Of a stretch of DNA of 64,000 bases, positions 1 through 64,000 are shown piece after piece. This DNA comes from Verrucomicrobiota bacterium (lineage in GTDB: Bacteria; Verrucomicrobiota; Verrucomicrobiia; Verrucomicrobiales; Verrucomicrobiaceae): assembly GCA_025360015.1 (NCBI GenBank), contig JANYCZ010000032.1, forward strand, positions 1 to 64,000. Direction: 5' to 3'. The translations under genes were made by a program, and so were the position numbers. Numbering within the stretch: position 1 is the stretch's first letter; each line of letters begins with the position of its first letter. The notes under the pieces were generated by a model. The model saw nothing but the letters and a program-made list of their open reading frames with translations. It had not been told where the DNA came from and searched no databases.

Positions 1-3000
1 ATTGGTGTCCGTCGCACTGGTGAAGTGGACCGTGCCGGCATAGCCCGTGGCCGTGTTGCCAAAAACGTCTTTCGCTGTGACCGAAACCGACACCGCTGTG
101 CCCGCCGCTGCTGTGCCTGGAGCGCTCAGCACCAAGGCGGCCGCCGCCGCAGGGGTGATGTTGAATGCACCGCTCGTTGCCGAGGTGAGGCCTGCCGAAG
201 AAGAACTCAAGGTGTAACCTGTTCCGACCTTGTTGATGCTCAGTGTGCTGAAAGTCGCCGTGCCCGCCACTGCATTGACCGTCGCAGTTCCAGACAGCGT
301 GCCGCCTCCTGGATTGCTGCCAAATCCCATCGTCACACTCGCCGTACTCGTGGTCAGGTTGCCCGCCGCATCCTGAATCTGCACGGTCACTGCAGGGCTG
401 ATGGCCACGCCAGCAACTGCGGTGGAAGGCTGGACGCCGATCGCCAGCTTGGCCGGAGCACCGGCGGTGATGTTGAACGCGGTGCTGGTGGCAGAGGTGA
501 GAGCACCCGAGGTGGCGCTCAGGGTGTAGCCAGTGCCGGCTTTGTCGATTTGCAACGCGCTGAAGGTCGCGACGCCACTCACTGCAGCCACGGTGGTGGT
601 GCCGGAGAGGGCACCGCTGCTCGGATTGGTGCCGATGGCCATGACCACATTCGCCGTGCTGGTGGTCAAGTTGCCTGCGGCATCCTGAATCTGCACGGTC
701 ACTGCTGGCGAGATGGCCGTGGCGGAAACCGTGTTGGTCGGCTGCGCGATCACCGCCAGCTTGGCCGCTGCGCCAGCCGTGATGTTGAACGTGCTGCTCG
801 TCGTGGAGGTGAGGCCAGCGGAGGAGGCGGCCAGGGTGTAGCCAGCACCTGCCTTGTCGATGCTCAGGGTGCTGAAGGTCGCCGTGCCATTGACTGCGGC
901 CACCGTGAACGTACCAGAAAGCGTGCCGCTGCCGGGGCTGTTGCCGATGGCCATCGTCACATTGGCTGTGCTGGTGGTGAGGAAGCCATTGGCGTCCTGA
1001 ATCTGCACTGTCACCGCCGGACTGATAGCCACGGAGGAGACGGCACTGGTCGGCTGGTTGATCACAGCGAGCTTGGCAGCGGCACCCGCGACGACCGTGG
1101 CCACCTGGATGGGGCCTGTGGCACCGGTGCCGACGACGGTCACCGAGGCATTGAGCGCGCCGAGCGCCGTGGCATTGGTGGAGAAGGTCACCGTCAGCAA
1201 TGTCGAGGTGGCGCTGGTCACGGAGCCCACGGCCCCATTGTTAAAGGTCACCGTGTTGTTGGCTGGTGTGGTGGAGAATCCCGTGCCTGCGATGTTGAGG
1301 GTCGCTGAATTTTGCACGAGATTTGCCGTGCTCGAGGTGATGAAGAGATTGATGACCGCGGCCACCTGCACAGCGGCGCCGCTGCTCTGGGTATTTGAAG
1401 TGACCACCGCAGTCAGATTCCCCACTGTGGGCTTGGTACCAAACGTGACCACGAGCTGTGTCGGCGAGGAAGTCGTCACAGAGCCGGTCGCGCCAAGGTT
1501 GAATGTCACCGCGTTGTTCGCATTGCCGGCGGCAAAACCAAAGCCATTGATCGTCACCGTGTTGTCCGTGTTCTGGATGGTTGCGAGGCTGGAAGTCACG
1601 ACTGGAACGACCGTGGCCACCTGCACGGGGGTGCCGCTGCTCACCGAATTTGAAGTGACTACGGCGGTGAGGCTGCCGCTGATGAGTCCGCTGAGGGCGG
1701 TGACGGTGAGCGAGGTCGTTGAGGATGCGACGACAGTGCCGGTGGTGCCGTTATTGAAGACGACGATGTTGTTTCCAGGGGTGGGGCTGAAGCCAGCGCC
1801 ATTGATGACGAGTGAGCTGGCGTTGGCCGCGAGGCTGCTGGTGCTCGAGGTGACGACGGGGACGACCGTGGCGACCTGCACGGCGGCGCCGCTGCTCTGG
1901 GCGTTGGTGGTGACTACGGCGCTCAAGCCACCCAGCGCGGTCGGTGAGATGCTGACGGTGAGCTGCGTCGCTGTCGCAGCAGTGACGGTGCCGCTGCCGG
2001 TGAATGCGCCACTGAAAGTGACGCTGTTATTCAATGGAGTGGTGTCAAAGTCGGTGCCCGTGATGATGACGCTCGTCGCATTGACATTCACCGAGGTGGT
2101 GCTGAGTGTCACCGTGGGCGGAGGCACCGGCGTGTTATCGTAACAGACGGTGACGTCTTGCAATGTCGGTGTCGAGGCGCTGTCGGAATTGAGGAACACC
2201 GCTTTATATTTGAGGTAACGGAGGCCATTGAACTGGCCCATCGATGTGCCTTTGACAGTGAAGAACGTGCCGGAGGTGGTATCCGGGCCCACGAAATTAA
2301 ATGGACCTGCGGGGTTGTTGCTGCCGGCCACCTGGAAGCTCAGATCGGTGTTGGCAGGCGTCGTGGCGGTCCACGACAGGGTCCTCCAGCGCGGCGTGAC
2401 GCCAACATTTGGCACAGCGTCCTTCGTTGAAGAAACGAGATTACCGGATGCCGGATATCCGCCAATGTAGGTCTTAAAATTAAAATCCCGGGTCGAATCA
2501 GCGGTCCACGTGGCCCCGTTGTCAGTCGATACAGTACGCTGGCCATTCGCATAGGTGCTGGGTGATGACCGAATCCAGAAATAACCGCCAACTGAAGGAT
2601 TGGCCACGGGGCGCAGAATGAGGGCGTATTGCGTCCCAGCCGTCACAGTGGCAGGTGTGCTAAAGTTAACCGTGTATGTAGCATTGGCACCGTTGGAAAA
2701 CCCAGGGATCGTCCCGGTGGCAAGATCAGCGCCCGTGGGCAAACCACCGCTGGTCGCACGGATGGAAAGCGTCAAATTGGGAGTGGTTCCCGTAACACCG
2801 CTGGCAAAGAGATCCACATCGACTTTGGTGAGTGATCCGGTGAGCGCCGGAATAAAGGTCTGCCCCCCCCAACTAGAGACACTAAAGCTAGTTCCGGTGG
2901 TCGTTCCTGCTGTGTTGGACTGGTCAAGCTGCCCGACTCCCAAGGTCACGTTTCCTGGGCTGGTGGTGGTATCCACATTGGTCCCCACTCCGGCCTGAAA

Positions 3001-5013
3001 GTCCGTCTGTGTGGTATCAACCAAGCAAGCAGCGATGGCTTGATAGATGAACTGATCGGCTGCCGAGGTGGCAGTGGTACCGCCGACGGTCGTGACTCTG
3101 ACGTCCACCGTGCCTGTGCCCGCCGGAGATGTGGCCATGATGGAAGTGGCGGAATTGAAGGTGAAACCGGCGGCGGCCGTGCCGCCGAAGGACACCGCAG
3201 TCACGCCGGTGAAGTTCGTGCCGGTGAGGGTCACCGTGGTGCCGCCCGTTGTTGGCCCAGCGGTGGGTGCGAGGCTCGTCACCGTCGGTGCTGCCACATA
3301 AGTGAACTGATCCGCCGCAGAGATGGCGCTGGTGCCGCCCGCAGTCGTGACGCGAACATCCACCGTGCCCGTGCCCGCAGGCGACGTCGCTGTGAGGGAC
3401 GTGGCGGAGTTGACCGTGATGCCGGTGGCAGCCGTGGCGCCAAAGGTCACAGCCGTTGCACCTGTAAAGTTCGTGCCGGTGATCGTCACGGTCGTGCCGC
3501 CTGCGGTCGGACCTGCTGTGGGCGAAAGGCTGGTGACAACAGGAGCAGGTATGAAGGTGAATTGATCCGCTGCGGAAGTGGCGCTGGTGCCGCCCAACGT
3601 CGTGACTCTGGCATCCACGGTGCCCGTTCCCGCAGGAGCGGTGGCGATGATCTGGGTGGCGGAGTTCACCGTGATGCCGGTGGCAGCCGTCGCGCCGAAG
3701 GTCACCGCTGTCGCGCCTGTAAAGCTGGTCCCGGTGAGGACGACAGTGGTTCCTCCAGTCACAGGACCTGTGGTGGGTGAAAGACTGGTGACCGAGGGAG
3801 CAGGAACATAGGTGAACTGATCCGCTGCGGCAGTGGCGCTGGTGCCGCCAAGGGTCGTGACCCTGACATCCACGGTACCCGTGCCCGCAGGCGACGTAGC
3901 TGTAATCTGGGTGGCAGAGTTCACCGTAAAGCTTGTCGCATTCGTCGCGCCAAATTTCACGGCAGTTGCCCCCGTGAAATTCGTGCCGGTCACGGTCACG
4001 CTGGTGGAACCCGTCGCCGGACCTGCGGTGGGTGAAATGCTTGAGATCGTGGGAGTCGGAACGAAGGTGTACTGATCCGCTGCCGAGGTGGCGCTGGTGC
4101 CACCCGGGGTCGTGACTCGCACATCCACGGTGCCCGTACCGGCAGGAGAGGTGGCTGTGATCTGCGTGGCGGAGTTGACGGTTAATCCGGTGGCTGCCGT
4201 GGCACCGAAGGTCACAGCCGTTGCACCTGTAAAGTTCGTGCCGGTGACCGTCACACTGGTGCCGCCCGCAGCCGTGCCACTCGTCGGGGAAATCGAGGTC
4301 ACAGTCGGGTCAGTCGAGTTGATGTTCACTCCGGCATGCACCAGGTCGCCGGCGATGCCTGACCAGCTCATGGTGACGGAGGATGCTCCGGAGGCGGTGC
4401 TGGCGCCGCCTGATTGCCCGTTGAAGACGAGATCGTGCGCCACCGCCACGAGGGTTTGTCCTACACCAGGGGCCCCGCTCGTCCCGTCTCCCGCGATGGC
4501 ATCAATGACCATGTCCCCAATGGCGGAGGTCACCGTGAGGCTTGCCGAAGTGTTTGTTGTGGCACCGGAAACCGGAGTGACCTGGTCCACGTTACTGAAC
4601 GCAGTGGCGGTCATTTCGAAAAAGAAGTTGGCCCCATAGGCCACGGTGACGTTGGCAGTGGTCGAAGACGCGCTGCTGCCGAGGGTTACATACCAAATTC
4701 CCGCATTCGAATTGTTCCCGCCGCCTTGCGGTTTCCGCGCCGCCTGAGTCATGCTGCTGCCGTTCCACGTCACCGAACTGATGTCCGTATTATTTCCCGC
4801 ACCCGAACTCGTCACGACGAGCAGGCGGTTGTTTCCTGCCGGCACCGTGAAGGAAAGGGTCTTTGAGAGTGCACTCCCGCTGTTCTCTTCTCCTGACGCC
4901 GACGTGCCCAAAATGGCCACTGGAGTGGCGCTGGCCGTGTGCCTGAGAGCCAGAGCAAGCAGCAAAACCATCGCTGCGAGGGGAAGGCGGCCCAATGCCT
5001 GAAAACGGAACAT
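1..5013 (-). CDS. Giant secreted Ig-like repeat surface protein (3' end outside window)
   Basis: The minus frame is open without a stop from the ATG at 5011-5013 to the left edge, giving 1,671 codons with the C-terminus missing. Residues 1-28 look like a signal peptide (MFRFQALGRL, a hydrophobic core MVLLLALAL, cleavage after TASA). About 30-230 resemble the N-terminal domain seen in many surface proteins (GNNRLLVVTSS...SSVTWNGSSMTQA). About 232-663 are five IPT/TIG repeats of 85 residues (SPTSGTAAGGTSVTVTGTNF type). About 664-955 form a beta-sandwich-like region containing GGYFWIRSSPSTYANG. About 956-1310 are four further Ig-like repeats (TTPANNTVTFNNGAVGSV), and about 1311-1627 are three 104-residue repeats (AAKLAVINQPTSAV). 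The low-complexity Thr/Ser/Ala/Val composition suits an extracellular adhesin or matrix protein. Its ligand cannot be read, and the C-terminal anchoring or sorting domain is not in the window. Confidence 0.88.
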   Translation of the reverse strand, partial: MFRFQALGRLPLAAMVLLLALALRHTASATPVAILGTSASGEENSGSALSKTLSFTVPAGNNRLLVVTSSGAGNNTDISSVTWNGSSMTQAARKPQGGGNNSNAGIWYVTLGSSASSTTANVTVAYGANFFFEMTATAFSNVDQVTPVSGATTNTSASLTVTSAIGDMVIDAIAGDGTSGAPGVGQTLVAVAHDLVFNGQSGGASTASGASSVTMSWSGIAGDLVHAGVNINSTDPTVTSISPTSGTAAGGTSVTVTGTNFTGATAVTFGATAATGLTVNSATQITATSPAGTGTVDVRVTTPGGTSATSAADQYTFVPTPTISSISPTAGPATGSTSVTVTGTNFTGATAVKFGATNATSFTVNSATQITATSPAGTGTVDVRVTTLGGTSATAAADQFTYVPAPSVTSLSPTTGPVTGGTTVVLTGTSFTGATAVTFGATAATGITVNSATQIIATAPAGTGTVDARVTTLGGTSATSAADQFTFIPAPVVTSLSPTAGPTAGGTTVTITGTNFTGATAVTFGATAATGITVNSATSLTATSPAGTGTVDVRVTTAGGTSAISAADQFTYVAAPTVTSLAPTAGPTTGGTTVTLTGTNFTGVTAVSFGGTAAAGFTFNSATSIMATSPAGTGTVDVRVTTVGGTTATSAADQFIYQAIAACLVDTTQTDFQAGVGTNVDTTTSPGNVTLGVGQLDQSNTAGTTTGTSFSVSSWGGQTFIPALTGSLTKVDVDLFASGVTGTTPNLTLSIRATSGGLPTGADLATGTIPGFSNGANATYTVNFSTPATVTAGTQYALILRPVANPSVGGYFWIRSSPSTYANGQRTVSTDNGATWTADSTRDFNFKTYIGGYPASGNLVSSTKDAVPNVGVTPRWRTLSWTATTPANTDLSFQVAGSNNPAGPFNFVGPDTTSGTFFTVKGTSMGQFNGLRYLKYKAVFLNSDSASTPTLQDVTVCYDNTPVPPPTVTLSTTSVNVNATSVIITGTDFDTTPLNNSVTFSGAFTGSGTVTAATATQLTVSISPTALGGLSAVVTTNAQSSGAAVQVATVVPVVTSSTSSLAANASSLVINGAGFSPTPGNNIVVFNNGTTGTVVASSTTSLTVTALSGLISGSLTAVVTSNSVSSGTPVQVATVVPVVTSSLATIQNTDNTVTINGFGFAAGNANNAVTFNLGATGSVTTSSPTQLVVTFGTKPTVGNLTAVVTSNTQSSGAAVQVAAVINLFITSSTANLVQNSATLNIAGTGFSTTPANNTVTFNNGAVGSVTSATSTLLTVTFSTNATALGALNASVTVVGTGATGPIQVATVVAGAAAKLAVINQPTSAVSSVAISPAVTVQIQDANGFLTTSTANVTMAIGNSPGSGTLSGTFTVAAVNGTATFSTLSIDKAGAGYTLAASSAGLTSTTSSTFNITAGAAAKLAVIAQPTNTVSATAISPAVTVQIQDAAGNLTTSTANVVMAIGTNPSSGALSGTTTVAAVSGVATFSALQIDKAGTGYTLSATSGALTSATSTAFNITAGAPAKLAIGVQPSTAVAGVAISPAVTVQIQDAAGNLTTSTASVTMGFGSNPGGGTLSGTATVNAVAGTATFSTLSINKVGTGYTLSSSSAGLTSATSGAFNITPAAAAALVLSAPGTAAAGTAVSVSVTAKDVFGNTATGYAGTVHFTSATDTN
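133..1078 (-). repeat. Three tandem 312-bp repeats
   Basis: The plus-strand marker agcttgg recurs near 447, 759 and 1071, exactly 312 bp (104 residues) apart. The unit reads AAKLAVINQPTSAV, then ISPAVTVQIQDA, then TSTANVTMAIG, then GTATFSTLSIDKAG and GYTLAASS. This is a Big/filamin-like extracellular repeat. A different unit (ALVLSAPGTAAAGTAVSVSV) begins at about 150 and runs off the window. Confidence 0.85.
1095..2140 (-). repeat. Four tandem ~255-bp Ig-like repeats
   Basis: The plus-strand marker g(c/g)cacctg recurs at 1100, 1361, 1616 and 1871, a period of 255-261 bp. The encoded units carry the pattern SSGAAVQVATVVPVVTSS followed by NITVTFNNG-type strands. They differ in sequence from the IPT array upstream in the same protein. 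Confidence 0.8.
3040..4320 (-). repeat. Five tandem 255-bp repeats encoding IPT/TIG domains
   Basis: Near-identical 255-bp units (85 residues) recur with the plus-strand marker gaactgatccgc near 3046, 3304, 3559, 3814 and 4072. Each encodes the Ig-fold pattern GGTSVTVTGTNFTGATAV...ATSPAGTGTVDVRVTT. High identity between copies points to recent unit duplication or gene conversion. Confidence 0.9.
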
Positions 5014-5440
5014 GGCACAAGCAGAGGTCAGTCCTGCTAGGAGGGATTTCTTCGGGTGAGGTTGCAGACAACTGCAGTCGGACAATGGACTGTGTTGGTG
5101 GGGGCCACTAGCAGATGATGGGCTGTGCATTTCGGAGGTGTGGTGGAAGATGCCTGAACACATCCGGCCACAGACGGAAACAAGTCGTAACTCTTTTCCC
5201 AACCCCTGACTAAATGCACGGCAAAGTCGGTAGCGTTTTTTTATGAATACATCAAACATATAATTCGCTACATGTGAGGATCCACCGTTTTCCAGATGTC
5301 GGTCAGCATGACGAGCTTGCCCTTGCCATTCTGCACCATTTTCTGGCACAAAATGGTTTTTGCATTTAGGATTTATCATTTAATAAACAGGCAAAGGAAT
5401 GGTTATTCTCTGCCTGAAGTCTGGCTGGGCGACAACCCAA
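5014..5440. other. Intergenic region with AT-rich inverted repeat and a possible gene tail
   Basis: No intact gene. It lies upstream of the giant surface-protein gene and should hold its promoter. An AT-rich stretch at 5230-5271 is bounded by the inverted repeat GTAGCG/CGCTAC. On the minus strand, 5268 to about 5355 can be read as a short C-terminal tail (KMVQNGKGKLVMLTDIW, then KTVDPHM and stop) that lacks any 5' part and may be a gene remnant. Confidence 0.4.
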
Positions 5441-5571
5441 CAAGCGCCAGATCAGTCAAGACCTTCACCGATGAAGCACCGCTGACGGGCGAAAACCACT
5501 GCTATCTGCTCGTCGAACAAAACGACGGCAACATGGCATGGTCATCACCGGTGTGGGTTCAGGTGAAGTAG
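5441..5571 (+). pseudogene. Remnant: C-terminal tail of a lost gene
   Basis: The frame ending at the stop at 5569-5571 finishes EAPLTGENHCYLLVEQ followed by NDGNMAWSSPVWV. From memory, this resembles the last strands of DUF3604/PHP-type hydrolase proteins, which end in a similar 'YYYVRV..DG..AWSSPIWV' tail. Only about 40 residues look protein-like. The sequence before it (MSVSMTSLPLPF...) does not look like a domain, so the 5' part of the gene appears to be gone. The family assignment is tentative. Confidence 0.4.
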
Positions 5572-5693
5572 ACCGATTCTCAACCACATTTGGCTTGTTC
5601 GTTTGGCCGGCGTCGCCTTATGCTTTTCACAGCAGAATCGCATCCCTTCTGCCCCAAAGTCAGCAAGAGCACCCCCGGCCTTATTGAATCCTG

Positions 5694-6362
5694 ATGAACC
5701 CCGACGACACGCCACCAGACACCTCCGCCCCCCAGGTACCCGCCGCGCTTGACCACGGCTCCACGCCTGCGGCAGACAACGGCACAGGCACCACCGCCCC
5801 GCTGGTTCAGAACTGCATGATGCGCGGTCTCTTCCTCCTGGCGGTCCTTGCCGCAGGTTGCGTGGTTTTCTTTGCCGTGATTGTCTTTTTCATCATGCCT
5901 TCCACTACACACCGGCTGGGCGCTTACCCCAAACTGCGGGCAAGTTGGAATCAGCAGCACATCGCTCATTTCCCCCAGGAGATACCAGCCGATGCCACAC
6001 TAAAAAAATTCTCCCACTTTCCGGGTTATTTGCAGGGCGGTGCCCACATTCAGCTGCGACTGCAACTCCCGCCCGCGCGGATTCAGGCGCTCCACGACGA
6101 ATTCGCCAGCCAGTGCACCACATCGTTTTGGGGAGGCAGTAAGTATATCCACGTGAGCGAGCATGACGGCATGCCCACTACCAACTTTTTCACCCGAGGC
6201 AGCAGCCCGCTGGAATTCCCCTCTGATTACGAACTCATGGTTTTCGACCGCGTTCTGCCGAAGTCGGAAAGAATGCCCTACATGTGGAATCATGGTTCCA
6301 GCCACGGCGTCGCCATCAGCGTGCAACGCCACGAGATCGTTTATTGGGCCGAAACTTGGTGA
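5694..6362 (+). CDS. Single-pass membrane protein of unknown function
   Basis: 222 residues. A Pro/Thr/Ala-rich N-terminus (1-40) precedes one strong transmembrane segment at about 42-67 (LFLLAVLAAGCVVFFAVIVF). The remaining ~150 residues would then face the periplasm or cell exterior. That part has aromatic-rich segments (TTSFWGGSKYIHVSEHDGMP, MPYMWNHGSSHG) and no motif I recognise. It converges on the efflux gene with an 18-bp gap. Coding is supported by length, composition and the lack of an overlapping better candidate. Function unknown. Confidence 0.6.
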   Translation: MNPDDTPPDTSAPQVPAALDHGSTPAADNGTGTTAPLVQNCMMRGLFLLAVLAAGCVVFFAVIVFFIMPSTTHRLGAYPKLRASWNQQHIAHFPQEIPADATLKKFSHFPGYLQGGAHIQLRLQLPPARIQALHDEFASQCTTSFWGGSKYIHVSEHDGMPTTNFFTRGSSPLEFPSDYELMVFDRVLPKSERMPYMWNHGSSHGVAISVQRHEIVYWAETW

Positions 6363-6381
6363 GGAAAGGTGGTGCGCGATT

Positions 6382-7788
6382 TCACTGCCACCCACCGCCG
6401 AGTGCCTTCAGCATTGCCACGCTGGCGATGAGCCGCTGGCCTTCCACCTGCGCAGCAAGCAGTTGGGTGTTCAGCAGCGTGCGGTTGGCATCCACAACTT
6501 CAAAATAGCTGGCGAGCCCCTTGTCATAACGCAGCTTGGCAAGGCGCTGGGTTTCATGCGCGGCGGCGATGGCCGCATTGAGCGCCGAAGCCTGCTTCGC
6601 ATAGGCGCTGGCGTCGATCATGCTGTCCTCGACTTCCTGCAAAGCCACCAGGATGGCCTGCCGGTAGTTGGCCAGCGTCTCATCATAGCCCGCCTTGGCC
6701 GATCTCAAGTTGGCCTTCAGCTTTCCACCCTGAAAGATCGGCAGCGTCATGCTGGGGCCGATGGTCATGATGCGGCTGCGCTGGTCATAGAAATTTCGGG
6801 GACCCACGCTTTCCAGACCGCCGCTGCCGTTGATGCTGAAGGCAGGATAGAACGATGCGGCGGCAACACCGATCTTGGCGTTCGCCTCGCGCATGCCCTG
6901 CTCCGCAGAACGGATGTCAGGACGGCGCTGCAGCAGCGTGGAGGGCAGGCCGCCGGGCACTTTCGGCGGGTGCGGCAAGTGGGAATTTTTGGCGAGCCGG
7001 AAGTTTGAAGGGATTTCACCACAGATGACGGCGAGGGCATTTTCAGCATTGCCACGCTGGCGCTGCAGCGCGGCCAGATCACTGTGTGCGATCTCCAGCT
7101 CGGTCCGCGCCCGCGCCACGTCCATTTCATTCGCCAGTCCGCCTTTGAAACGTGACTCCTGCAGTTTCAGCGCCTCTTCACGCCAGGTCTGCGTGCCGAT
7201 CACGACATCGGCTTGTCGATCAAGCGAGTGAGCCAGAAAGAACAGACGGGCCACCTCAGACGCGATCGTCAGACGCTGGGCGGAGACTCTCTCCATGGCT
7301 CCAAACTGGGCGGCTTTGGAACCTTCCACGCTTCGGCGCACCCGGCCCCAGAGATCGATCTCCCAGCCTTCATCCAGCAGGTTTTGGAAGCGGCGGCGCT
7401 GCGTGTTGGGCAAAGAAATGCCAGCGGGCAAGTTGGCACCAAACGAGCTTTGAGAAAGTCGTTCATACTGCATGGCGTCCCTCATGTTGAGGTAGGGGAA
7501 CCACGCAGCCTGCTGCACGCCCACCAGCGCGCGCGCCGTCTCGACCCGGGCGAGCGCACTGCGGAGCTGGAGGTTGTTCTCCATCGCACGCTCCTCCAGC
7601 CGGTTCAGTTCCGCAGAGCCAAACAACTTCCACCACTCGCCGGGGATAGGAATATCCGCCGTGCTCGTCTTGCCGCCATTCTTCCACTTGGAGGGCATCA
7701 GCACCTCCGGCAGTTTGAAGTTGGGCCCGACGCTGCAGGAGACGCACGTCAGCGAGGTCGCGAAGCAGATAATTCTAAAGTAATTCAT
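6382..7788 (-). CDS. Outer-membrane efflux lipoprotein (OprM/NodT family)
   Basis: 468 residues from the ATG at 7786-7788. Residues 1-18 are a lipoprotein signal (MNYFRIICFATSLTCVSC) with the lipidated Cys18 followed by SVGPNFKLP, typical for RND outer-membrane factors. The body has the two TolC-type halves: long helices rich in Ala/Gln/Arg, GGLANEMDVARARTELE, RRPDIRSAEQGMREANAKIG and RYDKGLASYFEVVDANRT. It would form the trimeric outer-membrane tunnel of a tripartite exporter. No membrane-fusion or RND pump gene is adjacent, so the partner must be elsewhere. The frame continues upstream to 9048, but that extension is antisense to the sulfatase and was rejected. Confidence 0.9.
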   Translation of the reverse strand: MNYFRIICFATSLTCVSCSVGPNFKLPEVLMPSKWKNGGKTSTADIPIPGEWWKLFGSAELNRLEERAMENNLQLRSALARVETARALVGVQQAAWFPYLNMRDAMQYERLSQSSFGANLPAGISLPNTQRRRFQNLLDEGWEIDLWGRVRRSVEGSKAAQFGAMERVSAQRLTIASEVARLFFLAHSLDRQADVVIGTQTWREEALKLQESRFKGGLANEMDVARARTELEIAHSDLAALQRQRGNAENALAVICGEIPSNFRLAKNSHLPHPPKVPGGLPSTLLQRRPDIRSAEQGMREANAKIGVAAASFYPAFSINGSGGLESVGPRNFYDQRSRIMTIGPSMTLPIFQGGKLKANLRSAKAGYDETLANYRQAILVALQEVEDSMIDASAYAKQASALNAAIAAAHETQRLAKLRYDKGLASYFEVVDANRTLLNTQLLAAQVEGQRLIASVAMLKALGGGWQ

Positions 7789-7932
7789 GCGCGCGCATTC
7801 ATGGGGCGGAACCTTCCAAGTGCAACCTGCAAGACTCCCCGTTTGGCGTCGGATTGCTCCGACCAACACCCCGCTGCTGCCCACCACGATTTCAGCGAAG
7901 GTTTGCCCACGAACGCCCGTTATGACGCCGCC

Positions 7933-9567
7933 ATGCGCTTTCTCCTTTGCTGCCTTGCCCTGCCCACCCTCGCCTCCGCTGCTGACAAGCCGCTGAACAT
8001 CCTCTTCCTCTTTGCGGACGACTGGGGCCGCTACGCGAGCATCTACGCGGAGCATGAGAAATTTCCTTCCCCCAATCAGGTCGTTAAAACACCGAACATC
8101 GACCGCATCGCCCGCGAGGGCGCGTTGTTCAGCCGTGCGTATGTGAATGCCCCGAGCTGCACGCCCTGCCGCAGCTCGCTGCTCTCCGGCCGCTACTTCT
8201 TCAATTGCGGTCGCGCTGCCATCCTCAACGGTGCGGTGTGGGATCCGGCGATTCCGAGCTACCCCCTCCTGCTCAAGGACCAGGGCTACCAGCTCGGTAA
8301 ATCCTTCAAGGTCTGGAGCCCAGGCGAGCCTGCCGATGCCCCTTATGGTGGCCAGGAATTTGCGTATCAAAAAAGCGGCGCACGCTGCAATCAGTTCTCT
8401 GAAGAAGTCACCAAGATGGTCGCCAATGGGGTGCCCCTCGAAGCGGCGAAGCAGCAGATCTACGACGAGGTGCGCGGCAATTTCGACAGCTTCCTCGCTG
8501 CACGCCCCAAAGGCACGCCATTCGCCTTCTGGCATGGTCCCACCAACGTGCACCGCAAGTGGATCAAAGGCAGCGGACAGGCGCTGTGGGGCATCAACCC
8601 GAATGATTTGAAGGGCAAGCTGCCCAAACACCTGCCCGACGTGCCGGAATTCCGCGAAGACTTCGGCAGCTACCTCGGAGAAATCCAAGCCTTCGACGCG
8701 CAGGTGGGCGTGATCATCAAACGGCTCGAAGCAGCAGGCGAGTACGACAACACCGTCATCGTCATCAGCGGCGACCACGGCGCGCCCGGCTTCCCCGGCG
8801 GCAAGTGCAACCTCTATGACTTCGGGGTGAACGTGGCGCTCGCCATCCGCTGGCCCGGACAGCCCGGTGGGCGTTACATCGATGATTTCGTCAACCTCAT
8901 GGACCTCGCCCCCACCTTCATGGAAATCGGCGGTGCCAAGATTCCTGAAGGGGTGAACGGCAAGAGCCTGGTGAGTCTGATGAATTCCGGCAAATCCGGC
9001 CAGATCGAAAAGCAGCGCGACTACGTCATCACCGGTCGCGAGCGCCACGTCAGCATCGCCCGCGCAGGCAACCTGCCCTACCCGCAGCGTGCGCTACGCA
9101 AGGACGGCTTTCTCTACATCCACAACTTCAAGCCCGACCGCATGCCCATGGGCGACTACAAGTCACTGACCGACATCTTCACCCCCTCACAAGACGCCCT
9201 GGAAAACGACACCTATGCCGCCTTCCCCGACATGGACTCCTCCCCTGCCAAGGCCTGGCTCATCCAGCATCGCAGCGACTCGCAGTACAAGTGGTATTTC
9301 GATTACGCCTTCGCCAAGCGCCCCGAAGAAGAACTATACGACATCACCAAAGATCCCCACTCCACGATCAACGTGGCGAACGAACCCGCGTATGCGGAAG
9401 TGAAAGCAAAGATGGCCGCCGAGTTACTGGAGAAGCTCAAGGCCGTGGGCGATCCGCGTGTGACAATGAATCCTGTGCCGTTTGAGAATCCGCCCTTCAC
9501 CTTGGACACCAAGACCGACCGACCCGGCAAAGGCAAGAAGGGCCCTGGAAAGGCGAAGGCGGAGTAG
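7933..9567 (+). CDS. Secreted sulfatase (formylglycine-dependent)
   Basis: 544 residues from the ATG at 7933. A signal peptide (MRFLLCCLALPTLASAA) leads into the metal-binding LNILFLFADDWG. The sulfatase signature is SCTPCRSSLLSGR: a C-x-P-x-R formylglycine site in which the usual Ser/Thr at position four is Cys. The second metal site is VIVISGDHGAPG. The C-terminus is Lys/Gly/Pro-rich (PGKGKKGPGKAKAE). It should hydrolyse sulfate esters of polysaccharides or related substrates in the periplasm after Cys modification. It is divergently transcribed from the efflux gene across a 144-bp gap. An upstream in-frame extension to 7213 is antisense to that gene. The substrate cannot be read. Confidence 0.92.
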   Translation: MRFLLCCLALPTLASAADKPLNILFLFADDWGRYASIYAEHEKFPSPNQVVKTPNIDRIAREGALFSRAYVNAPSCTPCRSSLLSGRYFFNCGRAAILNGAVWDPAIPSYPLLLKDQGYQLGKSFKVWSPGEPADAPYGGQEFAYQKSGARCNQFSEEVTKMVANGVPLEAAKQQIYDEVRGNFDSFLAARPKGTPFAFWHGPTNVHRKWIKGSGQALWGINPNDLKGKLPKHLPDVPEFREDFGSYLGEIQAFDAQVGVIIKRLEAAGEYDNTVIVISGDHGAPGFPGGKCNLYDFGVNVALAIRWPGQPGGRYIDDFVNLMDLAPTFMEIGGAKIPEGVNGKSLVSLMNSGKSGQIEKQRDYVITGRERHVSIARAGNLPYPQRALRKDGFLYIHNFKPDRMPMGDYKSLTDIFTPSQDALENDTYAAFPDMDSSPAKAWLIQHRSDSQYKWYFDYAFAKRPEEELYDITKDPHSTINVANEPAYAEVKAKMAAELLEKLKAVGDPRVTMNPVPFENPPFTLDTKTDRPGKGKKGPGKAKAE

Positions 9568-9678
9568 CACGGAGGAGGGGCTTCCAGCCTTCCCAAAACT
9601 TGTTTCCGTTTTGCAGGCTTGCTTAGGCTCAAAAGTCGTGAGCGCCGGGCCAGCGAGCGCGCAGCGCGAGAAGGTAGG

Positions 9679-9698
9679 GCTGCTTGTCCTCAAGCAGC
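9679..9698. repeat. Hairpin with TCCT loop (family C)
   Basis: A perfect 8-bp stem GCTGCTTG/CAAGCAGC closes the loop TCCT. It lies 112 bp after the sulfatase stop in GC-rich non-coding DNA. The same loop with a different stem occurs at 27516, 27569 and 36675 (AGGA read on the other strand). Confidence 0.7.
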
Positions 9699-9775
9699 CG
9701 CGAGCGTCGCCTCGCCTGCTTTCGGAAATCAGTTTCGCAAAGTGCTGTAATCGACTATCGGACGTTTTTGCCAAT

Positions 9776-10081
9776 ATGCGAGCCAGCGAAGAAAAAGGCA
9801 CTTCCCAGCTATGCCCAGTCTGCGGCACTGCTCAGCGTCCTAATCCACGCCATCCACGCTACCTTTGCTCTGAGTGTGCTGCACAAGCGGCGGACGCGTC
9901 AGGTCGTCGGTTACAGTTTTCCAACGGCAGTCTCAGCGGAGGTTTTCAGGCTTTTTATACCGACACCGGAGAGCTACGTGAGTCTCATGTCTGCTTCATT
10001 CGTGGCACCCGTTGTTGGGCCGATGAGGCTCGCTTTGGAGGCATCGTCATCCAAACACAAGATGCAACCGAAGACGCCTAG
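9776..10081 (+). CDS. Small zinc-ribbon protein
   Basis: 101 residues from ATG 9776. Residues about 13-32 form a CPVC...CSEC zinc ribbon (LCPVCGTAQRPNPRHPRYLC). The rest is a compact domain (LQFSNGSLSGGFQAFYTDTG, CFIRGTRCWADEARFGGIVI). The four Cys of the ribbon plus two further Cys are visible. The overlapping frame 9684-10145 lacks such order and was rejected. The gene stands alone downstream of a sulfatase and converges on the S4 protein gene. Its role is unknown; metal binding is inferred from the Cys spacing. Confidence 0.6.
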   Translation: MRASEEKGTSQLCPVCGTAQRPNPRHPRYLCSECAAQAADASGRRLQFSNGSLSGGFQAFYTDTGELRESHVCFIRGTRCWADEARFGGIVIQTQDATEDA

Positions 10082-10157
10082 CCAGGCGCTGCATCGAACG
10101 GCCGCGGATGTCCCGCTGGGAGGAGGATTGCATTTTCCCGAGTGAGCTAAAGCTCAC
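10082..10157. repeat. Dispersed-repeat-like stretch with palindrome
   Basis: Directly after the zinc-ribbon stop is a stretch whose frame reads QALHRTAA, a pattern I have seen repeatedly behind genes in Verrucomicrobia and Planctomycetes. It is followed by a perfect 6-bp stem with TAAA loop at 10142-10157 (GTGAGC-TAAA-GCTCAC). It sits between convergent genes and may act as a bidirectional terminator. The repeat assignment rests on memory, not on a second copy in this window. Confidence 0.4.
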
Positions 10158-10165
10158 GACTACTT

Positions 10166-10558
10166 TCATCCCTCCCCCTGCTCCTCCCAAAACTTCCGCA
10201 ATTCCCTCAACTGCTTCTTATCCGGCTTCGCGACGGTTTCGTGCGCACGCGGCTGGATGAGCTCCCGCTCCCTCCGCAATTCACTGGCACGCTGGATCCA
10301 CTCCAGCGGCGTCAGGTTCTCACAAAACTCCGCCACCTTGGGCGGCCCCAATCGCACCACTGAAAACGCGATCACCTTCAAGCGCAGCCGCAGATCTCCC
10401 CGCACCACCTCCAGCACATCTTCTGGCTTCAGATCCCGCGAAGCCTTCACCGGCTGCCCATCAATCGTCACGTTCCCCCTGGCACACGCCTGCGTGGCCA
10501 GCGTCCGTGTTTTGAAGGCGCGCACATGATGCAGCCATTTGTCGGCACGCTGGCTCAT
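10166..10558 (-). CDS. S4-domain RNA-binding protein (Hsp15/HslR-like)
   Basis: 130 residues. An N-terminal S4 domain (about 1-60: MSQRADKWLHHVRAFKTRTL, ACARGNVTIDGQPVKAS, LKPEDVLEV) is followed by a basic tail (RKFWEEQGEG end). Proteins of this type bind ribosomal RNA; Hsp15 rescues stalled 50S subunits carrying nascent chains. The start ATG overlaps the stop of the upstream yggS-type gene by 4 bp, so the two are translationally coupled. Length and domain order match HslR, but the exact orthology is not proven. Confidence 0.85.
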   Translation of the reverse strand: MSQRADKWLHHVRAFKTRTLATQACARGNVTIDGQPVKASRDLKPEDVLEVVRGDLRLRLKVIAFSVVRLGPPKVAEFCENLTPLEWIQRASELRRERELIQPRAHETVAKPDKKQLRELRKFWEEQGEG

Positions 10559-11253
10559 GCGGGAGTCGGGTAGGTGCGGTCGCCGAAGATGGCACTGCCG
10601 ACGCGGACAATGGTCGCGCCTTCTTCGATGGCGATCTCAAAGTCATGGCTCATGCCCATGCTCAGACGCGGCAGGGGCACGCCCCCGCGTTGTTCAAGCT
10701 CCTCCCGCAACTCGCGTAACCGCACAAAGTAAGGCCGGCTCAGCGCCGGATCAGGATCAAACGGCGGAATGCACATCAGCCCCTGAATTTCGATCCTCTT
10801 CAACGCATACAGCGCCTCAAGTCCCTCGCGCACCTGCTCCACACCAAAGCCATGCTTGCTGCTTTCCTCCGCCAGATTGACCTCCAAATAAACCTGGGGA
10901 AAAAGGCCCAGCTCTCCCGCGATGCGATCCACATCCCGCGCCAGATCAAGCGAGCCAATGCTATGAATGGCCTTCACGACCGGCAGCACCTTGCGCACCT
11001 TGTTCGACTGCAAATGCCCGATGAGATGCCACTGCAAATTCGTCGGCAGTTGCGGCGCTTTGCCCAGAATTTCCTGCACCTTGTTCTCACCAAACAGCAG
11101 CTGTCCCGCATCCACCGCTTCACGAATCGCTTCCACAGGAAAGGTTTTGGAAACGGCGAGCAGCTCCACCGACACAGGATCACGCCCACAGCGCTGGGCG
11201 GCGGCGGCGATGCGGTCGCGGATGGCTTGCAGACGGTCGGAGAGGGAGTTCAT
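10555..11253 (-). CDS. yggS: YggS-family pyridoxal-phosphate homeostasis protein
   Basis: 232 residues from ATG 11251-11253. The fold-type III PLP-binding barrel shows LLAVSKTFPVEAIREAVDAG (PLP-linked Lys), LLFGENKVQEI, WHLIGHLQSNKVRKVL, HSIGSLDLA, the central IQGLMCIPPF, and RLSMGMSHDFEIAIEEGAT with IVRVGSAIFG. These are all hallmarks of the family, which buffers PLP and affects amino-acid homeostasis without a known catalytic reaction. The frame is open to 11334, but the extension overlaps the divergent oxidoreductase gene. MNSLSDRLQAIRDRI is the family-like start. Confidence 0.92.
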   Translation of the reverse strand: MNSLSDRLQAIRDRIAAAAQRCGRDPVSVELLAVSKTFPVEAIREAVDAGQLLFGENKVQEILGKAPQLPTNLQWHLIGHLQSNKVRKVLPVVKAIHSIGSLDLARDVDRIAGELGLFPQVYLEVNLAEESSKHGFGVEQVREGLEALYALKRIEIQGLMCIPPFDPDPALSRPYFVRLRELREELEQRGGVPLPRLSMGMSHDFEIAIEEGATIVRVGSAIFGDRTYPTPA

Positions 11254-11324
11254 GTCGTGGCAAAGAGAAACGGAAGATGAATACGTCGCGCAACGTATTT
11301 TCGCGTTCCACCTCTCCATTCCCC

Positions 11325-12644
11325 ATGCAATCACGCCGCCATTTCATCCGCCAGTCCGCCGCCACGCTGTTCGCCGCCCCCTGGGTCACCACCGGCATGA
11401 TGGCTGCCTCCCCCAACGGCAAGCTGCGCCATGCCGCCTTCGGGGCCTCGGGAATGAGCATGGCCGACATGAGCGCGATGTCGAACCACCCGATGTGGGA
11501 GCTGAGAGCCGTATGCGATGTGGACACCCGCAATTTCCCCAAAGCCCAGGAAAAGTGGCCGGACATCAAAGTGTATCAGGACTGGCGCGAGCTGCTGGAG
11601 AAGGAGTCTGCGAACATCGACAGCGTCAACGTTTCCACGCCCGACCACATGCACGGCAGCATCGGCCTGGCCGCCATTGCCAAGGGCAAGCACGTGTATG
11701 GCCAGAAGCCGCTCGCTCACAACCTGTGGGAGTGCCGCCAGATGGTGGAGCGTGCGCGTGACAAGGGCGTGATGACGCAGATGGGCATCCAAGTTTCCTC
11801 CGCATTCACCGAACGCCATGCCGTGGCGCTCATCCAGATGGGGGCCATCGGCAAGGTGAAGGAAGCCCACACCTTCTCCCACAAGAAGTGGGGCGATCTC
11901 GAAGTGCGCCCGGAGAAGAGCGATCCGATCCCTGCAGGCTTTGACTGGAACAAGTGGCTCGGCGTCGCCACCGAGCGCAGCTACATCCAGGGCTACGATC
12001 ATCCTTCCAACTGGCGCAAGCGCCGCGACTTCGGCACTGGCACGCTCGGGGACATGGGCTGCCACATGTTCAGTGGCTGGTTCCGCTCTCTCGATCTCGC
12101 CGCGCCCATCTCGGTGAAGTCCAGCGGCCCTGTGCCAAACAAGGACAACTGGGCGCTCAATGCCGTCGTGGAATACACCTTCAAAGGCACCAAATACACC
12201 GCAGGCGACACGGTAAAGGTGACCTGGACGGATGGCGATGCCCGCCCCCCCGCAGAAGTCATGGCATTGATTGGTGCGGGCGCGAAATTCCCCGAACAAG
12301 GCACCATTTACCTGGGCACCGAGGGCGTGCTGCTTTCACCGCATGGCTCCACGCCGCTCATGTATCCACGTGAAAAATACGCCAGCTTCGGTGCCTATCC
12401 CAAGCTCGAACCCCGTGACCACTGGGCCGACTTCATCGACTGCTGCCTCAAAGGCGACAAGAAGCCCTCCGCCAATTTTGACTATGCAGGTCCGCTCACC
12501 GAAGCCGTGCTGCTCGGCTGCCTCTCCAGCGCCTTCCCCAATGAAACCCTGCAATGGGATGCCCCCGCGCTGAAAATTCCGAATTCAGCAGCAGCTGACA
12601 AAATGGTGCGCCGCGACTACCGCAAAGGCTGGGAGATTGTGTGA
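11325..12644 (+). CDS. Tat-exported Gfo/Idh/MocA family oxidoreductase
   Basis: 439 residues from ATG 11325. A twin-arginine signal (QSRRHFIRQSAATLF) indicates export in folded form, as is common for this family in Verrucomicrobia and Planctomycetes. The Rossmann part is modified: AAFGASGMSMADM in place of a clean GxGxxG. It is followed by LRAVCDVD, SVNVSTPDHMHGSIGLAAIA and KHVYGQKPLAHNLWECRQM, the E/QKP dehydrogenase signature. The C-terminal substrate domain contains GTGTLGDMGCHMFSGWF. It probably carries out NAD(P)-dependent redox chemistry on a sugar derivative in the periplasm. The substrate is unknown. It is divergent from yggS. Confidence 0.88.
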   Translation: MQSRRHFIRQSAATLFAAPWVTTGMMAASPNGKLRHAAFGASGMSMADMSAMSNHPMWELRAVCDVDTRNFPKAQEKWPDIKVYQDWRELLEKESANIDSVNVSTPDHMHGSIGLAAIAKGKHVYGQKPLAHNLWECRQMVERARDKGVMTQMGIQVSSAFTERHAVALIQMGAIGKVKEAHTFSHKKWGDLEVRPEKSDPIPAGFDWNKWLGVATERSYIQGYDHPSNWRKRRDFGTGTLGDMGCHMFSGWFRSLDLAAPISVKSSGPVPNKDNWALNAVVEYTFKGTKYTAGDTVKVTWTDGDARPPAEVMALIGAGAKFPEQGTIYLGTEGVLLSPHGSTPLMYPREKYASFGAYPKLEPRDHWADFIDCCLKGDKKPSANFDYAGPLTEAVLLGCLSSAFPNETLQWDAPALKIPNSAAADKMVRRDYRKGWEIV

Positions 12645-12820
12645 GCCGACAGAGTGACGCCAGAGTGCCTGTGGGATGGGTGTGGCGACAGCCCGCCCGT
12701 CTCCCAGCGCATCGACAACGCCCCGCACCTCCGTGTGCCCCACAGCACGTATGGTAGCACCTGCTTCATCAGGTTCCGGACGCGCCACCCATCGCGCCAA
12801 AAACACCCAGCCTAAGCCTC

Positions 12821-14023
12821 TCAATCATCATCGTCCTCACGCGGCCCGTTGACGGAGCGCTTCTTCTTCACGGCAGAGATGTTGCGGTGAACCCAGACGC
12901 TTTGCACCATGCCCATCAGGAAGAGTGTTACGATGACAAACGTACCTCCGTAGCTGATGAAGGGCATGGGCAGGCCGATGACCGGCAGCATGACCAGGCT
13001 CATGCCCGCATTCTGAAAGGTGTGCACAAAAAACATCGCCACCACTCCGACGACAATCAGCCGCCCGAGCTGATCACGGGAGCAGAACGCCACGAAGACA
13101 CACTGCAGCAGCAGCAGCAGCATGCCTGACAGCACCAGCACCGAACCACGGAAGCCAAATTCCTCGGAAATCACGCCAAAGATGAAGTCATTGATGGCCT
13201 CGTTCGTGGGGAAGAAGGTGTTGTGGATGGAGGCTTGATCCGGGACCTTGCTGGAAAGCGGCCCCTTGCCCTCAAGCCCGCCCGTGGCCACGGCGATCTG
13301 CAAATGCCTCGGCACCCAGCCCTCGTCCTGCAGGTTCACCTTGTCCATCTGGTTGGTCAGCATGTACAGCGTGGTGTTGATGCGCGCCTGCTGGTAGGGC
13401 TTGAGCGCGAAGACATAGACCAGCGGCACCACGCTGACCACACACAGCACCAGCGTGATCATGTAGCGCAGCGGAATGCTGCCGACGAGCATCATCGAGA
13501 GGAACACCGGGCCCCAGACCAGGCCGGACCCAAGGTCTTCTTTGATGACCATGATCGCAGGAACGCCAGCGACCATTCCTGCGGCGATGATGCGCAGCCA
13601 GGGCCGCCGAAACACCGGCATCAAACGTGGCAGTTCACCAAAGATGACCGCAAGAATCAGGATGCCTGACATGATGGCGAATTGCGAGGGCTGGACGGTC
13701 TGCCCCGCAATGCGAATCCAGGCGCGATTGCCGTTGATTTCGGTCCCGAAAAAGAACAACGATATCAGGCCGCCGATACCGGCCAGATACATGGGTACAC
13801 AGGCCCAGCGGATCCATTTGTAGTCGATGAGCGAGGCGGCAAAGTAAAACGGCAGCCCAAGCATGAGCCAGCGAATCTGATCCCGCCACTTGGTCGCGAG
13901 ATCCGTCTGATCGGAGAGCGCCGATGCGTTGTAGATCGCGTAAACGCCAAACACCGCGATGCCGATGATGTTCAGCACGATGAACCAGTTCATGCCGAGG
14001 AGTTTTTTAAAGAGCGGTGTCAT
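12821..14023 (-). CDS. rodA: RodA, SEDS-family peptidoglycan glycosyltransferase
   Basis: 400 residues with about ten transmembrane segments. SEDS signatures are present: NRAWIRIAGQTVQPSQFAIM, TNEAINDFIFGVISEEFGF (with the conserved Asp of the family's catalytic region) and LPMPFISYGGTFVIVTLFLM near the C-terminus, which ends in an acidic REDDDD tail. RodA polymerises lipid II during cell elongation together with a class B PBP2. No mreB, mreC or pbp2 is adjacent. It lies 43 bp downstream of the oligopeptide-type ABC ATPase on the same strand, so the two are probably co-transcribed. FtsW is the alternative, but the length and lack of division-cluster context favour RodA. Confidence 0.88.
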   Translation of the reverse strand: MTPLFKKLLGMNWFIVLNIIGIAVFGVYAIYNASALSDQTDLATKWRDQIRWLMLGLPFYFAASLIDYKWIRWACVPMYLAGIGGLISLFFFGTEINGNRAWIRIAGQTVQPSQFAIMSGILILAVIFGELPRLMPVFRRPWLRIIAAGMVAGVPAIMVIKEDLGSGLVWGPVFLSMMLVGSIPLRYMITLVLCVVSVVPLVYVFALKPYQQARINTTLYMLTNQMDKVNLQDEGWVPRHLQIAVATGGLEGKGPLSSKVPDQASIHNTFFPTNEAINDFIFGVISEEFGFRGSVLVLSGMLLLLLQCVFVAFCSRDQLGRLIVVGVVAMFFVHTFQNAGMSLVMLPVIGLPMPFISYGGTFVIVTLFLMGMVQSVWVHRNISAVKKKRSVNGPREDDDD

Positions 14024-14065
14024 GGGGACAGAAAAAGAGAAGCAGGGGGGAACGAAAAGCGGTGG

Positions 14066-14854
14066 CTAGACCAGCACGGGCACCGCTTCGAGCAGCTTCT
14101 GGGTGTACTCGTGGCGCGGGTTCTCACAGATCTCGTCCGCATCGCCCTGCTCGACAATCTTGCCGTGATGCATGACCACGATGTGGTCGCTCATGTGCCG
14201 GACGACGGCAAGATCATGCGCGATGAAGAGCAGCGTGAGATCAAGCTCTGCCTGGATGTCCTTGAGCAGGTTCAAAATCTGCGCCTGCACGCTGACATCG
14301 AGAGCACTGACCGGCTCGTCACAGATGAGGAAGCGCGGCTTCACGGCCAGTGCGCGGGCGATGCCGATGCGCTGGCGTTGGCCGCCGCTGAACTCATGCG
14401 GGTAGCGTTGAAGCGCGTTTTCGGGAAGCCCTACTTTTTTGAGCAGTTCGGCGGAGACTGCGCGGCGTTCTTCGCGGGATTTTTCTTTGAAATGAATCTG
14501 CAGCGGCTCACCGAGAATGGCCTCCACCGTCATGCGCGGATTCAGCGAGCCGATGGGATCCTGGAACACCATCTGCATCTCCTTGCGCAGCGGGCGGAAT
14601 TCGCTCTCCGGCATCGTCAGAATCTCCCGCCCCTGATACGTGACGCTGCCAGCAGTGACCGGGGTAAGCTTGAGCAGGGCGCGGGCCACAGTGGACTTGC
14701 CGCTGCCGCTCTCCCCCACCAGACCGACGGTGCTGCCTTCCTCGACCTCAAAGCTGACATTGTCCACGGCCTTGATCACATCCGCGGCACTGCCAAACCA
14801 GCCCCCGCGCACGGGGAAGTGAATTTTGAGATCTTGAACGCAAAGCAACGGCAT
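14066..14854 (-). CDS. Oligopeptide/dipeptide-type ABC transporter ATPase (OppF/DppF-like)
   Basis: 262 residues from ATG 14852-14854. Walker A (GLVGESGSGKST) is at about 46-57, then a Q-loop region (MQMVFQDPIGSLNPRMTV), the ABC signature FSGGQRQRIGIARALA, Walker B FLICDEPVSALD and the H-loop LLFIAHDLAVVRHMS. The PIGSLNPRMTV box is typical of OppF/DppF. It lacks the C-terminal oligopeptide-HPY extension with its Cys cluster, so it is shorter than classic OppF. It is alone here: no permease or substrate-binding gene is nearby. The in-frame extension to 15028 overlaps the divergent kinase gene and was rejected. Confidence 0.88.
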   Translation of the reverse strand: MPLLCVQDLKIHFPVRGGWFGSAADVIKAVDNVSFEVEEGSTVGLVGESGSGKSTVARALLKLTPVTAGSVTYQGREILTMPESEFRPLRKEMQMVFQDPIGSLNPRMTVEAILGEPLQIHFKEKSREERRAVSAELLKKVGLPENALQRYPHEFSGGQRQRIGIARALAVKPRFLICDEPVSALDVSVQAQILNLLKDIQAELDLTLLFIAHDLAVVRHMSDHIVVMHHGKIVEQGDADEICENPRHEYTQKLLEAVPVLV

Positions 14855-14941
14855 GGTGGAAACCGCAATTTTAGCACAGCTGCTGAAACGCGCGAAAGTT
14901 TCATTGCGCGAAAGCATGAAAGTGTCAGCATTCCTTCCTAG

Positions 14942-15781
14942 ATGAACGCACGCTACGAACTGCTCGCCCCCATCGCCACGGGTGGTCTGGGAGCCGTTTT
15001 CAGAGCGCGGGACACCCAGACAGGCCACGAGGTGGCGGTCAAACGCATCCTAGCTGACAAGACTGAAGGCTGCGGTGCCGCCGTGGACGCCTTGATCTGT
15101 GAGGCGCGGCAGCAGTCGGCCTTGCACCATCCAAACATCGTGGCCGTATACGATTTCGGCGTGGACGCCGAGGGAGCCTTCATCGTGATGGAACTGGTCC
15201 CAGGCGAGACCTTGGAGGATGTCATCATGCGCGAGGCTCTGACGACCGCTGATTTCGACGCCCTGGTGCGGCAGACGCTGGCCGGAATGACCGCCGCGCA
15301 CGCGCAAGGCATCATCCACCTCGATTTGAAGCCGGGCAATCTCATGATCCACCGCCTGCCGGATGGGCGCTTGCAGGTGAAAATCCTCGATTTTGGCCTG
15401 GCAAGAAACACCCGGCAGCCGGCGCAGCAGGCCAGGAATTCCCGTAGAGAACTCCCCGGCTCCATCCATTTCATGGCCCCGGAGCAGTTCGAAAACGCCA
15501 CTATCGATGAACGTACGGACATCTACGCGCTGGGCTGCCTTTTTTATTATGCGCTGACGCAGAAGCATCCCTTTGAAGGCGACATCAAGCCGCAGGTAAT
15601 GGTGGCGCATTTGCACCATCGTACCCAGCCTCTGGCGGCACTGCGGCCCGGCCTGCCCGCGCACACCCTGCAGTGGGTCGAATGGCTCATCAACCGTCTG
15701 CCCTCCAACCGTCCCGCATCTGTGGCGGAGGCGCTGCGGGTCTATGCAGCCGGAGCCACCGTGCCTGGGGTCACAGGATGA
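14942..15781 (+). CDS. Cytoplasmic Ser/Thr protein kinase (PknB-type)
   Basis: 279 residues, essentially just a kinase domain. Glycine loop IATGGLGAVFRA (11-22), VAVK Lys34, catalytic loop HLDLKPGN (126-133, Asp128), DFG at 150-152, MAPEQF and DIYALGCLFYYAL are all present, so activity is expected. The catalytic loop is HLD instead of HRD, making it a non-RD kinase that should not need activation-loop phosphorylation in the usual way. No transmembrane or sensor domain follows, unlike PknB. It is divergent from the ABC ATPase/rodA pair and precedes an SLBB lipoprotein gene by 118 bp. Confidence 0.92.
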   Translation: MNARYELLAPIATGGLGAVFRARDTQTGHEVAVKRILADKTEGCGAAVDALICEARQQSALHHPNIVAVYDFGVDAEGAFIVMELVPGETLEDVIMREALTTADFDALVRQTLAGMTAAHAQGIIHLDLKPGNLMIHRLPDGRLQVKILDFGLARNTRQPAQQARNSRRELPGSIHFMAPEQFENATIDERTDIYALGCLFYYALTQKHPFEGDIKPQVMVAHLHHRTQPLAALRPGLPAHTLQWVEWLINRLPSNRPASVAEALRVYAAGATVPGVTG

Positions 15782-15899
15782 TTGACTCCGTGCCAAAAAA
15801 CCAGCGGACTGGACAAGAAGTATCCGTGCCAACGACGAAAGCCTCTTGCCATCGCACCACGTGCCGCCATCATGGCCAAACTTGTTCCTTGCCTTCCCC

Positions 15900-16595
15900 A
15901 TGACGCGTGTCCTCTCTGCACTTCTTTTTGCCGCCGCCAGTTTTCTGCTCTGCTCCTGTGGCATGATCAAAAAGATCATCCCGCCGATGCCCAAACTGCC
16001 GAAGATTGGACTGCCCGGCCTGCCGAGTAGAAACACCGTCGCCAAGTTCGTCCCTGGCATGGCAGAGAGGGACAAGGTGAACAGCGAAGATCCGGATGTG
16101 CCGTTCAATTCACGTGGCACCCTGGGCTTCGGCCACACCATCCGGCTTGAAGTGTTTGAAGGCACGCGCAGCCCGGACCGCATCTATCGCGGCATTGAGA
16201 TGATCAACACCGAAGGACTGCTGCCGCTCGGCAAGGTGGGCACTGCGCGCGTCGGTGGGCTGCATCTGCCCCAGGCGGCGGAGGCCATCGCCACCGTGTT
16301 CCGGCTGGCCGGCCGCAACACCCGCGAGATCACCGTGCAGATCGTCTCCGTGGAAAACACCTCCGTCATTTCCGTCAACGGGGATGTGCAGGAGCCCGAG
16401 TTCGTTCCGACCTTTGAGGGCATGAGCGTGCAAAAGATCGTGACCGTCGCCGGCGGCCGCAAGGCCAGCTCCACCGCTCGCGGCTTTTACATCTCACGCC
16501 ACGGCCAGCGCCACTTCTACACTTCGCTTGAATCGGCGGATAAGAATTGGGAACCGCAGGCGGGTGACATCATCACACTCTCTCCCGACATCTGA
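15900..16595 (+). CDS. SLBB/polysaccharide-export-type lipoprotein
   Basis: 231 residues from ATG 15900. A lipoprotein-like signal (LLFAAASFLLCSCGMIKK) is followed by a Pro/Lys-rich linker. Residues about 75-150 resemble a poly-export domain (LGFGHTIRLEVFEGTRS, GLLPLGKVGTARVGGL, AAEAIATVFR). About 155-231 resemble an SLBB beta-grasp (VISVNGDVQEPEFVPTFEGM, IVTVAGGRKASS, PQAGDIITLSPDI). Wza-like proteins with these domains form outer-membrane or periplasmic polysaccharide export complexes. This one is short, and no Wzc-type kinase or Wzy gene is adjacent. It begins a run with doxX and ruvC. Confidence 0.72.
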   Translation: MTRVLSALLFAAASFLLCSCGMIKKIIPPMPKLPKIGLPGLPSRNTVAKFVPGMAERDKVNSEDPDVPFNSRGTLGFGHTIRLEVFEGTRSPDRIYRGIEMINTEGLLPLGKVGTARVGGLHLPQAAEAIATVFRLAGRNTREITVQIVSVENTSVISVNGDVQEPEFVPTFEGMSVQKIVTVAGGRKASSTARGFYISRHGQRHFYTSLESADKNWEPQAGDIITLSPDI

Positions 16596-16605
16596 TTTTC
16601 GCACC

Positions 16606-17082
16606 ATGCTTGAATACACTGGCGGCGGCCCCGTCGCAGCTCAAAGCCCCCTGAGTTCCCTCGTTCAAACCGCCGCCGTCCTCCGCATCGGCACGGGGCT
16701 GCTGCTCATGACTCGCTACGGCATCGGCGCCGTGCAAAACGCATATCATTTCTTCTTCCAGGAAAAGCCCTGGGCCTGGGTGCCCGCGTTTCATGAAGCA
16801 GGCATGCCCTACGCCCATCTGCTCGCCCCCATCGTCGCCCTCCTCATCGTCGCCGTGGCCCTGAGCTGGATCATTGGCTTTTTAACCCGTCTGTTTGCTT
16901 TTGCGTTTCTGCCCGTGGTCATCACGACCCTCGTGGTGCTGCACAATGCCGACTCTCCCCGCGTGGAGGCCGCCTGGCTCTACCTGATCATCACCTTCAC
17001 GCTGCTGCTCTTCGGTTCAGGCACCGTTTCAGTGGACCAACTCTTCCGCCTCGGCCATGGCGGGTCGAAAAGACGCCGCTGA
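16606..17082 (+). CDS. DoxX-family integral membrane protein
   Basis: 158 residues with four predicted membrane helices (VLRIGTGLLLMTRYGIGAVQ, HLLAPIVALLIVAVALSWII, LFAFAFLPVVITTLVVL, AAWLYLIITFTLLLFGSGTV) and a short basic tail. The helix order and the GSGTVSVDQLF end match the DoxX/DUF417-like group. Proteins of this group are linked to redox or membrane stress functions, but no activity can be read here. It is 10 bp downstream of the SLBB gene and its stop overlaps the ruvC start by one base (TGATG). Confidence 0.75.
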   Translation: MLEYTGGGPVAAQSPLSSLVQTAAVLRIGTGLLLMTRYGIGAVQNAYHFFFQEKPWAWVPAFHEAGMPYAHLLAPIVALLIVAVALSWIIGFLTRLFAFAFLPVVITTLVVLHNADSPRVEAAWLYLIITFTLLLFGSGTVSVDQLFRLGHGGSKRRR

Positions 17083-17636
17083 TGTCCCGCATCGTCCGCA
17101 GTTCCGCCGCTGCCGTCGTGACGCCTGCCGTCGAGCGCGTCCTCGCCATCGACCCCGCGCTGCGCAAAACCGGCTGGGCCGTGGTGGAAAGCGCCGCTGG
17201 TGTGGTGCGTGCCATTGAATGGGGCGTCATTCATAACAAGCCGGCATTGCTCCCCTCCGGCTGCCTCGTGGCCATTCGCACAGGCTTGAATGACGTCATC
17301 ACCCGGCACGCGCCGACGGTCTGCGCCATCGAGTCCACCATCTTCGTGCAGAGCTACAAAACCGCCATCGTGCTGGGCACCGCGCGCGGTGCTTGCCTGA
17401 TCGCTGCAGCCGAGCACGGCCTGCCGATCTACGAATACGCTCCGCGTGAAATCAAACAGGCCGCCGTGGGTCGGGGCGCCGCTCAGAAAGAGCAGGTGGC
17501 CTTCATGATCCGCGCCCAGCTCCGCCTCCGTGAAACACCGGAACCCGATGCCGCCGACGCCCTCGCCACCGCCATCACCCATTTTCAAAACAGTGCGGCA
17601 GCCCGTGTGACTGAGCGTGAGGCCAGGCGGGTTTGA
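17082..17636 (+). CDS. ruvC: Crossover junction endodeoxyribonuclease RuvC
   Basis: 184 residues. The RNase H-fold resolvase motifs are clear: VLAIDPALRKTGWAVVE (first catalytic Asp), VCAIESTIFVQSYKTAIVLG (Glu), YEYAPREIKQAAVGRGAAQK and the C-terminal EPDAADALATAITH (acidic pair). RuvC cuts Holliday junctions symmetrically with RuvAB. A slightly extended N-terminus (MSRIVRSSAAAVVTPAVE) precedes the fold. Translational coupling to doxX through a TGATG overlap is evident. ruvA and ruvB are not in the window. Confidence 0.95.
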   Translation: MSRIVRSSAAAVVTPAVERVLAIDPALRKTGWAVVESAAGVVRAIEWGVIHNKPALLPSGCLVAIRTGLNDVITRHAPTVCAIESTIFVQSYKTAIVLGTARGACLIAAAEHGLPIYEYAPREIKQAAVGRGAAQKEQVAFMIRAQLRLRETPEPDAADALATAITHFQNSAAARVTEREARRV

Positions 17637-17703
17637 GCCAAACGCCGTGCGCCTGAGAATAGCACAAGATCCTCCTCAGCCGGAAAGCCGGCCATGCCTT
17701 GTT

Positions 17704-18948
17704 CTACATGTTTTTTTGGCGGTAATAACTCACCACCAGCTTTTCACCTGGCTCCACTTGAAAGGAGTACTGCTTCAGCAGGTCCGCCATGGTTTCAAGC
17801 ATCCAGGGGTAGGTGAACGTGGCCCCATTTTTGGTGTATAGAATATCGTCCGCCAGATACACCGCTGAATGAACCACGCCGCCGGAAGGTTTGGAAAAAA
17901 AGGCGATGTCCCCATAGCGCGGATCACCCGCGGCTGGAATGTAATCCTCCTTCAACTTCTTCATGAAATACGCCGGATCACTCATCTGCGAGTCCGGCAC
18001 CACCTGAAAGAAGTTAAACGATGTCCAGTGGCAGTCGCGCACCGGCGCAGGACCATTCAAAGGATTGTCCGGTATGGGATAAAAGAACATTTGTGAGGAG
18101 GGCAGTGGAGGCATCACATTGATGATGCCCAATGTCCCGCCCGCAGGCGCAGCGGCGATGGACTCGAAGATGGTGCGCACATCGGTGGACTTGATCCCCC
18201 TGCCCCAGTAATTTGCCAAGGAGGTGATGTCCTCCCCCGGTTTGATGCGAAGCCGCATGGTCAGCGTCCGCTGGCTCGTGATCCCGCGCATGAAGTCGCG
18301 CTTCTCCTCATACGTCGGCAGTTGCGCCAGCACGACCGCAAGACCGCTGAAGACCATGTAGTCACCGTGTTCGCAGCAGAGCTGCTTGAAGAGCATCAGG
18401 GTATGCTCGCTTCTATGCTCACCGCCAAAGCGGTCCGCCAGCGTGTCCTTATGGATGAATGTGATCTGGCCGCGATTTTCAGGATATTGCAACACCGCCT
18501 GGTAGAGCTTCTTGCGGGGTGCGGCGGGCAGCGCGAGCAGCGTCCGGGCAGAAGGCCGCATCTCCATGCCATCCGCCGTTTGCACCAGTGCTTCAGGTGC
18601 CATCAGGTCCGCCATCAGGTCCGTCGGCAGCCCGGTGGACTCCAGCATGCGCTGCACCTCACTGTAATGCGCATGAGGGAAGACCCAGCGCGTACCATCT
18701 TCCTCCAGCCTGCGCAGCGGCAGCAGTTCCTCCGGGGCGGAGATGGTAAAGGGCGTGAAATAAACCTCCCCCCAGGGACCGGGCTTCAAATGCTGCCCCA
18801 GCATGGCGGCGGCGAGGCTGCCGGACTCATCCTTGCGATCGTACCATTTCATCAGCAAGGCACCCAGCAAAATCCCCGCGATCAAGAAACCGGTACGCGA
18901 CAAAATCTTCTGGGGAAACGGGGATGGCACGGCTTCAGTTTTCTGCAT
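17704..18948 (-). CDS. Membrane-anchored NlpC/P60-like protein of unknown function
   Basis: About 414 residues from ATG 18946-18948; a GTG at 18976-18978 would add ten residues. One transmembrane segment at about 18-37 (TGFLIAGILLGALLMKWYD) leaves the bulk periplasmic. The C-terminal ~120 residues resemble an NlpC/P60 or papain-like fold: a Cys in VRDCHWTSFNFF, then GDIAFFSKPSGGVVHSAVYL with the candidate His, then DDILYTKNGATFTYPW. Such enzymes cleave peptidoglycan peptides or related amides. The middle region (LCCEHGDYMVFSGLAVVLAQ) is unrecognised. The fold assignment is inference from motif order. It converges on ruvC. Confidence 0.6.
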   Translation of the reverse strand: MQKTEAVPSPFPQKILSRTGFLIAGILLGALLMKWYDRKDESGSLAAAMLGQHLKPGPWGEVYFTPFTISAPEELLPLRRLEEDGTRWVFPHAHYSEVQRMLESTGLPTDLMADLMAPEALVQTADGMEMRPSARTLLALPAAPRKKLYQAVLQYPENRGQITFIHKDTLADRFGGEHRSEHTLMLFKQLCCEHGDYMVFSGLAVVLAQLPTYEEKRDFMRGITSQRTLTMRLRIKPGEDITSLANYWGRGIKSTDVRTIFESIAAAPAGGTLGIINVMPPLPSSQMFFYPIPDNPLNGPAPVRDCHWTSFNFFQVVPDSQMSDPAYFMKKLKEDYIPAAGDPRYGDIAFFSKPSGGVVHSAVYLADDILYTKNGATFTYPWMLETMADLLKQYSFQVEPGEKLVVSYYRQKNM

Positions 18949-19453
18949 TCGGTGGTTGGAAGTACTCCTCCGTGACACAAAAAGACGCCCTTCAAATCTA
19001 AATTTCTCGTCATTTTTTGCACTGTCTGATGCAGACCTAACCTGCGGAGAGTATTACACCATCCGTGTCTAGGGGGAGGCATGCAGGGCATGCGCCCAAT
19101 GGGGCCTTTTTAACATTTCGCCGAGATGTGTTTCAGAGCTTCGGCGGCGTTGGTTTGACGGGAGCCAGCCGTTGGCTGTCCACACACATTGCACGCACTT
19201 CAACACGACACTTCAGCACTTGGGGATCCTCCATGAGATCAAAGTGCTGAGCATGCTGAAACAACGGCGGTTCAGAGCGAAGTTGAAGACAATTGATCTG
19301 CCCATTGTGACCCGTGACGTACAGCGGGCTCTGATTGGGTGACAGAGACCTCAGCGAGCCGCCAGCGAGATTTTCCGCGAGTTGAAATGGGTAAAACGCC
19401 TATGCCGCCCGCCCCCTGAGTTCGGGCTTGTTTCACCGTGGCCTCCGGCTAGC
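18949..19453. other. Intergenic region without a recognised gene
   Basis: About 500 bp between the divergent NlpC/P60-like gene and the secreted operon. Short frames exist. One ends at about 19341 with the reading KTIDLPIVTRDVQRALIG and could be the tail of a lost gene, but nothing else supports it. Both flanking promoters should lie here; I could not assign -35/-10 boxes. Confidence 0.4.
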
Positions 19454-20203
19454 ATGAGGCTGCTTATTTCACCCCCTTCATTCATCCATTTGAAATCCGG
19501 TTTCGTTCTCGCCTGCGCACTCGTAGGCGCGGGGTTTGCCATGGCTGCCCCGGTGGAGGAGAAGCGCACGGACGATCCTGGAGCCAGCCCTGACATCGCG
19601 CTGCTGCGCCTGAGCTATGAACGCGATCTGATCGAAGCCAGCCTAGCACCGGTGAAAGAGCAGATCACCACGCTGGGCACGCTGGAAAAGCAGTTCGCCG
19701 CCGACCGTGATTATGACGACGCCATCACCGCCCGGGATGAACGCAAGCGTTTGCAAAACGAACTGGCCCGGCTGGACAAAGAGCTGCTGCTGCTGCAAAC
19801 CCGCGAGCAGGCGCTCAAAACCTCGCTGCTGCCGGACCGCATCAAGCTGCCGCTGGATGCCGCCGCGCTGAGCGACCTCCGCCATGAAGGCGGGGCCATC
19901 ACCGGATGGTCGAAGGTTGGCGCTTCCGCCACCTGGAAACTGCCCGCACTGCCACCCGGCGGCTATGAGGTGATGCTGCGCTACCGCTGCGGTGCGGCGG
20001 AGGGCGGCAAGCTCCTGATCAAGGAGGCGCGCTTCACCCTGACCACGACCATCGAGACCACGCTCAAAGGCCCCGAGGAGCGCAGCGCTGGCACGCTCAA
20101 AATCAGCGACGGCACGGGCACCCTGACGCTCTCCGCACAGGCGCTGGTCACTGACAACCTCATGCAACTGCTGGCTGTGGAGCTCGTGCCAGCCTCCCGA
20201 TGA
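19454..20203 (+). CDS. Secreted coiled-coil/beta-sandwich protein, operon member 1
   Basis: 249 residues from ATG 19454. Signal peptide 1-35 (hydrophobic GFVLACALVGAGFAMAA). About 45-125 are strongly helical and charged (YERDLIEASLAPVKEQITTL, RDERKRLQNELARLDKELLL), probably a coiled coil. About 135-249 look like an all-beta domain (ITGWSKVGASATWKLPALPP, GGYEVMLRYRCGAAEGGKLL, TLKISDGTGTLTL). It shares this layout with the next two genes and overlaps the second by 4 bp. The pattern 'W..G..A.W..P.LPPGGYEV.L.Y' recalls carbohydrate-binding beta-sandwiches attached to glycosidases. Function unknown. Confidence 0.72.
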   Translation: MRLLISPPSFIHLKSGFVLACALVGAGFAMAAPVEEKRTDDPGASPDIALLRLSYERDLIEASLAPVKEQITTLGTLEKQFAADRDYDDAITARDERKRLQNELARLDKELLLLQTREQALKTSLLPDRIKLPLDAAALSDLRHEGGAITGWSKVGASATWKLPALPPGGYEVMLRYRCGAAEGGKLLIKEARFTLTTTIETTLKGPEERSAGTLKISDGTGTLTLSAQALVTDNLMQLLAVELVPASR

Positions 20204-21702
20204 AACGCCTCCTGCCAGTCTTGATTTTCGCTCTGCATGCCTCCCTGGCCTTGCAGGCGCAAACGCCCGTGCAGGAGCCGGCCACCCTCACCGCCACGCG
20301 CACGGCCTTCATGCGCCAGGTGATGGCAGACTCTCAACTGTTGACCCAGCAGTACGAACGCGCGCTGGCCAAGGTGGAAACCGAAGTCGCCACTGCGGGA
20401 GACTATGAGGAGGCACGCGCGATCCGCCTGCGGCGTGAACAATTGCAGGCGCTGTATGCTGGCACGGTGTCCAGCCTGGCCACGCCGCTGCCGCTGATGC
20501 AGGCAAGAATGATGGGGTCTGCGCAGGCCTCCGGTGAAACGCTGGGCGGCTGGCGCTCCAATGGCAGCGGCGCAGAGTGGCTGAATTTCCGCCTTATGCC
20601 GGGCAGCTACCACCTGGAATTTGAGGTGAACATGAGTGACGCCCCCGTCGCGGGCAGCATCTATGCCTCTTCCAAATTTCAGCCGCAGCAGACCGCCTTG
20701 TTTGAATTTGACGAGGTGACGCTGCTGGGCATCGCCGCAGAAAATCACCGCACGTTTGAAATCAAGCGCAGCACGGATGAAATCACCTTCACCACCGTGC
20801 GTGTGGGACCGCTGACTTTCAGCCGCAATCCGGTCACCCTGCGTTTTACCGCTGCGGATGGCTATCCCGCCAACATCATCCGCATTCGCAACCTGCGGCT
20901 GGTGCCCGTCACGGATGCCGCTGCTCCGGTGAGCACCGCCACGCTGCCGCCCACCAGCTCCACCACCGCGATGCAGCAGGCCAGTGCGACCTTGAAAGAC
21001 GCCATCGACACGGCGAGGAAAGCCGCCGCCGCCAAGCACCTCGACGAACTGAATGATCTCGCGGTGACCAAGCCGGCGCTCAAAGGTCAGATCGACGCCG
21101 AACTCCGCCGCATGAAGCGGCTGGGAGATCAAAAAACGGGCCCGGCAGGCATGCATGCCATCACCATGACCGGCGGCGGCTTCAGTGGTTTTGAAGACAT
21201 CAGTGACGCGCGCCTCGCGGATGAAGAGCCGCTCTCCGGCGAACGCTTCAAGGTCGTACACGAAGGTCGTACGCTGATGGTGCGCCTGCTGTGGGTCGAT
21301 TGCGCGCCACCGGAAGAGGATGACGAGCCGCGCGTGAAACGCTTCGCCAAGCATTTCGACATCGAGGATGAGGATGTGATCGCCGTGGGTCGTACCGCCC
21401 GTGAATTCACCGCCAGCTATCTGCATGACAAACCTCTGCGCCTGCTGATCCGCCCGGATCGCGACAAAGACGGCACCATGGCCGCGCTTCTGTTTCTGCC
21501 CAATGTGGGTTTGTATCAAAACGTGCTCATCAACCACGGCCTCGCCGCCGTGGTGGCACCTGCGCGCGAGAAGCAGCACAGCGCCATGGAGCGGGCTTTC
21601 CTGGCCACGCTGAGCGCGCTGGAAACCGCCGCCAGAAACCGCAAGCCCCCGCCCGGAGCCTGGGCGCTCTCCGCTGAAACGAATGGAGGGAAGGTTCCAT
21701 GA
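20200..21702 (+). CDS. Secreted coiled-coil protein with nuclease-like C-domain, operon member 2
   Basis: 500 residues. Signal peptide MKRLLPVLIFALHASLALQA. A coiled coil at about 35-85 is followed by a beta-sandwich at about 105-240 (LGGWRSNGSGAEWLNFRLMP, SYHLEFEVNMSDAPVAGSIY). A linker then leads to a region at about 345-470 resembling staphylococcal nuclease/TNase (GERFKVVHEGRTLMVRLLWV, DCAPPEEDDEP, IAVGRTAREFTASYLHDKPL, LLFLPNVGLYQNVLINHGLA). The fold order fits SNase, including the Arg in VRLLWVDC and the 'G..A..F....L' helix. Whether it retains catalysis is unclear. It overlaps both neighbours by 4 bp. Confidence 0.72.
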   Translation: MKRLLPVLIFALHASLALQAQTPVQEPATLTATRTAFMRQVMADSQLLTQQYERALAKVETEVATAGDYEEARAIRLRREQLQALYAGTVSSLATPLPLMQARMMGSAQASGETLGGWRSNGSGAEWLNFRLMPGSYHLEFEVNMSDAPVAGSIYASSKFQPQQTALFEFDEVTLLGIAAENHRTFEIKRSTDEITFTTVRVGPLTFSRNPVTLRFTAADGYPANIIRIRNLRLVPVTDAAAPVSTATLPPTSSTTAMQQASATLKDAIDTARKAAAAKHLDELNDLAVTKPALKGQIDAELRRMKRLGDQKTGPAGMHAITMTGGGFSGFEDISDARLADEEPLSGERFKVVHEGRTLMVRLLWVDCAPPEEDDEPRVKRFAKHFDIEDEDVIAVGRTAREFTASYLHDKPLRLLIRPDRDKDGTMAALLFLPNVGLYQNVLINHGLAAVVAPAREKQHSAMERAFLATLSALETAARNRKPPPGAWALSAETNGGKVP

Positions 21703-22451
21703 AACACCTCCTCCTGACCACCGCAGTTCTGCTGCTGGGCGGTGCTGCCACAGCTCAGCAGCCTGCGCCCGCGCTTCCTCCGGCTGCGACCGCACGTTTG
21801 CAGCAGATGGAAAGCATCTACCAGAAAGGCCTGAGCGCACGGCACATCCCGCTGCTGGGAAAGTACCTCGTCGAACTCCAGCGGCAGGCGGCGGCGGCCA
21901 CCGACAAATCCGCCTACGAAGCAGAGATCCGCCGTGTGCAGCAGATCATCAGCGCCGGCGGCGTGCTGGACTTGATCGCCACGCAGCAGGCACAGTCCGG
22001 CACCATGCCCATGCCTGCACCCATGCCCCCACCGGTGCCCATTGAGCAGAAACAGGCCCTCATCGCGCTCTCGCCCGCACTCGCGCAGGAGGTCTCCCCC
22101 AAAGCTGCGGCGGATGCACCCACGGCCACCATCGGTGAAATCGGCTGGCGCATTGAATTCATCGCCGCAGGCACCTATGATCTGCTGCTGCACTACGCCT
22201 GCCCGGAGTTGGAGGAGCCGCTGAAAGTCCGTGTCGAATTCAACGGCCAGACTCTCGAAAAAGAACTGGAGGTCGAACGCATGACCAAGGACACCAAGAC
22301 CTTCCGCATCCTGCGTCTCGGCAGCCTCAACTTGACCAGTGACCTCCGTGGCGAAACACTGCACCTCATCGCGGGTGACAAAGCCAGCCCGCAGCTCATC
22401 GTCAAAGGCCTGCTCATCACGCGGCCACGACCTTCCATCCCCAATCCTTAG
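21699..22451 (+). CDS. Secreted coiled-coil/beta-sandwich protein, operon member 3
   Basis: 250 residues with signal peptide MKHLLLTTAVLLLGGAATAQ. A helical segment at about 32-85 (ARLQQMESIYQKGL, LGKYLVELQRQAAAATDKSA, AEIRRVQQIISAGG) is followed by a Pro/Met/Ala-rich linker. A beta-sandwich at about 145-240 follows (IGEIGWRIEFIAAGTYDLLL, EEPLKVRVEFNGQTLEKELE, TFRILRLGSLNL). This last part resembles the C-terminal beta-domain of some fucosidases. It overlaps the preceding gene by 4 bp and is followed after 4 bp by the deacetylase, so all four are probably one transcript. Confidence 0.72.
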   Translation: MKHLLLTTAVLLLGGAATAQQPAPALPPAATARLQQMESIYQKGLSARHIPLLGKYLVELQRQAAAATDKSAYEAEIRRVQQIISAGGVLDLIATQQAQSGTMPMPAPMPPPVPIEQKQALIALSPALAQEVSPKAAADAPTATIGEIGWRIEFIAAGTYDLLLHYACPELEEPLKVRVEFNGQTLEKELEVERMTKDTKTFRILRLGSLNLTSDLRGETLHLIAGDKASPQLIVKGLLITRPRPSIPNP

Positions 22452-22455
22452 CGCC

Positions 22456-23769
22456 ATGCGTTTTGTTTTTCCGCTGATCTTTGCCGTCCTTGCCCTGGGC
22501 GTGCTGCCCTCCTGCAAGCGTATCGAGGCCAAGCTGCGCCGCCTTGCCGAGCAGAGCGGCGTCACCCCAAAGCCGCCTCCTCCGCCCAAACCCGAAGAGC
22601 CAGTGCTGACTCCCGAAGAGCAGGCCATCGAAAAGAAGCTGCATGAGACCGCCCTGCTGGAGGCCGCCGCGCCCGCACCGGAAGTCCCCACCGCACCCGC
22701 CTTCGAGCTCAACAAATCTTCCGTCGTCTCCATCCTCGGCTATCATGATTTCAAAGACCGCGGCGGCAGCCCCATGCTCATCGCCGCATCGAAGTTCCGC
22801 GCGCAGATGCAGGCCATCAAGGACTCCAAGATCCCCGTCATCTCCCTCAGTGAAATGATGGCCTGGAAGCATGGTGAGAAGAACATCCCCGAAGAGGCCA
22901 TCGTCATCACCATGGATGACGGCTGGGAGGGTGTGTACACCTATGCCTTTCCGGTGCTGAAAGAGTTCGGCTTCCCCTTCACCATCTACATCTACAAGAA
23001 GTATGTCGGCGGCGGTGGTCGCTCCATGAGCTGGGATCAGATCAAAGAGATGATGCAGCACGGCTGTGAAGTCGGCAGCCACAGCGTCTCCCATGAAAGC
23101 CTCAAAAAGAAGCCCAAGAACAAGACTGACGCTGAGGTGCAGCAGTGGATCGTGGGCGAACTCAAAGACTCACGCGATTTCTTGGAGGAAAACCTGCATG
23201 TGAAAGTTCCCTCCTTCGCCTATCCCTACGGCAACTTTGACGACGCCATCATGCAGACCGGCCTGCAGATCGGCTATGAATCCCTGGTCACCGTCAACGG
23301 CCAGAAGGTCACCTGGGACACCCCCAACGGCAAGCTGGGCCGCTACATCATCCACGGTGACAACGACATCAATTTCAAGCTCGCCACCAGCTTCCGCGGC
23401 CGGGGTGATGTGGGCTCCAACAAATTCCTGGTGGCTGACGCCAAGAACGACAAAGGCGAGCAGCTCATCCAGCTCAAACCCAAGCCGGACACCGTCATCA
23501 CCGAGCGCCGCCCGCTCATCGAGGCGGATTTGAAAAAGCTCGGCACCATCATGCCGGAGAGCATCAAGCTGCGCATCGGCGGTCTCGGCACCGTGCCGGT
23601 GGACTACGACCCGGCCACGATGGTGGTGCGCTTCCAGTTTCCCTACAAGCTCCGCCGGGAGGACTGCGCCGTGAGCCTCAGTTTCCAGCGGGCCCCAGCC
23701 CAGCCCGTCGAAGTCGTGAGCTGGCACTTCAAGATTGATCTCGCGGCGGCCTATCTGCCCGCCCAGTAG
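22456..23769 (+). CDS. Polysaccharide deacetylase (NodB/CE4) lipoprotein
   Basis: 437 residues from ATG 22456. Lipoprotein signal MRFVFPLIFAVLALGVLPSC with lipidation Cys20, then a Pro/Glu-rich linker (KPPPPPKPEEP). The CE4 domain at about 90-290 has VSILGYHDF, the catalytic Asp pair VITMDDGWEGVYT, the metal-binding EVGSHSVSHESL (H-x3-H) and FAYPYGNFDDAIM. The C-terminal ~130 residues form an extra beta-rich domain (RIGGLGTVPVDYDPATMVVR). It should remove N- or O-acetyl groups from peptidoglycan or a surface glycan. The operon context suggests envelope glycan work together with the three secreted proteins. Confidence 0.9.
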   Translation: MRFVFPLIFAVLALGVLPSCKRIEAKLRRLAEQSGVTPKPPPPPKPEEPVLTPEEQAIEKKLHETALLEAAAPAPEVPTAPAFELNKSSVVSILGYHDFKDRGGSPMLIAASKFRAQMQAIKDSKIPVISLSEMMAWKHGEKNIPEEAIVITMDDGWEGVYTYAFPVLKEFGFPFTIYIYKKYVGGGGRSMSWDQIKEMMQHGCEVGSHSVSHESLKKKPKNKTDAEVQQWIVGELKDSRDFLEENLHVKVPSFAYPYGNFDDAIMQTGLQIGYESLVTVNGQKVTWDTPNGKLGRYIIHGDNDINFKLATSFRGRGDVGSNKFLVADAKNDKGEQLIQLKPKPDTVITERRPLIEADLKKLGTIMPESIKLRIGGLGTVPVDYDPATMVVRFQFPYKLRREDCAVSLSFQRAPAQPVEVVSWHFKIDLAAAYLPAQ

Positions 23770-23861
23770 CCTCCTCCTTTTCCAGTCCCTGATTCGTCCT
23801 GCCTTCGCAGTTGCCATGCTTAGACTGCTGCCGACTATCCACCGTCCCTTACTTTCTCCCG

Positions 23862-25298
23862 ATGTTCTCCGCCCTCTCTGAAAAACTCGAAAGCGCCTTT
23901 AAAAAGCTGCGCGGCCAGGCCCGCATCAGTGAATCCAACGTCAGCGATGCCATGCAGGAAATCCGCATGGCCCTGCTGGAGGCAGATGTGGACTTCAAGG
24001 TCGCCAAAGATCTCGTCGAGACCGTCAGCAAGCAGTCCATCGGTGCCGAAGTACTGCTCAAGGTTTCCCCTGGGCAGCAGATCGTCAAAATCTTCCACGA
24101 TGAACTGGTCAAGCTGCTGGGCAGTGACGCCACCGCGCTGAATGTGGATCCGCCGCAGCGCATCCTCATCACGGGCCTCAATGGTGCCGGGAAAACGACC
24201 ACCTCCGCCAAGCTGGCAAGCTGGCTCAAGAAGCAGGGCCGCCGCCCGCTGCTCCTGGCGCTGGATTTGTACCGCCCTGCCGCCATCAAGCAGCTCCAGG
24301 TGCTGGGCCAGCAGCTCAATGTGCCCGTCTTTGCACCGGCCGAAGGTGAAACCGATCCCGTGAAGGCCGCGAAGGCAGCCATGGTCTGGCTCAAGGAACA
24401 AGGCAGCGGCGTCGCCATCTTCGACACCGCCGGCCGGCAGGATCTCGATGAAGATCTGCTCGCGGAACTCAAACGCGTGCGCGCCGTGGTGGAGCCGAAT
24501 GAAGTGCTCCTCGTCGCAGATGCCGCCACCGGCCAGCAGGCCGTGAGCGTGGCGCAGAAATTCAATGCCGCCGTCGGCATCACGGGCTTGATCATGACCA
24601 AGCTGGATGGCGATGCCCGTGGCGGTGCGCTGCTCTCCATGCGGCAGGTCACCGGCTGCGCGGTCAAATTCCTCGGCGTGGGTGAAAAGATCGATCAGCT
24701 CGAAATTTTCCACCCCGACCGCATGGCGCAGCGCATCCTCGGCATGGGCGATGTGGTGGGTCTGGTCGAGAAAGCCTCCGAAGAGATCGACGAGAAGGAG
24801 GCCATGAAAATGGCCGCTCGCATGCAGTCGAACAAATTCGATTTCACCGACATGCTCTCGCAGCTGCGCATGATGAAGAAGCTCGGCCCCATCGGCGGCA
24901 TCCTCGGCATGCTCCCCGGCATGGGCAAGATGAAGGACATGATCGGCCCGGACAGTGACAAGCGCATGAAGCACGTGGAGGCGCTCATCCTTTCCATGAC
25001 GCCCAAGGAACGGCAGCGCCCCGAGATCATCAACGGCCAGCGCCGCAAGCGCATCTGCAACGGAGCCGGACGCCCCGTGATGGAAATGAACCAGCTCCTC
25101 AAGCAGTTCGAAATGATGAAGAAGCTCATGAGCAACAAAGGCATGATGGCCCAGATGATGGGCGGCATGATGGGAGGCGGCGGTGGTGGGATGGGCGGCA
25201 TGGGAGGGCTCGGTGGCCTCGGAGGAATGCTCGGCGGTGGTGGTGGCGGCAAAATGCCCAAGCTCCCACCCGGCATGAAGTTCCCCGGCAAATTCTAA
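23862..25298 (+). CDS. ffh: Signal recognition particle GTPase Ffh
   Basis: 478 residues from ATG 23862. N domain (MFSALSEKLESAFKKLRGQA), then G domain with LITGLNGAGKTTTSAKLASW (P-loop), LALDLYRPAAIKQLQVLGQ, IFDTAGRQDLDEDLLAELKR and GLIMTKLDGDARGGALLSMR. The M domain at about 315-430 contains FDFTDMLSQLRMMKKLGPIG and a Met-rich signal-peptide groove. The C-terminus is unusually Gly/Met-rich (runs of GGGGGG and GGMGGLGG). Ffh with 4.5S RNA targets ribosomes to the membrane receptor FtsY. No 4.5S RNA gene was recognised nearby. Confidence 0.96.
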   Translation: MFSALSEKLESAFKKLRGQARISESNVSDAMQEIRMALLEADVDFKVAKDLVETVSKQSIGAEVLLKVSPGQQIVKIFHDELVKLLGSDATALNVDPPQRILITGLNGAGKTTTSAKLASWLKKQGRRPLLLALDLYRPAAIKQLQVLGQQLNVPVFAPAEGETDPVKAAKAAMVWLKEQGSGVAIFDTAGRQDLDEDLLAELKRVRAVVEPNEVLLVADAATGQQAVSVAQKFNAAVGITGLIMTKLDGDARGGALLSMRQVTGCAVKFLGVGEKIDQLEIFHPDRMAQRILGMGDVVGLVEKASEEIDEKEAMKMAARMQSNKFDFTDMLSQLRMMKKLGPIGGILGMLPGMGKMKDMIGPDSDKRMKHVEALILSMTPKERQRPEIINGQRRKRICNGAGRPVMEMNQLLKQFEMMKKLMSNKGMMAQMMGGMMGGGGGGMGGMGGLGGLGGMLGGGGGGKMPKLPPGMKFPGKF

Positions 25299-25320
25299 TC
25301 TTTAGTTCCCACACCTGATT

Positions 25321-26274
25321 ATGAGTTCCCCTTTCCGCATCGGAGTCGCCGGAGTCGGCGCCATTGGCAAAAACCACGCACGCATCATGGCGGAGATGGC
25401 CGCGAAGAGCGAGGGCGCGATCACCTTCGCCGCTGTGTATGATGCCGACCCCGCACGCGCCGCTGAATTCGCCGCGCAATACGGCACGCAGGCCGCCAGT
25501 GACCTCGCCGACTTCACCCAGCGTGTGGACGCCGCCACCATCGCTGTGCCGACCATCTTCCATCGCAAGGTGGCCGAGCCGCTGATGCAGGCCGGCATTC
25601 ATGTCATGGTGGAAAAGCCCATCAGCGAATCCTACGCGGAGGCGCAGGCGCTCATCGAACTGGCCAAGGCCAAGAGCGTCATCCTGCAGGTGGGCCACAT
25701 CGAGCGCTTCAATCCTGTGCTGTTGCAGCTTGAAGAGCGCATGGACAATCCGCGCTTCATTGAGGCGCACCGCCTCTCTCCCTTCCCGAACCGCAGCATC
25801 GACATCGGCGTCGTGCTGGATCTGATGATCCACGACATCGAGATCGTGCTGCATCTGGTGAAATCAGAACTGGTCCAGATCGATGCCGTGGGCATTCCGG
25901 TGCTGACCAAACGCGAAGACATCGCCAATGCGCGCCTCAAGTTCGCCAACGGCTGCGTCGCCAACATCACCGCCAGCCGTATCAGCCCGGAGAAGATGCG
26001 CAAGATCCGCGTGTTCCAAAGCTCGAGCTATCTGAGCCTCGACTATCAGGAGCAGAGCGGCTGGATCTACCGCAAAGACGGCATGCAGATCGTGCGTGAG
26101 GCGGTGGAAGTGGAGAAGGACGAGCCGCTGAAACTTGAGATCGCCGCCTTCGTCGAATGCGCCCGCCATGGCCGCCGCCCGGTCGTCACCGGCCAGGAGG
26201 GCGCGGAGGCCGTGCGCATCGCGCTGGAAATCACCGATCAAATTGAAAAGAACGCCGCTTTAGGCGCCGCATGA
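25321..26274 (+). CDS. lpxB-linked Gfo/Idh/MocA oxidoreductase (GnnA-like candidate)
   Basis: 317 residues, cytoplasmic with no signal. Rossmann fold IGVAGVGAIGKNHARIM, then AATIAVPTIFHRKVAEPLMQ, HVMVEKPISESYAEAQALIE (EKP signature) and HIERFNPVLLQLEE. The C-domain contains DIGVVLDLMIHDIEIVLHLV with the conserved Asp/His pair. Its stop overlaps the lpxB start by 4 bp. In several Gram-negative groups a Gfo/Idh/MocA enzyme of this size lies just before lpxB; where characterised as GnnA, it oxidises UDP-GlcNAc at C3 to make amide-linked lipid A. No GnnB aminotransferase is in the window, so this role is inference. Confidence 0.88.
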   Translation: MSSPFRIGVAGVGAIGKNHARIMAEMAAKSEGAITFAAVYDADPARAAEFAAQYGTQAASDLADFTQRVDAATIAVPTIFHRKVAEPLMQAGIHVMVEKPISESYAEAQALIELAKAKSVILQVGHIERFNPVLLQLEERMDNPRFIEAHRLSPFPNRSIDIGVVLDLMIHDIEIVLHLVKSELVQIDAVGIPVLTKREDIANARLKFANGCVANITASRISPEKMRKIRVFQSSSYLSLDYQEQSGWIYRKDGMQIVREAVEVEKDEPLKLEIAAFVECARHGRRPVVTGQEGAEAVRIALEITDQIEKNAALGAA

Positions 26275-27401
26275 ACCGCATCTTCATCATCGCAGGCGAA
26301 GTCAGCGGCGACACCCACGCCGCAGGACTCCTGCGTGAATTGAAGACGCTGGAGCCGGACATGAAGGTCGTCGGCCTCGGCGGCCCGAAGATGCGTGAAG
26401 TCGTTGGCGAGGGTGTGGAAGACTGGGTCGAAACCGCCGGCGTCGTCGGCCTGTGGGAAGTGGTGAAGATGTACGGCTACTTCAAAGAGAAGATGAACGC
26501 CGTGCTGGACTCCATCCTGGATCAAAAGCCCGAGGCGGTGATCCTGGTGGACTATCCCGGCTTCAATCTGCGCCTCGCCAGCAGCTTGCGCACCGCCGGC
26601 TACAAAGGGCGCATCCTCTACTACATCAGCCCGCAGGTCTGGGCCTGGAAGAAAGGCCGCGTGAAGACCATGGCCAAGGTGCTGAACCTCATGATCTGCA
26701 TCTTCCCCTTCGAGAAGGATTTCTATGAAAAGAGCGGCCTGCGCACCGAATTCAGCGGCCACCCCATGGTGGACCGCGTGGTGACGCTGAAGCGTGAATG
26801 GAAGCGCGAGCCAGATCTCATCGGCTGGTTCCCCGGCAGCCGCCTCAATGAGGTGCGCCGTTTGTTTCCCATCATGATGGACGCGGCCAAGATCATCAAG
26901 CAGGCCATGCCCAGCGCCCGCTTTGCCGTTTCCGCCGCCAACGAAACCCTCGCCGGATTCATGCGCAACATGACCGACGAACACGGTATGCCCGAGGCCA
27001 AGCGCTGGATCGAAACCGGCACCGTCTATGATCTCATGCAGCGCGCCGAGGCCGGAGCCGTCGCCTCCGGCACCGCCACCCTGGAAGCCGCCTGCTTTGG
27101 CCTGCCCTACACGCTCATCTACAACGTCAGTTGGCCCACCTACGTCATCGGCAGGCTCGTGGTGCGCATCAAGCACCTGGGCATCATCAACATCCTCGCC
27201 AAACGCGAAGTGGTAAAAGAACTCGTGCAGGGCAATCTCAACGCGCAAACGCTCGCCAAAGCCACCCTCGACCTGCTCACCAACACCGCCAAGCGCGAGC
27301 AACTCCAGCAGGACCTTGCGGCCGTCGTCGCCACTCTGGGCAGCGGCGGAGCATACACACGCGCGGCCCAGGCTGTGCATGAATGCCTGACGAGCGCATA
27401 G
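26271..27401 (+). CDS. lpxB: Lipid-A-disaccharide synthase LpxB
   Basis: 376 residues. The GT-B family 19 motifs are all present: IIAGEVSGDTHAAGLLRELK, VVGLGGPKMREVVGEG, VILVDYPGFNLRLA, YYISPQVWAWKKGRVKTM, FPFEKDFYEKSGLRTEFSGH, WFPGSRLNEVRRLFPIM and SGTATLEAACFGLPYTLIYN. LpxB joins UDP-2,3-diacylglucosamine and lipid X into the lipid A disaccharide at the inner-membrane face, so this organism makes lipopolysaccharide. It is translationally coupled to the preceding oxidoreductase. Its last ~45 bp are imperfectly duplicated at 27678-27722. Confidence 0.96.
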   Translation: MNRIFIIAGEVSGDTHAAGLLRELKTLEPDMKVVGLGGPKMREVVGEGVEDWVETAGVVGLWEVVKMYGYFKEKMNAVLDSILDQKPEAVILVDYPGFNLRLASSLRTAGYKGRILYYISPQVWAWKKGRVKTMAKVLNLMICIFPFEKDFYEKSGLRTEFSGHPMVDRVVTLKREWKREPDLIGWFPGSRLNEVRRLFPIMMDAAKIIKQAMPSARFAVSAANETLAGFMRNMTDEHGMPEAKRWIETGTVYDLMQRAEAGAVASGTATLEAACFGLPYTLIYNVSWPTYVIGRLVVRIKHLGIINILAKREVVKELVQGNLNAQTLAKATLDLLTNTAKREQLQQDLAAVVATLGSGGAYTRAAQAVHECLTSA

Positions 27402-27415
27402 TCCGCCGGCCTGCA
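27371..27415 (+). repeat. Direct repeat, copy 1 (3' end of lpxB)
   Basis: Copy 1 covers the codons for AVHECLTSA and the lpxB stop plus 14 bp. Copy 2 lies 307 bp downstream with only about four mismatches. Confidence 0.8.
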
Positions 27416-27515
27416 TGCCAGGCAAGAAGAGCACTGAGGCCACTTCGGGACGCGGCGGAGTTTATAGCGATTTCCAAAACGGACTTCCGGACAGCAGCGC
27501 GTGGCGACGCTCGAT

Positions 27516-27537
27516 GGCGCTTGGAGGACCAAGCGCC
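27516..27537. repeat. Hairpin with AGGA loop (family C)
   Basis: A perfect 9-bp stem GGCGCTTGG/CCAAGCGCC closes the loop AGGA. It lies 114 bp after the lpxB stop. The stem is unrelated in sequence to the other family members, but the loop and closing G-C pair are the same. Confidence 0.7.
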
Positions 27538-27568
27538 CAATATCGCGCCGGGCAAGCGCATGCCCAGC

Positions 27569-27588
27569 GCTGGCTGTCCTCAGCCAGC
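27569..27588. repeat. Hairpin with TCCT loop (family C)
   Basis: A perfect 8-bp stem GCTGGCTG/CAGCCAGC closes the loop TCCT. It is followed by CGCC, as the copy at 9679 is followed by CGCG. It lies 31 bp after the previous hairpin and in opposite orientation, judged by the loop. Confidence 0.7.
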
Positions 27589-27677
27589 CGCCTTCGAAGC
27601 CCCTGACCTACGAGCAAGAAAAACAAACTGCCAAACTGAAATAGGTTTTGCGAACCTCTATATATGCGTTCCGCCAA

Positions 27678-27722
27678 GGCTGTGCATGAATGCCTGATAA
27701 GCGCATAGTCCGTCGGCCTGCT
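27678..27722 (+). repeat. Direct repeat, copy 2 (duplicated lpxB tail)
   Basis: Near-copy of 27371-27415 that still encodes KAVHECLISA and a stop in frame but has no upstream gene. About four mismatches in 45 bp. Confidence 0.8.
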
Positions 27723-27798
27723 TGATAGACTGACTAGGCTGTTATCCCCGCCCACCTCGGTCTGGGCAAGGCACAAGAATCTTCGAGTCAGTCCGTTC

Positions 27799-27945
27799 TT
27801 GAAGTCCAACGGCCTTCCATCAAGAAGACTCCAAAGCCACGCGAGACCACACACCTGGCATTGAAGGCCACCGGCCTAACGTGATGAAGACTCCAAAGCT
27901 AAGCCTGACCTCACACCTGGTATTGAAGGCCAACGGCCTTTCGTC
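27799..27945 (+). repeat. 62-bp tandem repeat, two full units and a partial third
   Basis: Units at 27799-27860 and 27861-27922 are both 62 bp and share TTGAAG(G/T)CCA(A/C)CGGCCT, GAAGACTCCAAAGC and ACACCTGG. A third start is at 27923-27945. Each begins with the imperfect palindrome AAGGCCAACGGCCTT. Another copy of this palindrome is at 29227. Confidence 0.75.
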
Positions 27946-27951
27946 ATTGAG

Positions 27952-28055
27952 CCCAGGGGTGCCGAGCTTTAGCGAGTGCTCCCCTGGGTTAAGGCATCAG
28001 CACCGGGAAGCAAACCCAGCACTCCGAAGCACTCCACGGCCACCAGCAGCGCCTG
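27952..28055 (+). repeat. REP-like palindromic element, copy 1
   Basis: CCCAGGGG and CCCCTGGG flank a central GCTTTAGCGAGTGCT, forming a long hairpin. A block sharing AAGCAAACCC(A/T)GCACTCCG with the second copy at 29284 follows. Confidence 0.65.
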
Positions 28056-28216
28056 TAATAAGCTCCGCCTCGCACTCGCGCCGTAATCACGCAGCCCCTC
28101 GGTGACAGCCCTTAACTGAGTGCCATTCATGCCAGTCAATTCAGCGCAAGGGCACCCTACATCATTAGATTTTCAACAGAGGCGAGTTCAAAAATCGGGC
28201 AGCGGCGCATGTGGTT

Positions 28217-29074
28217 CTACAGATCCAGCACGCGGTCCATCCGCTTCGCCACATCCGCCAGATACTCCCAATCCCCCGCCTTCACCTCCGCCGAAGCCCA
28301 TCCGTTAAAATCAATCTTGGCCAGTTCAGCCCGCACCGCCGGCCAGTTGATGCTGCCCTCTCCAATCGGCTTGTCATACCCTTTGCGCAGCCCCTCATTC
28401 ATCGCGCGCTCCAGATCATACTCCTTCACATCGATCTTCACGCTGCGCTTGCCCAGCACCTGCGCCCAATGCTCTGCCACGCCCCAGCGCATCATATTGC
28501 CAATATCAAAATGCACCTGCACCCACGCGTTGCCCACCTCATCAATGAACCGCGCCATGTCATACGCGCTGATTAAGAACGTGTTCCACACATTCTCGAT
28601 CAAGATCCGCACCCCCTGCTTCTCCGCATGCTTCGCCCCCTCCTTCATCCGCGCCACCGAACTGTCCCACGTCTGCTGCAACGGCACATCCTGCGGATAC
28701 GCCAGCACCACCAGCATCGAGTCCCCACCCAGCCTCTTCGTCAGATCAATTCCCGCCTCCAACCCTTCGCTCCGCCCACCCACGGTGCCATCAATAATCA
28801 ACCCGCTCTCCTTGCTCGCCGCCACCCATTCATCCGCATTCTGCGTCGTGACATGACCCAGCAGCAAACTCGGCTCCACCCCCTCATACCCACAACTCCG
28901 CAGCTTCTTAAAAGCCTCCACCAACGGCATCTCCTTCGCCGCCTTCTGCGCCATCCCCCACTTCAGCGATTTGCGAATCTTGCCGGTGAACTGCCCGGCG
29001 TGAAGACTTGTACCAGGTGCCAGCACAGCGGCGCCCAGAGCGGCGGTATGGTGAAAAAAGCTGCGGCGGTTCAT
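28217..29074 (-). CDS. Tat-exported sugar isomerase/epimerase (TIM barrel)
   Basis: 285 residues. A twin-arginine signal (MNRRSFFHHTAALGAAVLAP) leads into an AP endonuclease family 2/xylose-isomerase-like barrel: CGYEGVEPSLLLG, GVRILIENVWNTFLISAYDM, FIDEVGNAWVQVHFDIGNMM (metal-binding Glu, His and Asp), SVKIDVKEYD and GEGSINWPAVRAELAKIDFN. Such proteins usually isomerise or epimerise keto sugars with a divalent metal. Export by Tat is typical of Verrucomicrobia and Planctomycetes paralogues. The gene is isolated between two direct copies of a dispersed repeat. The substrate is unknown. Confidence 0.85.
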   Translation of the reverse strand: MNRRSFFHHTAALGAAVLAPGTSLHAGQFTGKIRKSLKWGMAQKAAKEMPLVEAFKKLRSCGYEGVEPSLLLGHVTTQNADEWVAASKESGLIIDGTVGGRSEGLEAGIDLTKRLGGDSMLVVLAYPQDVPLQQTWDSSVARMKEGAKHAEKQGVRILIENVWNTFLISAYDMARFIDEVGNAWVQVHFDIGNMMRWGVAEHWAQVLGKRSVKIDVKEYDLERAMNEGLRKGYDKPIGEGSINWPAVRAELAKIDFNGWASAEVKAGDWEYLADVAKRMDRVLDL

Positions 29075-29503
29075 GCTGGAATAAAGTGAATGCTGTGAAG
29101 CATGCCAACAAAGCTAACGCGATGTCGAGTCATAAACACCACGCACGCTTTGGACGCCGGCTCAGCTTGCTGCTGGAACCGATCCACACTGTATTGTCCC
29201 TCGTATAATAGACTGACATCCTTGTCTTGAAGGCCCACGGCCTTCCGTACCTGTCCTACGAAGCTCGCAGAGCGAAGGAGGAAGCTTTAGCAAGTGCTCC
29301 CCTAGGTCCTGGCATCATCACCGGAAAGCAAACCCTGCACTCCGCCACACTGCAAGCCCGCCAGCAGCTTCTGCAATGAGCCCCGCCGCGAGTTCGCCGC
29401 ATTCAAGCAATGCGTCCACTTCCACCATGAACGCTCTTAATGTCACTGCAAGGATCAATAAGTGGCCACGGTTCATCATGGCCCACTAGAACGAGAACTT
29501 TCT
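29075..29503. other. Intergenic region with second REP-like copy
   Basis: No gene recognised. Between 29208 and about 29450 lies a diverged copy of the 27725-28120 repeat: ATAGACTGAC at 29208, TTGAAGGCCCACGGCCTTCC near 29226, and GCTTTAGCAAGTGCTCCCCT at 29284. The region upstream of the epimerase start (29075-29200) should hold its promoter. Confidence 0.6.
29208..29450 (+). repeat. REP-like element, copy 2
   Basis: Direct-orientation, diverged copy of the element at 27725-28120. The best-conserved core at 29284-29375 parallels 27966-28055 (GCAAACCCTGCACTCCG versus GCAAACCCAGCACTCCG). It is shorter because the 62-bp units are reduced to one. Confidence 0.6.
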
Positions 29504-29668
29504 TCACTCTGACGATGCGATGGGCATACTGAGGAGCTTTTCATTCTCACGCAGTTTGTCACCAAGGCGGTGGGGATTGTGATCCAGCTCGGCGGTGATC
29601 TTGCGACGAATCTCACGCAACCAATCCAGGCCGTCGTCCTGCAGTGCAGGTGGGAGCGGTGTGTTCAT
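29504..29668 (-). CDS. Small conserved protein downstream of a PIN-domain relic
   Basis: 54 residues: MNTPLPPALQDDGLDWLREI then RRKITAELDHNPHRLGDKLR then ENEKLLSMPIASSE. The central helix pattern LDWLREIRRKIT.E.DHNP.RL is one I recognise from small proteins encoded beside PIN-domain genes, with unknown role. The ATG overlaps the TGA of the decayed PIN frame in the ATGA arrangement, which supports the start. It may be an orphaned partner of a toxin-like pair. The function is not established. Confidence 0.6.
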   Translation of the reverse strand: MNTPLPPALQDDGLDWLREIRRKITAELDHNPHRLGDKLRENEKLLSMPIASSE

Positions 29669-29800
29669 GGCTTTTGCTGGAGGAGTTCGAGAGGGGTGAT
29701 CAGGACGGGCGTTTAGTAGCAGAGTCTACCGTTGATCCTGCGGATGTGCGGGGTCTTGCTGGCGTTGGCGATGTGGCGGCAGTTCCACGACACTAGAATC
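29657..29800 (-). pseudogene. Decayed PIN-domain gene, 3' part only
   Basis: The minus frame reads EILVSWNCRHIANASKTPHI, then RRINGRLCY, a stop codon, then TPVLITPLELLQQKP and a final TGA at the small-ORF start. 'ILVSWN.RHI.N' and 'TP.E.L' are C-terminal signatures of PIN-domain ribonucleases. The N-terminal two thirds, with most of the acidic site, are missing: the frame runs into the 3' end of the upstream lipoprotein gene. Both a 5' truncation and an internal stop show this is dead. Confidence 0.65.
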
Positions 29801-30356
29801 TCACACTCACCTGCTTCATACACGTCGGTTCCGACCAGTTCCAAAACTGCGGTTCCAGCAACTTCGCATAATTGCCAACTGTGGAATCAAGATGACTGTG
29901 CGCCCCATCTTTGTCCGGCTTCACCGTGCCTTGAAGCTGACCGCCCTTGATCGCCGCAGCGACGGCGTCGTGATTGATGTTCCAGGTAAACAGCACCCCA
30001 TCAGCGGCTTCACGCATGAGGAAGAGCGTCTCGCCGGTTTTTTTCGCATCACGCTCATGCGCGACGGCAAAGCACAGCTTGACCTTCGCATCCGTCGAAG
30101 CGCGGCGGATGGCGAACTCGATGGGCTTGTCGTCCTTTTTCCCGGGTTCAGTCAGCACCAGAAGTCCCTGCCTGGCATCGGTGACTTCAAAGCGCACCGC
30201 ATCATGCTCATCAACCGGCCTCCATGAGCCATTCCAGTCTGCCGCTTTGAGGGCGGCGGGCTTGAGGCCGAAGTCGTCGTTCACCGTGGTTTCAGGACAG
30301 GCCGTCAGGACACAGGCAAGCATGGCACCGGCAAGAAGGCGCAGCGCGGTTCTCAT
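29793..30356 (-). CDS. Small lipoprotein, third gene of pseudopeptidase/pseudokinase operon
   Basis: 187 residues. Lipoprotein signal MRTALRLLAGAMLACVLTAC (lipobox LTAC, Cys20). The mature part has a beta-rich look (WNGSWRPVDEHDAVRFEVTD, RQGLLVLTEPGKKDDKPIEF, KVKLCFAVAHERDAKKTGET) and no motif I recognise. Its start overlaps the stop of the pseudokinase by 4 bp, so it is made with that protein. It could be an envelope partner of the pseudokinase's periplasmic tail; that is inference. Its last codons border the PIN relic. Confidence 0.7.
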   Translation of the reverse strand: MRTALRLLAGAMLACVLTACPETTVNDDFGLKPAALKAADWNGSWRPVDEHDAVRFEVTDARQGLLVLTEPGKKDDKPIEFAIRRASTDAKVKLCFAVAHERDAKKTGETLFLMREAADGVLFTWNINHDAVAAAIKGGQLQGTVKPDKDGAHSHLDSTVGNYAKLLEPQFWNWSEPTCMKQVSVRF

Positions 30357-32683
30357 CGCGGTGGCGCGGCGGGCGGATTGGGCGCGGGGGCGAGTTGTTC
30401 ACGCAGACCCCTCGCTCCAGGCGGCAGCGTAAGGGACACGCCGCGTCCACGCTCGGCATCGTTGCCCGCCGGAGCAGCAACCACGGGGGGCGGTGCCGGT
30501 GACACGGGAATGGCTTTGGGTGCATCGGGCTCCACGGCGATCGCCTTGGGCACAGATGCAGGCGGGGGCACAGGAGCGTGCGCCGGGACGGGCTTGTAGG
30601 GAGCCACAGCTGCGCTGCCAGGCTGGTATGGGGCGTTGACCTCCACAGGTGCTGGAGTGTGCTTTTTCTGCCAGAGGGCGGAGCCGTTGAGATGCGCGCA
30701 CATGGCGCCAATGACCATCGAGCCGCTGAGAAACACCGCAGCCTTCAGCCAGATAGGCACGTCCTCGCGTACCATGAGATGCGCGGGCATCGTGGGTGGC
30801 GCGCTGGCAGCGGCACGGGCCCAGTCGGGCGCATCTGGCGGCGAGGGTTCGCTGCCGCCGTTGCGGAAGAGCAGTTCAGCAAAGCCGATGGTGGGCTCAT
30901 CCGCGCCTCTGGCCGCACCACCCGAGGTGAGCGCGACCGTGGTGGAACGGGAAGATTCGGAGCCCAGTGGCACTGAAATTTCACGCCTCACGGCGGTTCT
31001 GGTGACGGGGACCGTTTTGGGACGAGGCTGCAAGCCATGACCCACCGCAGGTTCCGTGCCGCCTCCACGCACCGGCTCGTTCGGTTTGACGAGATCGTAG
31101 TGCTGAATGATCCGCGCATAGCGGGCCAGGAAGTCGCTGCGCTGGGCAGGCTTGGACTCGCCCACCTTGGCGATTTCGTCATCCAGCAGGCGCGCCACGG
31201 TCTCCCGCTCACGCGCGCCGCCTTCCGGATCCGGGCGAATGCCCAGAGGGGATTCGAGGCCAAGCAAAAATTTGCACAAAGCCGCAAGCCAGCCGGCATG
31301 CCAGGCGGTGGTGGGAGTGCCGCGCGCGGGCGGCAGCAGCACGGCGGGGTCCGTGCCCCGACCAGACATCGAGGCAAGCGTGGGATGCGCCCGCACAATG
31401 ATGTTGAATGCAGGCCACTCATTGAGCTTGGAAACGAGCAGCTTCGTGCTGCGCGAATCCTCACGCGCGAAACCGGTGAGCAGGAAGATGTCCTCCAGCC
31501 GCAGCTTGCTGGCGGGCAGCGTGGAGTTGTCCAGCTGCGTGAGCGCGGTGTCGAGTCCGGCCAGCACGAGATAGGCCTCCTGCACTTCCAGGCAGTGGCG
31601 TTCACGCATGAGCTCGGCAAGGCTGATGCCCTCGGCGATTTCTTCGGCCAGACAGGTGATGTCCTCGGACTCATTGACCAGCGCAAGCGTGATCAGGCTG
31701 GAATTGTCACGCTGTTTGGTGATCTTGAAGGCGGCGTCATCCACATCCTTCACCCGTGGATGGGCAATGCGTGACGGCGGCACCTGCTCGATGAGCACGG
31801 AGCGGCCCGTCTTGGTCAGCGTGCCGCGCATGCTGTAGGGATTCGCCATGTCGAGGCGCTGGCTTTGAATACGCACCAGATTGACGAGGCCCCGCGCCAC
31901 TTCCTGATAACTGGCCAGCAGCGGGGCGAGCAGAGCGCGCGGCTTCTGCGCGGTGGGGATTTCACCAGAGAGCTGCTCCGGTGCGAGCTTTTGCAGGCTG
32001 GTGCGCAGTTCACGCATCGCGGCGATGACACCGACGCCCGCGCTGGAGAGGCAGGCCGCTAGAAGTTCGGCAAAATCCGCCGCCGCCAGCATGTGATCCG
32101 GCAGCGTGCCGCCTTGCTCGACAAGAAAGGTGCGCAGAAATTTCGCCTGCTTTTCAAAGCTGGTTTTCAACGCACGCTTTTTGCCAGCGCTGTTGTCGAG
32201 CACTCGAAAGTCCGCCGCCAGCACCTGCACGGCCTGCGGTGCCGTTTGCACCACGCGAAAGCTGTCGAGCGGCGATTCCGTGAGGAACTCGCCCCGCTCA
32301 CATACCGCCACGACAGTCTCTATCGCACGGCCGGCGATCATAATCGCCAGCCAGCCAGGGATGTCCTGCTGCCGGGCTAGGTAAGTCCGCAAGGCCTCCC
32401 CGTCCACATTGCTGGTGATGTAAAACGGATTGCCCTCATCCTCGCCAAACTCGATCATGCGCGCCAGCGCCGGATGTCCGTTCTTTTGCAGCGCCTTGCA
32501 GGATTCCTCAAATGACGCCCGGTTTGACAAAGGCTCCAGCAGCACATGGCAGTGCACGTACTCCAGCCGCTGCACGTCAAACGCCAGTACCGCCACCTGC
32601 TCGGAATTGCGCACCAGCTCGACGTTGTTGCCGTCGGCGTCTTGAACGATTTGATAATGCCTGAATTGACTCGGCTCCGACAT
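30353..32683 (-). CDS. Membrane-anchored pseudokinase-like protein
   Basis: 776 residues. About 1-200 have kinase-like order (YQIVQDADGNNVELVRNSEQ, HPALARMIEFGEDEGNPFYI, ITSNVDGEALRTYLARQQDI) but no glycine loop, no HRD and no DFG. A second, also degenerate, kinase-like stretch spans about 310-470 (RIAHPRVKDVDDAAFKITKQ, ITCLAEEIAEGISLAELMRE, LRLEDIFLLTGFA). A transmembrane segment (IWLKAAVFLSGSMVIGAMCA) lies at about 646-665. The remaining ~110 residues are Pro/Ala-rich and periplasmic. A signalling scaffold rather than an enzyme is likely. It follows the M48-like gene by 78 bp and is coupled to the lipoprotein gene. Confidence 0.62.
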   Translation of the reverse strand: MSEPSQFRHYQIVQDADGNNVELVRNSEQVAVLAFDVQRLEYVHCHVLLEPLSNRASFEESCKALQKNGHPALARMIEFGEDEGNPFYITSNVDGEALRTYLARQQDIPGWLAIMIAGRAIETVVAVCERGEFLTESPLDSFRVVQTAPQAVQVLAADFRVLDNSAGKKRALKTSFEKQAKFLRTFLVEQGGTLPDHMLAAADFAELLAACLSSAGVGVIAAMRELRTSLQKLAPEQLSGEIPTAQKPRALLAPLLASYQEVARGLVNLVRIQSQRLDMANPYSMRGTLTKTGRSVLIEQVPPSRIAHPRVKDVDDAAFKITKQRDNSSLITLALVNESEDITCLAEEIAEGISLAELMRERHCLEVQEAYLVLAGLDTALTQLDNSTLPASKLRLEDIFLLTGFAREDSRSTKLLVSKLNEWPAFNIIVRAHPTLASMSGRGTDPAVLLPPARGTPTTAWHAGWLAALCKFLLGLESPLGIRPDPEGGARERETVARLLDDEIAKVGESKPAQRSDFLARYARIIQHYDLVKPNEPVRGGGTEPAVGHGLQPRPKTVPVTRTAVRREISVPLGSESSRSTTVALTSGGAARGADEPTIGFAELLFRNGGSEPSPPDAPDWARAAASAPPTMPAHLMVREDVPIWLKAAVFLSGSMVIGAMCAHLNGSALWQKKHTPAPVEVNAPYQPGSAAVAPYKPVPAHAPVPPPASVPKAIAVEPDAPKAIPVSPAPPPVVAAPAGNDAERGRGVSLTLPPGARGLREQLAPAPNPPAAPPR

Positions 32684-32761
32684 GGGGGGCGCTTGGGAGA
32701 GGGGGGTGCGGGACTATCCTGCCACGCGACGAATGTTCAAGCCAGCGATTTCGTGGCGGCA

Positions 32762-35041
32762 TCACGCGGACGGCTTCCATGCGGCGATGGCATCCGGCGA
32801 CCGGGACTTCATCCCGAGGCGTTGAGTAGTAAACTCATCCGGCAGCAGGATTTCAGTGGCCGACCCGAAGTTGAGAGCACCCATGAAGTGCGTCTCGGTG
32901 CGCTCGGCGGACTCCGCCAGCCAGGCAAAGGCGCTGTGGTAGAGACTCAGAAAAGCGTCCACATAGGGGGCGATGCTTTCGGAGGCCTGCGAGGCCATTT
33001 TCAAACCGATGGAGCGCATGCTGGCGGCATCCACCAGGGTCATCGAAACACCCGGCATTTCCGGCAGCGGCGCAGGCATGAGATGCTCGTTCAGGGAGAT
33101 CGGCCTGCCGTTTTCAGCGAAAGGAAACGGCGCACCATCCATGGTGGCCATGATCTGGCGCACAAGGTTCATCATCTTGGGAACAACGGACTGCAGCGCA
33201 GTCAGAAAGGCGCTGGGATCATCCACATTGGCAAACTTCGCGCCAAGAGTCTGAAACGCAAAAAAGGTGGTGAGCAGTTCGCGGAAGGCCGGCAGCGCAC
33301 CGCTCATGGCTTCATAGATCGTGACCCAGCCCGTGAGATCACTGCAGCGCGTGCGCAGCCAGTCACTGAGGTCTGCGGGCTCGCTCCACCAGAGCATGCC
33401 CAGCGCGGCGGCAAAGCGGCGCTCCAGCACCCGCTCACGCTCTTGCAGCGGGCCCTCCATGTGCTCCATCACCATGCGCTGGCAGGCGGCCTCCGTCCGC
33501 AGGGAACCAGGGCTCGAGTCCGTGGTGCCAAACTGCATGCGCGAGACGGTGAACCCCGCGAGACTGAGCGTGGCGGCGGCTTCCAGATCGCGTCGCCGCT
33601 GCCAGGCCTGGTTCCACTCCTGCAAAGCCACCTTGAACTGAGGCCCCCAGGCAATGATTTCTTCGCGCACGCGTAAGATCTCGTTTTGCAGCTCTGGCAG
33701 CGCAGTGGAACTCATGGGCGTGCTGCCCAAGCCACACATGGAGCGCTCCGGGTGCGCGAGTCCGCCGAAGTACCGGCGGATGACGAGCAGCGCTTCTTCC
33801 TCACGCCGGTTTTGGTGGATGACCTCCTCATCCGCCACCATGCGGTGCTCATGCAGGTTCAAGCCCAGCTCGTGCTGGTAGTAAAAATAGGTAACCTGCC
33901 GCGAGAGATCCACAAACTGCCGGAGCACCGATGCAGCCGGCTGCAAATGGGAGAGATGGGCAACGAGGGCCGCACCTTTCACATTCTCACCTTCGGCCTT
34001 CGGATGGGCACCCGCCTCACCCGATTCAGCGCGTGCCGATGCCCGCGCCTTGGCCTCCGTGGCAACATGCCGGGCCATCAGCAGCGAAAGATTCTCAGGC
34101 AGTCGATGCTGAATGACGCCGCGCTGAATCTCCTGCTCCGCCGACTTCCAGGCACCACCGAGCAAGGCGAGCTTGCGCTGCATCCGTCCGTAAATGTCCG
34201 TGCCGATGACATTGGCACCGCAGCGTGCCGCCGATTGCTGAATCAGACACAAAGTCAGCGCACTTGTCACCCGGGAGGCAAGAGCGAAAAAGATGAAGGG
34301 AATCCTGGCCACCAGCATCCAGCCGCGCATGAGCCTGCGGCCCAGCTTATGCCACTCCGCCTCACGCTTGGGCTTTTCATTCAGGTGCATCTCCCACGCG
34401 TCACGCTCCAGCGCAGCACGGAAGAACCAGGCGTTCATCTCCCGCACGGCATGCACAAAGATCGTGCTGATACCCCCGGCATTGTGACTGAGCTCGTATG
34501 CCAGCAGGCCGCCCAGTTCGCGTTCAGTAATGACCGAAACCACCGGCAGCCCCAGATGAAGCATGGTGTGCCCCGTGAGGATGCCGGTCAGACCGCCAAA
34601 CATCGTGCTGCGCACCGAGATGGAGGTGTCCAGCCAGACCTGCGCGGGCGGGTGCGCCCGCAGATGCCAGCAGAGCGTGTGAATGAGCTCAAAAAGCTGC
34701 GGCTGCGTGGAGGCTGTGATTTGGATCGCCACCCGCGCATGTTTCGGCCTGGGCCGCAGCGGCCGCAGCATGAGCACCCAGGTAATCCCCATGAAAACGA
34801 ACTTCAGCAGCTCAGGAACCATGCCCCACTGCAGCACCCCTGTCAGCGCCATGCGGCCGGTGATCAAATAGACCTGCCAGCACATCCATAGAAACAACCC
34901 CGCCACCAGCAGCAGATAGCTGCACTGCAACGCCAGCGAGGCAACGGCCGAAACCACCAAGAGACCAAACTGCAACGGACCGCGCCAAGGTGCGATGCGC
35001 ACTGGCTTGTCAGGTTGCTGGGAGACTGGTGGAGCAGGCAT
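32762..35041 (-). CDS. M48-like membrane pseudopeptidase
   Basis: 759 residues. N-terminal membrane helices (FGLLVVSAVASLALQCSYLL, VAGLFLWMCWQVYLI, LLKFVFMGITWVLMLRPL) and a further hydrophobic pair at about 240-270. The M48 region is recognisable (VWLDTSISVRSTMFGGLTG, HTMLHLGLPVVSVITERELG). The zinc motif, normally HExxH, reads YELSH, and the downstream 'E..AD' site reads RCGAN, so at least two zinc ligands are missing. The long C-terminal half (about 350-759) is helical and charged with no recognised domain. Probably a non-catalytic relative of HtpX-type peptidases that binds substrates or partners. First gene of a three-gene operon. Confidence 0.68.
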   Translation of the reverse strand: MPAPPVSQQPDKPVRIAPWRGPLQFGLLVVSAVASLALQCSYLLLVAGLFLWMCWQVYLITGRMALTGVLQWGMVPELLKFVFMGITWVLMLRPLRPRPKHARVAIQITASTQPQLFELIHTLCWHLRAHPPAQVWLDTSISVRSTMFGGLTGILTGHTMLHLGLPVVSVITERELGGLLAYELSHNAGGISTIFVHAVREMNAWFFRAALERDAWEMHLNEKPKREAEWHKLGRRLMRGWMLVARIPFIFFALASRVTSALTLCLIQQSAARCGANVIGTDIYGRMQRKLALLGGAWKSAEQEIQRGVIQHRLPENLSLLMARHVATEAKARASARAESGEAGAHPKAEGENVKGAALVAHLSHLQPAASVLRQFVDLSRQVTYFYYQHELGLNLHEHRMVADEEVIHQNRREEEALLVIRRYFGGLAHPERSMCGLGSTPMSSTALPELQNEILRVREEIIAWGPQFKVALQEWNQAWQRRRDLEAAATLSLAGFTVSRMQFGTTDSSPGSLRTEAACQRMVMEHMEGPLQERERVLERRFAAALGMLWWSEPADLSDWLRTRCSDLTGWVTIYEAMSGALPAFRELLTTFFAFQTLGAKFANVDDPSAFLTALQSVVPKMMNLVRQIMATMDGAPFPFAENGRPISLNEHLMPAPLPEMPGVSMTLVDAASMRSIGLKMASQASESIAPYVDAFLSLYHSAFAWLAESAERTETHFMGALNFGSATEILLPDEFTTQRLGMKSRSPDAIAAWKPSA

Positions 35042-35078
35042 GGAAGGTCCAAGTCGTCCAAGAGGACGGTGGAGAGGA

Positions 35079-35116
35079 TAATTAACCTCGTTTAATATGG
35101 TAATTCTAGTTAATTA
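35079..35116. promoter_or_regulatory. AT-rich inverted repeat in divergent promoter region
   Basis: A perfect 8-bp inverted repeat TAATTAAC/GTTAATTA is separated by 22 bp. It lies in a sharply AT-rich patch inside the 142-bp gap between the divergent pseudopeptidase and sulfatase genes. The geometry suits a dimeric regulator or a UP-element-like promoter region. No regulator gene is adjacent. Confidence 0.45.
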
Positions 35117-35183
35117 TTGACGTTTAAAAGGCTTTAGAGCCAGCTAACGGGCAAGTTCTCGAACCCTGTCTCGTTTTCCTGTC

Positions 35184-36596
35184 ATGAGGGTTCTTTGCTT
35201 TTTTGCCGCTTGGATGGCTGGTCTGGCATCTGCTGCGGCCTCCTCTCGTCCTCCCAATCTCGTCTTCATCCTGACGGACAACCAAGGCGCCTGGACTCTT
35301 GGCTGCTATGGCAACCCAGACATCCGCACGCCGCACATCGACCAACTCGCCGCCGAGGGCATCCGCTTTACGCATGCCCTGAGCAGCAATCCCGTCTGCT
35401 CTCCCACCCGGGCCACATTCCTCACCGGCCTCATCCCATCCCAGCACGGACTGCATTCCTTTCTCGATGCCAAATTCATGATGGGGCCGGAGGCCTACAA
35501 CACCCTGCAGGAGTTCACTTCCCTGGGCGAAGTCTTGAGCGCCGCCGGTTACACCTGCGGGCTGAGCGGCAAATGGCACCTCGGCGCCAACATGACGCCT
35601 GGTGAAGGCTTCACCACCTGGACCACCAAACCCGACGGCAGCACGCTGGAGTTCTACGACCAGAAGGTCATCGAGAACGGTCAGCTCCGCGTGGAACCCG
35701 GCTACACCACTGACTTCTGGACCCGCAAAGGAGTCGAATTCATCCAGGCCAACAAGGACCGGCCCTTCTTCCTCTACCTCGCTTACAATGGTCCCTACTC
35801 ACTCGGCAAGCTTATGCTCAATGAGGCCAAAAACCGCCATGCCGCCTACTACGCCGACAAGCCGCTGCATTCCTTCCCGCGCGATGCCATGCATCCCTGG
35901 CAGCATGACAACAAAGCCTTTCACAACACCGATGCCGCCCGCCGCCGCATGGCCAGTGAAGTCAGCGGTGTGGATGATGGCGTGGGCGAGATCATGGCTG
36001 CGCTCAAGGCGAACGGCCTGGATGACAACACGCTCGTGGTCTATTCCAGCGATCAGGGCTGGATGGGCGGTCAGAACGGCATGTGGGGCATGGGCGATCA
36101 CTTCCGGCCCATCGGCGCGCATGAGCTCATGATGCAGATCCCGCTCATCTTCCGCCAGCCCGGCGTCATCCCACCCGCGCAGACCTGCGATGCCCTCGTG
36201 AGCAACTACGACTTCATGCCCAGCGTCATCGCACACCTCGGCCTCGGCGAGAAGATGCCGCAGCAGCCCAAATCCCCCGGCCGCGACTTCTCCCCCGCAC
36301 TGCGCGGCCAGCCACTCACGAACTGGGACAACACCGTCTTCTACGAAATGGAAACCACCCGCGCCATCCGCACCGCGCGCTGGAAATACGTCTCCCGCTT
36401 TCCCTCCGGCCCCCACGAACTCTACGACATGCAAGCCGATCCGCAGGAGCGTTTCAATCAATACGCCCAGCCCGGCACCGATGAGATCAAGGCTGATCTC
36501 TCAAAGCAGCTCGATGCTTTCTTCAACCAATACGCCGATCCCAAATACGACGTCTGGAAAGGCGGCGGTTCGAAGGCGAAGCGGCATGTCCCTTGA
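35184..36596 (+). CDS. Secreted sulfatase (formylglycine-dependent)
   Basis: 470 residues from ATG 35184. Signal peptide MRVLCFFAAWMAGLASAAAS. Metal-binding LVFILTDNQGAWTLGCYGNP (Asp with Asn where many family members have Asp), canonical formylglycine site NPVCSPTRATFLTG, GLSGKWHLG, and the second metal site VYSSDQGWMGGQ, where DQG stands for the usual DHG. The C-terminal part ELYDMQADPQERFNQYAQ is typical. It should cleave sulfate esters in the periplasm or outside. The DQG variant recurs in some arylsulfatase groups, so activity is still likely. No sulfatase-maturating enzyme gene is in the window. Confidence 0.92.
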   Translation: MRVLCFFAAWMAGLASAAASSRPPNLVFILTDNQGAWTLGCYGNPDIRTPHIDQLAAEGIRFTHALSSNPVCSPTRATFLTGLIPSQHGLHSFLDAKFMMGPEAYNTLQEFTSLGEVLSAAGYTCGLSGKWHLGANMTPGEGFTTWTTKPDGSTLEFYDQKVIENGQLRVEPGYTTDFWTRKGVEFIQANKDRPFFLYLAYNGPYSLGKLMLNEAKNRHAAYYADKPLHSFPRDAMHPWQHDNKAFHNTDAARRRMASEVSGVDDGVGEIMAALKANGLDDNTLVVYSSDQGWMGGQNGMWGMGDHFRPIGAHELMMQIPLIFRQPGVIPPAQTCDALVSNYDFMPSVIAHLGLGEKMPQQPKSPGRDFSPALRGQPLTNWDNTVFYEMETTRAIRTARWKYVSRFPSGPHELYDMQADPQERFNQYAQPGTDEIKADLSKQLDAFFNQYADPKYDVWKGGGSKAKRHVP

Positions 36597-36674
36597 GCCG
36601 GCTCAGCGCTTCGAACCCATGCATCCCGCGTGCCGTTGCCCGCGTCCTCGCAGAAAGAAGCGCGTCGAGGGACG

Positions 36675-36698
36675 GCATTCAGCGAGGACGCTGAATGC
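36675..36698. repeat. Hairpin with AGGA loop (family C)
   Basis: A perfect 10-bp stem GCATTCAGCG/CGCTGAATGC closes the loop AGGA. It lies in the 129-bp gap after the second sulfatase gene, before the convergent Q-rich membrane protein gene. A short partial relative (GCG-TCCT-CGC) sits at about 36643-36652. Confidence 0.7.
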
Positions 36699-36725
36699 AA
36701 CACTCCGGACGCGTGCGCTCCACTT

Positions 36726-38603
36726 TCACTTCCCCTCAAAACGCTTCCTCAATTCGTTGAAGTAGCGGCGCACCTGCTCGCGTCGTGCAGGCGGTAATGC
36801 CGCCTCATCCAGCGCGGATTCTTCCGCCTGGATCGCTTCGAGTGCGGTCTGGGTGGCGGTGCGGGTGGATTGTTCAGTGCGCACGCCGCCTTCGACGCTG
36901 CGCACGGTGCTCTGGCCTTCGCTGTTCTGCTGGGCGCGGACCATGCTTTGATTGTCGGTGTTCTGCTTGGAGGTGGGCGTATTGTTGAGGTCGGCTTTGC
37001 CACTGCCTGGCGGCAGGCCGTTACCGGGCATGGTGAGCATCGGCCCATTGGGCTCAGGCGGCGCGCCATCACCAGTGACAATGACTGTGGGGGCTTTGTC
37101 ATCCGGCTTGGACTCGCTAGGGACGGGGGCGAGCAGCATCGGGCCATCGCCGGGCTGGCCCTGTTTGCCAGCCTGCCCTGGCTGCCCCTGGCCCATGCTC
37201 ATCATGGGTTGCTGCTGCTGGCCCTGCCCTTGTCCATCCTGTGGCTGCTGCTGCTGCATTTGATTTTGCTGTCCGGACTGGCCCGCGCCGGGAGGATTGA
37301 GCATCTGCTGGGCATTTTGCGCCTGCCCGGTCTGCGGCGCACTCTGTTGCCCTTGCTGCTGGGATCCTGACTCACCCTGCCCCGCCTGGCTCATCTGCTG
37401 CATCGCACCATTGCTGCCATCCTGCTGCCCGGCGATGTTGCTGCCCGAATCACGCAACTGCTGGGCAAGCTGCTGCAGTTCCTGGCGCGACTGCTCGCGC
37501 AGCGCGAGGTCACGCAGCTTGTCGGCGAGCTTTTGGAATTCTTCGCCCGCAGCCGCCGGCTGGCCTTGCTGCATCTGATCCCCTGCGGCGAGAACGTTCT
37601 GGGCCACGGCGCGCTTGCGATCTTCCTGATCTGCCTGCTGCTGCGCTTCCTTGAGCGTTTCGTTCATGCGCTCCTTTGCCTGCGCACCGAGCTGCGGTGA
37701 TTTGAGCTGGCTGGCGAGCGCTTCCGCAGCCTGCGAGGCAGCCTGCGCATTCTTTGCCGCCACGGCGTCGCCGAGATCTGCGGTGTCGGCATGCTGACGC
37801 AGTGCCTCAATGAGTTTTTCCGAGGCCCAGGGTTCCTTGCCGCTGCCCAGTTCCTCCGCGAGTTTCTCCGCTTCACGCGCACGCTTTTCCAATTCGGCCA
37901 GCACATCGCGCGCGTCCTTGCCACCCGCGTTGGCGAGGTCTGCGGCGGTTTTTTGCAGCTTCTGTTTCAAATCATCGACCTGCTTGGACTCTTCATCCTT
38001 GAGACCCGCCAGCTTCTTTTTTTCCCAATCGGTCTGCGCCAGTTTCTTCGCCTCCTCGGCGGCTTTGCGCGTCATTTCCGCGTCCATCGTCACCACCTCT
38101 GAAGGCGGGGCGGTGACGATGCTGATGAAGCTGCCGACAATCGCAATGAGCAGCGGCACGGCCAGCCAGCGGTCCGGTCGCAACGGCAAATCGTGTGTCA
38201 TATTTCGCAATGCCGGGGCCAAAACCTCGCGCTGCGCGTCGATGTGAGCGCGGGCCTCCTCCCCTTCTTCGGCGTGCTGCTCAAACCACCAGGCGGAAGC
38301 GAAAGCCTCCCGCCGTCCCGCCGCCTGATCCCACAAGGCCAGCGCGCTGAATTCTCCGGGCCTCCGCCACCACACGTAGCCGAGACAACCGGCCAGCCAC
38401 AAAGCCAGGCCGAGCCAGGGAGAGAGCACCGCGCTGAATCCACGCAGCATGGCCAGCATGAGCAGTACCAGAACCAGCGAGACGGGAATCAGCGTCATGC
38501 GCAGCACCGCCAGCCAGCGCCGCAGCACCACCCACACCTGCACACGCTGTGCCACCAGGGCAAAGTCGGAGCTGGGCGCTGTTATCTGGCTCATGTGTGG
38601 CAT
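36726..38603 (-). CDS. Q-rich coiled-coil membrane protein
   Basis: 625 residues. Two N-terminal helices (LIPVSLVLVLLMLAMLRGF, PWLGLALWLAGCLGYVWW) and a third at about 149-167 (WLAVPLLIAIVGSFISIV). About 175-390 form a long charged coiled coil (AAEEAKKLAQTDWEKKKLAG, ELEKRAREAEKLAEELGSGK). About 390-520 are extremely Gln/Gly/Pro-rich low complexity, and a short C-terminal helix ends RRYFNELRKRFEGK. Proteins of this make-up accompany MoxR/BatA-type clusters in Planctomycetes and Verrucomicrobia, but none of those genes is here. An alternative start at 38594 would shorten it by three residues. Function unknown. Confidence 0.7.
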   Translation of the reverse strand: MPHMSQITAPSSDFALVAQRVQVWVVLRRWLAVLRMTLIPVSLVLVLLMLAMLRGFSAVLSPWLGLALWLAGCLGYVWWRRPGEFSALALWDQAAGRREAFASAWWFEQHAEEGEEARAHIDAQREVLAPALRNMTHDLPLRPDRWLAVPLLIAIVGSFISIVTAPPSEVVTMDAEMTRKAAEEAKKLAQTDWEKKKLAGLKDEESKQVDDLKQKLQKTAADLANAGGKDARDVLAELEKRAREAEKLAEELGSGKEPWASEKLIEALRQHADTADLGDAVAAKNAQAASQAAEALASQLKSPQLGAQAKERMNETLKEAQQQADQEDRKRAVAQNVLAAGDQMQQGQPAAAGEEFQKLADKLRDLALREQSRQELQQLAQQLRDSGSNIAGQQDGSNGAMQQMSQAGQGESGSQQQGQQSAPQTGQAQNAQQMLNPPGAGQSGQQNQMQQQQPQDGQGQGQQQQPMMSMGQGQPGQAGKQGQPGDGPMLLAPVPSESKPDDKAPTVIVTGDGAPPEPNGPMLTMPGNGLPPGSGKADLNNTPTSKQNTDNQSMVRAQQNSEGQSTVRSVEGGVRTEQSTRTATQTALEAIQAEESALDEAALPPARREQVRRYFNELRKRFEGK

Positions 38604-38649
38604 TACACCTCAAAACGCAGATGTGGCCAAGTACTTTGGTAGATTGCGC

Positions 38650-41016
38650 TCAATCCCGCGCCTTGAGCACGCCCACCATGTCCAGCTGCCGCAGCATGCG
38701 GCTGACGACGATGAAGGAGGCGCAGGAGGCGGTGGCAACGACGAGGACGGCCATGGTGTAGGTGTGCAGGCTGATGACGAGGGGCATGCGAATGGTCTCA
38801 GTGCTGACTTTGGCAATGATGAAGGTGGCCAGCCCCTTGCCAAACAGCAGGCCGGCGGGGATGGCGGTGCCGATGAGCAGGAGCAGCTCTCCCAGCAGCA
38901 CGCCAGCAATCTCGCGCTGGGTGAAGCCGACGACGCGGAGGGTGGCGAGGTCACGGCTGCGTTCGGACAGCGCGATGCGGGCGCTGTTGTACACGACGCC
39001 AAAGGCCACCACGATGGCGAGCACGAAGTAGAGCTTGCGCAGGATGCCGATGCTCTGCCCGGTGGTACTGCGGAAGGATTCGAGCTGGTCCTTTTTCACC
39101 AGCGTGACGGCGACACGCGGCGTGTCCTTCACCTCGCGCATGAATTCGCCCCAGCGAGACTGGTCCACGGTCATGTAGGCCCCGCTTACGGTGTCCCCTT
39201 CATGCATGAGGCGGTGCAGCGCATGGATGTCCATGAAGGCATTCACTCCGGCGAAGTCTTCCATGAAGCCGCGAATGGGCACGCCCACCGTGGCGCGCCT
39301 TCCTTCCAATGCCTCCACCTGCACCACATCGCCAATGAGTGCGCCAAGGGTCTTGCCGAGCTGCGCGGACATGACGATGCCCTCCTCCGGCAGCACGATG
39401 AGGCGGCGCTGCGCGTCCAACAGGCGGTTCAGGTCCGCATCACGCGGCAGACCGGTAATCGCAAGCTTGCGCGAGTGGTGGCCGTAGCGGATGCGCGCCT
39501 GCACCGCGCGCACGGGCTCGGCACGCAGCACACCCGGGAGCTGCTCCAGGTTGTGCAGCGCATCGCCTGAGCCGGGCTCGGCAAAAAACACCACCACGTC
39601 CTGCCGCTGCACGTCGTTCCACTGGTAGGTCAGCATGTAGTCCACGCTGTCAGCCATGGATCCCGGCAGCACCATCAGCCCTGTGGCCAAGGCGAGACCA
39701 AAGACGGTAAAGAGCGCCTGCACCGGCCGCCGCTCAATGTTTCTCAAGGCCATGCGCAGCGCCGGGCCGCTGCCCCGGGTGAGCCCCATGCGCTCCAGCA
39801 TGGAGGGCTTGAAATCCGCTGGCGGCTCCGGCCGCATGGCCTCGGCAGGGGGCAGCTTCACCGCCATCCACACCACTGTGATGACGCCGAGAAACGCGGC
39901 CACCGTGCTGACGACCAGCGCCGTGCCCAGCGCGCTGTAGTCCATGCGAAAGTTCAGCGCGGGAAAGCGAAAAAACAGATCGTAAACACGCACCAGCCCA
40001 CCGCCCATCCAGCGGCCCACCGCGCCGCCGATCAGCGTGCCCAGCACCACGATGACCAGCGCATAGTTCAGGTAGTGCCTGCCCACCTGCCAGGAGGAGT
40101 AGCCCAGTGCTTTGAGCTGCGCGATCTGCTCCCGCTGCAGCCGCACCAGCCGCGCCAGCACGGCATTCACCATGAAGGCCGCCACGCTGAGAAACACCAC
40201 GGGGTAGGCCACGGACAGCGCGCGCACCACGCGCAGCTCGTCATCCAGCCGTTGCGCGCTGTTGTGCTCCCGCCGCGTGTAGGCCCCCTGCGCGCCGTAG
40301 TCCAGCAGCAGGCGGTCCATCTCCGTCAACACCGGCCCGGCCTCAGCACCAGGTGAAAGATCTACGCAGATGTCATTGAAAGCACCGTCCAGATTGTAAG
40401 GCACGGCGATGGCCTGGTAGTTCATCCAGAAGACACCGTAGCGTTTGTTGTCCGGCAGCGTCTGGCCGGGCCGCGCCTCAAACACAAATTCAGGCGAAAG
40501 CCCGATGCCACAGACAATGATCGTGTCGCGATGCCCATTGATGATGGCCACGAGGCTGTCGCCAATTTGAAGCTTGTTCGCCAGCGCAAAGGATTCGCTC
40601 ACCACCGCCTGCTGTCTTTCATTGGTGAGCGGCAGCCGGCCCTGCCGGATGAAGACCTGGTTCAATGTCTGCGGCCGTCCCTCCGGCAATGACACCAGAT
40701 GCGCGGATGCAGGCTCCGTCATACCCGCCAGGTCCAACGTGGCATCCACCACCACCCGCGCCTCCACCGCTGCGACGCCGGGGATCTCCGCGACGCGGTC
40801 GGCCAGCGAGAGCGGCGCTCGTTTCAATGAGGCAAACACATCTGCCAGGCGATAGCGCTGGTAGTAGGCATCCCGCGTGCTTTCCAGCGTCAGCAGGATG
40901 CTGCGCGTCATGATCATCATCGCCAGTCCGCAGGCCATGACGAGACTCACCGCCACGATCTGCCCCTTCATGCGACCGATGTCGCGGAAGAGTTTCAAGT
41001 CGAGGGGGGTGAGCAT
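38650..41016 (-). CDS. FtsX/MacB-type ABC permease, tandem copy 2
   Basis: 788 residues. First helix IVAVSLVMACGLAMMIMTRS, then a large periplasmic domain, then three clustered helices about 265-390 (VAYPVVFLSVAAFMVNAVLA, YALVIVVLGTLIGGAVGRWM), a second periplasmic domain and three C-terminal helices (LYFVLAIVVAFGVVYNSARI, VLLGELLLLIGTAIPAGLLF). Two FtsX domains are present, as in the long DUF214/YbjP-like permeases. EIAGVLLGELL and the 'RDLATLRVVGFTQREI' loop are typical. It is a paralogue of the next gene, with identical length. An ATPase and adaptor would be expected but are not in the window. Confidence 0.88.
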   Translation of the reverse strand: MLTPLDLKLFRDIGRMKGQIVAVSLVMACGLAMMIMTRSILLTLESTRDAYYQRYRLADVFASLKRAPLSLADRVAEIPGVAAVEARVVVDATLDLAGMTEPASAHLVSLPEGRPQTLNQVFIRQGRLPLTNERQQAVVSESFALANKLQIGDSLVAIINGHRDTIIVCGIGLSPEFVFEARPGQTLPDNKRYGVFWMNYQAIAVPYNLDGAFNDICVDLSPGAEAGPVLTEMDRLLLDYGAQGAYTRREHNSAQRLDDELRVVRALSVAYPVVFLSVAAFMVNAVLARLVRLQREQIAQLKALGYSSWQVGRHYLNYALVIVVLGTLIGGAVGRWMGGGLVRVYDLFFRFPALNFRMDYSALGTALVVSTVAAFLGVITVVWMAVKLPPAEAMRPEPPADFKPSMLERMGLTRGSGPALRMALRNIERRPVQALFTVFGLALATGLMVLPGSMADSVDYMLTYQWNDVQRQDVVVFFAEPGSGDALHNLEQLPGVLRAEPVRAVQARIRYGHHSRKLAITGLPRDADLNRLLDAQRRLIVLPEEGIVMSAQLGKTLGALIGDVVQVEALEGRRATVGVPIRGFMEDFAGVNAFMDIHALHRLMHEGDTVSGAYMTVDQSRWGEFMREVKDTPRVAVTLVKKDQLESFRSTTGQSIGILRKLYFVLAIVVAFGVVYNSARIALSERSRDLATLRVVGFTQREIAGVLLGELLLLIGTAIPAGLLFGKGLATFIIAKVSTETIRMPLVISLHTYTMAVLVVATASCASFIVVSRMLRQLDMVGVLKARD

Positions 41017-41035
41017 GAGACGGGCAGGGAGTCGG

Positions 41036-43402
41036 TCAGTCGCGCGCCTTGAGCACGCTCACCAGGTCCAGCTTGTTGAGCATGAAGCCGACCATGGCAA
41101 ATGAGGCCCCCGTGGCCGCCAGCACCACCAGCACGGAGCTGGCATAGGTGCTGGGATTGATGTGCTGCGGCAGACGCACGGTTTCATTGCTGACAGCGCC
41201 AATCACATACGAGGCCAGAACATTCCCAAACACCAGGCCCAGTGGCAGGGCCACCAGCACGAGCAGCGAGAGCTCTCCCAGCAGCACGCCGGCGATTTCG
41301 CGCTTGGTCAGCCCCACCACACGCAGCGTGGCCAGATCACGACCGCGCTCTGAAAGGGCGATGCGGGCGCTGTTGTACACCACCCCGAATGCCACGATGA
41401 CCGCCATCCACAAAAACAGCTCGCGCAGCGTGCCGATGCTCCGCCCCGTGGACGCACGAAAGGCAGCCAACTGATCCTTCTTGGCGCTGGCAAATTCGAT
41501 TTTCGGCTGGTCTTTCACTTCACGCATGAATTCGTCCCAACGCCCGGAATCGACGCTCATAAAAGCGCCTGTCATCGTCTCACTCTCCCGCAGCAGGCGG
41601 CGCACGGCGTCGATGTCCATGTACGCCGCCATGCCGTAGAAGTCAGACATGAAGCCGCTCACCACGATCTCCCGGTGTTCGCAGCGCCCTTCCTGCGTCT
41701 GCACATGGATGGAGTCGCCGATCTTCACCCCCAGCACCTCCGCCAGTTTCTGGGAGACCAGCAGCCCCTCGGCAGGCAGTACGATAGGCCGCCCCTGCAT
41801 GTCCCGCGGACTGACAAGCTTGCTGTTTTTGGCAAACCCCATCACATACAGCCTGCGGGCGTGATGCGCATTGCTCACTGTGGCGAGGAAGCCGCGTATT
41901 GGCTCCACCAGTCTGACACCCGGGAGATGCTCCAGATCATGCTGCGTGCTGCGGGAGGCAGGGTCGCGCATGCTGACGATGACGTCCTGGCGAAAATGAT
42001 CGTTCCATTGGTAGGTCAGCAGGTAGTCCACGCTGTCCGCCAGCGCACCCGGCAGCACCAGCAGGCCGGTGGCCAGAGCCAGTCCGGCGATGGTGAAACA
42101 GGCCTGTGTGGGACGGCGCTCGATATTGCGCAAGGCCATGCGAAATACCAGACCCGCCCCCCGGGTGAAGCCGAGGCGCTCCAGCAGCGAAGGCTTGAAA
42201 TCTGCCGGAGGCTCCGGCCGCATGGCTTCCGCAGGCGAGAGCTTCACTGCCAGCCACACCGCCCCCGCCACCCCCAGCACCGCCGCAGCGACACTGACCA
42301 TGAGAGCCATGACCAGCGCTCTCTGGTCCATCTGAAAATGCAGTTCAGGAAAATGAAACAGCTGCGTGTACACCTGCAGCATCACGCCCCCCAGATACCA
42401 GCCGGCCACGATGCCGACCCCGCTGCCCAGCACGACGATCACCAAGGCATAACTCAAATAATGCCGGCCCACCTGCCAGGAGGTGTAGCCCAGTGCCTTG
42501 AGCTGCGCGATCTGCTCCCGCTGCAGCCGCACCAGACGTGAGATGACCGAGTTCACCATGAAGGCCGCCACGCATAGAAACACCACCGGATACGCGAGAG
42601 AGAGCGCACGTACGATCCGCAGCTCGTCATCCAAACGCTTCGAACTGGAGTGGTCCTTGAGCGCATACGCCCCGACAGCGCCATAAATGACCAGCATCTG
42701 GTCCACCTCCTCGATCACTGCCTGCGGATCTGTGCCAGGAGACAAATCCAGGCTCAGGTCATTGAAGGCGCCATCCAGATCAAACGCGACGGCCAGAGAC
42801 TGGTAGCGCAGCCAGAATACGCCGAAATGCCGGTTGTCAGGCAGTGTCTGACCCGGTGCCGCCTCAAACACAAACTCCGGCGACAGGCCAATGCCGCAGA
42901 TGTCGAGGTGGTCTCGATGCCCGTTTAAAATGGCGGTGATGCGGTCGCCAATCTGCAGCCCATGCGCCAGAGCGAATGCTTCGCTGACCACCGCCTCCCG
43001 CTGCGCACCTGGGTGCGGCAGTCTGCCACGACGCAGGAAGATTTGATTGAGGTTTTGCCTGCCATCATCCGGCAGCGAGACCAGCTGCGCTTTGACCGGC
43101 TCCCGCACGCCGTCCATGTCGAGCAGAGCATTCTCCACCACCCGCAGCTCCACCGTGGCCACCCCTGGAATTTTGCCGAGCCGGTGCTGCAGGGAAAGCG
43201 GGGCGCTTTTCACGTAGCCAAACACATCCGGCATGCGATAGCGCTGGTAGTACGCATCCCGCGTGCTCTCCAGACTGAGAATGATGCTGTTGGCAACGAT
43301 CATCATCGCCACGCCGCAGGCCATGACGAGGCCCGCCACCAGGACCTGGCCCTTCATGCCGCCGATGTCGCGGAGAAGCTTGCGGTCAAGAGTGGTGATC
43401 AT
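41036..43402 (-). CDS. FtsX/MacB-type ABC permease, tandem copy 1
   Basis: 788 residues, collinear with the following gene throughout (SLESTRDAYYQRYRMPDVFG versus TLESTRDAYYQRYRLADVFA; RLVRLQREQIAQLKALGYTS versus RLVRLQREQIAQLKALGYSS). Same layout: N-terminal helix QVLVAGLVMACGVAMMIVAN, two periplasmic domains and two FtsX helix groups. The pair is separated by 19 bp and is probably one transcript reading away from the PKS gene, with which it shares a 143-bp divergent upstream region. Tandem gene duplication is evident. A heteromeric exporter is possible. No ATP-binding subunit is visible. Confidence 0.88.
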   Translation of the reverse strand: MITTLDRKLLRDIGGMKGQVLVAGLVMACGVAMMIVANSIILSLESTRDAYYQRYRMPDVFGYVKSAPLSLQHRLGKIPGVATVELRVVENALLDMDGVREPVKAQLVSLPDDGRQNLNQIFLRRGRLPHPGAQREAVVSEAFALAHGLQIGDRITAILNGHRDHLDICGIGLSPEFVFEAAPGQTLPDNRHFGVFWLRYQSLAVAFDLDGAFNDLSLDLSPGTDPQAVIEEVDQMLVIYGAVGAYALKDHSSSKRLDDELRIVRALSLAYPVVFLCVAAFMVNSVISRLVRLQREQIAQLKALGYTSWQVGRHYLSYALVIVVLGSGVGIVAGWYLGGVMLQVYTQLFHFPELHFQMDQRALVMALMVSVAAAVLGVAGAVWLAVKLSPAEAMRPEPPADFKPSLLERLGFTRGAGLVFRMALRNIERRPTQACFTIAGLALATGLLVLPGALADSVDYLLTYQWNDHFRQDVIVSMRDPASRSTQHDLEHLPGVRLVEPIRGFLATVSNAHHARRLYVMGFAKNSKLVSPRDMQGRPIVLPAEGLLVSQKLAEVLGVKIGDSIHVQTQEGRCEHREIVVSGFMSDFYGMAAYMDIDAVRRLLRESETMTGAFMSVDSGRWDEFMREVKDQPKIEFASAKKDQLAAFRASTGRSIGTLRELFLWMAVIVAFGVVYNSARIALSERGRDLATLRVVGLTKREIAGVLLGELSLLVLVALPLGLVFGNVLASYVIGAVSNETVRLPQHINPSTYASSVLVVLAATGASFAMVGFMLNKLDLVSVLKARD

Positions 43403-43503
43403 TCGGGATTAATTTGCAACGGCGGCAATGACAAAAAGGTCACACGTTCCCCGTGCCAAGCGGGTGTGCAACGCAAGGATCATGCTATTTCCAAGCCGGT
43501 TTC

Positions 43504-43509
43504 TTGACA
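43504..43509 (+). promoter_or_regulatory. Possible -35 box upstream of the PKS gene
   Basis: A perfect TTGACA lies 36 bp before the PKS start codon. No convincing -10 hexamer is at the right distance (GTAAGC or TAAGCA are the nearest), so this is weak. The same 143-bp gap must also serve the divergent permease pair. Confidence 0.25.
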
Positions 43510-43545
43510 AGCCGCACCGTGACCAAGTAAGCAAGTAAACACACC

Positions 43546-46500
43546 ATGCCAGAACCCACCGTCGCCGACCCCATCGCCATCATTGGTATTGGCTGCCGCC
43601 TGCCCGGCGGTGCCACCAATGCCGCTTCTTTCTGGCAGATGCTCATGGGTGGGGTGGACGCCATCCGCGAGGTGACGCTGGACCGCTGGGACACCCGCTC
43701 ATATTACGACCCCGAGCAGGGCAAGCCCGGCAAGACCTACTCCAAGTGGGCCGGACTGATCGATGAGATCGACACCTTTGACGCGGGATTTTTCGGCATC
43801 ACGCAGCGCGAGGCCCCCTTCATCGACCCCCAGCAGCGCCTCCTGCTGGAGGCCACTTGGGAGGCGCTCATGGATGCCGGACAGCAGGTGGACATCGTCA
43901 AAGGCGAAGACACGGGCGTGTTTGTGGGCGTCTCCACGCATGACTACGGGGACATCCAGCAGAATGACATGGGGCGTGGCTTGGCCTATCCCCACTCCGC
44001 CACCGGTGTCGCCTCCAGCATCGCCGCGAACCGCATCTCCTACGCGCTGAATTTCCAGGGACCCAGCGTGGCCGTGGACACCGCCTGCTCCTCCTCGATG
44101 GTGGCTGTGCACATGGCCTGCCAGGCGCTGTGGAACAAGGAATGCCACCGCGCCATCGCCGCCGGGGTGAACTGCATCATCAGCCCTTATCCCTTCGTTG
44201 CCTTTTCCAGCATGGGCATGCTGTCACCAGAAGGGCGCTGCAAAGCCTTTGATGCCAGCGCGAATGGCTTCGTCCGTGGCGAAGGCGTCGGTGCTGTGTG
44301 CCTGAAGCCGCTCTCCGTCGCACTGGCGGATGGAGATCCCATCTACGCCGTCATCCGCAGCACGGCGGTGAATCAGGACGGCCGAACCTCCGGGATGACG
44401 GTGCCCAGCCGTGGTTCCCAGCAGGAACTCATCGCCACTGCCTGCCGTCTGGCCGGTGTGGCCCCGCACGAAATCCAGTACGCCGAGGCCCACGGCACCG
44501 GCACCACCATTGGCGATCTCATCGAAGGCAGCGCCCTCGGCACCATCCTGGGGGTTGGTCGCCAGCCTGGAGAAGACTGCCTGCTCGGCTCGGTGAAGAC
44601 AAACATCGGCCATTTGGAGGCTGGCTCAGGCATCGCGGGTCTCATCAAAGTGGCCCTGTGTCTGAAGCACGGCATGGTGCCGCCAAACCTGCATTTCAAA
44701 AATCCAAACCCCTCGCTCAATTTCGAGCGCCTGTGTCTGAAGGTGCCGGTCACCGCCACACCGCTGAAGCAGGATGAGCAGCACCGCATGCTGGCGTGCA
44801 TCAATTCCTTCGGCTTCGGCGGCACCAATGCCCATGCCGTGCTGGAGGCCGCACCCCAGCCAGCGCCACTGGTGCCAGCACCCGCAGGGGATGAACCGGA
44901 GCTCATCCTGCCGCTTTCCGCACGCGGCTCCGACGAGGCCCTGCTGGCCGTGGCTAAGTCATTCCATGCCTACCTGGAGTCAGCGGATGAATCTCTCTCC
45001 CTCCGCGACATCTGCGCCGCTGCCAGCCGCAGGCGCACGCACCATGAGTTTCGCCTCGCAGCAGTCGCCAGCACCCGCGCTGGCATGAGCGCCGCGCTGG
45101 CTGCGTTTCTGAGCGGTGAGCAGGCCCCCGGACTCCACATCGGCCAGCCGGTGAAAAATGCGCGTCTTGTCTTTGTCTTCAGCGGTCAGGGGCCGCAGTG
45201 GTGGGCCATGGGCCGTGAGCTCATGGAGCAGGAGCCCGTCTTTCGCCAGACACTTCAGATCTGCCATGATGAACTGCAGAAGCTCGGCGGCTGCTCGCTC
45301 CTTGATGAACTGCGGCGTGATGAAAAAACCACCCGGCTGAACGAAACGCAGATCGCGCAGACGGCGCTCTTTGCGCTGCAGGTTTCGTTGGCCGCGCTGT
45401 GGCAGTCCTGGGGTGTGCGCCCCTATGCCGTCGTAGGACATAGCATGGGGGAAGTCGCTGCCGCGCATGTGTGCGGTGCGCTGTCTTTGCCCGAAGCCGT
45501 GCGTGTCATCCACCATCGCGGGCGCTGCATGGAGAAGACCCCGCTGCGCGGAAAGATGATCGCCGCCGCACTCACCCGTGCAGAGGCTGAAGCAATCATC
45601 GCGCCCTATGGTGAAAGAGCCTCCCTCGCTGCCGTGAACGGCCCCAAGATGGTTTCCATCTCGGGTGATGGCGATGCGGTGGACGAAATCTTCCAAGCGC
45701 TGGAGCAGCGCGAGCTCTTCGTGCGCTACGTCCCGGTGAACTACGCCTTTCACAGCGCCCACATGGACCCGGTGCGGGATGAACTCGCCAACTCTCTCGC
45801 GGGTCTGCAGCCGCAGGCGGGCAAAGTGAAGATCTATTCCACCGTCACCGGAAAGCTGGCCGACGGCACCGACTACGATGCCGGCTACTGGTGGAAAAAT
45901 GTACGGCAGAGCGTGTTGTTTGCCCCGGCCATTGATGCCGTCATCGCCGCCGGGCAGACGCATTTCCTGGAGATCAGCCCGCACCCGGTGCTGTCCAATT
46001 CCATGACCGAATGCCTCGCGGAGGCAGACGCCATCGGCATGGTGATGCCTTCGCTGCGACGGCAAAAGCCGGAGCGCGCCACCCTGCTGGGCACGCTGGG
46101 CGCTTTGCATGTGAATGGCCATGAGGTGGACTGGACCGCGCTCTACCCGGAGGTCAGCGCGGCGCTGCGTCTGCCAGGCTATCCCTGGCAGAGAGAGCAC
46201 TTCTGGCATGAGCCCGCCTTTTCCATGCGCTTGCGCACGCATCCGCAGCTCAATCCCCTCATCAAGCTGGCGCGGCCAAACATCCACCCCACCTGGGAAA
46301 CTCCGCTGAACAAACACGTGCTGACCTGGCTGAAGGACCACCGTGTGGGCCAGCACCTCATCTTCCCCGGCGCAGGCTATGTGGAGATGGCGCTGGCAGC
46401 CGGTCAGGAACTGCACCCGGACAAGCCGGTGCTGCTCGAAGAACTCGAGATCCACCGCGGCTGCATCCTGCCTGCGGGGGATGACGTCCCGTTGCTGCAG

Positions 46501-49500
46501 ATCTCCTGCGTGACGGAGGAAAACACCTTCGTCATTCAAAGCACCCCCAGCGAGGACCCGCCCAACTGGACACAGCACGTCACAGGGCGCATGCGTGCCG
46601 AGCCCGAGCGCAGACAGCCCGCGCCGTTTGATCTCGCTGCCATCCAACAGCGCTGCGTGGCGGAGATCGATGGCAAAACGTTTTATCAATCGGCCGCCGC
46701 TGCTGAGCTGCACTACGGCCCGCAGTTCCAGGCGCTGACGCATGTGTGGGCGGGGCAGGATGAAGCCCTGGGCCGCATCGAACTGCCCGCCGCTGCTACG
46801 GCAGAGATGGACCGCTACATCGTTCACCCCGCGCTGCTGGACGCCTGCATCCACCCCACCATCGCCATTCCGGCAGACGGTCTCTACCTCCCGGCGCGCA
46901 TGGAGCGCATCCGCTGCTTCTCCCGCCCCGGTGCCAAGGTGTGGGCCTATGTGCGCAGGACGCAGGCGATTGCGAAGAAGATCATCGTCATCGATCTCTT
47001 CATCCTCGATGACGCGGGCACCGTGCTGCTGGAGATCTCCGACTTCCTCTGCAAGCACACCGCCATGAGCAGCGCCCCGGGCTCCGGCGCGCAGGCAGAC
47101 TGGCTCTACCAGTCCGAGTGGCAGCTCAAGCCGCTCCCCGCCTCCCGCGCACGCACGCCTGCAGACTGGCTACCAGACAATACCACGCTGGCCGCACAGC
47201 TCCGCGAGAGCGCCGCCCGCTTCAGCACCGCGCTCGGCATGAATGCGCGCTATCAGGAGTGGGAGCCACGCTTCCTCCAGCTCTGCCGCGCTTCGATTCT
47301 CACCGTGCTCAAACAGCTCGGCTGGCGTACCAAACCGGACGAGAACGTCACGCTGCCCGCATTGCTGAAGCGCCTCAAAGTGCAGCCCGCACATGAGCGC
47401 TTCCTGCACCGCCTGCTCACCCAGCTGGAGCCCGACGGCTGGCTGCAAGCCCAGCCATCTGCTGAAGTGCCGGGCTGGACCGTCACGGCCAAACCGGCCG
47501 CACTGAACCGCGACAAACTCTGGCAGGACCTCGTCTTCCACTTCCCCGCCTTTCATCCCGAGCTCATCCTGCTAGACCGCTGCACCGACGGCCTCGCCGA
47601 TTTGCTGCGCGGCAAGTGCGACTCCGCAGCCCTGCTCTCCGCCAACATGCTGGAGCACTTCCAGGCGGGCTCCGTTTTCACCCGCGTGTACAATCACCTC
47701 ATCGGAGAAGCCGTCGCCGCTGCGCTGGTGCAGCTTCCCGAAGGCCGGCGTGTGCGCATCCTTGAGATCGGCGCAGGCACAGGCGGTGTCACCGCCAGCG
47801 TGCTGCCACGTCTGCCCAACGCAGGCGTTGAGTACTATTTCACGGATGTCTCGGACCGCCACTTTGATCAGGCCGGGAAGAAATTCGGCGACTACCCTGC
47901 CGTGCAGTATCGCGTGCTCGATCTCGATCACCCGCCCGCGGACCAAGGCTTCGCGGATGAGCGTTTCGACCTCGTCATCGTCTCCAATGCGCTGTCATTG
48001 ACGCAGGATGTGCAGCGGTCGCTGCAGCACTTGCGCCAGTTGCTCGCCTCCAGCAGCCTGCTTCTGGCCCTGGAAATCGAATCTCCCACACCCTGGCATG
48101 ATCTGGTAGGCGGCACGGATGCGCGCTGGTGGCATTTTCAGGACATCGCCCTGCGCGCGAATCATCCGCTGCTGCCGTCCGCCGACTGGCTTCAGCTCTT
48201 CACCGCTGCCGGCTTCGCCACCGTGGAAGCCGTGGCCGATGCCAGCAATCACAGCCAGACCGGACAAGTCGTCCTCCTCGCACGCGGCCCCGAACTGCCG
48301 CAGCTTGTTGCCTCCTTCGATGCGGCCCCCGCAGCGCCCGGCCTCTGGCTGCTCTTTGCCGATCAGCAGGGCCTCGCCGCATCACTCGCGGATGAGTTGC
48401 GCCAGCGTGGCGACACCTGCCTTGTGGTCACTGCCGCAGACACCTTCACGCGCATCTCTGCCGATGAAGTGCAACTCCGCGCCGCAGCAGTGGAGGACTA
48501 CACCCGCCTGCTCTTCGAACTGCCGCCATTCACCTCCCTGCGCGGTGTCATCCATCTCTGGAGTCTCGATGCCCCCGCAGGCACGGACATCACGACAGCG
48601 GCACTCGCAATGTCTCAGACACTCGTCTGCCACAGCTCGCTCCATCTGGTGCAGGCGCTGAATGCCGCAGGCCATGACACTCTGCCAGGCCTGTGGTTCG
48701 TCACCCGTGGCGCACAGCCTGCCGGTGAAAAAACTTCCACACTCTCCCTCACGCAGTCGCCCCTGCACGGCATGGCCCGCGTGATCATGAGCGAGTGCCC
48801 AGACCTGCACTGCCGCACCATCGATCTCGATGCCGCTGCCAGTGCAGATGACACCGCGATCCTCCTCAACGAACTGCTGCATGCCGACGCGGAAGCCGAG
48901 ATCGCCTGGCGCGGTGAAGCACGCTATGCCCACCGCTTGATGCACGCTTCGCTGGATCATCTAGCGCAGTCATCCACGTCTTCCTTCACCGCCGAGCAAT
49001 GCTTCCGCCTCGAATCCGCCAAGCCTGGCTCACTGGACAAGCTGGTGTTTCGCGCGAAGCCACGCCGCGCTCCCGGCCGCAATGAAGTCGAGATCGAAAT
49101 CTGCGCCGCCGCGCTGAATTTCCGCGATGTGATGAAGGCGCTCGGCATCTACCCTGCCGAAGCCGCCGATGCCATGCTGCTGGGTGATGAATGCGCCGGG
49201 CGCATCGTCCGCGTGGGTGCGGGCATCACGCAGTTCAAAGCCGGAGACGAAGTCATGGCGCTGGCCGCCGGGTGCTTCGGCACGCATGTCACCACCGTGG
49301 AGCATGCCGTATTGTTAAAGCCCGCGCACCTCACCATGGAAGAAGCGGCCACGATGATGGTCACTTACTTGACCGCCTCCTACGCGCTCTCGCATCAGGG
49401 TCGCATGTCCAAGGGCGAACGCGTGCTCATCCACGCTGCCACAGGTGGCGTGGGTCAGGCGGCGGTGCGCATCGCGAAGGCCACCGGGGCGGAGATTTTT

Positions 49501-52359
49501 GCCACCGCTGGCAGCGCGGAGAAGCGTGCGTTCTTGAGAAAAATCGGCGTGGAGCATGTGCTCGACTCACGCACGCTCGCCTTTGCCGGCGAGGTCATGC
49601 GCATCACGAATGACGAGGGCGTCGATCTCGTGCTTAATTCACTCGCAGGCGAGGCCATCCACCAAAGCCTCTCGCTGCTGCGCCAGTACGGCCGCTTCCT
49701 CGAAATCGGCAAGCGCGACATCTACGGCAACACCAAGGTGGGGCTCTTCCCCTTCCGCAAAAATCTCTCCTACCACGCCATCGACCTCGGGCACGCGCTC
49801 GATCCGCGCAATTCGAAGCCCCTCATGGGCAGCCTTAAAAAGCTGTTCACCACGCGCAAGCTCCCTGCCCTGCCCTACCGTGCGTTTGCCTTGGCGGATG
49901 CCGCCAATGCCTTCCGTTACATCACGCAGGCACGGCAGATTGGCAAAGTGGTGCTCACTGTGGCAGATGCCCAAGTCTCGCTCAGCGCTGAGGCCCAAGA
50001 GGCCGCGCTCCAATTGAATGCCGAAGCGACGTATCTTGTCGCCGGTGGCCTCGGCGGCTTCGGTCTCGCCATGTCGCAGTGGTTGGTGGTCCAGGGCGCA
50101 CGCCATCTTGTGCTCTCCAGCCGCAGCGGTGCCTCCACCGATGAAGCCCGTGCGGGTGTGGCCGCCATGCAGGCGGCGGGCGCTACCGTCACTGTGATCC
50201 CGTCCGATGTGAGCGATCCGGCCAGCGTGACCGCGCTGCTGCAAGAAATCGCACAGTCGCATCCGCCTCTGCGGGGTGTCTTCCACGTCGCTATGGTTCT
50301 CGATGATGGACTGATCTCCCAGCTCGATGCAGAGCGTTTCACCAAGGTCACCACACCCAAGATCAATGGCGCATGGAATTTGCATGTGCAGACCCAAGGC
50401 CTCGCGCTGGATCACTTCGTCATGTTCTCCTCGGTGGCCTCCATCATCGGCAGTCCGGGCCAGGCGAACTACGCCGCCGCGAATGCTTTCCTCGATGCTC
50501 TCGCAAACCACCGCCGCAGTCAGGGCCTCCCCGCGCTGACCATCAACTGGGGCGTCATGGCTGGTGTCGGCTACGTGGCGCGGCACAAGAAACTGGAGGA
50601 GCACTTTGCCCGCATCGGCTGGTCGGGCATCACGCCTGCCGAGTCCCTGCCCATCCTCGGCCGCCTCATGCAGCAGCCCGCCATCAGCCAGATGATGGTC
50701 TCGCGCATCGACTGGTCCAAGTGGGCCGCAGTGACTCCCGCCATCATCGCGACTCCACGCTATGCCGAGCTGACCACGGAGGATGCGCTCCGGCAGCATC
50801 AGTCCGACGGTGCCAACTGGCTGCGCGAGGCCGTGCTCAGCGCGGCGCCTGAAGAGCAACTGGCGATCCTCGACACCTTCCTGCGCGAGCAGGTGGGCAA
50901 GATCCTCCGCGTCTCCCCCGCCAAGATCGACTCCAAACGTCCGCTGAACGAAATCGGCATCGATTCGCTGATGGCGGTCGAGCTCATCCATCAGATCGAA
51001 AGCCAGACCGGCATCGCCATTCCCACCGGGCAGCTCATGGGTGGAACACCCACCGTGCAGAAGCTCGCCGAAATTCTGCTCACCGCCCTGACCGGCGGCA
51101 AAGCCGAATACGCCGGCGCTGACACACTGCAGGAACCTGCGGCGGCGTCTGCTGACGACTTTGTGCATGACTCCCATCTGGGGCGGTGGGACATTCCTTT
51201 TGCCAGCGGCCCTGTCCCTGACTCACAGATTCAGCAGCCGCAGATCATCTTCCTCACCGGCGTACTCGAGTTCTTCGGTGCCTTCCTGCTGCGCGATCTT
51301 TTGCAGCATACCCGGGCCGGGATTCACTGCCTCATCAGCGCCGCAGATACCGCCACTGCCACGCAGCAGATCGAGGCGCATCTGACACACTACGCCTGCT
51401 GGGACGAGTCCTTCCGCCCGCGCATCGTACCCGTCCTCGGCAGCCTCGCGCAGCCCTTGCTGGGGCTTGAGCCCGTCGCATTCGATCTGCTCGCCGCTAC
51501 CGTGGATGCGATCTACCACACGGCGGCGCACATCAATCACATCGCCGCGTATGGGCAGCTCAAGACGATCAACGTGAACGGCTCGGTGGAGATCCTCCGT
51601 CTGGCTGCGCAGAGCAGGCTCAAGCCCGTGCACTACCTTTCCAGCGCCACGGTTCTGTCCGCCAGCAACACCGCCGATGACAGACCGCTGCGTGAAGACG
51701 ACCCCCTGCCTGAGCATGCCAAACTCATGGTGGGCTACAGCCAGAGCCGCTGGGTCGCGGAGCAATTGTTTGTGCAGGCCCGCGCGCACGGCCTGCCAGT
51801 CAATGTGTACCGCCCGGGCCTTCTCGTGGGTGATGACCAGACCGGTGTCTGCCCCAGCGACAACATCATCTGGCTCTTTCTCAAAACCTGCATCGACGCC
51901 GGGGTGGGCCCGGATGCAGCCTACAGCAGCCTCTTCACTCCGGTCGATTTCGTGGCGACCGCGCTCGTGCGGCTCTCACTCAACCTTGCCGGTTTGGGGC
52001 GCAACTACCACCTCATCAATCCCGCCGCTCCCAGCTTCCGCGAAGTGCTGGAGCTGGCGCGCACCTGCGGTTACCCTATTCGTTTGGTGCCGGAGGCTCA
52101 ATGGGAAGCCACGCTTTCCGGCGGCAGTCTCAATGTTCAGCAAAACCCGGTGGCCGCCTACCAATTGTTCATTCCACGCGAGGTGCTGTCCACCTTCGTG
52201 GAGGAGCAGTCGGCGGAATTCTGCCGCAACGCGCTGCACGATCTGGAAGGCACCGGCGTCAACTGCCCACCCATTGATCAGGCGCGCATGCAGCTCTACC
52301 TCCAGCATTTTGCCGGCACTGGTTTTCTGCCCCCAGCAGGCGTTCCTTCCGGCACTTGA
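43546..52359 (+). CDS. Type I polyketide synthase, KS-AT-DH-MT-psiKR-ER-KR-ACP-reductase
   Basis: 2,937 residues. KS about 8-430 (Cys181 in DTACSSS, His316, His356). AT about 540-860 (Ser633 in GHSMGE; YAFHS box, suggesting malonyl-CoA). DH about 900-1190 (His932 in LKDHRVGQH, Asp1099 in HPALLDACIH). C-methyltransferase about 1360-1560 (LEIGAGTGG at 1406). Structural KR half about 1575-1790. ER about 1826-2140 (TGGVGQA at 1966). KR about 2160-2345 (GGLGGFG, Tyr2309; LDD box, B-type). ACP about 2440-2510 (Ser2474 in GIDSLMAVEL). Thioester reductase about 2560-2930. One module with a complete reductive loop and methylation suggests an iterative enzyme making a reduced, methyl-branched chain released reductively. 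The reductase motifs are altered (TGVLEFFG, YSQSR). No phosphopantetheinyl transferase gene is nearby. Confidence 0.93.
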   Translation: MPEPTVADPIAIIGIGCRLPGGATNAASFWQMLMGGVDAIREVTLDRWDTRSYYDPEQGKPGKTYSKWAGLIDEIDTFDAGFFGITQREAPFIDPQQRLLLEATWEALMDAGQQVDIVKGEDTGVFVGVSTHDYGDIQQNDMGRGLAYPHSATGVASSIAANRISYALNFQGPSVAVDTACSSSMVAVHMACQALWNKECHRAIAAGVNCIISPYPFVAFSSMGMLSPEGRCKAFDASANGFVRGEGVGAVCLKPLSVALADGDPIYAVIRSTAVNQDGRTSGMTVPSRGSQQELIATACRLAGVAPHEIQYAEAHGTGTTIGDLIEGSALGTILGVGRQPGEDCLLGSVKTNIGHLEAGSGIAGLIKVALCLKHGMVPPNLHFKNPNPSLNFERLCLKVPVTATPLKQDEQHRMLACINSFGFGGTNAHAVLEAAPQPAPLVPAPAGDEPELILPLSARGSDEALLAVAKSFHAYLESADESLSLRDICAAASRRRTHHEFRLAAVASTRAGMSAALAAFLSGEQAPGLHIGQPVKNARLVFVFSGQGPQWWAMGRELMEQEPVFRQTLQICHDELQKLGGCSLLDELRRDEKTTRLNETQIAQTALFALQVSLAALWQSWGVRPYAVVGHSMGEVAAAHVCGALSLPEAVRVIHHRGRCMEKTPLRGKMIAAALTRAEAEAIIAPYGERASLAAVNGPKMVSISGDGDAVDEIFQALEQRELFVRYVPVNYAFHSAHMDPVRDELANSLAGLQPQAGKVKIYSTVTGKLADGTDYDAGYWWKNVRQSVLFAPAIDAVIAAGQTHFLEISPHPVLSNSMTECLAEADAIGMVMPSLRRQKPERATLLGTLGALHVNGHEVDWTALYPEVSAALRLPGYPWQREHFWHEPAFSMRLRTHPQLNPLIKLARPNIHPTWETPLNKHVLTWLKDHRVGQHLIFPGAGYVEMALAAGQELHPDKPVLLEELEIHRGCILPAGDDVPLLQISCVTEENTFVIQSTPSEDPPNWTQHVTGRMRAEPERRQPAPFDLAAIQQRCVAEIDGKTFYQSAAAAELHYGPQFQALTHVWAGQDEALGRIELPAAATAEMDRYIVHPALLDACIHPTIAIPADGLYLPARMERIRCFSRPGAKVWAYVRRTQAIAKKIIVIDLFILDDAGTVLLEISDFLCKHTAMSSAPGSGAQADWLYQSEWQLKPLPASRARTPADWLPDNTTLAAQLRESAARFSTALGMNARYQEWEPRFLQLCRASILTVLKQLGWRTKPDENVTLPALLKRLKVQPAHERFLHRLLTQLEPDGWLQAQPSAEVPGWTVTAKPAALNRDKLWQDLVFHFPAFHPELILLDRCTDGLADLLRGKCDSAALLSANMLEHFQAGSVFTRVYNHLIGEAVAAALVQLPEGRRVRILEIGAGTGGVTASVLPRLPNAGVEYYFTDVSDRHFDQAGKKFGDYPAVQYRVLDLDHPPADQGFADERFDLVIVSNALSLTQDVQRSLQHLRQLLASSSLLLALEIESPTPWHDLVGGTDARWWHFQDIALRANHPLLPSADWLQLFTAAGFATVEAVADASNHSQTGQVVLLARGPELPQLVASFDAAPAAPGLWLLFADQQGLAASLADELRQRGDTCLVVTAADTFTRISADEVQLRAAAVEDYTRLLFELPPFTSLRGVIHLWSLDAPAGTDITTAALAMSQTLVCHSSLHLVQALNAAGHDTLPGLWFVTRGAQPAGEKTSTLSLTQSPLHGMARVIMSECPDLHCRTIDLDAAASADDTAILLNELLHADAEAEIAWRGEARYAHRLMHASLDHLAQSSTSSFTAEQCFRLESAKPGSLDKLVFRAKPRRAPGRNEVEIEICAAALNFRDVMKALGIYPAEAADAMLLGDECAGRIVRVGAGITQFKAGDEVMALAAGCFGTHVTTVEHAVLLKPAHLTMEEAATMMVTYLTASYALSHQGRMSKGERVLIHAATGGVGQAAVRIAKATGAEIFATAGSAEKRAFLRKIGVEHVLDSRTLAFAGEVMRITNDEGVDLVLNSLAGEAIHQSLSLLRQYGRFLEIGKRDIYGNTKVGLFPFRKNLSYHAIDLGHALDPRNSKPLMGSLKKLFTTRKLPALPYRAFALADAANAFRYITQARQIGKVVLTVADAQVSLSAEAQEAALQLNAEATYLVAGGLGGFGLAMSQWLVVQGARHLVLSSRSGASTDEARAGVAAMQAAGATVTVIPSDVSDPASVTALLQEIAQSHPPLRGVFHVAMVLDDGLISQLDAERFTKVTTPKINGAWNLHVQTQGLALDHFVMFSSVASIIGSPGQANYAAANAFLDALANHRRSQGLPALTINWGVMAGVGYVARHKKLEEHFARIGWSGITPAESLPILGRLMQQPAISQMMVSRIDWSKWAAVTPAIIATPRYAELTTEDALRQHQSDGANWLREAVLSAAPEEQLAILDTFLREQVGKILRVSPAKIDSKRPLNEIGIDSLMAVELIHQIESQTGIAIPTGQLMGGTPTVQKLAEILLTALTGGKAEYAGADTLQEPAAASADDFVHDSHLGRWDIPFASGPVPDSQIQQPQIIFLTGVLEFFGAFLLRDLLQHTRAGIHCLISAADTATATQQIEAHLTHYACWDESFRPRIVPVLGSLAQPLLGLEPVAFDLLAATVDAIYHTAAHINHIAAYGQLKTINVNGSVEILRLAAQSRLKPVHYLSSATVLSASNTADDRPLREDDPLPEHAKLMVGYSQSRWVAEQLFVQARAHGLPVNVYRPGLLVGDDQTGVCPSDNIIWLFLKTCIDAGVGPDAAYSSLFTPVDFVATALVRLSLNLAGLGRNYHLINPAAPSFREVLELARTCGYPIRLVPEAQWEATLSGGSLNVQQNPVAAYQLFIPREVLSTFVEEQSAEFCRNALHDLEGTGVNCPPIDQARMQLYLQHFAGTGFLPPAGVPSGT

Positions 52360-52576
52360 TGCCCCTTTTATAGCAGCTCGGCAGCGCATTCACCGGCCTT
52401 GCGCGCCCTTCAAAAAACCTTGGTAGTTGGCGTGACTTCGGCCATGGTCATGGGCATGAAAAGAAGTCTCACGAGAGGCATCCGCTAGGGGCGGCAAACG
52501 CGATTTACAGGCGCTCTGAGGGGGCTGCCATAGAAGCGTCTGAAGCGTTGCCAAATGACTTTGCTAAACGTTGACC

Positions 52577-55500
52577 ATGCCTCTGCCAAAAATCGCTGAC
52601 TCTCCCGCTCCGGGCCCGGAGGTCCTTGCCACTCCCGCGTTGCAAACGCTGGAGCTGGTCGTGCGGCACTCGCCAGATTTCATCGGCGTGTCAGACACAG
52701 CCGGGAAACTCATTTTCGTCAATGAGGCGGCCACGCGCCTGATGGATTCCAGCTCGGAGGAGATGACCTCCTTTTCGTGGGAGGATCTTTTTGTGCAGGA
52801 TGAGCGCTTCTTTCTAAAAGAGGTCGTGCTGCCAACGGTTCTGCGAGCAGCAAAATGGGAAGGAGAATTGAGCTTCCTCCATCCCAAGACCGGATTGCCC
52901 ATTCCGGTGCTGTTCAATGTGTTTCGCCTGGACGATCCGCAGACGGGCAAACCGGTAAATTTTGCGACGATCACCCGCGATCTGACTCAACAAAAACTGC
53001 AGGAGGCCCTGTTTCTGGACGCGCGACGGCGGGTGGAATCTGTGCTCACCGCCACAGAGGTCGGGACTTGGGAGTACGACATCGTGGCAGACCAGGTCTG
53101 GGCCGATGCAAATCTCGCGCGCATGTTTGGCGTCACCTCCGAAGATGCGGAGGGTGGCAGCCTCGAAGCGTACTTGAAGGCCATCCATCCGGAAGACCGC
53201 TCTCATGTCGAAGCGTCGGTTGGAGCCGTTCTGCGCGAAGGCACCAAGTTTGTCTCCGAGTACCGTCTTCTGCAAAAGGACGGCAGCTACCGCTCCGTCA
53301 TCGCCCGCGGCTCGGTGGAGCGCGATGAACACGGCAAGCCTCTGCGGCTGCCTGGCGTCATCCTGGACGTGACCGAGCGTATGCAGGCGGAGAGCGACCG
53401 CCGGGAACTGACCGCCGAATTGGAACGCCAGCGGCGCACCATGGAGGCCATGCTCACCTCCATCACGGACTTCGTTTACAGCTTCGACCGCCAAGGTCGT
53501 TTCGTTTTCGTGAACAAGCCTTTGCTCGATCTCTGGGGTGTGGACTTGAACAGCGCGGTCGGAAAAACCTTCTTTGATCTGGGCTATCCGGACGATCTGG
53601 CAGGAACTCTCCAGCGCCAGATTCAGCAGGTGTTCGACACCAAGCTGCCGCTGACAGACCGAACGCCCTACATCAGCGCCACAGGCACCGGCGGTTTCTA
53701 TGAGTACATCTTTTCTCCCGTCTTTTCCGCCGAGGGTGAAGTGGAGTTTGTCGCGGGCTCGACGCGGGACGTCACCCGTGACCAGATGGCGATCAATGTT
53801 CTGCAGCAGAGTGAAACGGTCTTCCGTCAGCTCGCGGACTCCATGCCGCAGATCGTCTGGTCTGCTCTTCCGGACGGCACGCTGGACTATTACAACAAGC
53901 GCTGGTTTGAATTCATCGGCACGGACGGCAGCGACAAGGAGCAGGCGGAGTGGAGCCGTCACCTCCATGCGGAGGACCTGCCCGGGGTCGCTGCACGTTG
54001 GTCGGAAGCACTCGCTGCCGGCAACCCTTACAACGCTGAGTTTCGCGTGCGGCGGGCAGACGGGGAGTTTCGCTGGTTCCTGGTGCGCGCCCTGCCGGCG
54101 CTGGATGCCGAAGGGGTCATCTCCCGCTGGTACGGCACCTGCACGGACGTCCATGAACAGCGCGCCTTGCAGGGCAAGCTGGAGCGCAGTGAAGTCCTCT
54201 TTCGCCAGTTGGCTGACACTATTCCTCAGCTCGCCTGGATGGCCCGCCCTGACGGCTGGATCTTCTGGTACAACCACCGCTGGCATGAATACACCGGCAC
54301 CACACCGGAGCAGATGGATGGCTGGGGATGGAAGGACGTGCACGATCCTGAGACGCTGCCCCAAGTCCTCACCGAATGGCAGCAATGCATCGACAGCGGC
54401 CAGCCCTTCGACATGACCTTTCCGATTCGTGGCGCGGATGGCATCTTCAGGCCCTTCCTCACCCGCGCCATGCCATTCCGGGATGAGACCGGCGCTATTG
54501 CCCTCTGGTTCGGCAGTAACACAGACGTCAGTGAACAAAAGCGCATCGAAGAAGAGCGCAATGGTCTCCTCGCCAGTGAACGCGCCGCCCGCAATCTCGC
54601 GGAGCACGCCAGCCGGATGAAGGACGAATTCCTCGCCACCCTCTCGCATGAGATCCGCTCGCCGCTCAATGCCATCTTCGGCTGGACCCAAATCCTCCGG
54701 GAGGAAATCCCTGACGCGAAGACCCTCGCCATGGGACTGGAGGTGATCGACCGCAATGTGCGCCTGCAGACCCAGCTCATCGAAGATCTGCTGGACATGA
54801 GCCGGATCATCTCAGGCAAGCTGCGGCTGGATGTGCAGCAGCTTCAACCCGACGCCTGCATCAAGGCCGCCATCGAAACGGTCATGCCCGCAGCCTACGC
54901 CAAAGACATCCGCGTGGAGCAGATTCTCGACCCGCAGGCCGGTCCCATGACGGGAGATCCCGCCCGCGTTCAGCAGATCGTCTGGAATCTTCTCTCCAAT
55001 GCGATCAAGTTCACCCCCAAGGGCGGCAAGGTCCAAGTGACGCTGCAAAGGATCAATTCCCACCTCGAGCTCAGCGTGGCGGACAGTGGTGAAGGGATCA
55101 TTCCCGAGTTCCTGCCCCATGTGTTTGACCGCTTCCGCCAAGCGGATGCCGCCATGAACCGCAAGCATGGCGGCCTGGGCCTGGGGCTGGCGATTGTGAA
55201 GCAGCTCGTGGAACTCCACGGCGGCACCATCCGCGTGCACAGCGCAGGCACAGGAAAGGGGGCCACCTTCACCGTGGACCTGCCCCTCCAGGCAGCGCAG
55301 ATGAGTTCAGAAGCCGGGGAGCGCACGCATCCCGAGGTTTCCGCCTTCCCTCCGCACTTCCGCAAAAACACCGATCTCCAAGGCATCCATGTGCTGGTCG
55401 TGGATGATGAGCAGGACGCACGGGAACTGGTGAAACGGATCCTCATCGACTGCCAGGCCGAAGTCACCATCGCCCCTTCCGCCTCTGCGGCCCTGCGCTT

Positions 55501-55780
55501 GATCCCCAACCTCCGCCCCCACCTCGTCCTCAGCGACATCGGCATGCCCGACATGGATGGCTATGAATTTCTGCGCAGGCTTCGAAAGCTGGAGACCCGC
55601 GAAGGCGGAGACACCGTTGCCGTGGCGCTCACCGCCTTTGCACGGGCGGAAGACCGGATCAAAGCGCTTCAGGTGGGCTTTCTCTCCCATGTGTCCAAAC
55701 CGGTCGAGCCCACCGAACTTGTTGCCACCATCGCAGCCGCCGTCCGCCAATCCCAGCGCCGCAGCCCGGAGTGGAGTTGA
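52577..55780 (+). CDS. Hybrid sensor histidine kinase with five PAS domains
   Basis: 1,067 residues from ATG 52577; no transmembrane segment, so cytosolic. PAS domains lie roughly at 25-140, 150-270, 285-400, 410-530 and 540-660. The last two are near-duplicates (RQLADSMPQIVWSALPDGTL versus RQLADTIPQLAWMARPDGWI). HisKA has His691 in LATLSHEIRSPLNAIFGW. The HATPase region contains QIVWNLLSNAIKFTPKGGKV, DSGEGI and GGLGLGLAIVKQL. A C-terminal receiver has Asp987 in LVLSDIGMPDMDG. Autophosphorylation followed by intramolecular transfer is expected. No DNA-binding response regulator or Hpt gene is adjacent. It starts 218 bp after the PKS, so a regulatory link is possible but unproven. Confidence 0.93.
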   Translation: MPLPKIADSPAPGPEVLATPALQTLELVVRHSPDFIGVSDTAGKLIFVNEAATRLMDSSSEEMTSFSWEDLFVQDERFFLKEVVLPTVLRAAKWEGELSFLHPKTGLPIPVLFNVFRLDDPQTGKPVNFATITRDLTQQKLQEALFLDARRRVESVLTATEVGTWEYDIVADQVWADANLARMFGVTSEDAEGGSLEAYLKAIHPEDRSHVEASVGAVLREGTKFVSEYRLLQKDGSYRSVIARGSVERDEHGKPLRLPGVILDVTERMQAESDRRELTAELERQRRTMEAMLTSITDFVYSFDRQGRFVFVNKPLLDLWGVDLNSAVGKTFFDLGYPDDLAGTLQRQIQQVFDTKLPLTDRTPYISATGTGGFYEYIFSPVFSAEGEVEFVAGSTRDVTRDQMAINVLQQSETVFRQLADSMPQIVWSALPDGTLDYYNKRWFEFIGTDGSDKEQAEWSRHLHAEDLPGVAARWSEALAAGNPYNAEFRVRRADGEFRWFLVRALPALDAEGVISRWYGTCTDVHEQRALQGKLERSEVLFRQLADTIPQLAWMARPDGWIFWYNHRWHEYTGTTPEQMDGWGWKDVHDPETLPQVLTEWQQCIDSGQPFDMTFPIRGADGIFRPFLTRAMPFRDETGAIALWFGSNTDVSEQKRIEEERNGLLASERAARNLAEHASRMKDEFLATLSHEIRSPLNAIFGWTQILREEIPDAKTLAMGLEVIDRNVRLQTQLIEDLLDMSRIISGKLRLDVQQLQPDACIKAAIETVMPAAYAKDIRVEQILDPQAGPMTGDPARVQQIVWNLLSNAIKFTPKGGKVQVTLQRINSHLELSVADSGEGIIPEFLPHVFDRFRQADAAMNRKHGGLGLGLAIVKQLVELHGGTIRVHSAGTGKGATFTVDLPLQAAQMSSEAGERTHPEVSAFPPHFRKNTDLQGIHVLVVDDEQDARELVKRILIDCQAEVTIAPSASAALRLIPNLRPHLVLSDIGMPDMDGYEFLRRLRKLETREGGDTVAVALTAFARAEDRIKALQVGFLSHVSKPVEPTELVATIAAAVRQSQRRSPEWS

Positions 55781-55861
55781 CATCGCGCGTTCAAGGCGCC
55801 CAGCCCTGCTACCCGCTTCCCTTCTTGATACTTGGAACGCGAAGTGCGACACACCGGCGGC

Positions 55862-56893
55862 ATGAACGAGATCACCAAACGCAAAAACTTCATCCCCGTC
55901 ACGGATGAACTGATCGCCTACCTTGATCAGTTCGGGCGCTGCTACTCGCTGCCGACGACGTATGACGAACTGCGCAACTTTTCCGAAAGCTACCCCCTCT
56001 TCGACAAGGAAGGCAACGCCACCTACTGGAGCAGCGTGCTCTACCCGCGCGAGCTGCAGCAGGAGATCTACCCCAAGCTCACCAGCATTTACTCCCAGCT
56101 CCGCACCGGAGACTTCCACGCCGTGCCGCATCTCTACGTCGAGCGCGTGGACTACTGCGAATTTGGCAACTCACGCCCGTTCCGTGTCCGCGTGGTGAAC
56201 CAGTACAATGACAACTACGACCACTTTTACGTGAAGACGGCGGACGCCTCCCGTGTCTATGGCCTCGAACTTGAGCACCTGCTCTCGCCGAATCGTATCA
56301 ACTATCTCATGCACCGCGGCGGCACCCTGGTGGAGGAACACATCGCCGGCATTCCAGGAGACGCCTTCATCCGCGACTACCTCCAGCGCCCCGACTTCAA
56401 CGGCGTCCGCCTCGCCAAGGAGTTCGTCAAATTCAGCGAACGCTGCTTCATCCGCCTGCTAGGTGACATGCGCAGCTACAACTACGTCGTGGACATGACC
56501 CCCGACTTTGAGGAAGTGCAGTACCGCGTCCGCGCCATCGACTTTGACCAGCAGAGCTATGAAGGCCGCAAAAGCCTGTACCTCCCGCAGTTCTTCAAGG
56601 AGAACAATCCCGTCGTCCAGCTCTGTGCCTCCTGCCTCAATTCCCCCACCATGAAGCAGTACCAGGAGGAGGAGCGCAGCCTCATCTCCCGCCGTTACCT
56701 CTCCGAGCACCAGCGCATCACCGCCCTGCTGCACTGCATGAAAAACAATGCGGTCGAGCCCTTTGAAAAGGTCGTGCAGCTCCGTGCTGAGCTGGGCGAG
56801 TTCCACGGGACCCACTTGTTCGACGTCTGCAAATCCATGGGGGAAATCGTCGAGCGCAACCTCGACCTCATGCTGGGGCGGCACCTGGAATAA
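55862..56893 (+). CDS. Unknown protein with kinase-fold-like catalytic motifs
   Basis: 343 residues from ATG 55862, soluble, no signal. It is not a family I can name. Two segments look like the catalytic core of kinase/aminoglycoside-phosphotransferase folds: FIRLLGDMRSYNYVVDMTPD (compare HGDLHxxNhhh, Asp then Asn five residues on) and YRVRAIDFDQQSYEGRKSLY (compare hhxIDFD). An N-terminal region (SLPTTYDELRNFSESYPLFD) and helical C-terminus (LLHCMKNNAVEPFEKVVQLR) flank them. No glycine-rich loop is obvious. The kinase-like reading is inference. It is 81 bp downstream of the sensor kinase on the same strand. Confidence 0.6.
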   Translation: MNEITKRKNFIPVTDELIAYLDQFGRCYSLPTTYDELRNFSESYPLFDKEGNATYWSSVLYPRELQQEIYPKLTSIYSQLRTGDFHAVPHLYVERVDYCEFGNSRPFRVRVVNQYNDNYDHFYVKTADASRVYGLELEHLLSPNRINYLMHRGGTLVEEHIAGIPGDAFIRDYLQRPDFNGVRLAKEFVKFSERCFIRLLGDMRSYNYVVDMTPDFEEVQYRVRAIDFDQQSYEGRKSLYLPQFFKENNPVVQLCASCLNSPTMKQYQEEERSLISRRYLSEHQRITALLHCMKNNAVEPFEKVVQLRAELGEFHGTHLFDVCKSMGEIVERNLDLMLGRHLE

Positions 56894-56944
56894 TCAGAGA
56901 TCGTGCTTGCCGCCAGCGCAGTCCTGATTTCTGCTGACCGTTCC

Positions 56945-57424
56945 ATGCCTTTCAAAATTGTCATCATCACTGGCGCCCAAATGGGCGTTGAACGCGCCAG
57001 CCTTGACTGGGCGCTGAAACACGAATTTCCGCACGGCGGCTGGTGTCCGAAGGGATTGCTCGGCGCTGCTGAGCCCCTCGATCCACGCTACAAGCTCAAA
57101 GAGGGCGAAACGGAAAATGTGCTGGAAGCCGTCGGCTCCAATGTGCGTGACGCCGAAGCCACCCTCGTCTTCACCATCGCCCCCAAGGCCGCCGGCACCG
57201 CCCAAAAAGCCGTCAGTGCTGCCCGCAAGCAGAAGAAGCCCGTGCTGCATGTGCACCGTGGCATTCTGGGTGTTTCCGAAAAGATCGTGGGCTTCATCGA
57301 CAAATACTACGTCCGCCGCCTCCACGTCACCGGCTCCGGCGACACTGACGAACCCGGCATCAGCGACTGGGCGATCGGCGAGCTTGAGAAAGCCAAGGGC
57401 ATTCTGGACCGCCGTCCGGACTGA
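56945..57424 (+). CDS. Putative molybdenum-cofactor carrier-type protein (YpsA/SLOG-like Rossmann fold)
   Basis: 159 residues from ATG 56945. The start FKIVIITGAQMGVERASLDW and HEFPHGGWCPKGLLGAAEPL match the pattern '(S)GGQTGVDRaALD...GlphGGWcPkGR.AEDG' of predicted Moco-carrier proteins of the SLOG/LOG superfamily. Later parts also fit: RYKLKEGETENV, ATLVFTIAPKAAGTAQKAV and KKPVLHV. Several usual residues differ (GA for GG, M for T, E for D). The family probably binds nucleotides or the molybdenum cofactor. It is 51 bp after the previous gene. An upstream in-frame ATG at 56903 is less family-like. Confidence 0.8.
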   Translation: MPFKIVIITGAQMGVERASLDWALKHEFPHGGWCPKGLLGAAEPLDPRYKLKEGETENVLEAVGSNVRDAEATLVFTIAPKAAGTAQKAVSAARKQKKPVLHVHRGILGVSEKIVGFIDKYYVRRLHVTGSGDTDEPGISDWAIGELEKAKGILDRRPD

Positions 57425-57509
57425 CCCCCCTCGCGCGCCATCACGGCCACACGGGATTTACAGCTTCCTGCGCACTGCTCGCGCATCCCTCATCAAGCAG
57501 TTCCACCGT

Positions 57510-58826
57510 ATGCTATTCTTAGCCAGCGCCCCGGTTCATGCCGCACTGCCCCCGATGGGCATGCTGGCTCCATTTGCCATCCTGCTGCTGTGCATCGCCG
57601 TGATGCCCTTGTTTGCCGCGCACTTTTGGGAGCATCATTACCCGAAGGTTGCCGTGGTGCTGGGGTTGGTCACCGCCGGGTACTACGCCTTGGTGCAGAA
57701 TGACTGGCACCCGCTGCACCATGCGGCACATGAGTATGTCAGCTTCATGGCGCTGGTGGGCTCGCTGTTTGTCATCTCCGGCGGCATCAACATCCGGGTC
57801 AAAGGCGAGGCGACGCCTCTGGTGAACACCGCCTTCCTGCTGATCGGTGCCGTGCTGGCCAACTTCATCGGCACCACGGGGGCGTCGATGCTGCTGATCC
57901 GGCCGTGGATCAAGATGAACAAGTTCCGCATCACCCACTTCCACATCGTCTTCTTCATCTTCCTCGTCAGCAACGTCGGCGGCTGCCTCACGCCCATTGG
58001 CGATCCGCCGCTCTTCCTCGGATTTTTGCGCGGCGTGTCCTTCTTCTGGGTGCTGCAGCACTGCTGGCAGGCCTGGGCTCTCGCAGTGACGCTCCTGCTC
58101 GTTGTCTTTTTCATCTTCGACACGCGCAATTACTCGCGCATTCCCCAGCACATTCGGGAGAAGGAAACCGCCCATGAAGACTGGCTCTTCCGTGGCCTGC
58201 TGAATGTCGTCTGGCTCGGGGTGGTGCTCGCCGCCGTCTTCCTGCCAAAGAGCGTTCAAGAAAACACGCTGCTCGGTGTCTTCTCCGTGCCGTCACTGGT
58301 CATGTTTGCCGCCGCCGCTGCCTCTTATTTCACCACCAAGCGCGAGGTGCATGAGGCGAACGACTTCAACTTCGGCCCGGTCAAGGAGGTGGGGTATCTA
58401 TTTGTCGGCATCTTCCTCACCATGATCCCGGCGCTGCAGATCCTGCAAAGCGGCGAGGCCCTGCAAATCAGCTCGCCCACGCAGTATTACTACACCACCG
58501 GCGCGCTCTCCGCCTTCCTCGACAACGCCCCCACCTACCTCTCCTTCCTCGCCGCCTCCATGGGCCAGCAGCACCTCTCCGTTGATTCTCCGGCCGACGT
58601 GATGAAATTCGCCGCCGAGCATGCGCCGCACCTCATCGCCATCTCACTCGCCGCAGTCTTCTTCGGAGCCGGCAGCTACATCGGCAACGGCCCGAACTTC
58701 ATGGTCAAAGCCATCGCGGATAAATCCAAGGTGTCCGCCCCCTCTTTCCTTGCCTACATGCTCCGCTTCTCCATCCCCATCCTGCTGCCCATCCTCATCA
58801 TCGTGGGCTGGGTGATGGTGAAGTAA
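57510..58826 (+). CDS. Na+/H+ antiporter, NhaD/ion-transporter superfamily
   Basis: 438 residues from ATG 57510 with about twelve membrane helices. Characteristic segments: FISGG-like LFVISGGINIRVKGEATPLV, VLANFIGTTGASMLLIRPWI, HIVFFIFLVSNVGGCLTPIG, DPPLFLGFLRGVSFFW, the paired LSAFLDNAPTYLSFL and FGAGSYIGNGPNFMVKAIAD. The NVGG..TPIGDPPL and LDNAPTYL re-entrant motifs are typical of NhaD and citrate/arsenite-type carriers. It likely exchanges Na+ for protons across the inner membrane. A signal-like N-terminus (MLFLASAPVHAALPPMG) precedes the first helix. The frame upstream to 57117 is a shadow of the previous gene. Confidence 0.88.
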   Translation: MLFLASAPVHAALPPMGMLAPFAILLLCIAVMPLFAAHFWEHHYPKVAVVLGLVTAGYYALVQNDWHPLHHAAHEYVSFMALVGSLFVISGGINIRVKGEATPLVNTAFLLIGAVLANFIGTTGASMLLIRPWIKMNKFRITHFHIVFFIFLVSNVGGCLTPIGDPPLFLGFLRGVSFFWVLQHCWQAWALAVTLLLVVFFIFDTRNYSRIPQHIREKETAHEDWLFRGLLNVVWLGVVLAAVFLPKSVQENTLLGVFSVPSLVMFAAAAASYFTTKREVHEANDFNFGPVKEVGYLFVGIFLTMIPALQILQSGEALQISSPTQYYYTTGALSAFLDNAPTYLSFLAASMGQQHLSVDSPADVMKFAAEHAPHLIAISLAAVFFGAGSYIGNGPNFMVKAIADKSKVSAPSFLAYMLRFSIPILLPILIIVGWVMVK

Positions 58827-58852
58827 CACCGAACTTCCAAGCTCGGTCCGGG

Positions 58853-58875
58853 AAAACGAATTTGGAATTCGTTTT
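58853..58875. terminator. Bidirectional terminator between antiporter and L,D-transpeptidase genes
   Basis: A perfect 10-bp stem AAAACGAATT/AATTCGTTTT with loop TGG lies between two convergent genes. The A-run and T-run on either side allow intrinsic termination in both directions. Confidence 0.75.
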
Positions 58876-58896
58876 ACTAGCCCGGGTGCCCCGCAG

Positions 58897-59706
58897 CTAC
58901 TGCTGCAAATAAATCGTGCTCCCGCGCGGCGGTCTGCGGCTCCAGTTGAACCACGAGCCAAACCCTGAAGACTTGGAATTCTCGACAATGGCCCGGCGCA
59001 CGGTGGTCTTGGGCTTGGCGGCGGTCTTGGATTCCGCTTCCGCAGCCTTCGCCTTCTTGGCCTCCTTCGTGGCCACATCCGTAATCTTGTCCGTGCCGAT
59101 CGGTATCTCGCTCTCCGTGGCGGCAAGGGCGCTTTGCCCCGTGATTTCAACCGGCGTTCCCTCTGGAGTTTCTTTGAAGAAGATGACGGCCATTTTGGTG
59201 GGCAGCCGAATGCAGCCGTGCGAAGCCGGATAGCCGGGCAGGTAGCCCTCATGCATGCCGATGCCGCCGACGATGCGCATGAAGTACCGCATGTTGGCCC
59301 CCTGGTAAGTCGTGCCCGGTGGCGCGCGGTCGGTGCGGGTGTCCACATCCCCCTGCACCACGTTGCCTTCTTTGTCCACGTAGGCGCCAAAGAGCGAGGA
59401 GCGGTGATCGATGTCCTTGTCCAGAATGTGGTAGGAGCCGGTCACCGTGCCGTGGCTCTCGCGGCCCGATGAAATGGGCGAAACGCCGACAAGTTCCTTG
59501 CCCTTGTAATACTGCACCCGCTGCGTGCTAAGATTGATGACGATCTTGGGCTTGCCCACGACGCCATCCCCCTTCCACCACGCGCGGCTGCTGAGCGGAT
59601 GGTCCGCCACCTCCTGCTTCGAAGACGAGCAACTGATGCCGGTGAGGGACCAGCCCAAAACCAGCAGGCTTTTTCCCAAGCGGACCAATGGACTCTTTGG
59701 ATTCAT
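58897..59706 (-). CDS. L,D-transpeptidase (YkuD) lipoprotein
   Basis: 269 residues from ATG 59704-59706 (an ATG at 59722-59724 adds six residues). Lipoprotein signal with GWSLTGISCSSSK. YkuD domain about 50-190: IVINLSTQRVQYYKGKELVG, SPISSGRESHGTVTGSYHIL and the catalytic region GIGMHEGYLPGYPASHGCIR with His and the SHGCIR Cys. The C-terminal ~80 residues are Ala/Lys-rich (KEAKKAKAAEAESKTAAKPK) and end GSTIYLQQ. It should form 3-3 peptidoglycan cross-links or attach proteins to peptidoglycan in the periplasm. It converges on the antiporter gene. Confidence 0.92.
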   Translation of the reverse strand: MNPKSPLVRLGKSLLVLGWSLTGISCSSSKQEVADHPLSSRAWWKGDGVVGKPKIVINLSTQRVQYYKGKELVGVSPISSGRESHGTVTGSYHILDKDIDHRSSLFGAYVDKEGNVVQGDVDTRTDRAPPGTTYQGANMRYFMRIVGGIGMHEGYLPGYPASHGCIRLPTKMAVIFFKETPEGTPVEITGQSALAATESEIPIGTDKITDVATKEAKKAKAAEAESKTAAKPKTTVRRAIVENSKSSGFGSWFNWSRRPPRGSTIYLQQ

Positions 59707-59770
59707 TCTGGGGGGAACTTGCATTTAGCGCGCCAAATTCCAACTGGAATTTAGCGCCGCCGTCAGCGCA

Positions 59771-60658
59771 TCACGCATACGTCACCGGGGTGCCGGTGCT
59801 GTTGGCCAGCACCTTGAAGCGCTTTGTCAGCTCCTGAGTGAGCTTGCCGGGCGTGCCGTCGCCGATGGAGCGGCGATCATATTTCACAGCCGGGATGACC
59901 TCTGCAGCCGTCCCCGTGAGGAAACATTCGTCGGCAGTATAAATATCATAACGAGTCATGACCGTCTCGGCGCAAGGCTGGCCCATCTCCGCGAGGATCT
60001 CCATGACCGCCCGGCGGGTGATGCCGTCCAGCGCGCCCGAGGAAATCGGTGGAGTGCTGACCTTGCCGTTCTTCACGATGAAGACGTTGTCGCCCGTGCA
60101 TTCGGAGACAAAGCCCTGGTCGTTGAGCATGATGCCTTCGTCGCACCCGGCCTGCAAACACTCGATCTTGGCCATGATGTTGTTGAGGTAGTTCAAGCTC
60201 TTGACCTGCGGGCTCAGAGCTGCCGAGTTCGGACGGCGGGTGCCGCAGGTGATGAGCTCCAGCCCCTTCTCATAACGCTCCGCCGGATACAGCGTGATGC
60301 TGCTGGCGATGACGATGACGCTGGCCTTCGGGCACTGGTAGGGATTCAAGCCCAGCGAGCCCACGCCACGCGTGATGACGAGGCGGATGTAGCCGTCGCG
60401 CAGATTGTTGGCCGCCACCGTGTCGAGCGTGGCTTTTTCCATTTCCTCGAAGGAAATCGGGATGGTCAGGCAGATCGCCTTCGCGCAGTCGTAGAGGCGG
60501 TGCAGATGCTCCGTCAGGCGAAACACGCGGCCATTGTAAATACGGATACCTTCAAATACGCCATCACCATACAGCAGGCCGTGGTCGAAGACGGAGATCT
60601 TCGCCTCGGATTCAGGAACGAGCTTGCCATCAAGGTAAATGAGGAGATTTGCAGACAT
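59771..60658 (-). CDS. ilvE: Branched-chain amino acid aminotransferase
   Basis: 295 residues from ATG 60656-60658. Fold-type IV PLP enzyme: LLIYLDGKLVPESEAKISVF, DHGLLYGDGVFEGIRIYNG, LVITRGVGSLGLNP, the PLP-Lys region SPQVKSLNYLNNIMAK, DEGIMLNDQGFVSECTGDNV and ECFLTGTAAEVIPAVKYD. It transaminates Leu, Ile and Val with 2-oxoglutarate. The sequence is closest to the short archaeal/bacterial IlvE type; a D-amino-acid aminotransferase is possible but less likely. The frame is open to 61669, but the extension is antisense to the aldolase gene. It is divergent from the aldolase gene across 114 bp. Confidence 0.92.
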   Translation of the reverse strand: MSANLLIYLDGKLVPESEAKISVFDHGLLYGDGVFEGIRIYNGRVFRLTEHLHRLYDCAKAICLTIPISFEEMEKATLDTVAANNLRDGYIRLVITRGVGSLGLNPYQCPKASVIVIASSITLYPAERYEKGLELITCGTRRPNSAALSPQVKSLNYLNNIMAKIECLQAGCDEGIMLNDQGFVSECTGDNVFIVKNGKVSTPPISSGALDGITRRAVMEILAEMGQPCAETVMTRYDIYTADECFLTGTAAEVIPAVKYDRRSIGDGTPGKLTQELTKRFKVLANSTGTPVTYA

Positions 60659-60772
60659 GGGGCGGGTAGCATCCACAGCCCGCAGGCTTTTGCAAGCTCT
60701 GGCAATGTGCTTGCGCCACGCTGATTCGCGCTCATTCTGAGCGCCCCGTTTAACCCGCACCCCAGAAATACC

Positions 60773-61741
60773 ATGGCCGATCTCTCCACCAGCGCAGCAG
60801 ACAAGAAGGAAAAGGAATTCTTCACCGACGTCCCCCAGGAAGCCCCCGGCTTCTTCCTCAAAGGCTGCCACCAGTACGACTGGGGCCTCAAAAACCGCCT
60901 CAGCCGCGTCTTCAACCCCAAGGACGGCCGCACCGTCATGCTGGCCTTTGACCACGGCTACTTCCAGGGCCCTACCACCGGCCTGGAGCGTGTGGACCAG
61001 ACCATCCTCCCCCTCGCCCCCTACGCGGACTGCCTCATGCTCACCCGCGGCATCCAGCGCTCCGTCATTCCCGCCTCCACCACCAAGGCCATCGCCCTGC
61101 GCGCTTCCGGCGGCACCTCGATGATCAGCCCCATGGAAGAATGGGAAGGCGAAATCGACGGCAAGAAGGCCAAGTTCGCCCGCCCCGGCTTTGAGCCCCT
61201 CTCCAACGAAAGCACCGCTCTCAACATCGAGGAAGCCATCCGACTCAATGCCAGCATTCTCGCCGTGCAGGTCTTCATCGGCAGCGCTTACGAGCGCCAG
61301 TCCCTCAAGAACCTCACCGACCTGGTGGACGCCGCCAGCCGCTATGGCATCGCCGTCATGGGCGTGACCGCCGTGGGCCGTGCGATGGCCCGCACGCCGC
61401 AGTACTTCCGCCTCGCCACCCGCATCATGGCGGAACTCGGCGCGAATGTGGTGAAGTGCTACTACACCGAGAAGGAGTTCGAAACGGTGACGAGCTGCTG
61501 CCCGGTGCCGATCGTGATCGCCGGTGGCAAAAAGCTGCCCGAACTCGACGCGCTGAAGATGTGCGCCAACGCCATCAAGCAGGGAGCCAGCGGCGTGGAC
61601 ATGGGCCGCAACATTTTCCAGAGCGACGCCCCCATCTCGATGATGCAGGCCGTGCAAGGTGTGGTCCACGGTGGACTGAATGCGAACAAGGCTTTCGAAA
61701 TGTACAATGACCTCAAGAAGAAAGAGCTGAAGAAGAAGTAA
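60773..61741 (+). CDS. Class I aldolase of the DhnA/LsrF family
   Basis: 322 residues. A TIM barrel with [71 protein letters not shown], the Schiff-base Lys region [40 protein letters not shown] and [20 protein letters not shown]. The order matches archaeal-type fructose-bisphosphate aldolase and LsrF thiolase. With no lsr genes nearby, a glycolytic fructose-1,6-bisphosphate aldolase role is more likely. A Lys-rich tail (KKKELKKK) ends it. It is followed by a strong terminator. Confidence 0.88.
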
Positions 61742-61764
61742 CAGCTTTCATCAGCATTCCACGG

Positions 61765-61792
61765 AGGGGGATCATCTTGATCCCCCTTCTTT
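61765..61792 (+). terminator. Rho-independent terminator of the aldolase gene
   Basis: A 10-bp stem AGGGGGATCA/TGATCCCCCT with loop TCT is followed by TTCTTT, 24 bp after the aldolase stop. Related, weaker copies occur near 62631 and, inverted, at 62679. Confidence 0.85.
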
Positions 61793-61956
61793 GTGCTCAT
61801 CTCTCTCCATCTATCGCTGCCTCTGGCCCATGCCATGACTCTGAGTGCCCTCACTTAATGCCAACGGCTGCGTATCCTCCGGTCAGCGCAGATCATTCAG
61901 CAGCCCGGCAATATAAAGTTGACTACTTCAATTCGGATCATAGGAATTGAGCAGCT

Positions 61957-62367
61957 ATGACATTCAATTTATCACCTACAAAAATCCTATTATTTGGCAT
62001 CCTTGCGCTGCTCTCCATCGGGTGCGCCTCACAATCACCCGCTCCAAAATCTGCTCACGCCCGGTCTGCAGCAACAACATCGAGCCAGGAAGAAGAAATC
62101 CCCTTCGAAAGGCGAGTTGCCAAATTAAGGCTTGGCATGTCGAAGGCCCAAGTCACTGCCATCATGGACGATGAAGGGCAATCGCTCCACCGGTCGCTCA
62201 CAGGCCAGGGAAACATTGAAACGGTCCTTTATCAGCCAAACTTCGGGCAGCGTTACTCCACCGCGCTTAAGCAGCAGTTCAGCCTTGGATTTGCCGGACG
62301 TTCTGATCCCAATGCCACGACATTGATGTTTAAAAATGGACGCCTCAGCAGCGTCTCATCTCATTGA
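61957..62367 (+). CDS. BamE/SmpA-like small lipoprotein
   Basis: 136 residues. Lipoprotein signal (KILLFGILALLSIGCASQSP, lipobox SIGC). After a Ser/Ala linker comes FERRVAKLRLGMSKAQVTAI followed by MDDEGQSLHRS, the 'L..GMSK.QV...MG' helix-turn start of SmpA/OmlA/BamE domains. The later YQPNFGQRYSTALKQQFSL and TTLMFKNGRLSSVSSH resemble the strand end 'L.F.NG.L..V'. BamE helps outer-membrane protein assembly, but many BamE-like lipoproteins have other roles. It stands alone behind the aldolase terminator. Confidence 0.72.
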   Translation: MTFNLSPTKILLFGILALLSIGCASQSPAPKSAHARSAATTSSQEEEIPFERRVAKLRLGMSKAQVTAIMDDEGQSLHRSLTGQGNIETVLYQPNFGQRYSTALKQQFSLGFAGRSDPNATTLMFKNGRLSSVSSH

Positions 62368-62588
62368 GAACCCCCAGGAGACTTCTCCCCCAGCAGCTCC
62401 AGCGCCCTAGACAGCCACTGTAGTCCCTCCTCAGGCGGACCGAGATACGTGCGCGCATGGCCAAAAATCGCCCCCTCTCTCCCGGAGAGATTGCGCATAC
62501 TCGCCTTTCTCGTCACCCAGCGCGAGATACAGCCGAGGCTCGAACGAGCCATACCACTGCTCAGGCTCCAGCACCGTATTTGGGACAC
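62361..62588 (-). pseudogene. Possible frameshifted gene remnant
   Basis: On the minus strand two frames each look protein-like for part of the stretch: LEPEQWYGSFEPRLYLALGD then EKGEYAQSL in one, and GAIFGHARTYLGPPEEGLQW then LSRALELLGEKSPGG in the other. Joining them needs a frameshift near 62480. No start region or intact length is present. The family is not recognised. It occupies most of the gap 62368-62746. Confidence 0.35.
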
Positions 62589-62630
62589 GTTATATTGGCA
62601 TCAAAGGGCATGAAGGAAAATGTTTGAGCA

Positions 62631-62696
62631 GAGGGATGTTTTAATCCCCTTCTTTGTGCTCACTCCGATCTCAAACCGGGGATCAAGATAATCCCT
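62631..62696. repeat. Two degenerate copies of the aldolase terminator hairpin
   Basis: GGGAT/ATCCC followed by CCTTCTTTGTGCTCA at 62631-62660 repeats the end and downstream flank of the hairpin at 61765. GGGGATCAAGATAATCCC at 62679-62696 is nearly the reverse complement of the same hairpin core. Confidence 0.55.
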
Positions 62697-62746
62697 TTCC
62701 GCAAAATCCTTTCCAGCCCGCGCCAACCCGTGCTAGAGCCCCTGTG

Positions 62747-63061
62747 ATGAAACACCCCGTCTTCTTCCTGCGCATCGTTACTTTGCTCGAAGCCATTTCT
62801 TTCCTCATTCTGCTCTTCGTCGCCATGCCGCTGAAGTATGCCTGGGGCATGCCGCTGGCGGTCAAGATCGTCGGCATGATGCATGGCGTTTTGTTTGTCC
62901 TCTTCTGCATCGCTCTCTATCGGGTGATGCTACGGACGAACTGGCCCTTCAAACGTGCCGCGCTGCTTTTCATTGCCTCGCTGCTGCCGTTTGTGCCATT
63001 CTTCATCGACCGCCGCATGCGTGCATGGGCGGCGGAAGACTCCACCCAGACGCCGGCGTGA
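62747..63061 (+). CDS. DUF3817-type integral membrane protein
   Basis: 104 residues from ATG 62747. Three membrane helices: [40 protein letters not shown] and [20 protein letters not shown]. The helix content and the motifs [25 protein letters not shown] and [10 protein letters not shown] are the DUF3817 (YdzA-like) pattern. No function is established for the family. Its stop overlaps the GTG start of rnhA (GTGA), so the two are coupled. Confidence 0.85.
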
Positions 63062-63564
63062 AGAAGGTCCTCATCCATTCCGACGGTGGCTGTCATGGCA
63101 ACCCTGGCCCCGGTGGCTGGGCCGCCACGCTGGCCTATGGCAAGCATGTGCGTGAACTCAAAGGCGGGGTGCCGGCCACGACGAACAATCGCATGGAGCT
63201 GCAGGCCGCCATCGAGGCCCTGCGCATTCTCAAAGAGCCCTGCCTGATCGACTTCCACACCGACTCACAGTACGTCCGCCAGGGCATCAGCCAGTGGATC
63301 GCTGGTTGGAAGCGCAACGGCTGGCGCACGAGCAATAAACAGCCGGTGAAAAACGCCGACCTCTGGCGCGAGCTGGATGCTGCCACCGCGCAGCACAAAA
63401 TTGAATGGCACTGGGTCAAAGGCCATGCCGGACATATCGACAACGAACGCTGCGACGAGCTCGCCAACGAAGCCATCGCCGCCGTGAAAGACGCGCACTC
63501 ACCACAGCAATTGAGGAGGTTGCTCGAAGAATTCAAAGCCGAGGCCGAGTCTCAGCTTATCTGA
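63058..63564 (+). CDS. rnhA: Ribonuclease HI
   Basis: 168 residues, starting at GTG 63058 within the upstream stop (GTGA overlap). Catalytic residues are all visible: Asp in [18 protein letters not shown], Glu in [16 protein letters not shown], Asp in [17 protein letters not shown] and the last Asp in [14 protein letters not shown]. The handle region [20 protein letters not shown] is also present. It removes RNA from RNA-DNA hybrids. A short C-terminal extension ([17 protein letters not shown]) exceeds the E. coli length slightly. Confidence 0.95.
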
Positions 63565-63587
63565 CGCCCGCTTGCACTGCGGGGGGC

Positions 63588-64000
63588 ATGGACTACACAC
63601 TCACACCCATGCCAGCCGCCATCACACCCGAGCACGAACGCCTCCGCGCTGACCGCGAGCGCCAGGCCAACTGGAAGCGATGGGGGCCCTACCTCTCCGA
63701 GCGGCAGTGGTCCACCGTGCGCGAGGACTACTCGGCCGATGGCGATGCCTGGGGCTCGTTCCCCCATGAGCAGGCGCGCTCACGCGCTTATCGCTGGGGC
63801 GAGGACGGACTGCTCGGCATCACGGATCGCCAGTGCCGCCTGTGCTTTGCGCTCGCCCTGTGGAATCACCGCGACCCCTTCCTCAAAGAGCGTCTCTACG
63901 GCCTGACCGGCCCGCAGGGAAACCACGCGGAGGACGTGAAGGAGCTGTACTACTACCTCGACTCCACACCGACGCACTCCTACCTGAAGGCGTTGTACAA
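63588..64000 (+). CDS. MGH1-like glucosidase, N-terminal part (3' end outside window)
   Basis: 137 codons from ATG 63588 to the right edge, all open. [60 protein letters not shown] and [20 protein letters not shown] match the start of long MGH1-like (GH63-related) proteins annotated as glucosidases in many bacteria. These are expected to act on alpha-glucosides or mannosylglycerate-type compounds. The catalytic residues would lie beyond the window. An internal ATG eight codons in is an alternative start. It follows rnhA by 23 bp. Confidence 0.85.

Follow-up and report, generated by a model that had tools for sequence, protein, structure and literature searches.

The gene at positions 43546..52359 (+) of the window (the whole 64,000-nucleotide stretch of verrucomicrobial DNA analyzed here) encodes a polyketide synthase (PKS) that carries both a C-methyltransferase (MT) domain and a terminal thioester-reductase (TR) domain, and it poses the question of what such a protein makes and how the product leaves it. 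The original prediction had read the locus as a one-gene pathway of fungal type, yielding a saturated, possibly methyl-branched chain released as aldehyde or alcohol.

Domain anatomy and relationships of the synthase

The synthase gene is one intact ORF with an ATG start, was correctly drawn, and specifies 2937 aa with the architecture KS-AT-DH-MT-psiKR-ER-KR-ACP-TR by ORF, Pfam, and NCBIfam analysis (KS-AT-DH-MT0-psiKR-ER-KR-ACP-TR0 if the two domains predicted to be disabled are marked). All domains lie on the forward strand. Pfam matches were found for the KS (43567..44847; ketoacyl-synt, 5e-93), AT (45169..46125; Acyl_transf_1, 2e-81), DH (46240..47058; PKS_DH_N and PS-DH), ER (49033..49962; ADH_N/ADH_zinc_N), KR (50008..50580; 1e-68), and ACP (50863..51081; PP-binding, 4e-13). 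A residue check located C181, H316, and H356 in the KS; S633 and H736 in the AT, together with the motifs GHSMG and YAFH; H932 and D1099 in the DH; LNFRD and GGVGQAA in the ER; K2272, S2296, Y2309, N2313, and an LDD motif in the KR; and S2474 in the ACP. Malonyl-type specificity of the AT is presumed from its signature motifs. Between the DH and the ER lie the MT domain, with a helical N-terminal part (47197..48270; Methyltransf_12, 2e-15; HTH_51, 3e-5, under its cut-off), and a structural pseudo-KR assigned from domain order and a weak PF21394 match (48343..48945; 4e-4, under its cut-off); in CurJ-type modules, the MT is likewise placed between DH and psiKR. The TR domain (51235..52335) matches NAD_binding_4 (2e-50) and TIGR01746 (NCBIfam; 270 bits, cut-off 213) and has an extended-SDR fold. 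The ORF, the Pfam matches, and the active-site residues, present throughout the KS-AT-DH-(MT)-ER-KR-ACP chain except in the MT, confirm that one protein constitutes a fully reducing type I PKS and that it has the catalytic residues originally listed for KS, AT, DH, KR, and ACP. That list had omitted the MT and the TR, the two domains that fail. As had also been proposed, no thioesterase or loading domain occurs among the 25 Pfam families listed.

Since the window contains no KS besides that of this single module, the module would be used iteratively. In the 6.6-Mb genome (79 contigs) there is one other long KS-bearing frame, of 2583 codons, on contig C18. Two genes exceed the Pfam cut-off for the PPTase family, and one of these shares the synthase's contig. 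The nearest named contigs among the matches listed in a scan of the GTDB collection were Prosthecobacter and Verrucomicrobiaceae MAGs. Scans of the window with Rfam at gathering thresholds and for tRNAs were empty.

The domain order had been put forward as fungal. Fungal highly reducing PKSs have the order KS-AT-DH-MT-psiKR-ER-KR-ACP, and fungal HR-PKS and PKS-NRPS proteins such as LovB and psoA share the KS-to-ACP order of the window synthase. Using the region from MT to ACP as query, we scanned the GTDB collection and fetched the best 80 of at least 536 confirmed stretches, a sample chosen by similarity, and tabulated architectures with home-made profiles built from this analysis's own sequences. 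A full KS-AT-DH-MT-ER-KR-ACP set in one frame was found in 64 of these best 80 bacterial loci, spread over 13 phyla: 43 loci from Verrucomicrobiota, 4 from Cyanobacteriota, 3 from Planctomycetota, 2 each from Acidobacteriota, Pseudomonadota, and Bacteroidota, and 1 each from seven more phyla, with one candidate-division KSB1 locus also among them. A TR directly after the ACP was seen in 5 of the 64 complete loci of this best-80 sample, all from the window synthase's clade.

The KS points the same way. Against solved structures, its best single-KS matches were bacterial (CurL, 447 bits; PikA1, 435; MAS, 409), followed by fungal LovB (365), Dictyostelium pks16 (344), and fungal psoA (335); 7zma tops the list only through the summing of two KS domains. 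In a KS tree (7 duplicates dropped), 82 of 84 fetched rows, the window KS included, stood apart from the CurL, MAS, DEBS, PikA, and trans-AT KS domains (branch support 97/89). This placement outside an ordinary modular clade agrees with what had been expected, but it is a weak test, with rows fetched as relatives and with references that are few, long-branched, and in no case fungal. The two outliers were L111, which joined CurL, and L119, which fell among the references. MAS, a single long-branch row that joined DEBS and was flagged, lies outside the 82-row group. Verrucomicrobiota, Planctomycetota, and Lentisphaerota are all represented in the clade around the synthase, which is bacterial. 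As judged from these loci and KS scores, the domain order is not specially fungal. Acquisition of a fungal gene by transfer, which has the common domain order and nothing more in its favor, was rejected as extremely improbable: the order is widespread in bacterial loci (64 of the best 80 of at least 536), the KS scores higher to bacterial structures than to LovB or psoA, and the gene sits within a bacterial clade, in trees built without fungal KS rows. Beyond these KS scores, the window synthase differs from LovB and psoA in its C-terminal TR and in an MT predicted to be dead. The best whole-chain PDB match is mycocerosic acid synthase (9d2z). That enzyme is a single-module reducing lipid synthase without C-MT and TR, and its KS, on the long MAS branch, was not joined to the window KS in the tree.

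Altered residues in the methyltransferase and reductase domains

The C-MT domain, METHYLTRANSFERASE, looks folded yet disarmed on its predicted model and alignments. The model (pLDDT 88) matches the C-MT of CurJ with a TM of 0.90, so a PKS C-MT fold is predicted, in line with the domain call first made. PKS C-MTs use a His-Glu catalytic dyad (PMC9821293). CurJ, representing the cis-AT modular C-MT modules, keeps the catalytic His, whereas in our alignment the window synthase has S1484 (47995..47997) at that position; the dyad thus lacks its His. The His is replaced by Ser or Ala in all 12 orthologues of the genus (10 distinct rows plus G470 and G012), which were found in 12 of 48 genomes. Among 94 MT rows, 73 carry the His; the 21 without it comprise 15 clade rows (duplicates included) and 6 other degenerate MTs, so that the residue is retained in 73 of 79 non-clade rows. 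Further, 34 columns are near-invariant among the 73 MTs that carry the His, and 7 of these are lost in 10/10 clade rows, one of the seven as a gap; the comparison set excludes the six His-less non-clade rows, and 5 duplicates were dropped from the count. Counting against a dead MT, the window copy has an intact SAM motif I and keeps the Glu. Of the four sister synthases, L140, L085, and L086 have a decayed MT and L043 has none, from which we conclude that the loss of methylation probably predates this genus. The absence of the His in 12/12 orthologues speaks against the C-methylation originally proposed and strongly suggests that the synthase's own MT adds no methyl branches.

The TR domain shows a comparable pattern. 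Nine clade TRs were readable (eight full genes and the G012 fragment), and they were compared with outside TRs, MxaA and 8v1x among them; these 29 distinct sequences are not a census, and 5 duplicates were dropped from the TR set, with 3 more removed for the column count. Of 36 columns near-invariant in the outside TRs, the clade wholly keeps 28, partly keeps 5, and has lost exactly 3 in 9/9 sequences, none of them lost in any of the 29 outside TRs. The first is the middle Gly of TGxxGxxG at position 2575, replaced by Glu or Asp (E2575 in the window, 51268..51270). The second is the NADPH-site Arg at 2598, 20 residues past the third Gly, replaced by Ser, Gly, Lys, or Asp (S2598, 51337..51339). 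The third is the Lys of YxxxK at 2735, replaced by Arg (R2735, 51748..51750). Ser2699 and Tyr2731 are retained, so that the Ser/Thr-Tyr-Lys triad is broken at its Lys alone. In a carboxylic acid reductase, activity was drastically cut by Ala substitutions at the first two Gly and abolished by Ala at the YxxxK Lys, and an Arg about 20 residues past the third Gly is presumed to be the basic residue for NADPH (PMC5826065). The window TR thus belongs with the MxaA terminal reductase (4u7w/4w4t), its best fold match, and with the TIGR01746 reductases by family match, and differs from them in the replaced cofactor Gly and Arg and catalytic Lys; its model is of moderate quality (pLDDT 71, pTM 0.77; best TM 0.71 at rmsd 7).

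From these columns, we predict that the TR is unable to use NADPH and probably unable to reduce. As a counterpoint, Lys to Arg is a conservative change, and neither the Ser nor the Tyr has been replaced; the missing Arg, taken by itself, could also mean a switch to NADH. The reductive release to aldehyde or alcohol first envisaged is not borne out, with three cofactor or catalytic residues lost in 9/9 readable TRs and the whole domain absent in one genome. In that genome, G011, the synthase occupies the same FtsX junction described below, and its frame stops after the ACP. A split or frame-shifted TR was considered for G011 and rejected: the frame ends just past the ACP, and tblastn found no TR in the 19.9-kb stretch. 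In G021 and G470, the synthase is cut by contig ends and the TR region falls outside the sequence.

The clade TRs, L043, and L140 form one group in the TR tree (98/87), with L043 on a long branch. Because this grouping agrees with the synthase tree (SH-aLRT 98), the fusion of TR to PKS is probably old. G011 falls beside G008 in the KS tree (100/89) and is basal in a four-domain tree (excluding branch, SH-aLRT 94); since the sister TRs fall in the same TR clade, its missing domain is read as a loss. The three changes are restricted to this genus among the TRs compared. Two of the four sister synthases, L140 and L043, have an intact TR, and L085 and L086 have none. L140 (genome G298), from another verrucomicrobial family, has the same KS-to-TR order, a decayed MT, and a TR of the same clade; in contrast to the window synthase, all three TR residues are intact. 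The intact TR of L140 and L043 and the altered one here make a natural pair for asking how a release domain is disarmed or repurposed. Both relatives (L140:1649-10372 and L043:8187-15728) are PKSs of other verrucomicrobial families.

We then asked how strongly each domain is constrained, averaging pairwise dN/dS among seven orthologues (21 pairs; 20 for psiKR). Values were 0.08 for KS, 0.10 for AT, 0.07 for ER, 0.08 for KR, and 0.11 for ACP; they were 0.17 for DH, 0.15 for MT, 0.20 for psiKR, and 0.20 for TR, all approximate because dS is near or above 1. The MT and TR appear on these rates to be held by selection, loosely, as is the structural psiKR. A value of 0.20 for the TR signifies purifying selection, which suggests that this domain does something. 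The DH is equally loose with intact catalytic residues, so a raised rate is not proof of a dead domain. Similarly, the MT/KS ratio of pN/pS is 1.25 (0.183/0.147) in four His-bearing paralogous synthases and 2.0 (0.260/0.131) here; the DH/KS ratio shifts alike, from 1.1 in the paralogues to 2.2 here. By this measure, rates alone do not suffice to call the MT dead.

A permease copy linked to the synthase

Divergent from the PKS and sharing its upstream region lies FtsX1 (41036..43402, -), a duplicated FtsX/MacB_PCD permease that is 61% identical to its neighbor FtsX2 (38650..41016, -). Across 35 genus genomes searched, the FtsX1 copy was present in 11/11 synthase-bearing genomes (split across contigs in G031) and in 0/24 others at ≥72% identity (Fisher value, 2.4e-9, relatedness ignored); two of the 24 synthase-less genomes had no FtsX match whatsoever at 1e-100. 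In G470, outside the 35-genome set, FtsX1 and the synthase are both present. FtsX2, the left border of the island, has orthologues also in genus-mates without the PKS. In one of these, G033, it adjoins the orthologue of the gene at 55832..56893 (+), which has no Pfam or NCBIfam match and forms the island's right border. Where both borders are visible (the window, L031, L034, and L035), FtsX1 and the PKS sit between FtsX2 and the orthologue of the 55832 gene; in G001 and G030, FtsX2 lies some kilobases further away. A one-gene pathway, as first supposed, is hard to reconcile with a permease copy found only with the synthase in the genus set. We rejected the permease as a chance neighbor, the copy being tied to the PKS (11/11 versus 0/24); the link may reflect shared descent of one island. 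An FtsX/MacB-type permease that handles hydrophobic molecules is known from YbbAP-TesA (PMC12646458). FtsX1 had no PDB sequence match at E 1e-3, and no ABC ATPase was found among the neighboring ORFs scanned. A bacterial reducing PKS tied to its own FtsX-type permease copy represents a candidate lipid-export unit in Verrucomicrobiota.

Other genes of the island vary. Of the 8 TR-bearing loci with a visible downstream side, 4 have a fatty acid desaturase between the synthase gene and the right border (one a partial match); the window itself has none. A PAS histidine kinase at 52571, also between the PKS and the right border, occurs in the window only, of 19 stretches compared. Convergent ORFs of 356-471 aa beside four PKS genes were rejected as partners: they overlie, on the opposite strand, the orthologue of the 55832 gene. 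Past FtsX2, the large ORFs at 36726-38603, 32762-35041, and 30353-32683 (all -) matched nothing in Pfam (E 1e-4) or NCBIfam (E 0.01). Elsewhere in the window, a 632-aa frame at 59771-61669 (-) encodes a branched-chain aminotransferase in residues 341-629; its first 340 residues may be an over-extension or another domain.

Release of the acyl chain and related synthases

Taking these observations together, we favor, with fair confidence, a bacterial iterative reducing synthase that makes an unbranched acyl chain, with a silent MT, non-reductive release, and possible export. In this proposal, one AT would both load and extend, and the beta-carbon would pass through KR, DH, and ER to give an unbranched, largely saturated acyl chain on the synthase's own ACP. 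The built-in C-MT, its dyad without the His, would serve as a folded, silent spacer. The altered TR, keeping Ser and Tyr, would be unable to hold or use NADPH, and there is good reason to think that release is not reductive. The chain would leave at the acid level (a lactone, an ester, or the free acid), released either by the altered TR without a cofactor or through a partner in trans. The acyl product would then probably be handled by the divergently encoded FtsX-type permease, and in some relatives it may be desaturated. A lipid-like product, as originally suggested, is plausible.

Two readings of the TR are versions of this preferred explanation, so that their odds overlap with it, and the choice between a release helper and a remnant is about even. 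The TR could be a remnant or scaffold, with release or transfer by a separate enzyme or by hydrolysis, a reading to which we give somewhat less than an even chance. It accords with G011, where the TR was lost and the remaining synthase kept, with a substitution rate like that of the structural psiKR, and with the omicsynin synthetase, in which an R-domain knock-out still gave C-terminal acids (PMC12783407); however, the domain is kept in 9/9 other orthologues in which its place is visible, and charge is conserved at two of the three changed sites. Slightly less probable, in our estimate, is that the TR has turned into a new kind of release enzyme that needs no cofactor (a hydrolase, lactonase, or C-C cyclase), with a role like that of fungal R* domains reached through different changes. 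The acidic residue at the old Gly and the Arg at the old Lys, each in 9/9, would fit such an enzyme, as would the 28 of 36 near-invariant columns wholly kept and the dN/dS of 0.20. The Dieckmann R* domains of fungi (CpaS, equisetin, and tenellin) offer a precedent, being likewise reductase-like terminal domains predicted to be non-reducing, but in known R* domains the Tyr is replaced, and CpaS retains a GXXG/SXXG motif (PMC3202784 and PMC8949500), whereas the window TR keeps Y2731 and has lost the Gly and the NADPH site. Moreover, the window synthase tethers no amino acid, a fully reduced chain is not predicted to carry a second carbonyl, and G011 lives without the domain.

A more specific proposal, which we offer as tentative and rather unlikely, is that in one Prosthecobacter-level lineage an anciently fused TR became a cofactor-free release or transfer domain by three fixed changes, all at its cofactor and lysine positions, with the adjacent, duplicated FtsX permease helping it to deliver an unbranched lipid to the envelope. 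If true, R*-like domains would have arisen by two separate routes, and the intact TR of the sister lineage would provide a natural control.

Active C-methylation with reductive release, giving a methyl-branched fatty alcohol or aldehyde, is improbable as a whole, and a methyl branch and aldehyde or alcohol release are each unlikely. The domain profiles do match, the TR Ser and Tyr and the MT Glu and SAM motif are kept in the window copy, and both domains are under purifying selection. Against this stand the loss of the MT His in 12/12, the loss of the TR Gly, Arg, and Lys in 9/9, and the missing TR of G011. A domain-based prediction would describe a methyl-branched alcohol or aldehyde synthase where the residue pattern says neither, and both features are best removed from the predicted product. 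In genome mining, the active sites of MT and TR need to be checked.

Reducing type I PKSs that end in a TR-family domain are a known kind of enzyme. What appears to be new, from the residues compared, is that MT and TR are both disarmed and that the TR is unlike fungal R* (PMC3202784 and PMC8949500). In the literature covered, with most subscription journals outside that coverage, we found no report of such a synthase, in Verrucomicrobia or elsewhere; the papers retrieved on highly reducing synthases of bacteria and on fusions to thioester reductases were mostly fungal.

The fetched loci also contained other assemblies around the same KS-to-ACP core. Single-protein PKS-NRPSs of ∼4000 aa (KS-AT-DH-MT-ER-KR-ACP-C-A), resembling fungal PKS-NRPS hybrids, were found in Verrucomicrobiota and one planctomycete. 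They make up 15 of the 64 complete loci in the best 80 of at least 536 (L063, L067, L073-L076, L081, L087, L105, L107, L110, L113, L115, L121, and L128), to which L037-L041 are added, two of these from the same genomes; L037-L041 keep the MT His, and L037 has a second carrier domain at its end. A different arrangement occurs on contig C18 of the window's own genome (L029) and in L044-L048, where a second synthase, running from KS to ACP with no release domain, is followed by a stand-alone NRPS condensation-domain gene; L044 also has desaturase, ABC/MacB/LolA-like, Asn synthase, and amidase genes. The C18 and L044-L048 loci look like an acyl-transfer lipid pathway. A stand-alone C gene was present in 19 of the 64 complete loci (again of the best 80 of at least 536). 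Finally, a 3461-aa planctomycete protein (L070:6353) combines KS-AT-DH-MT-ER-KR-ACP-C-TR; no A domain was found in it with the home-made profile, and its condensation domain stands right before an intact TR.
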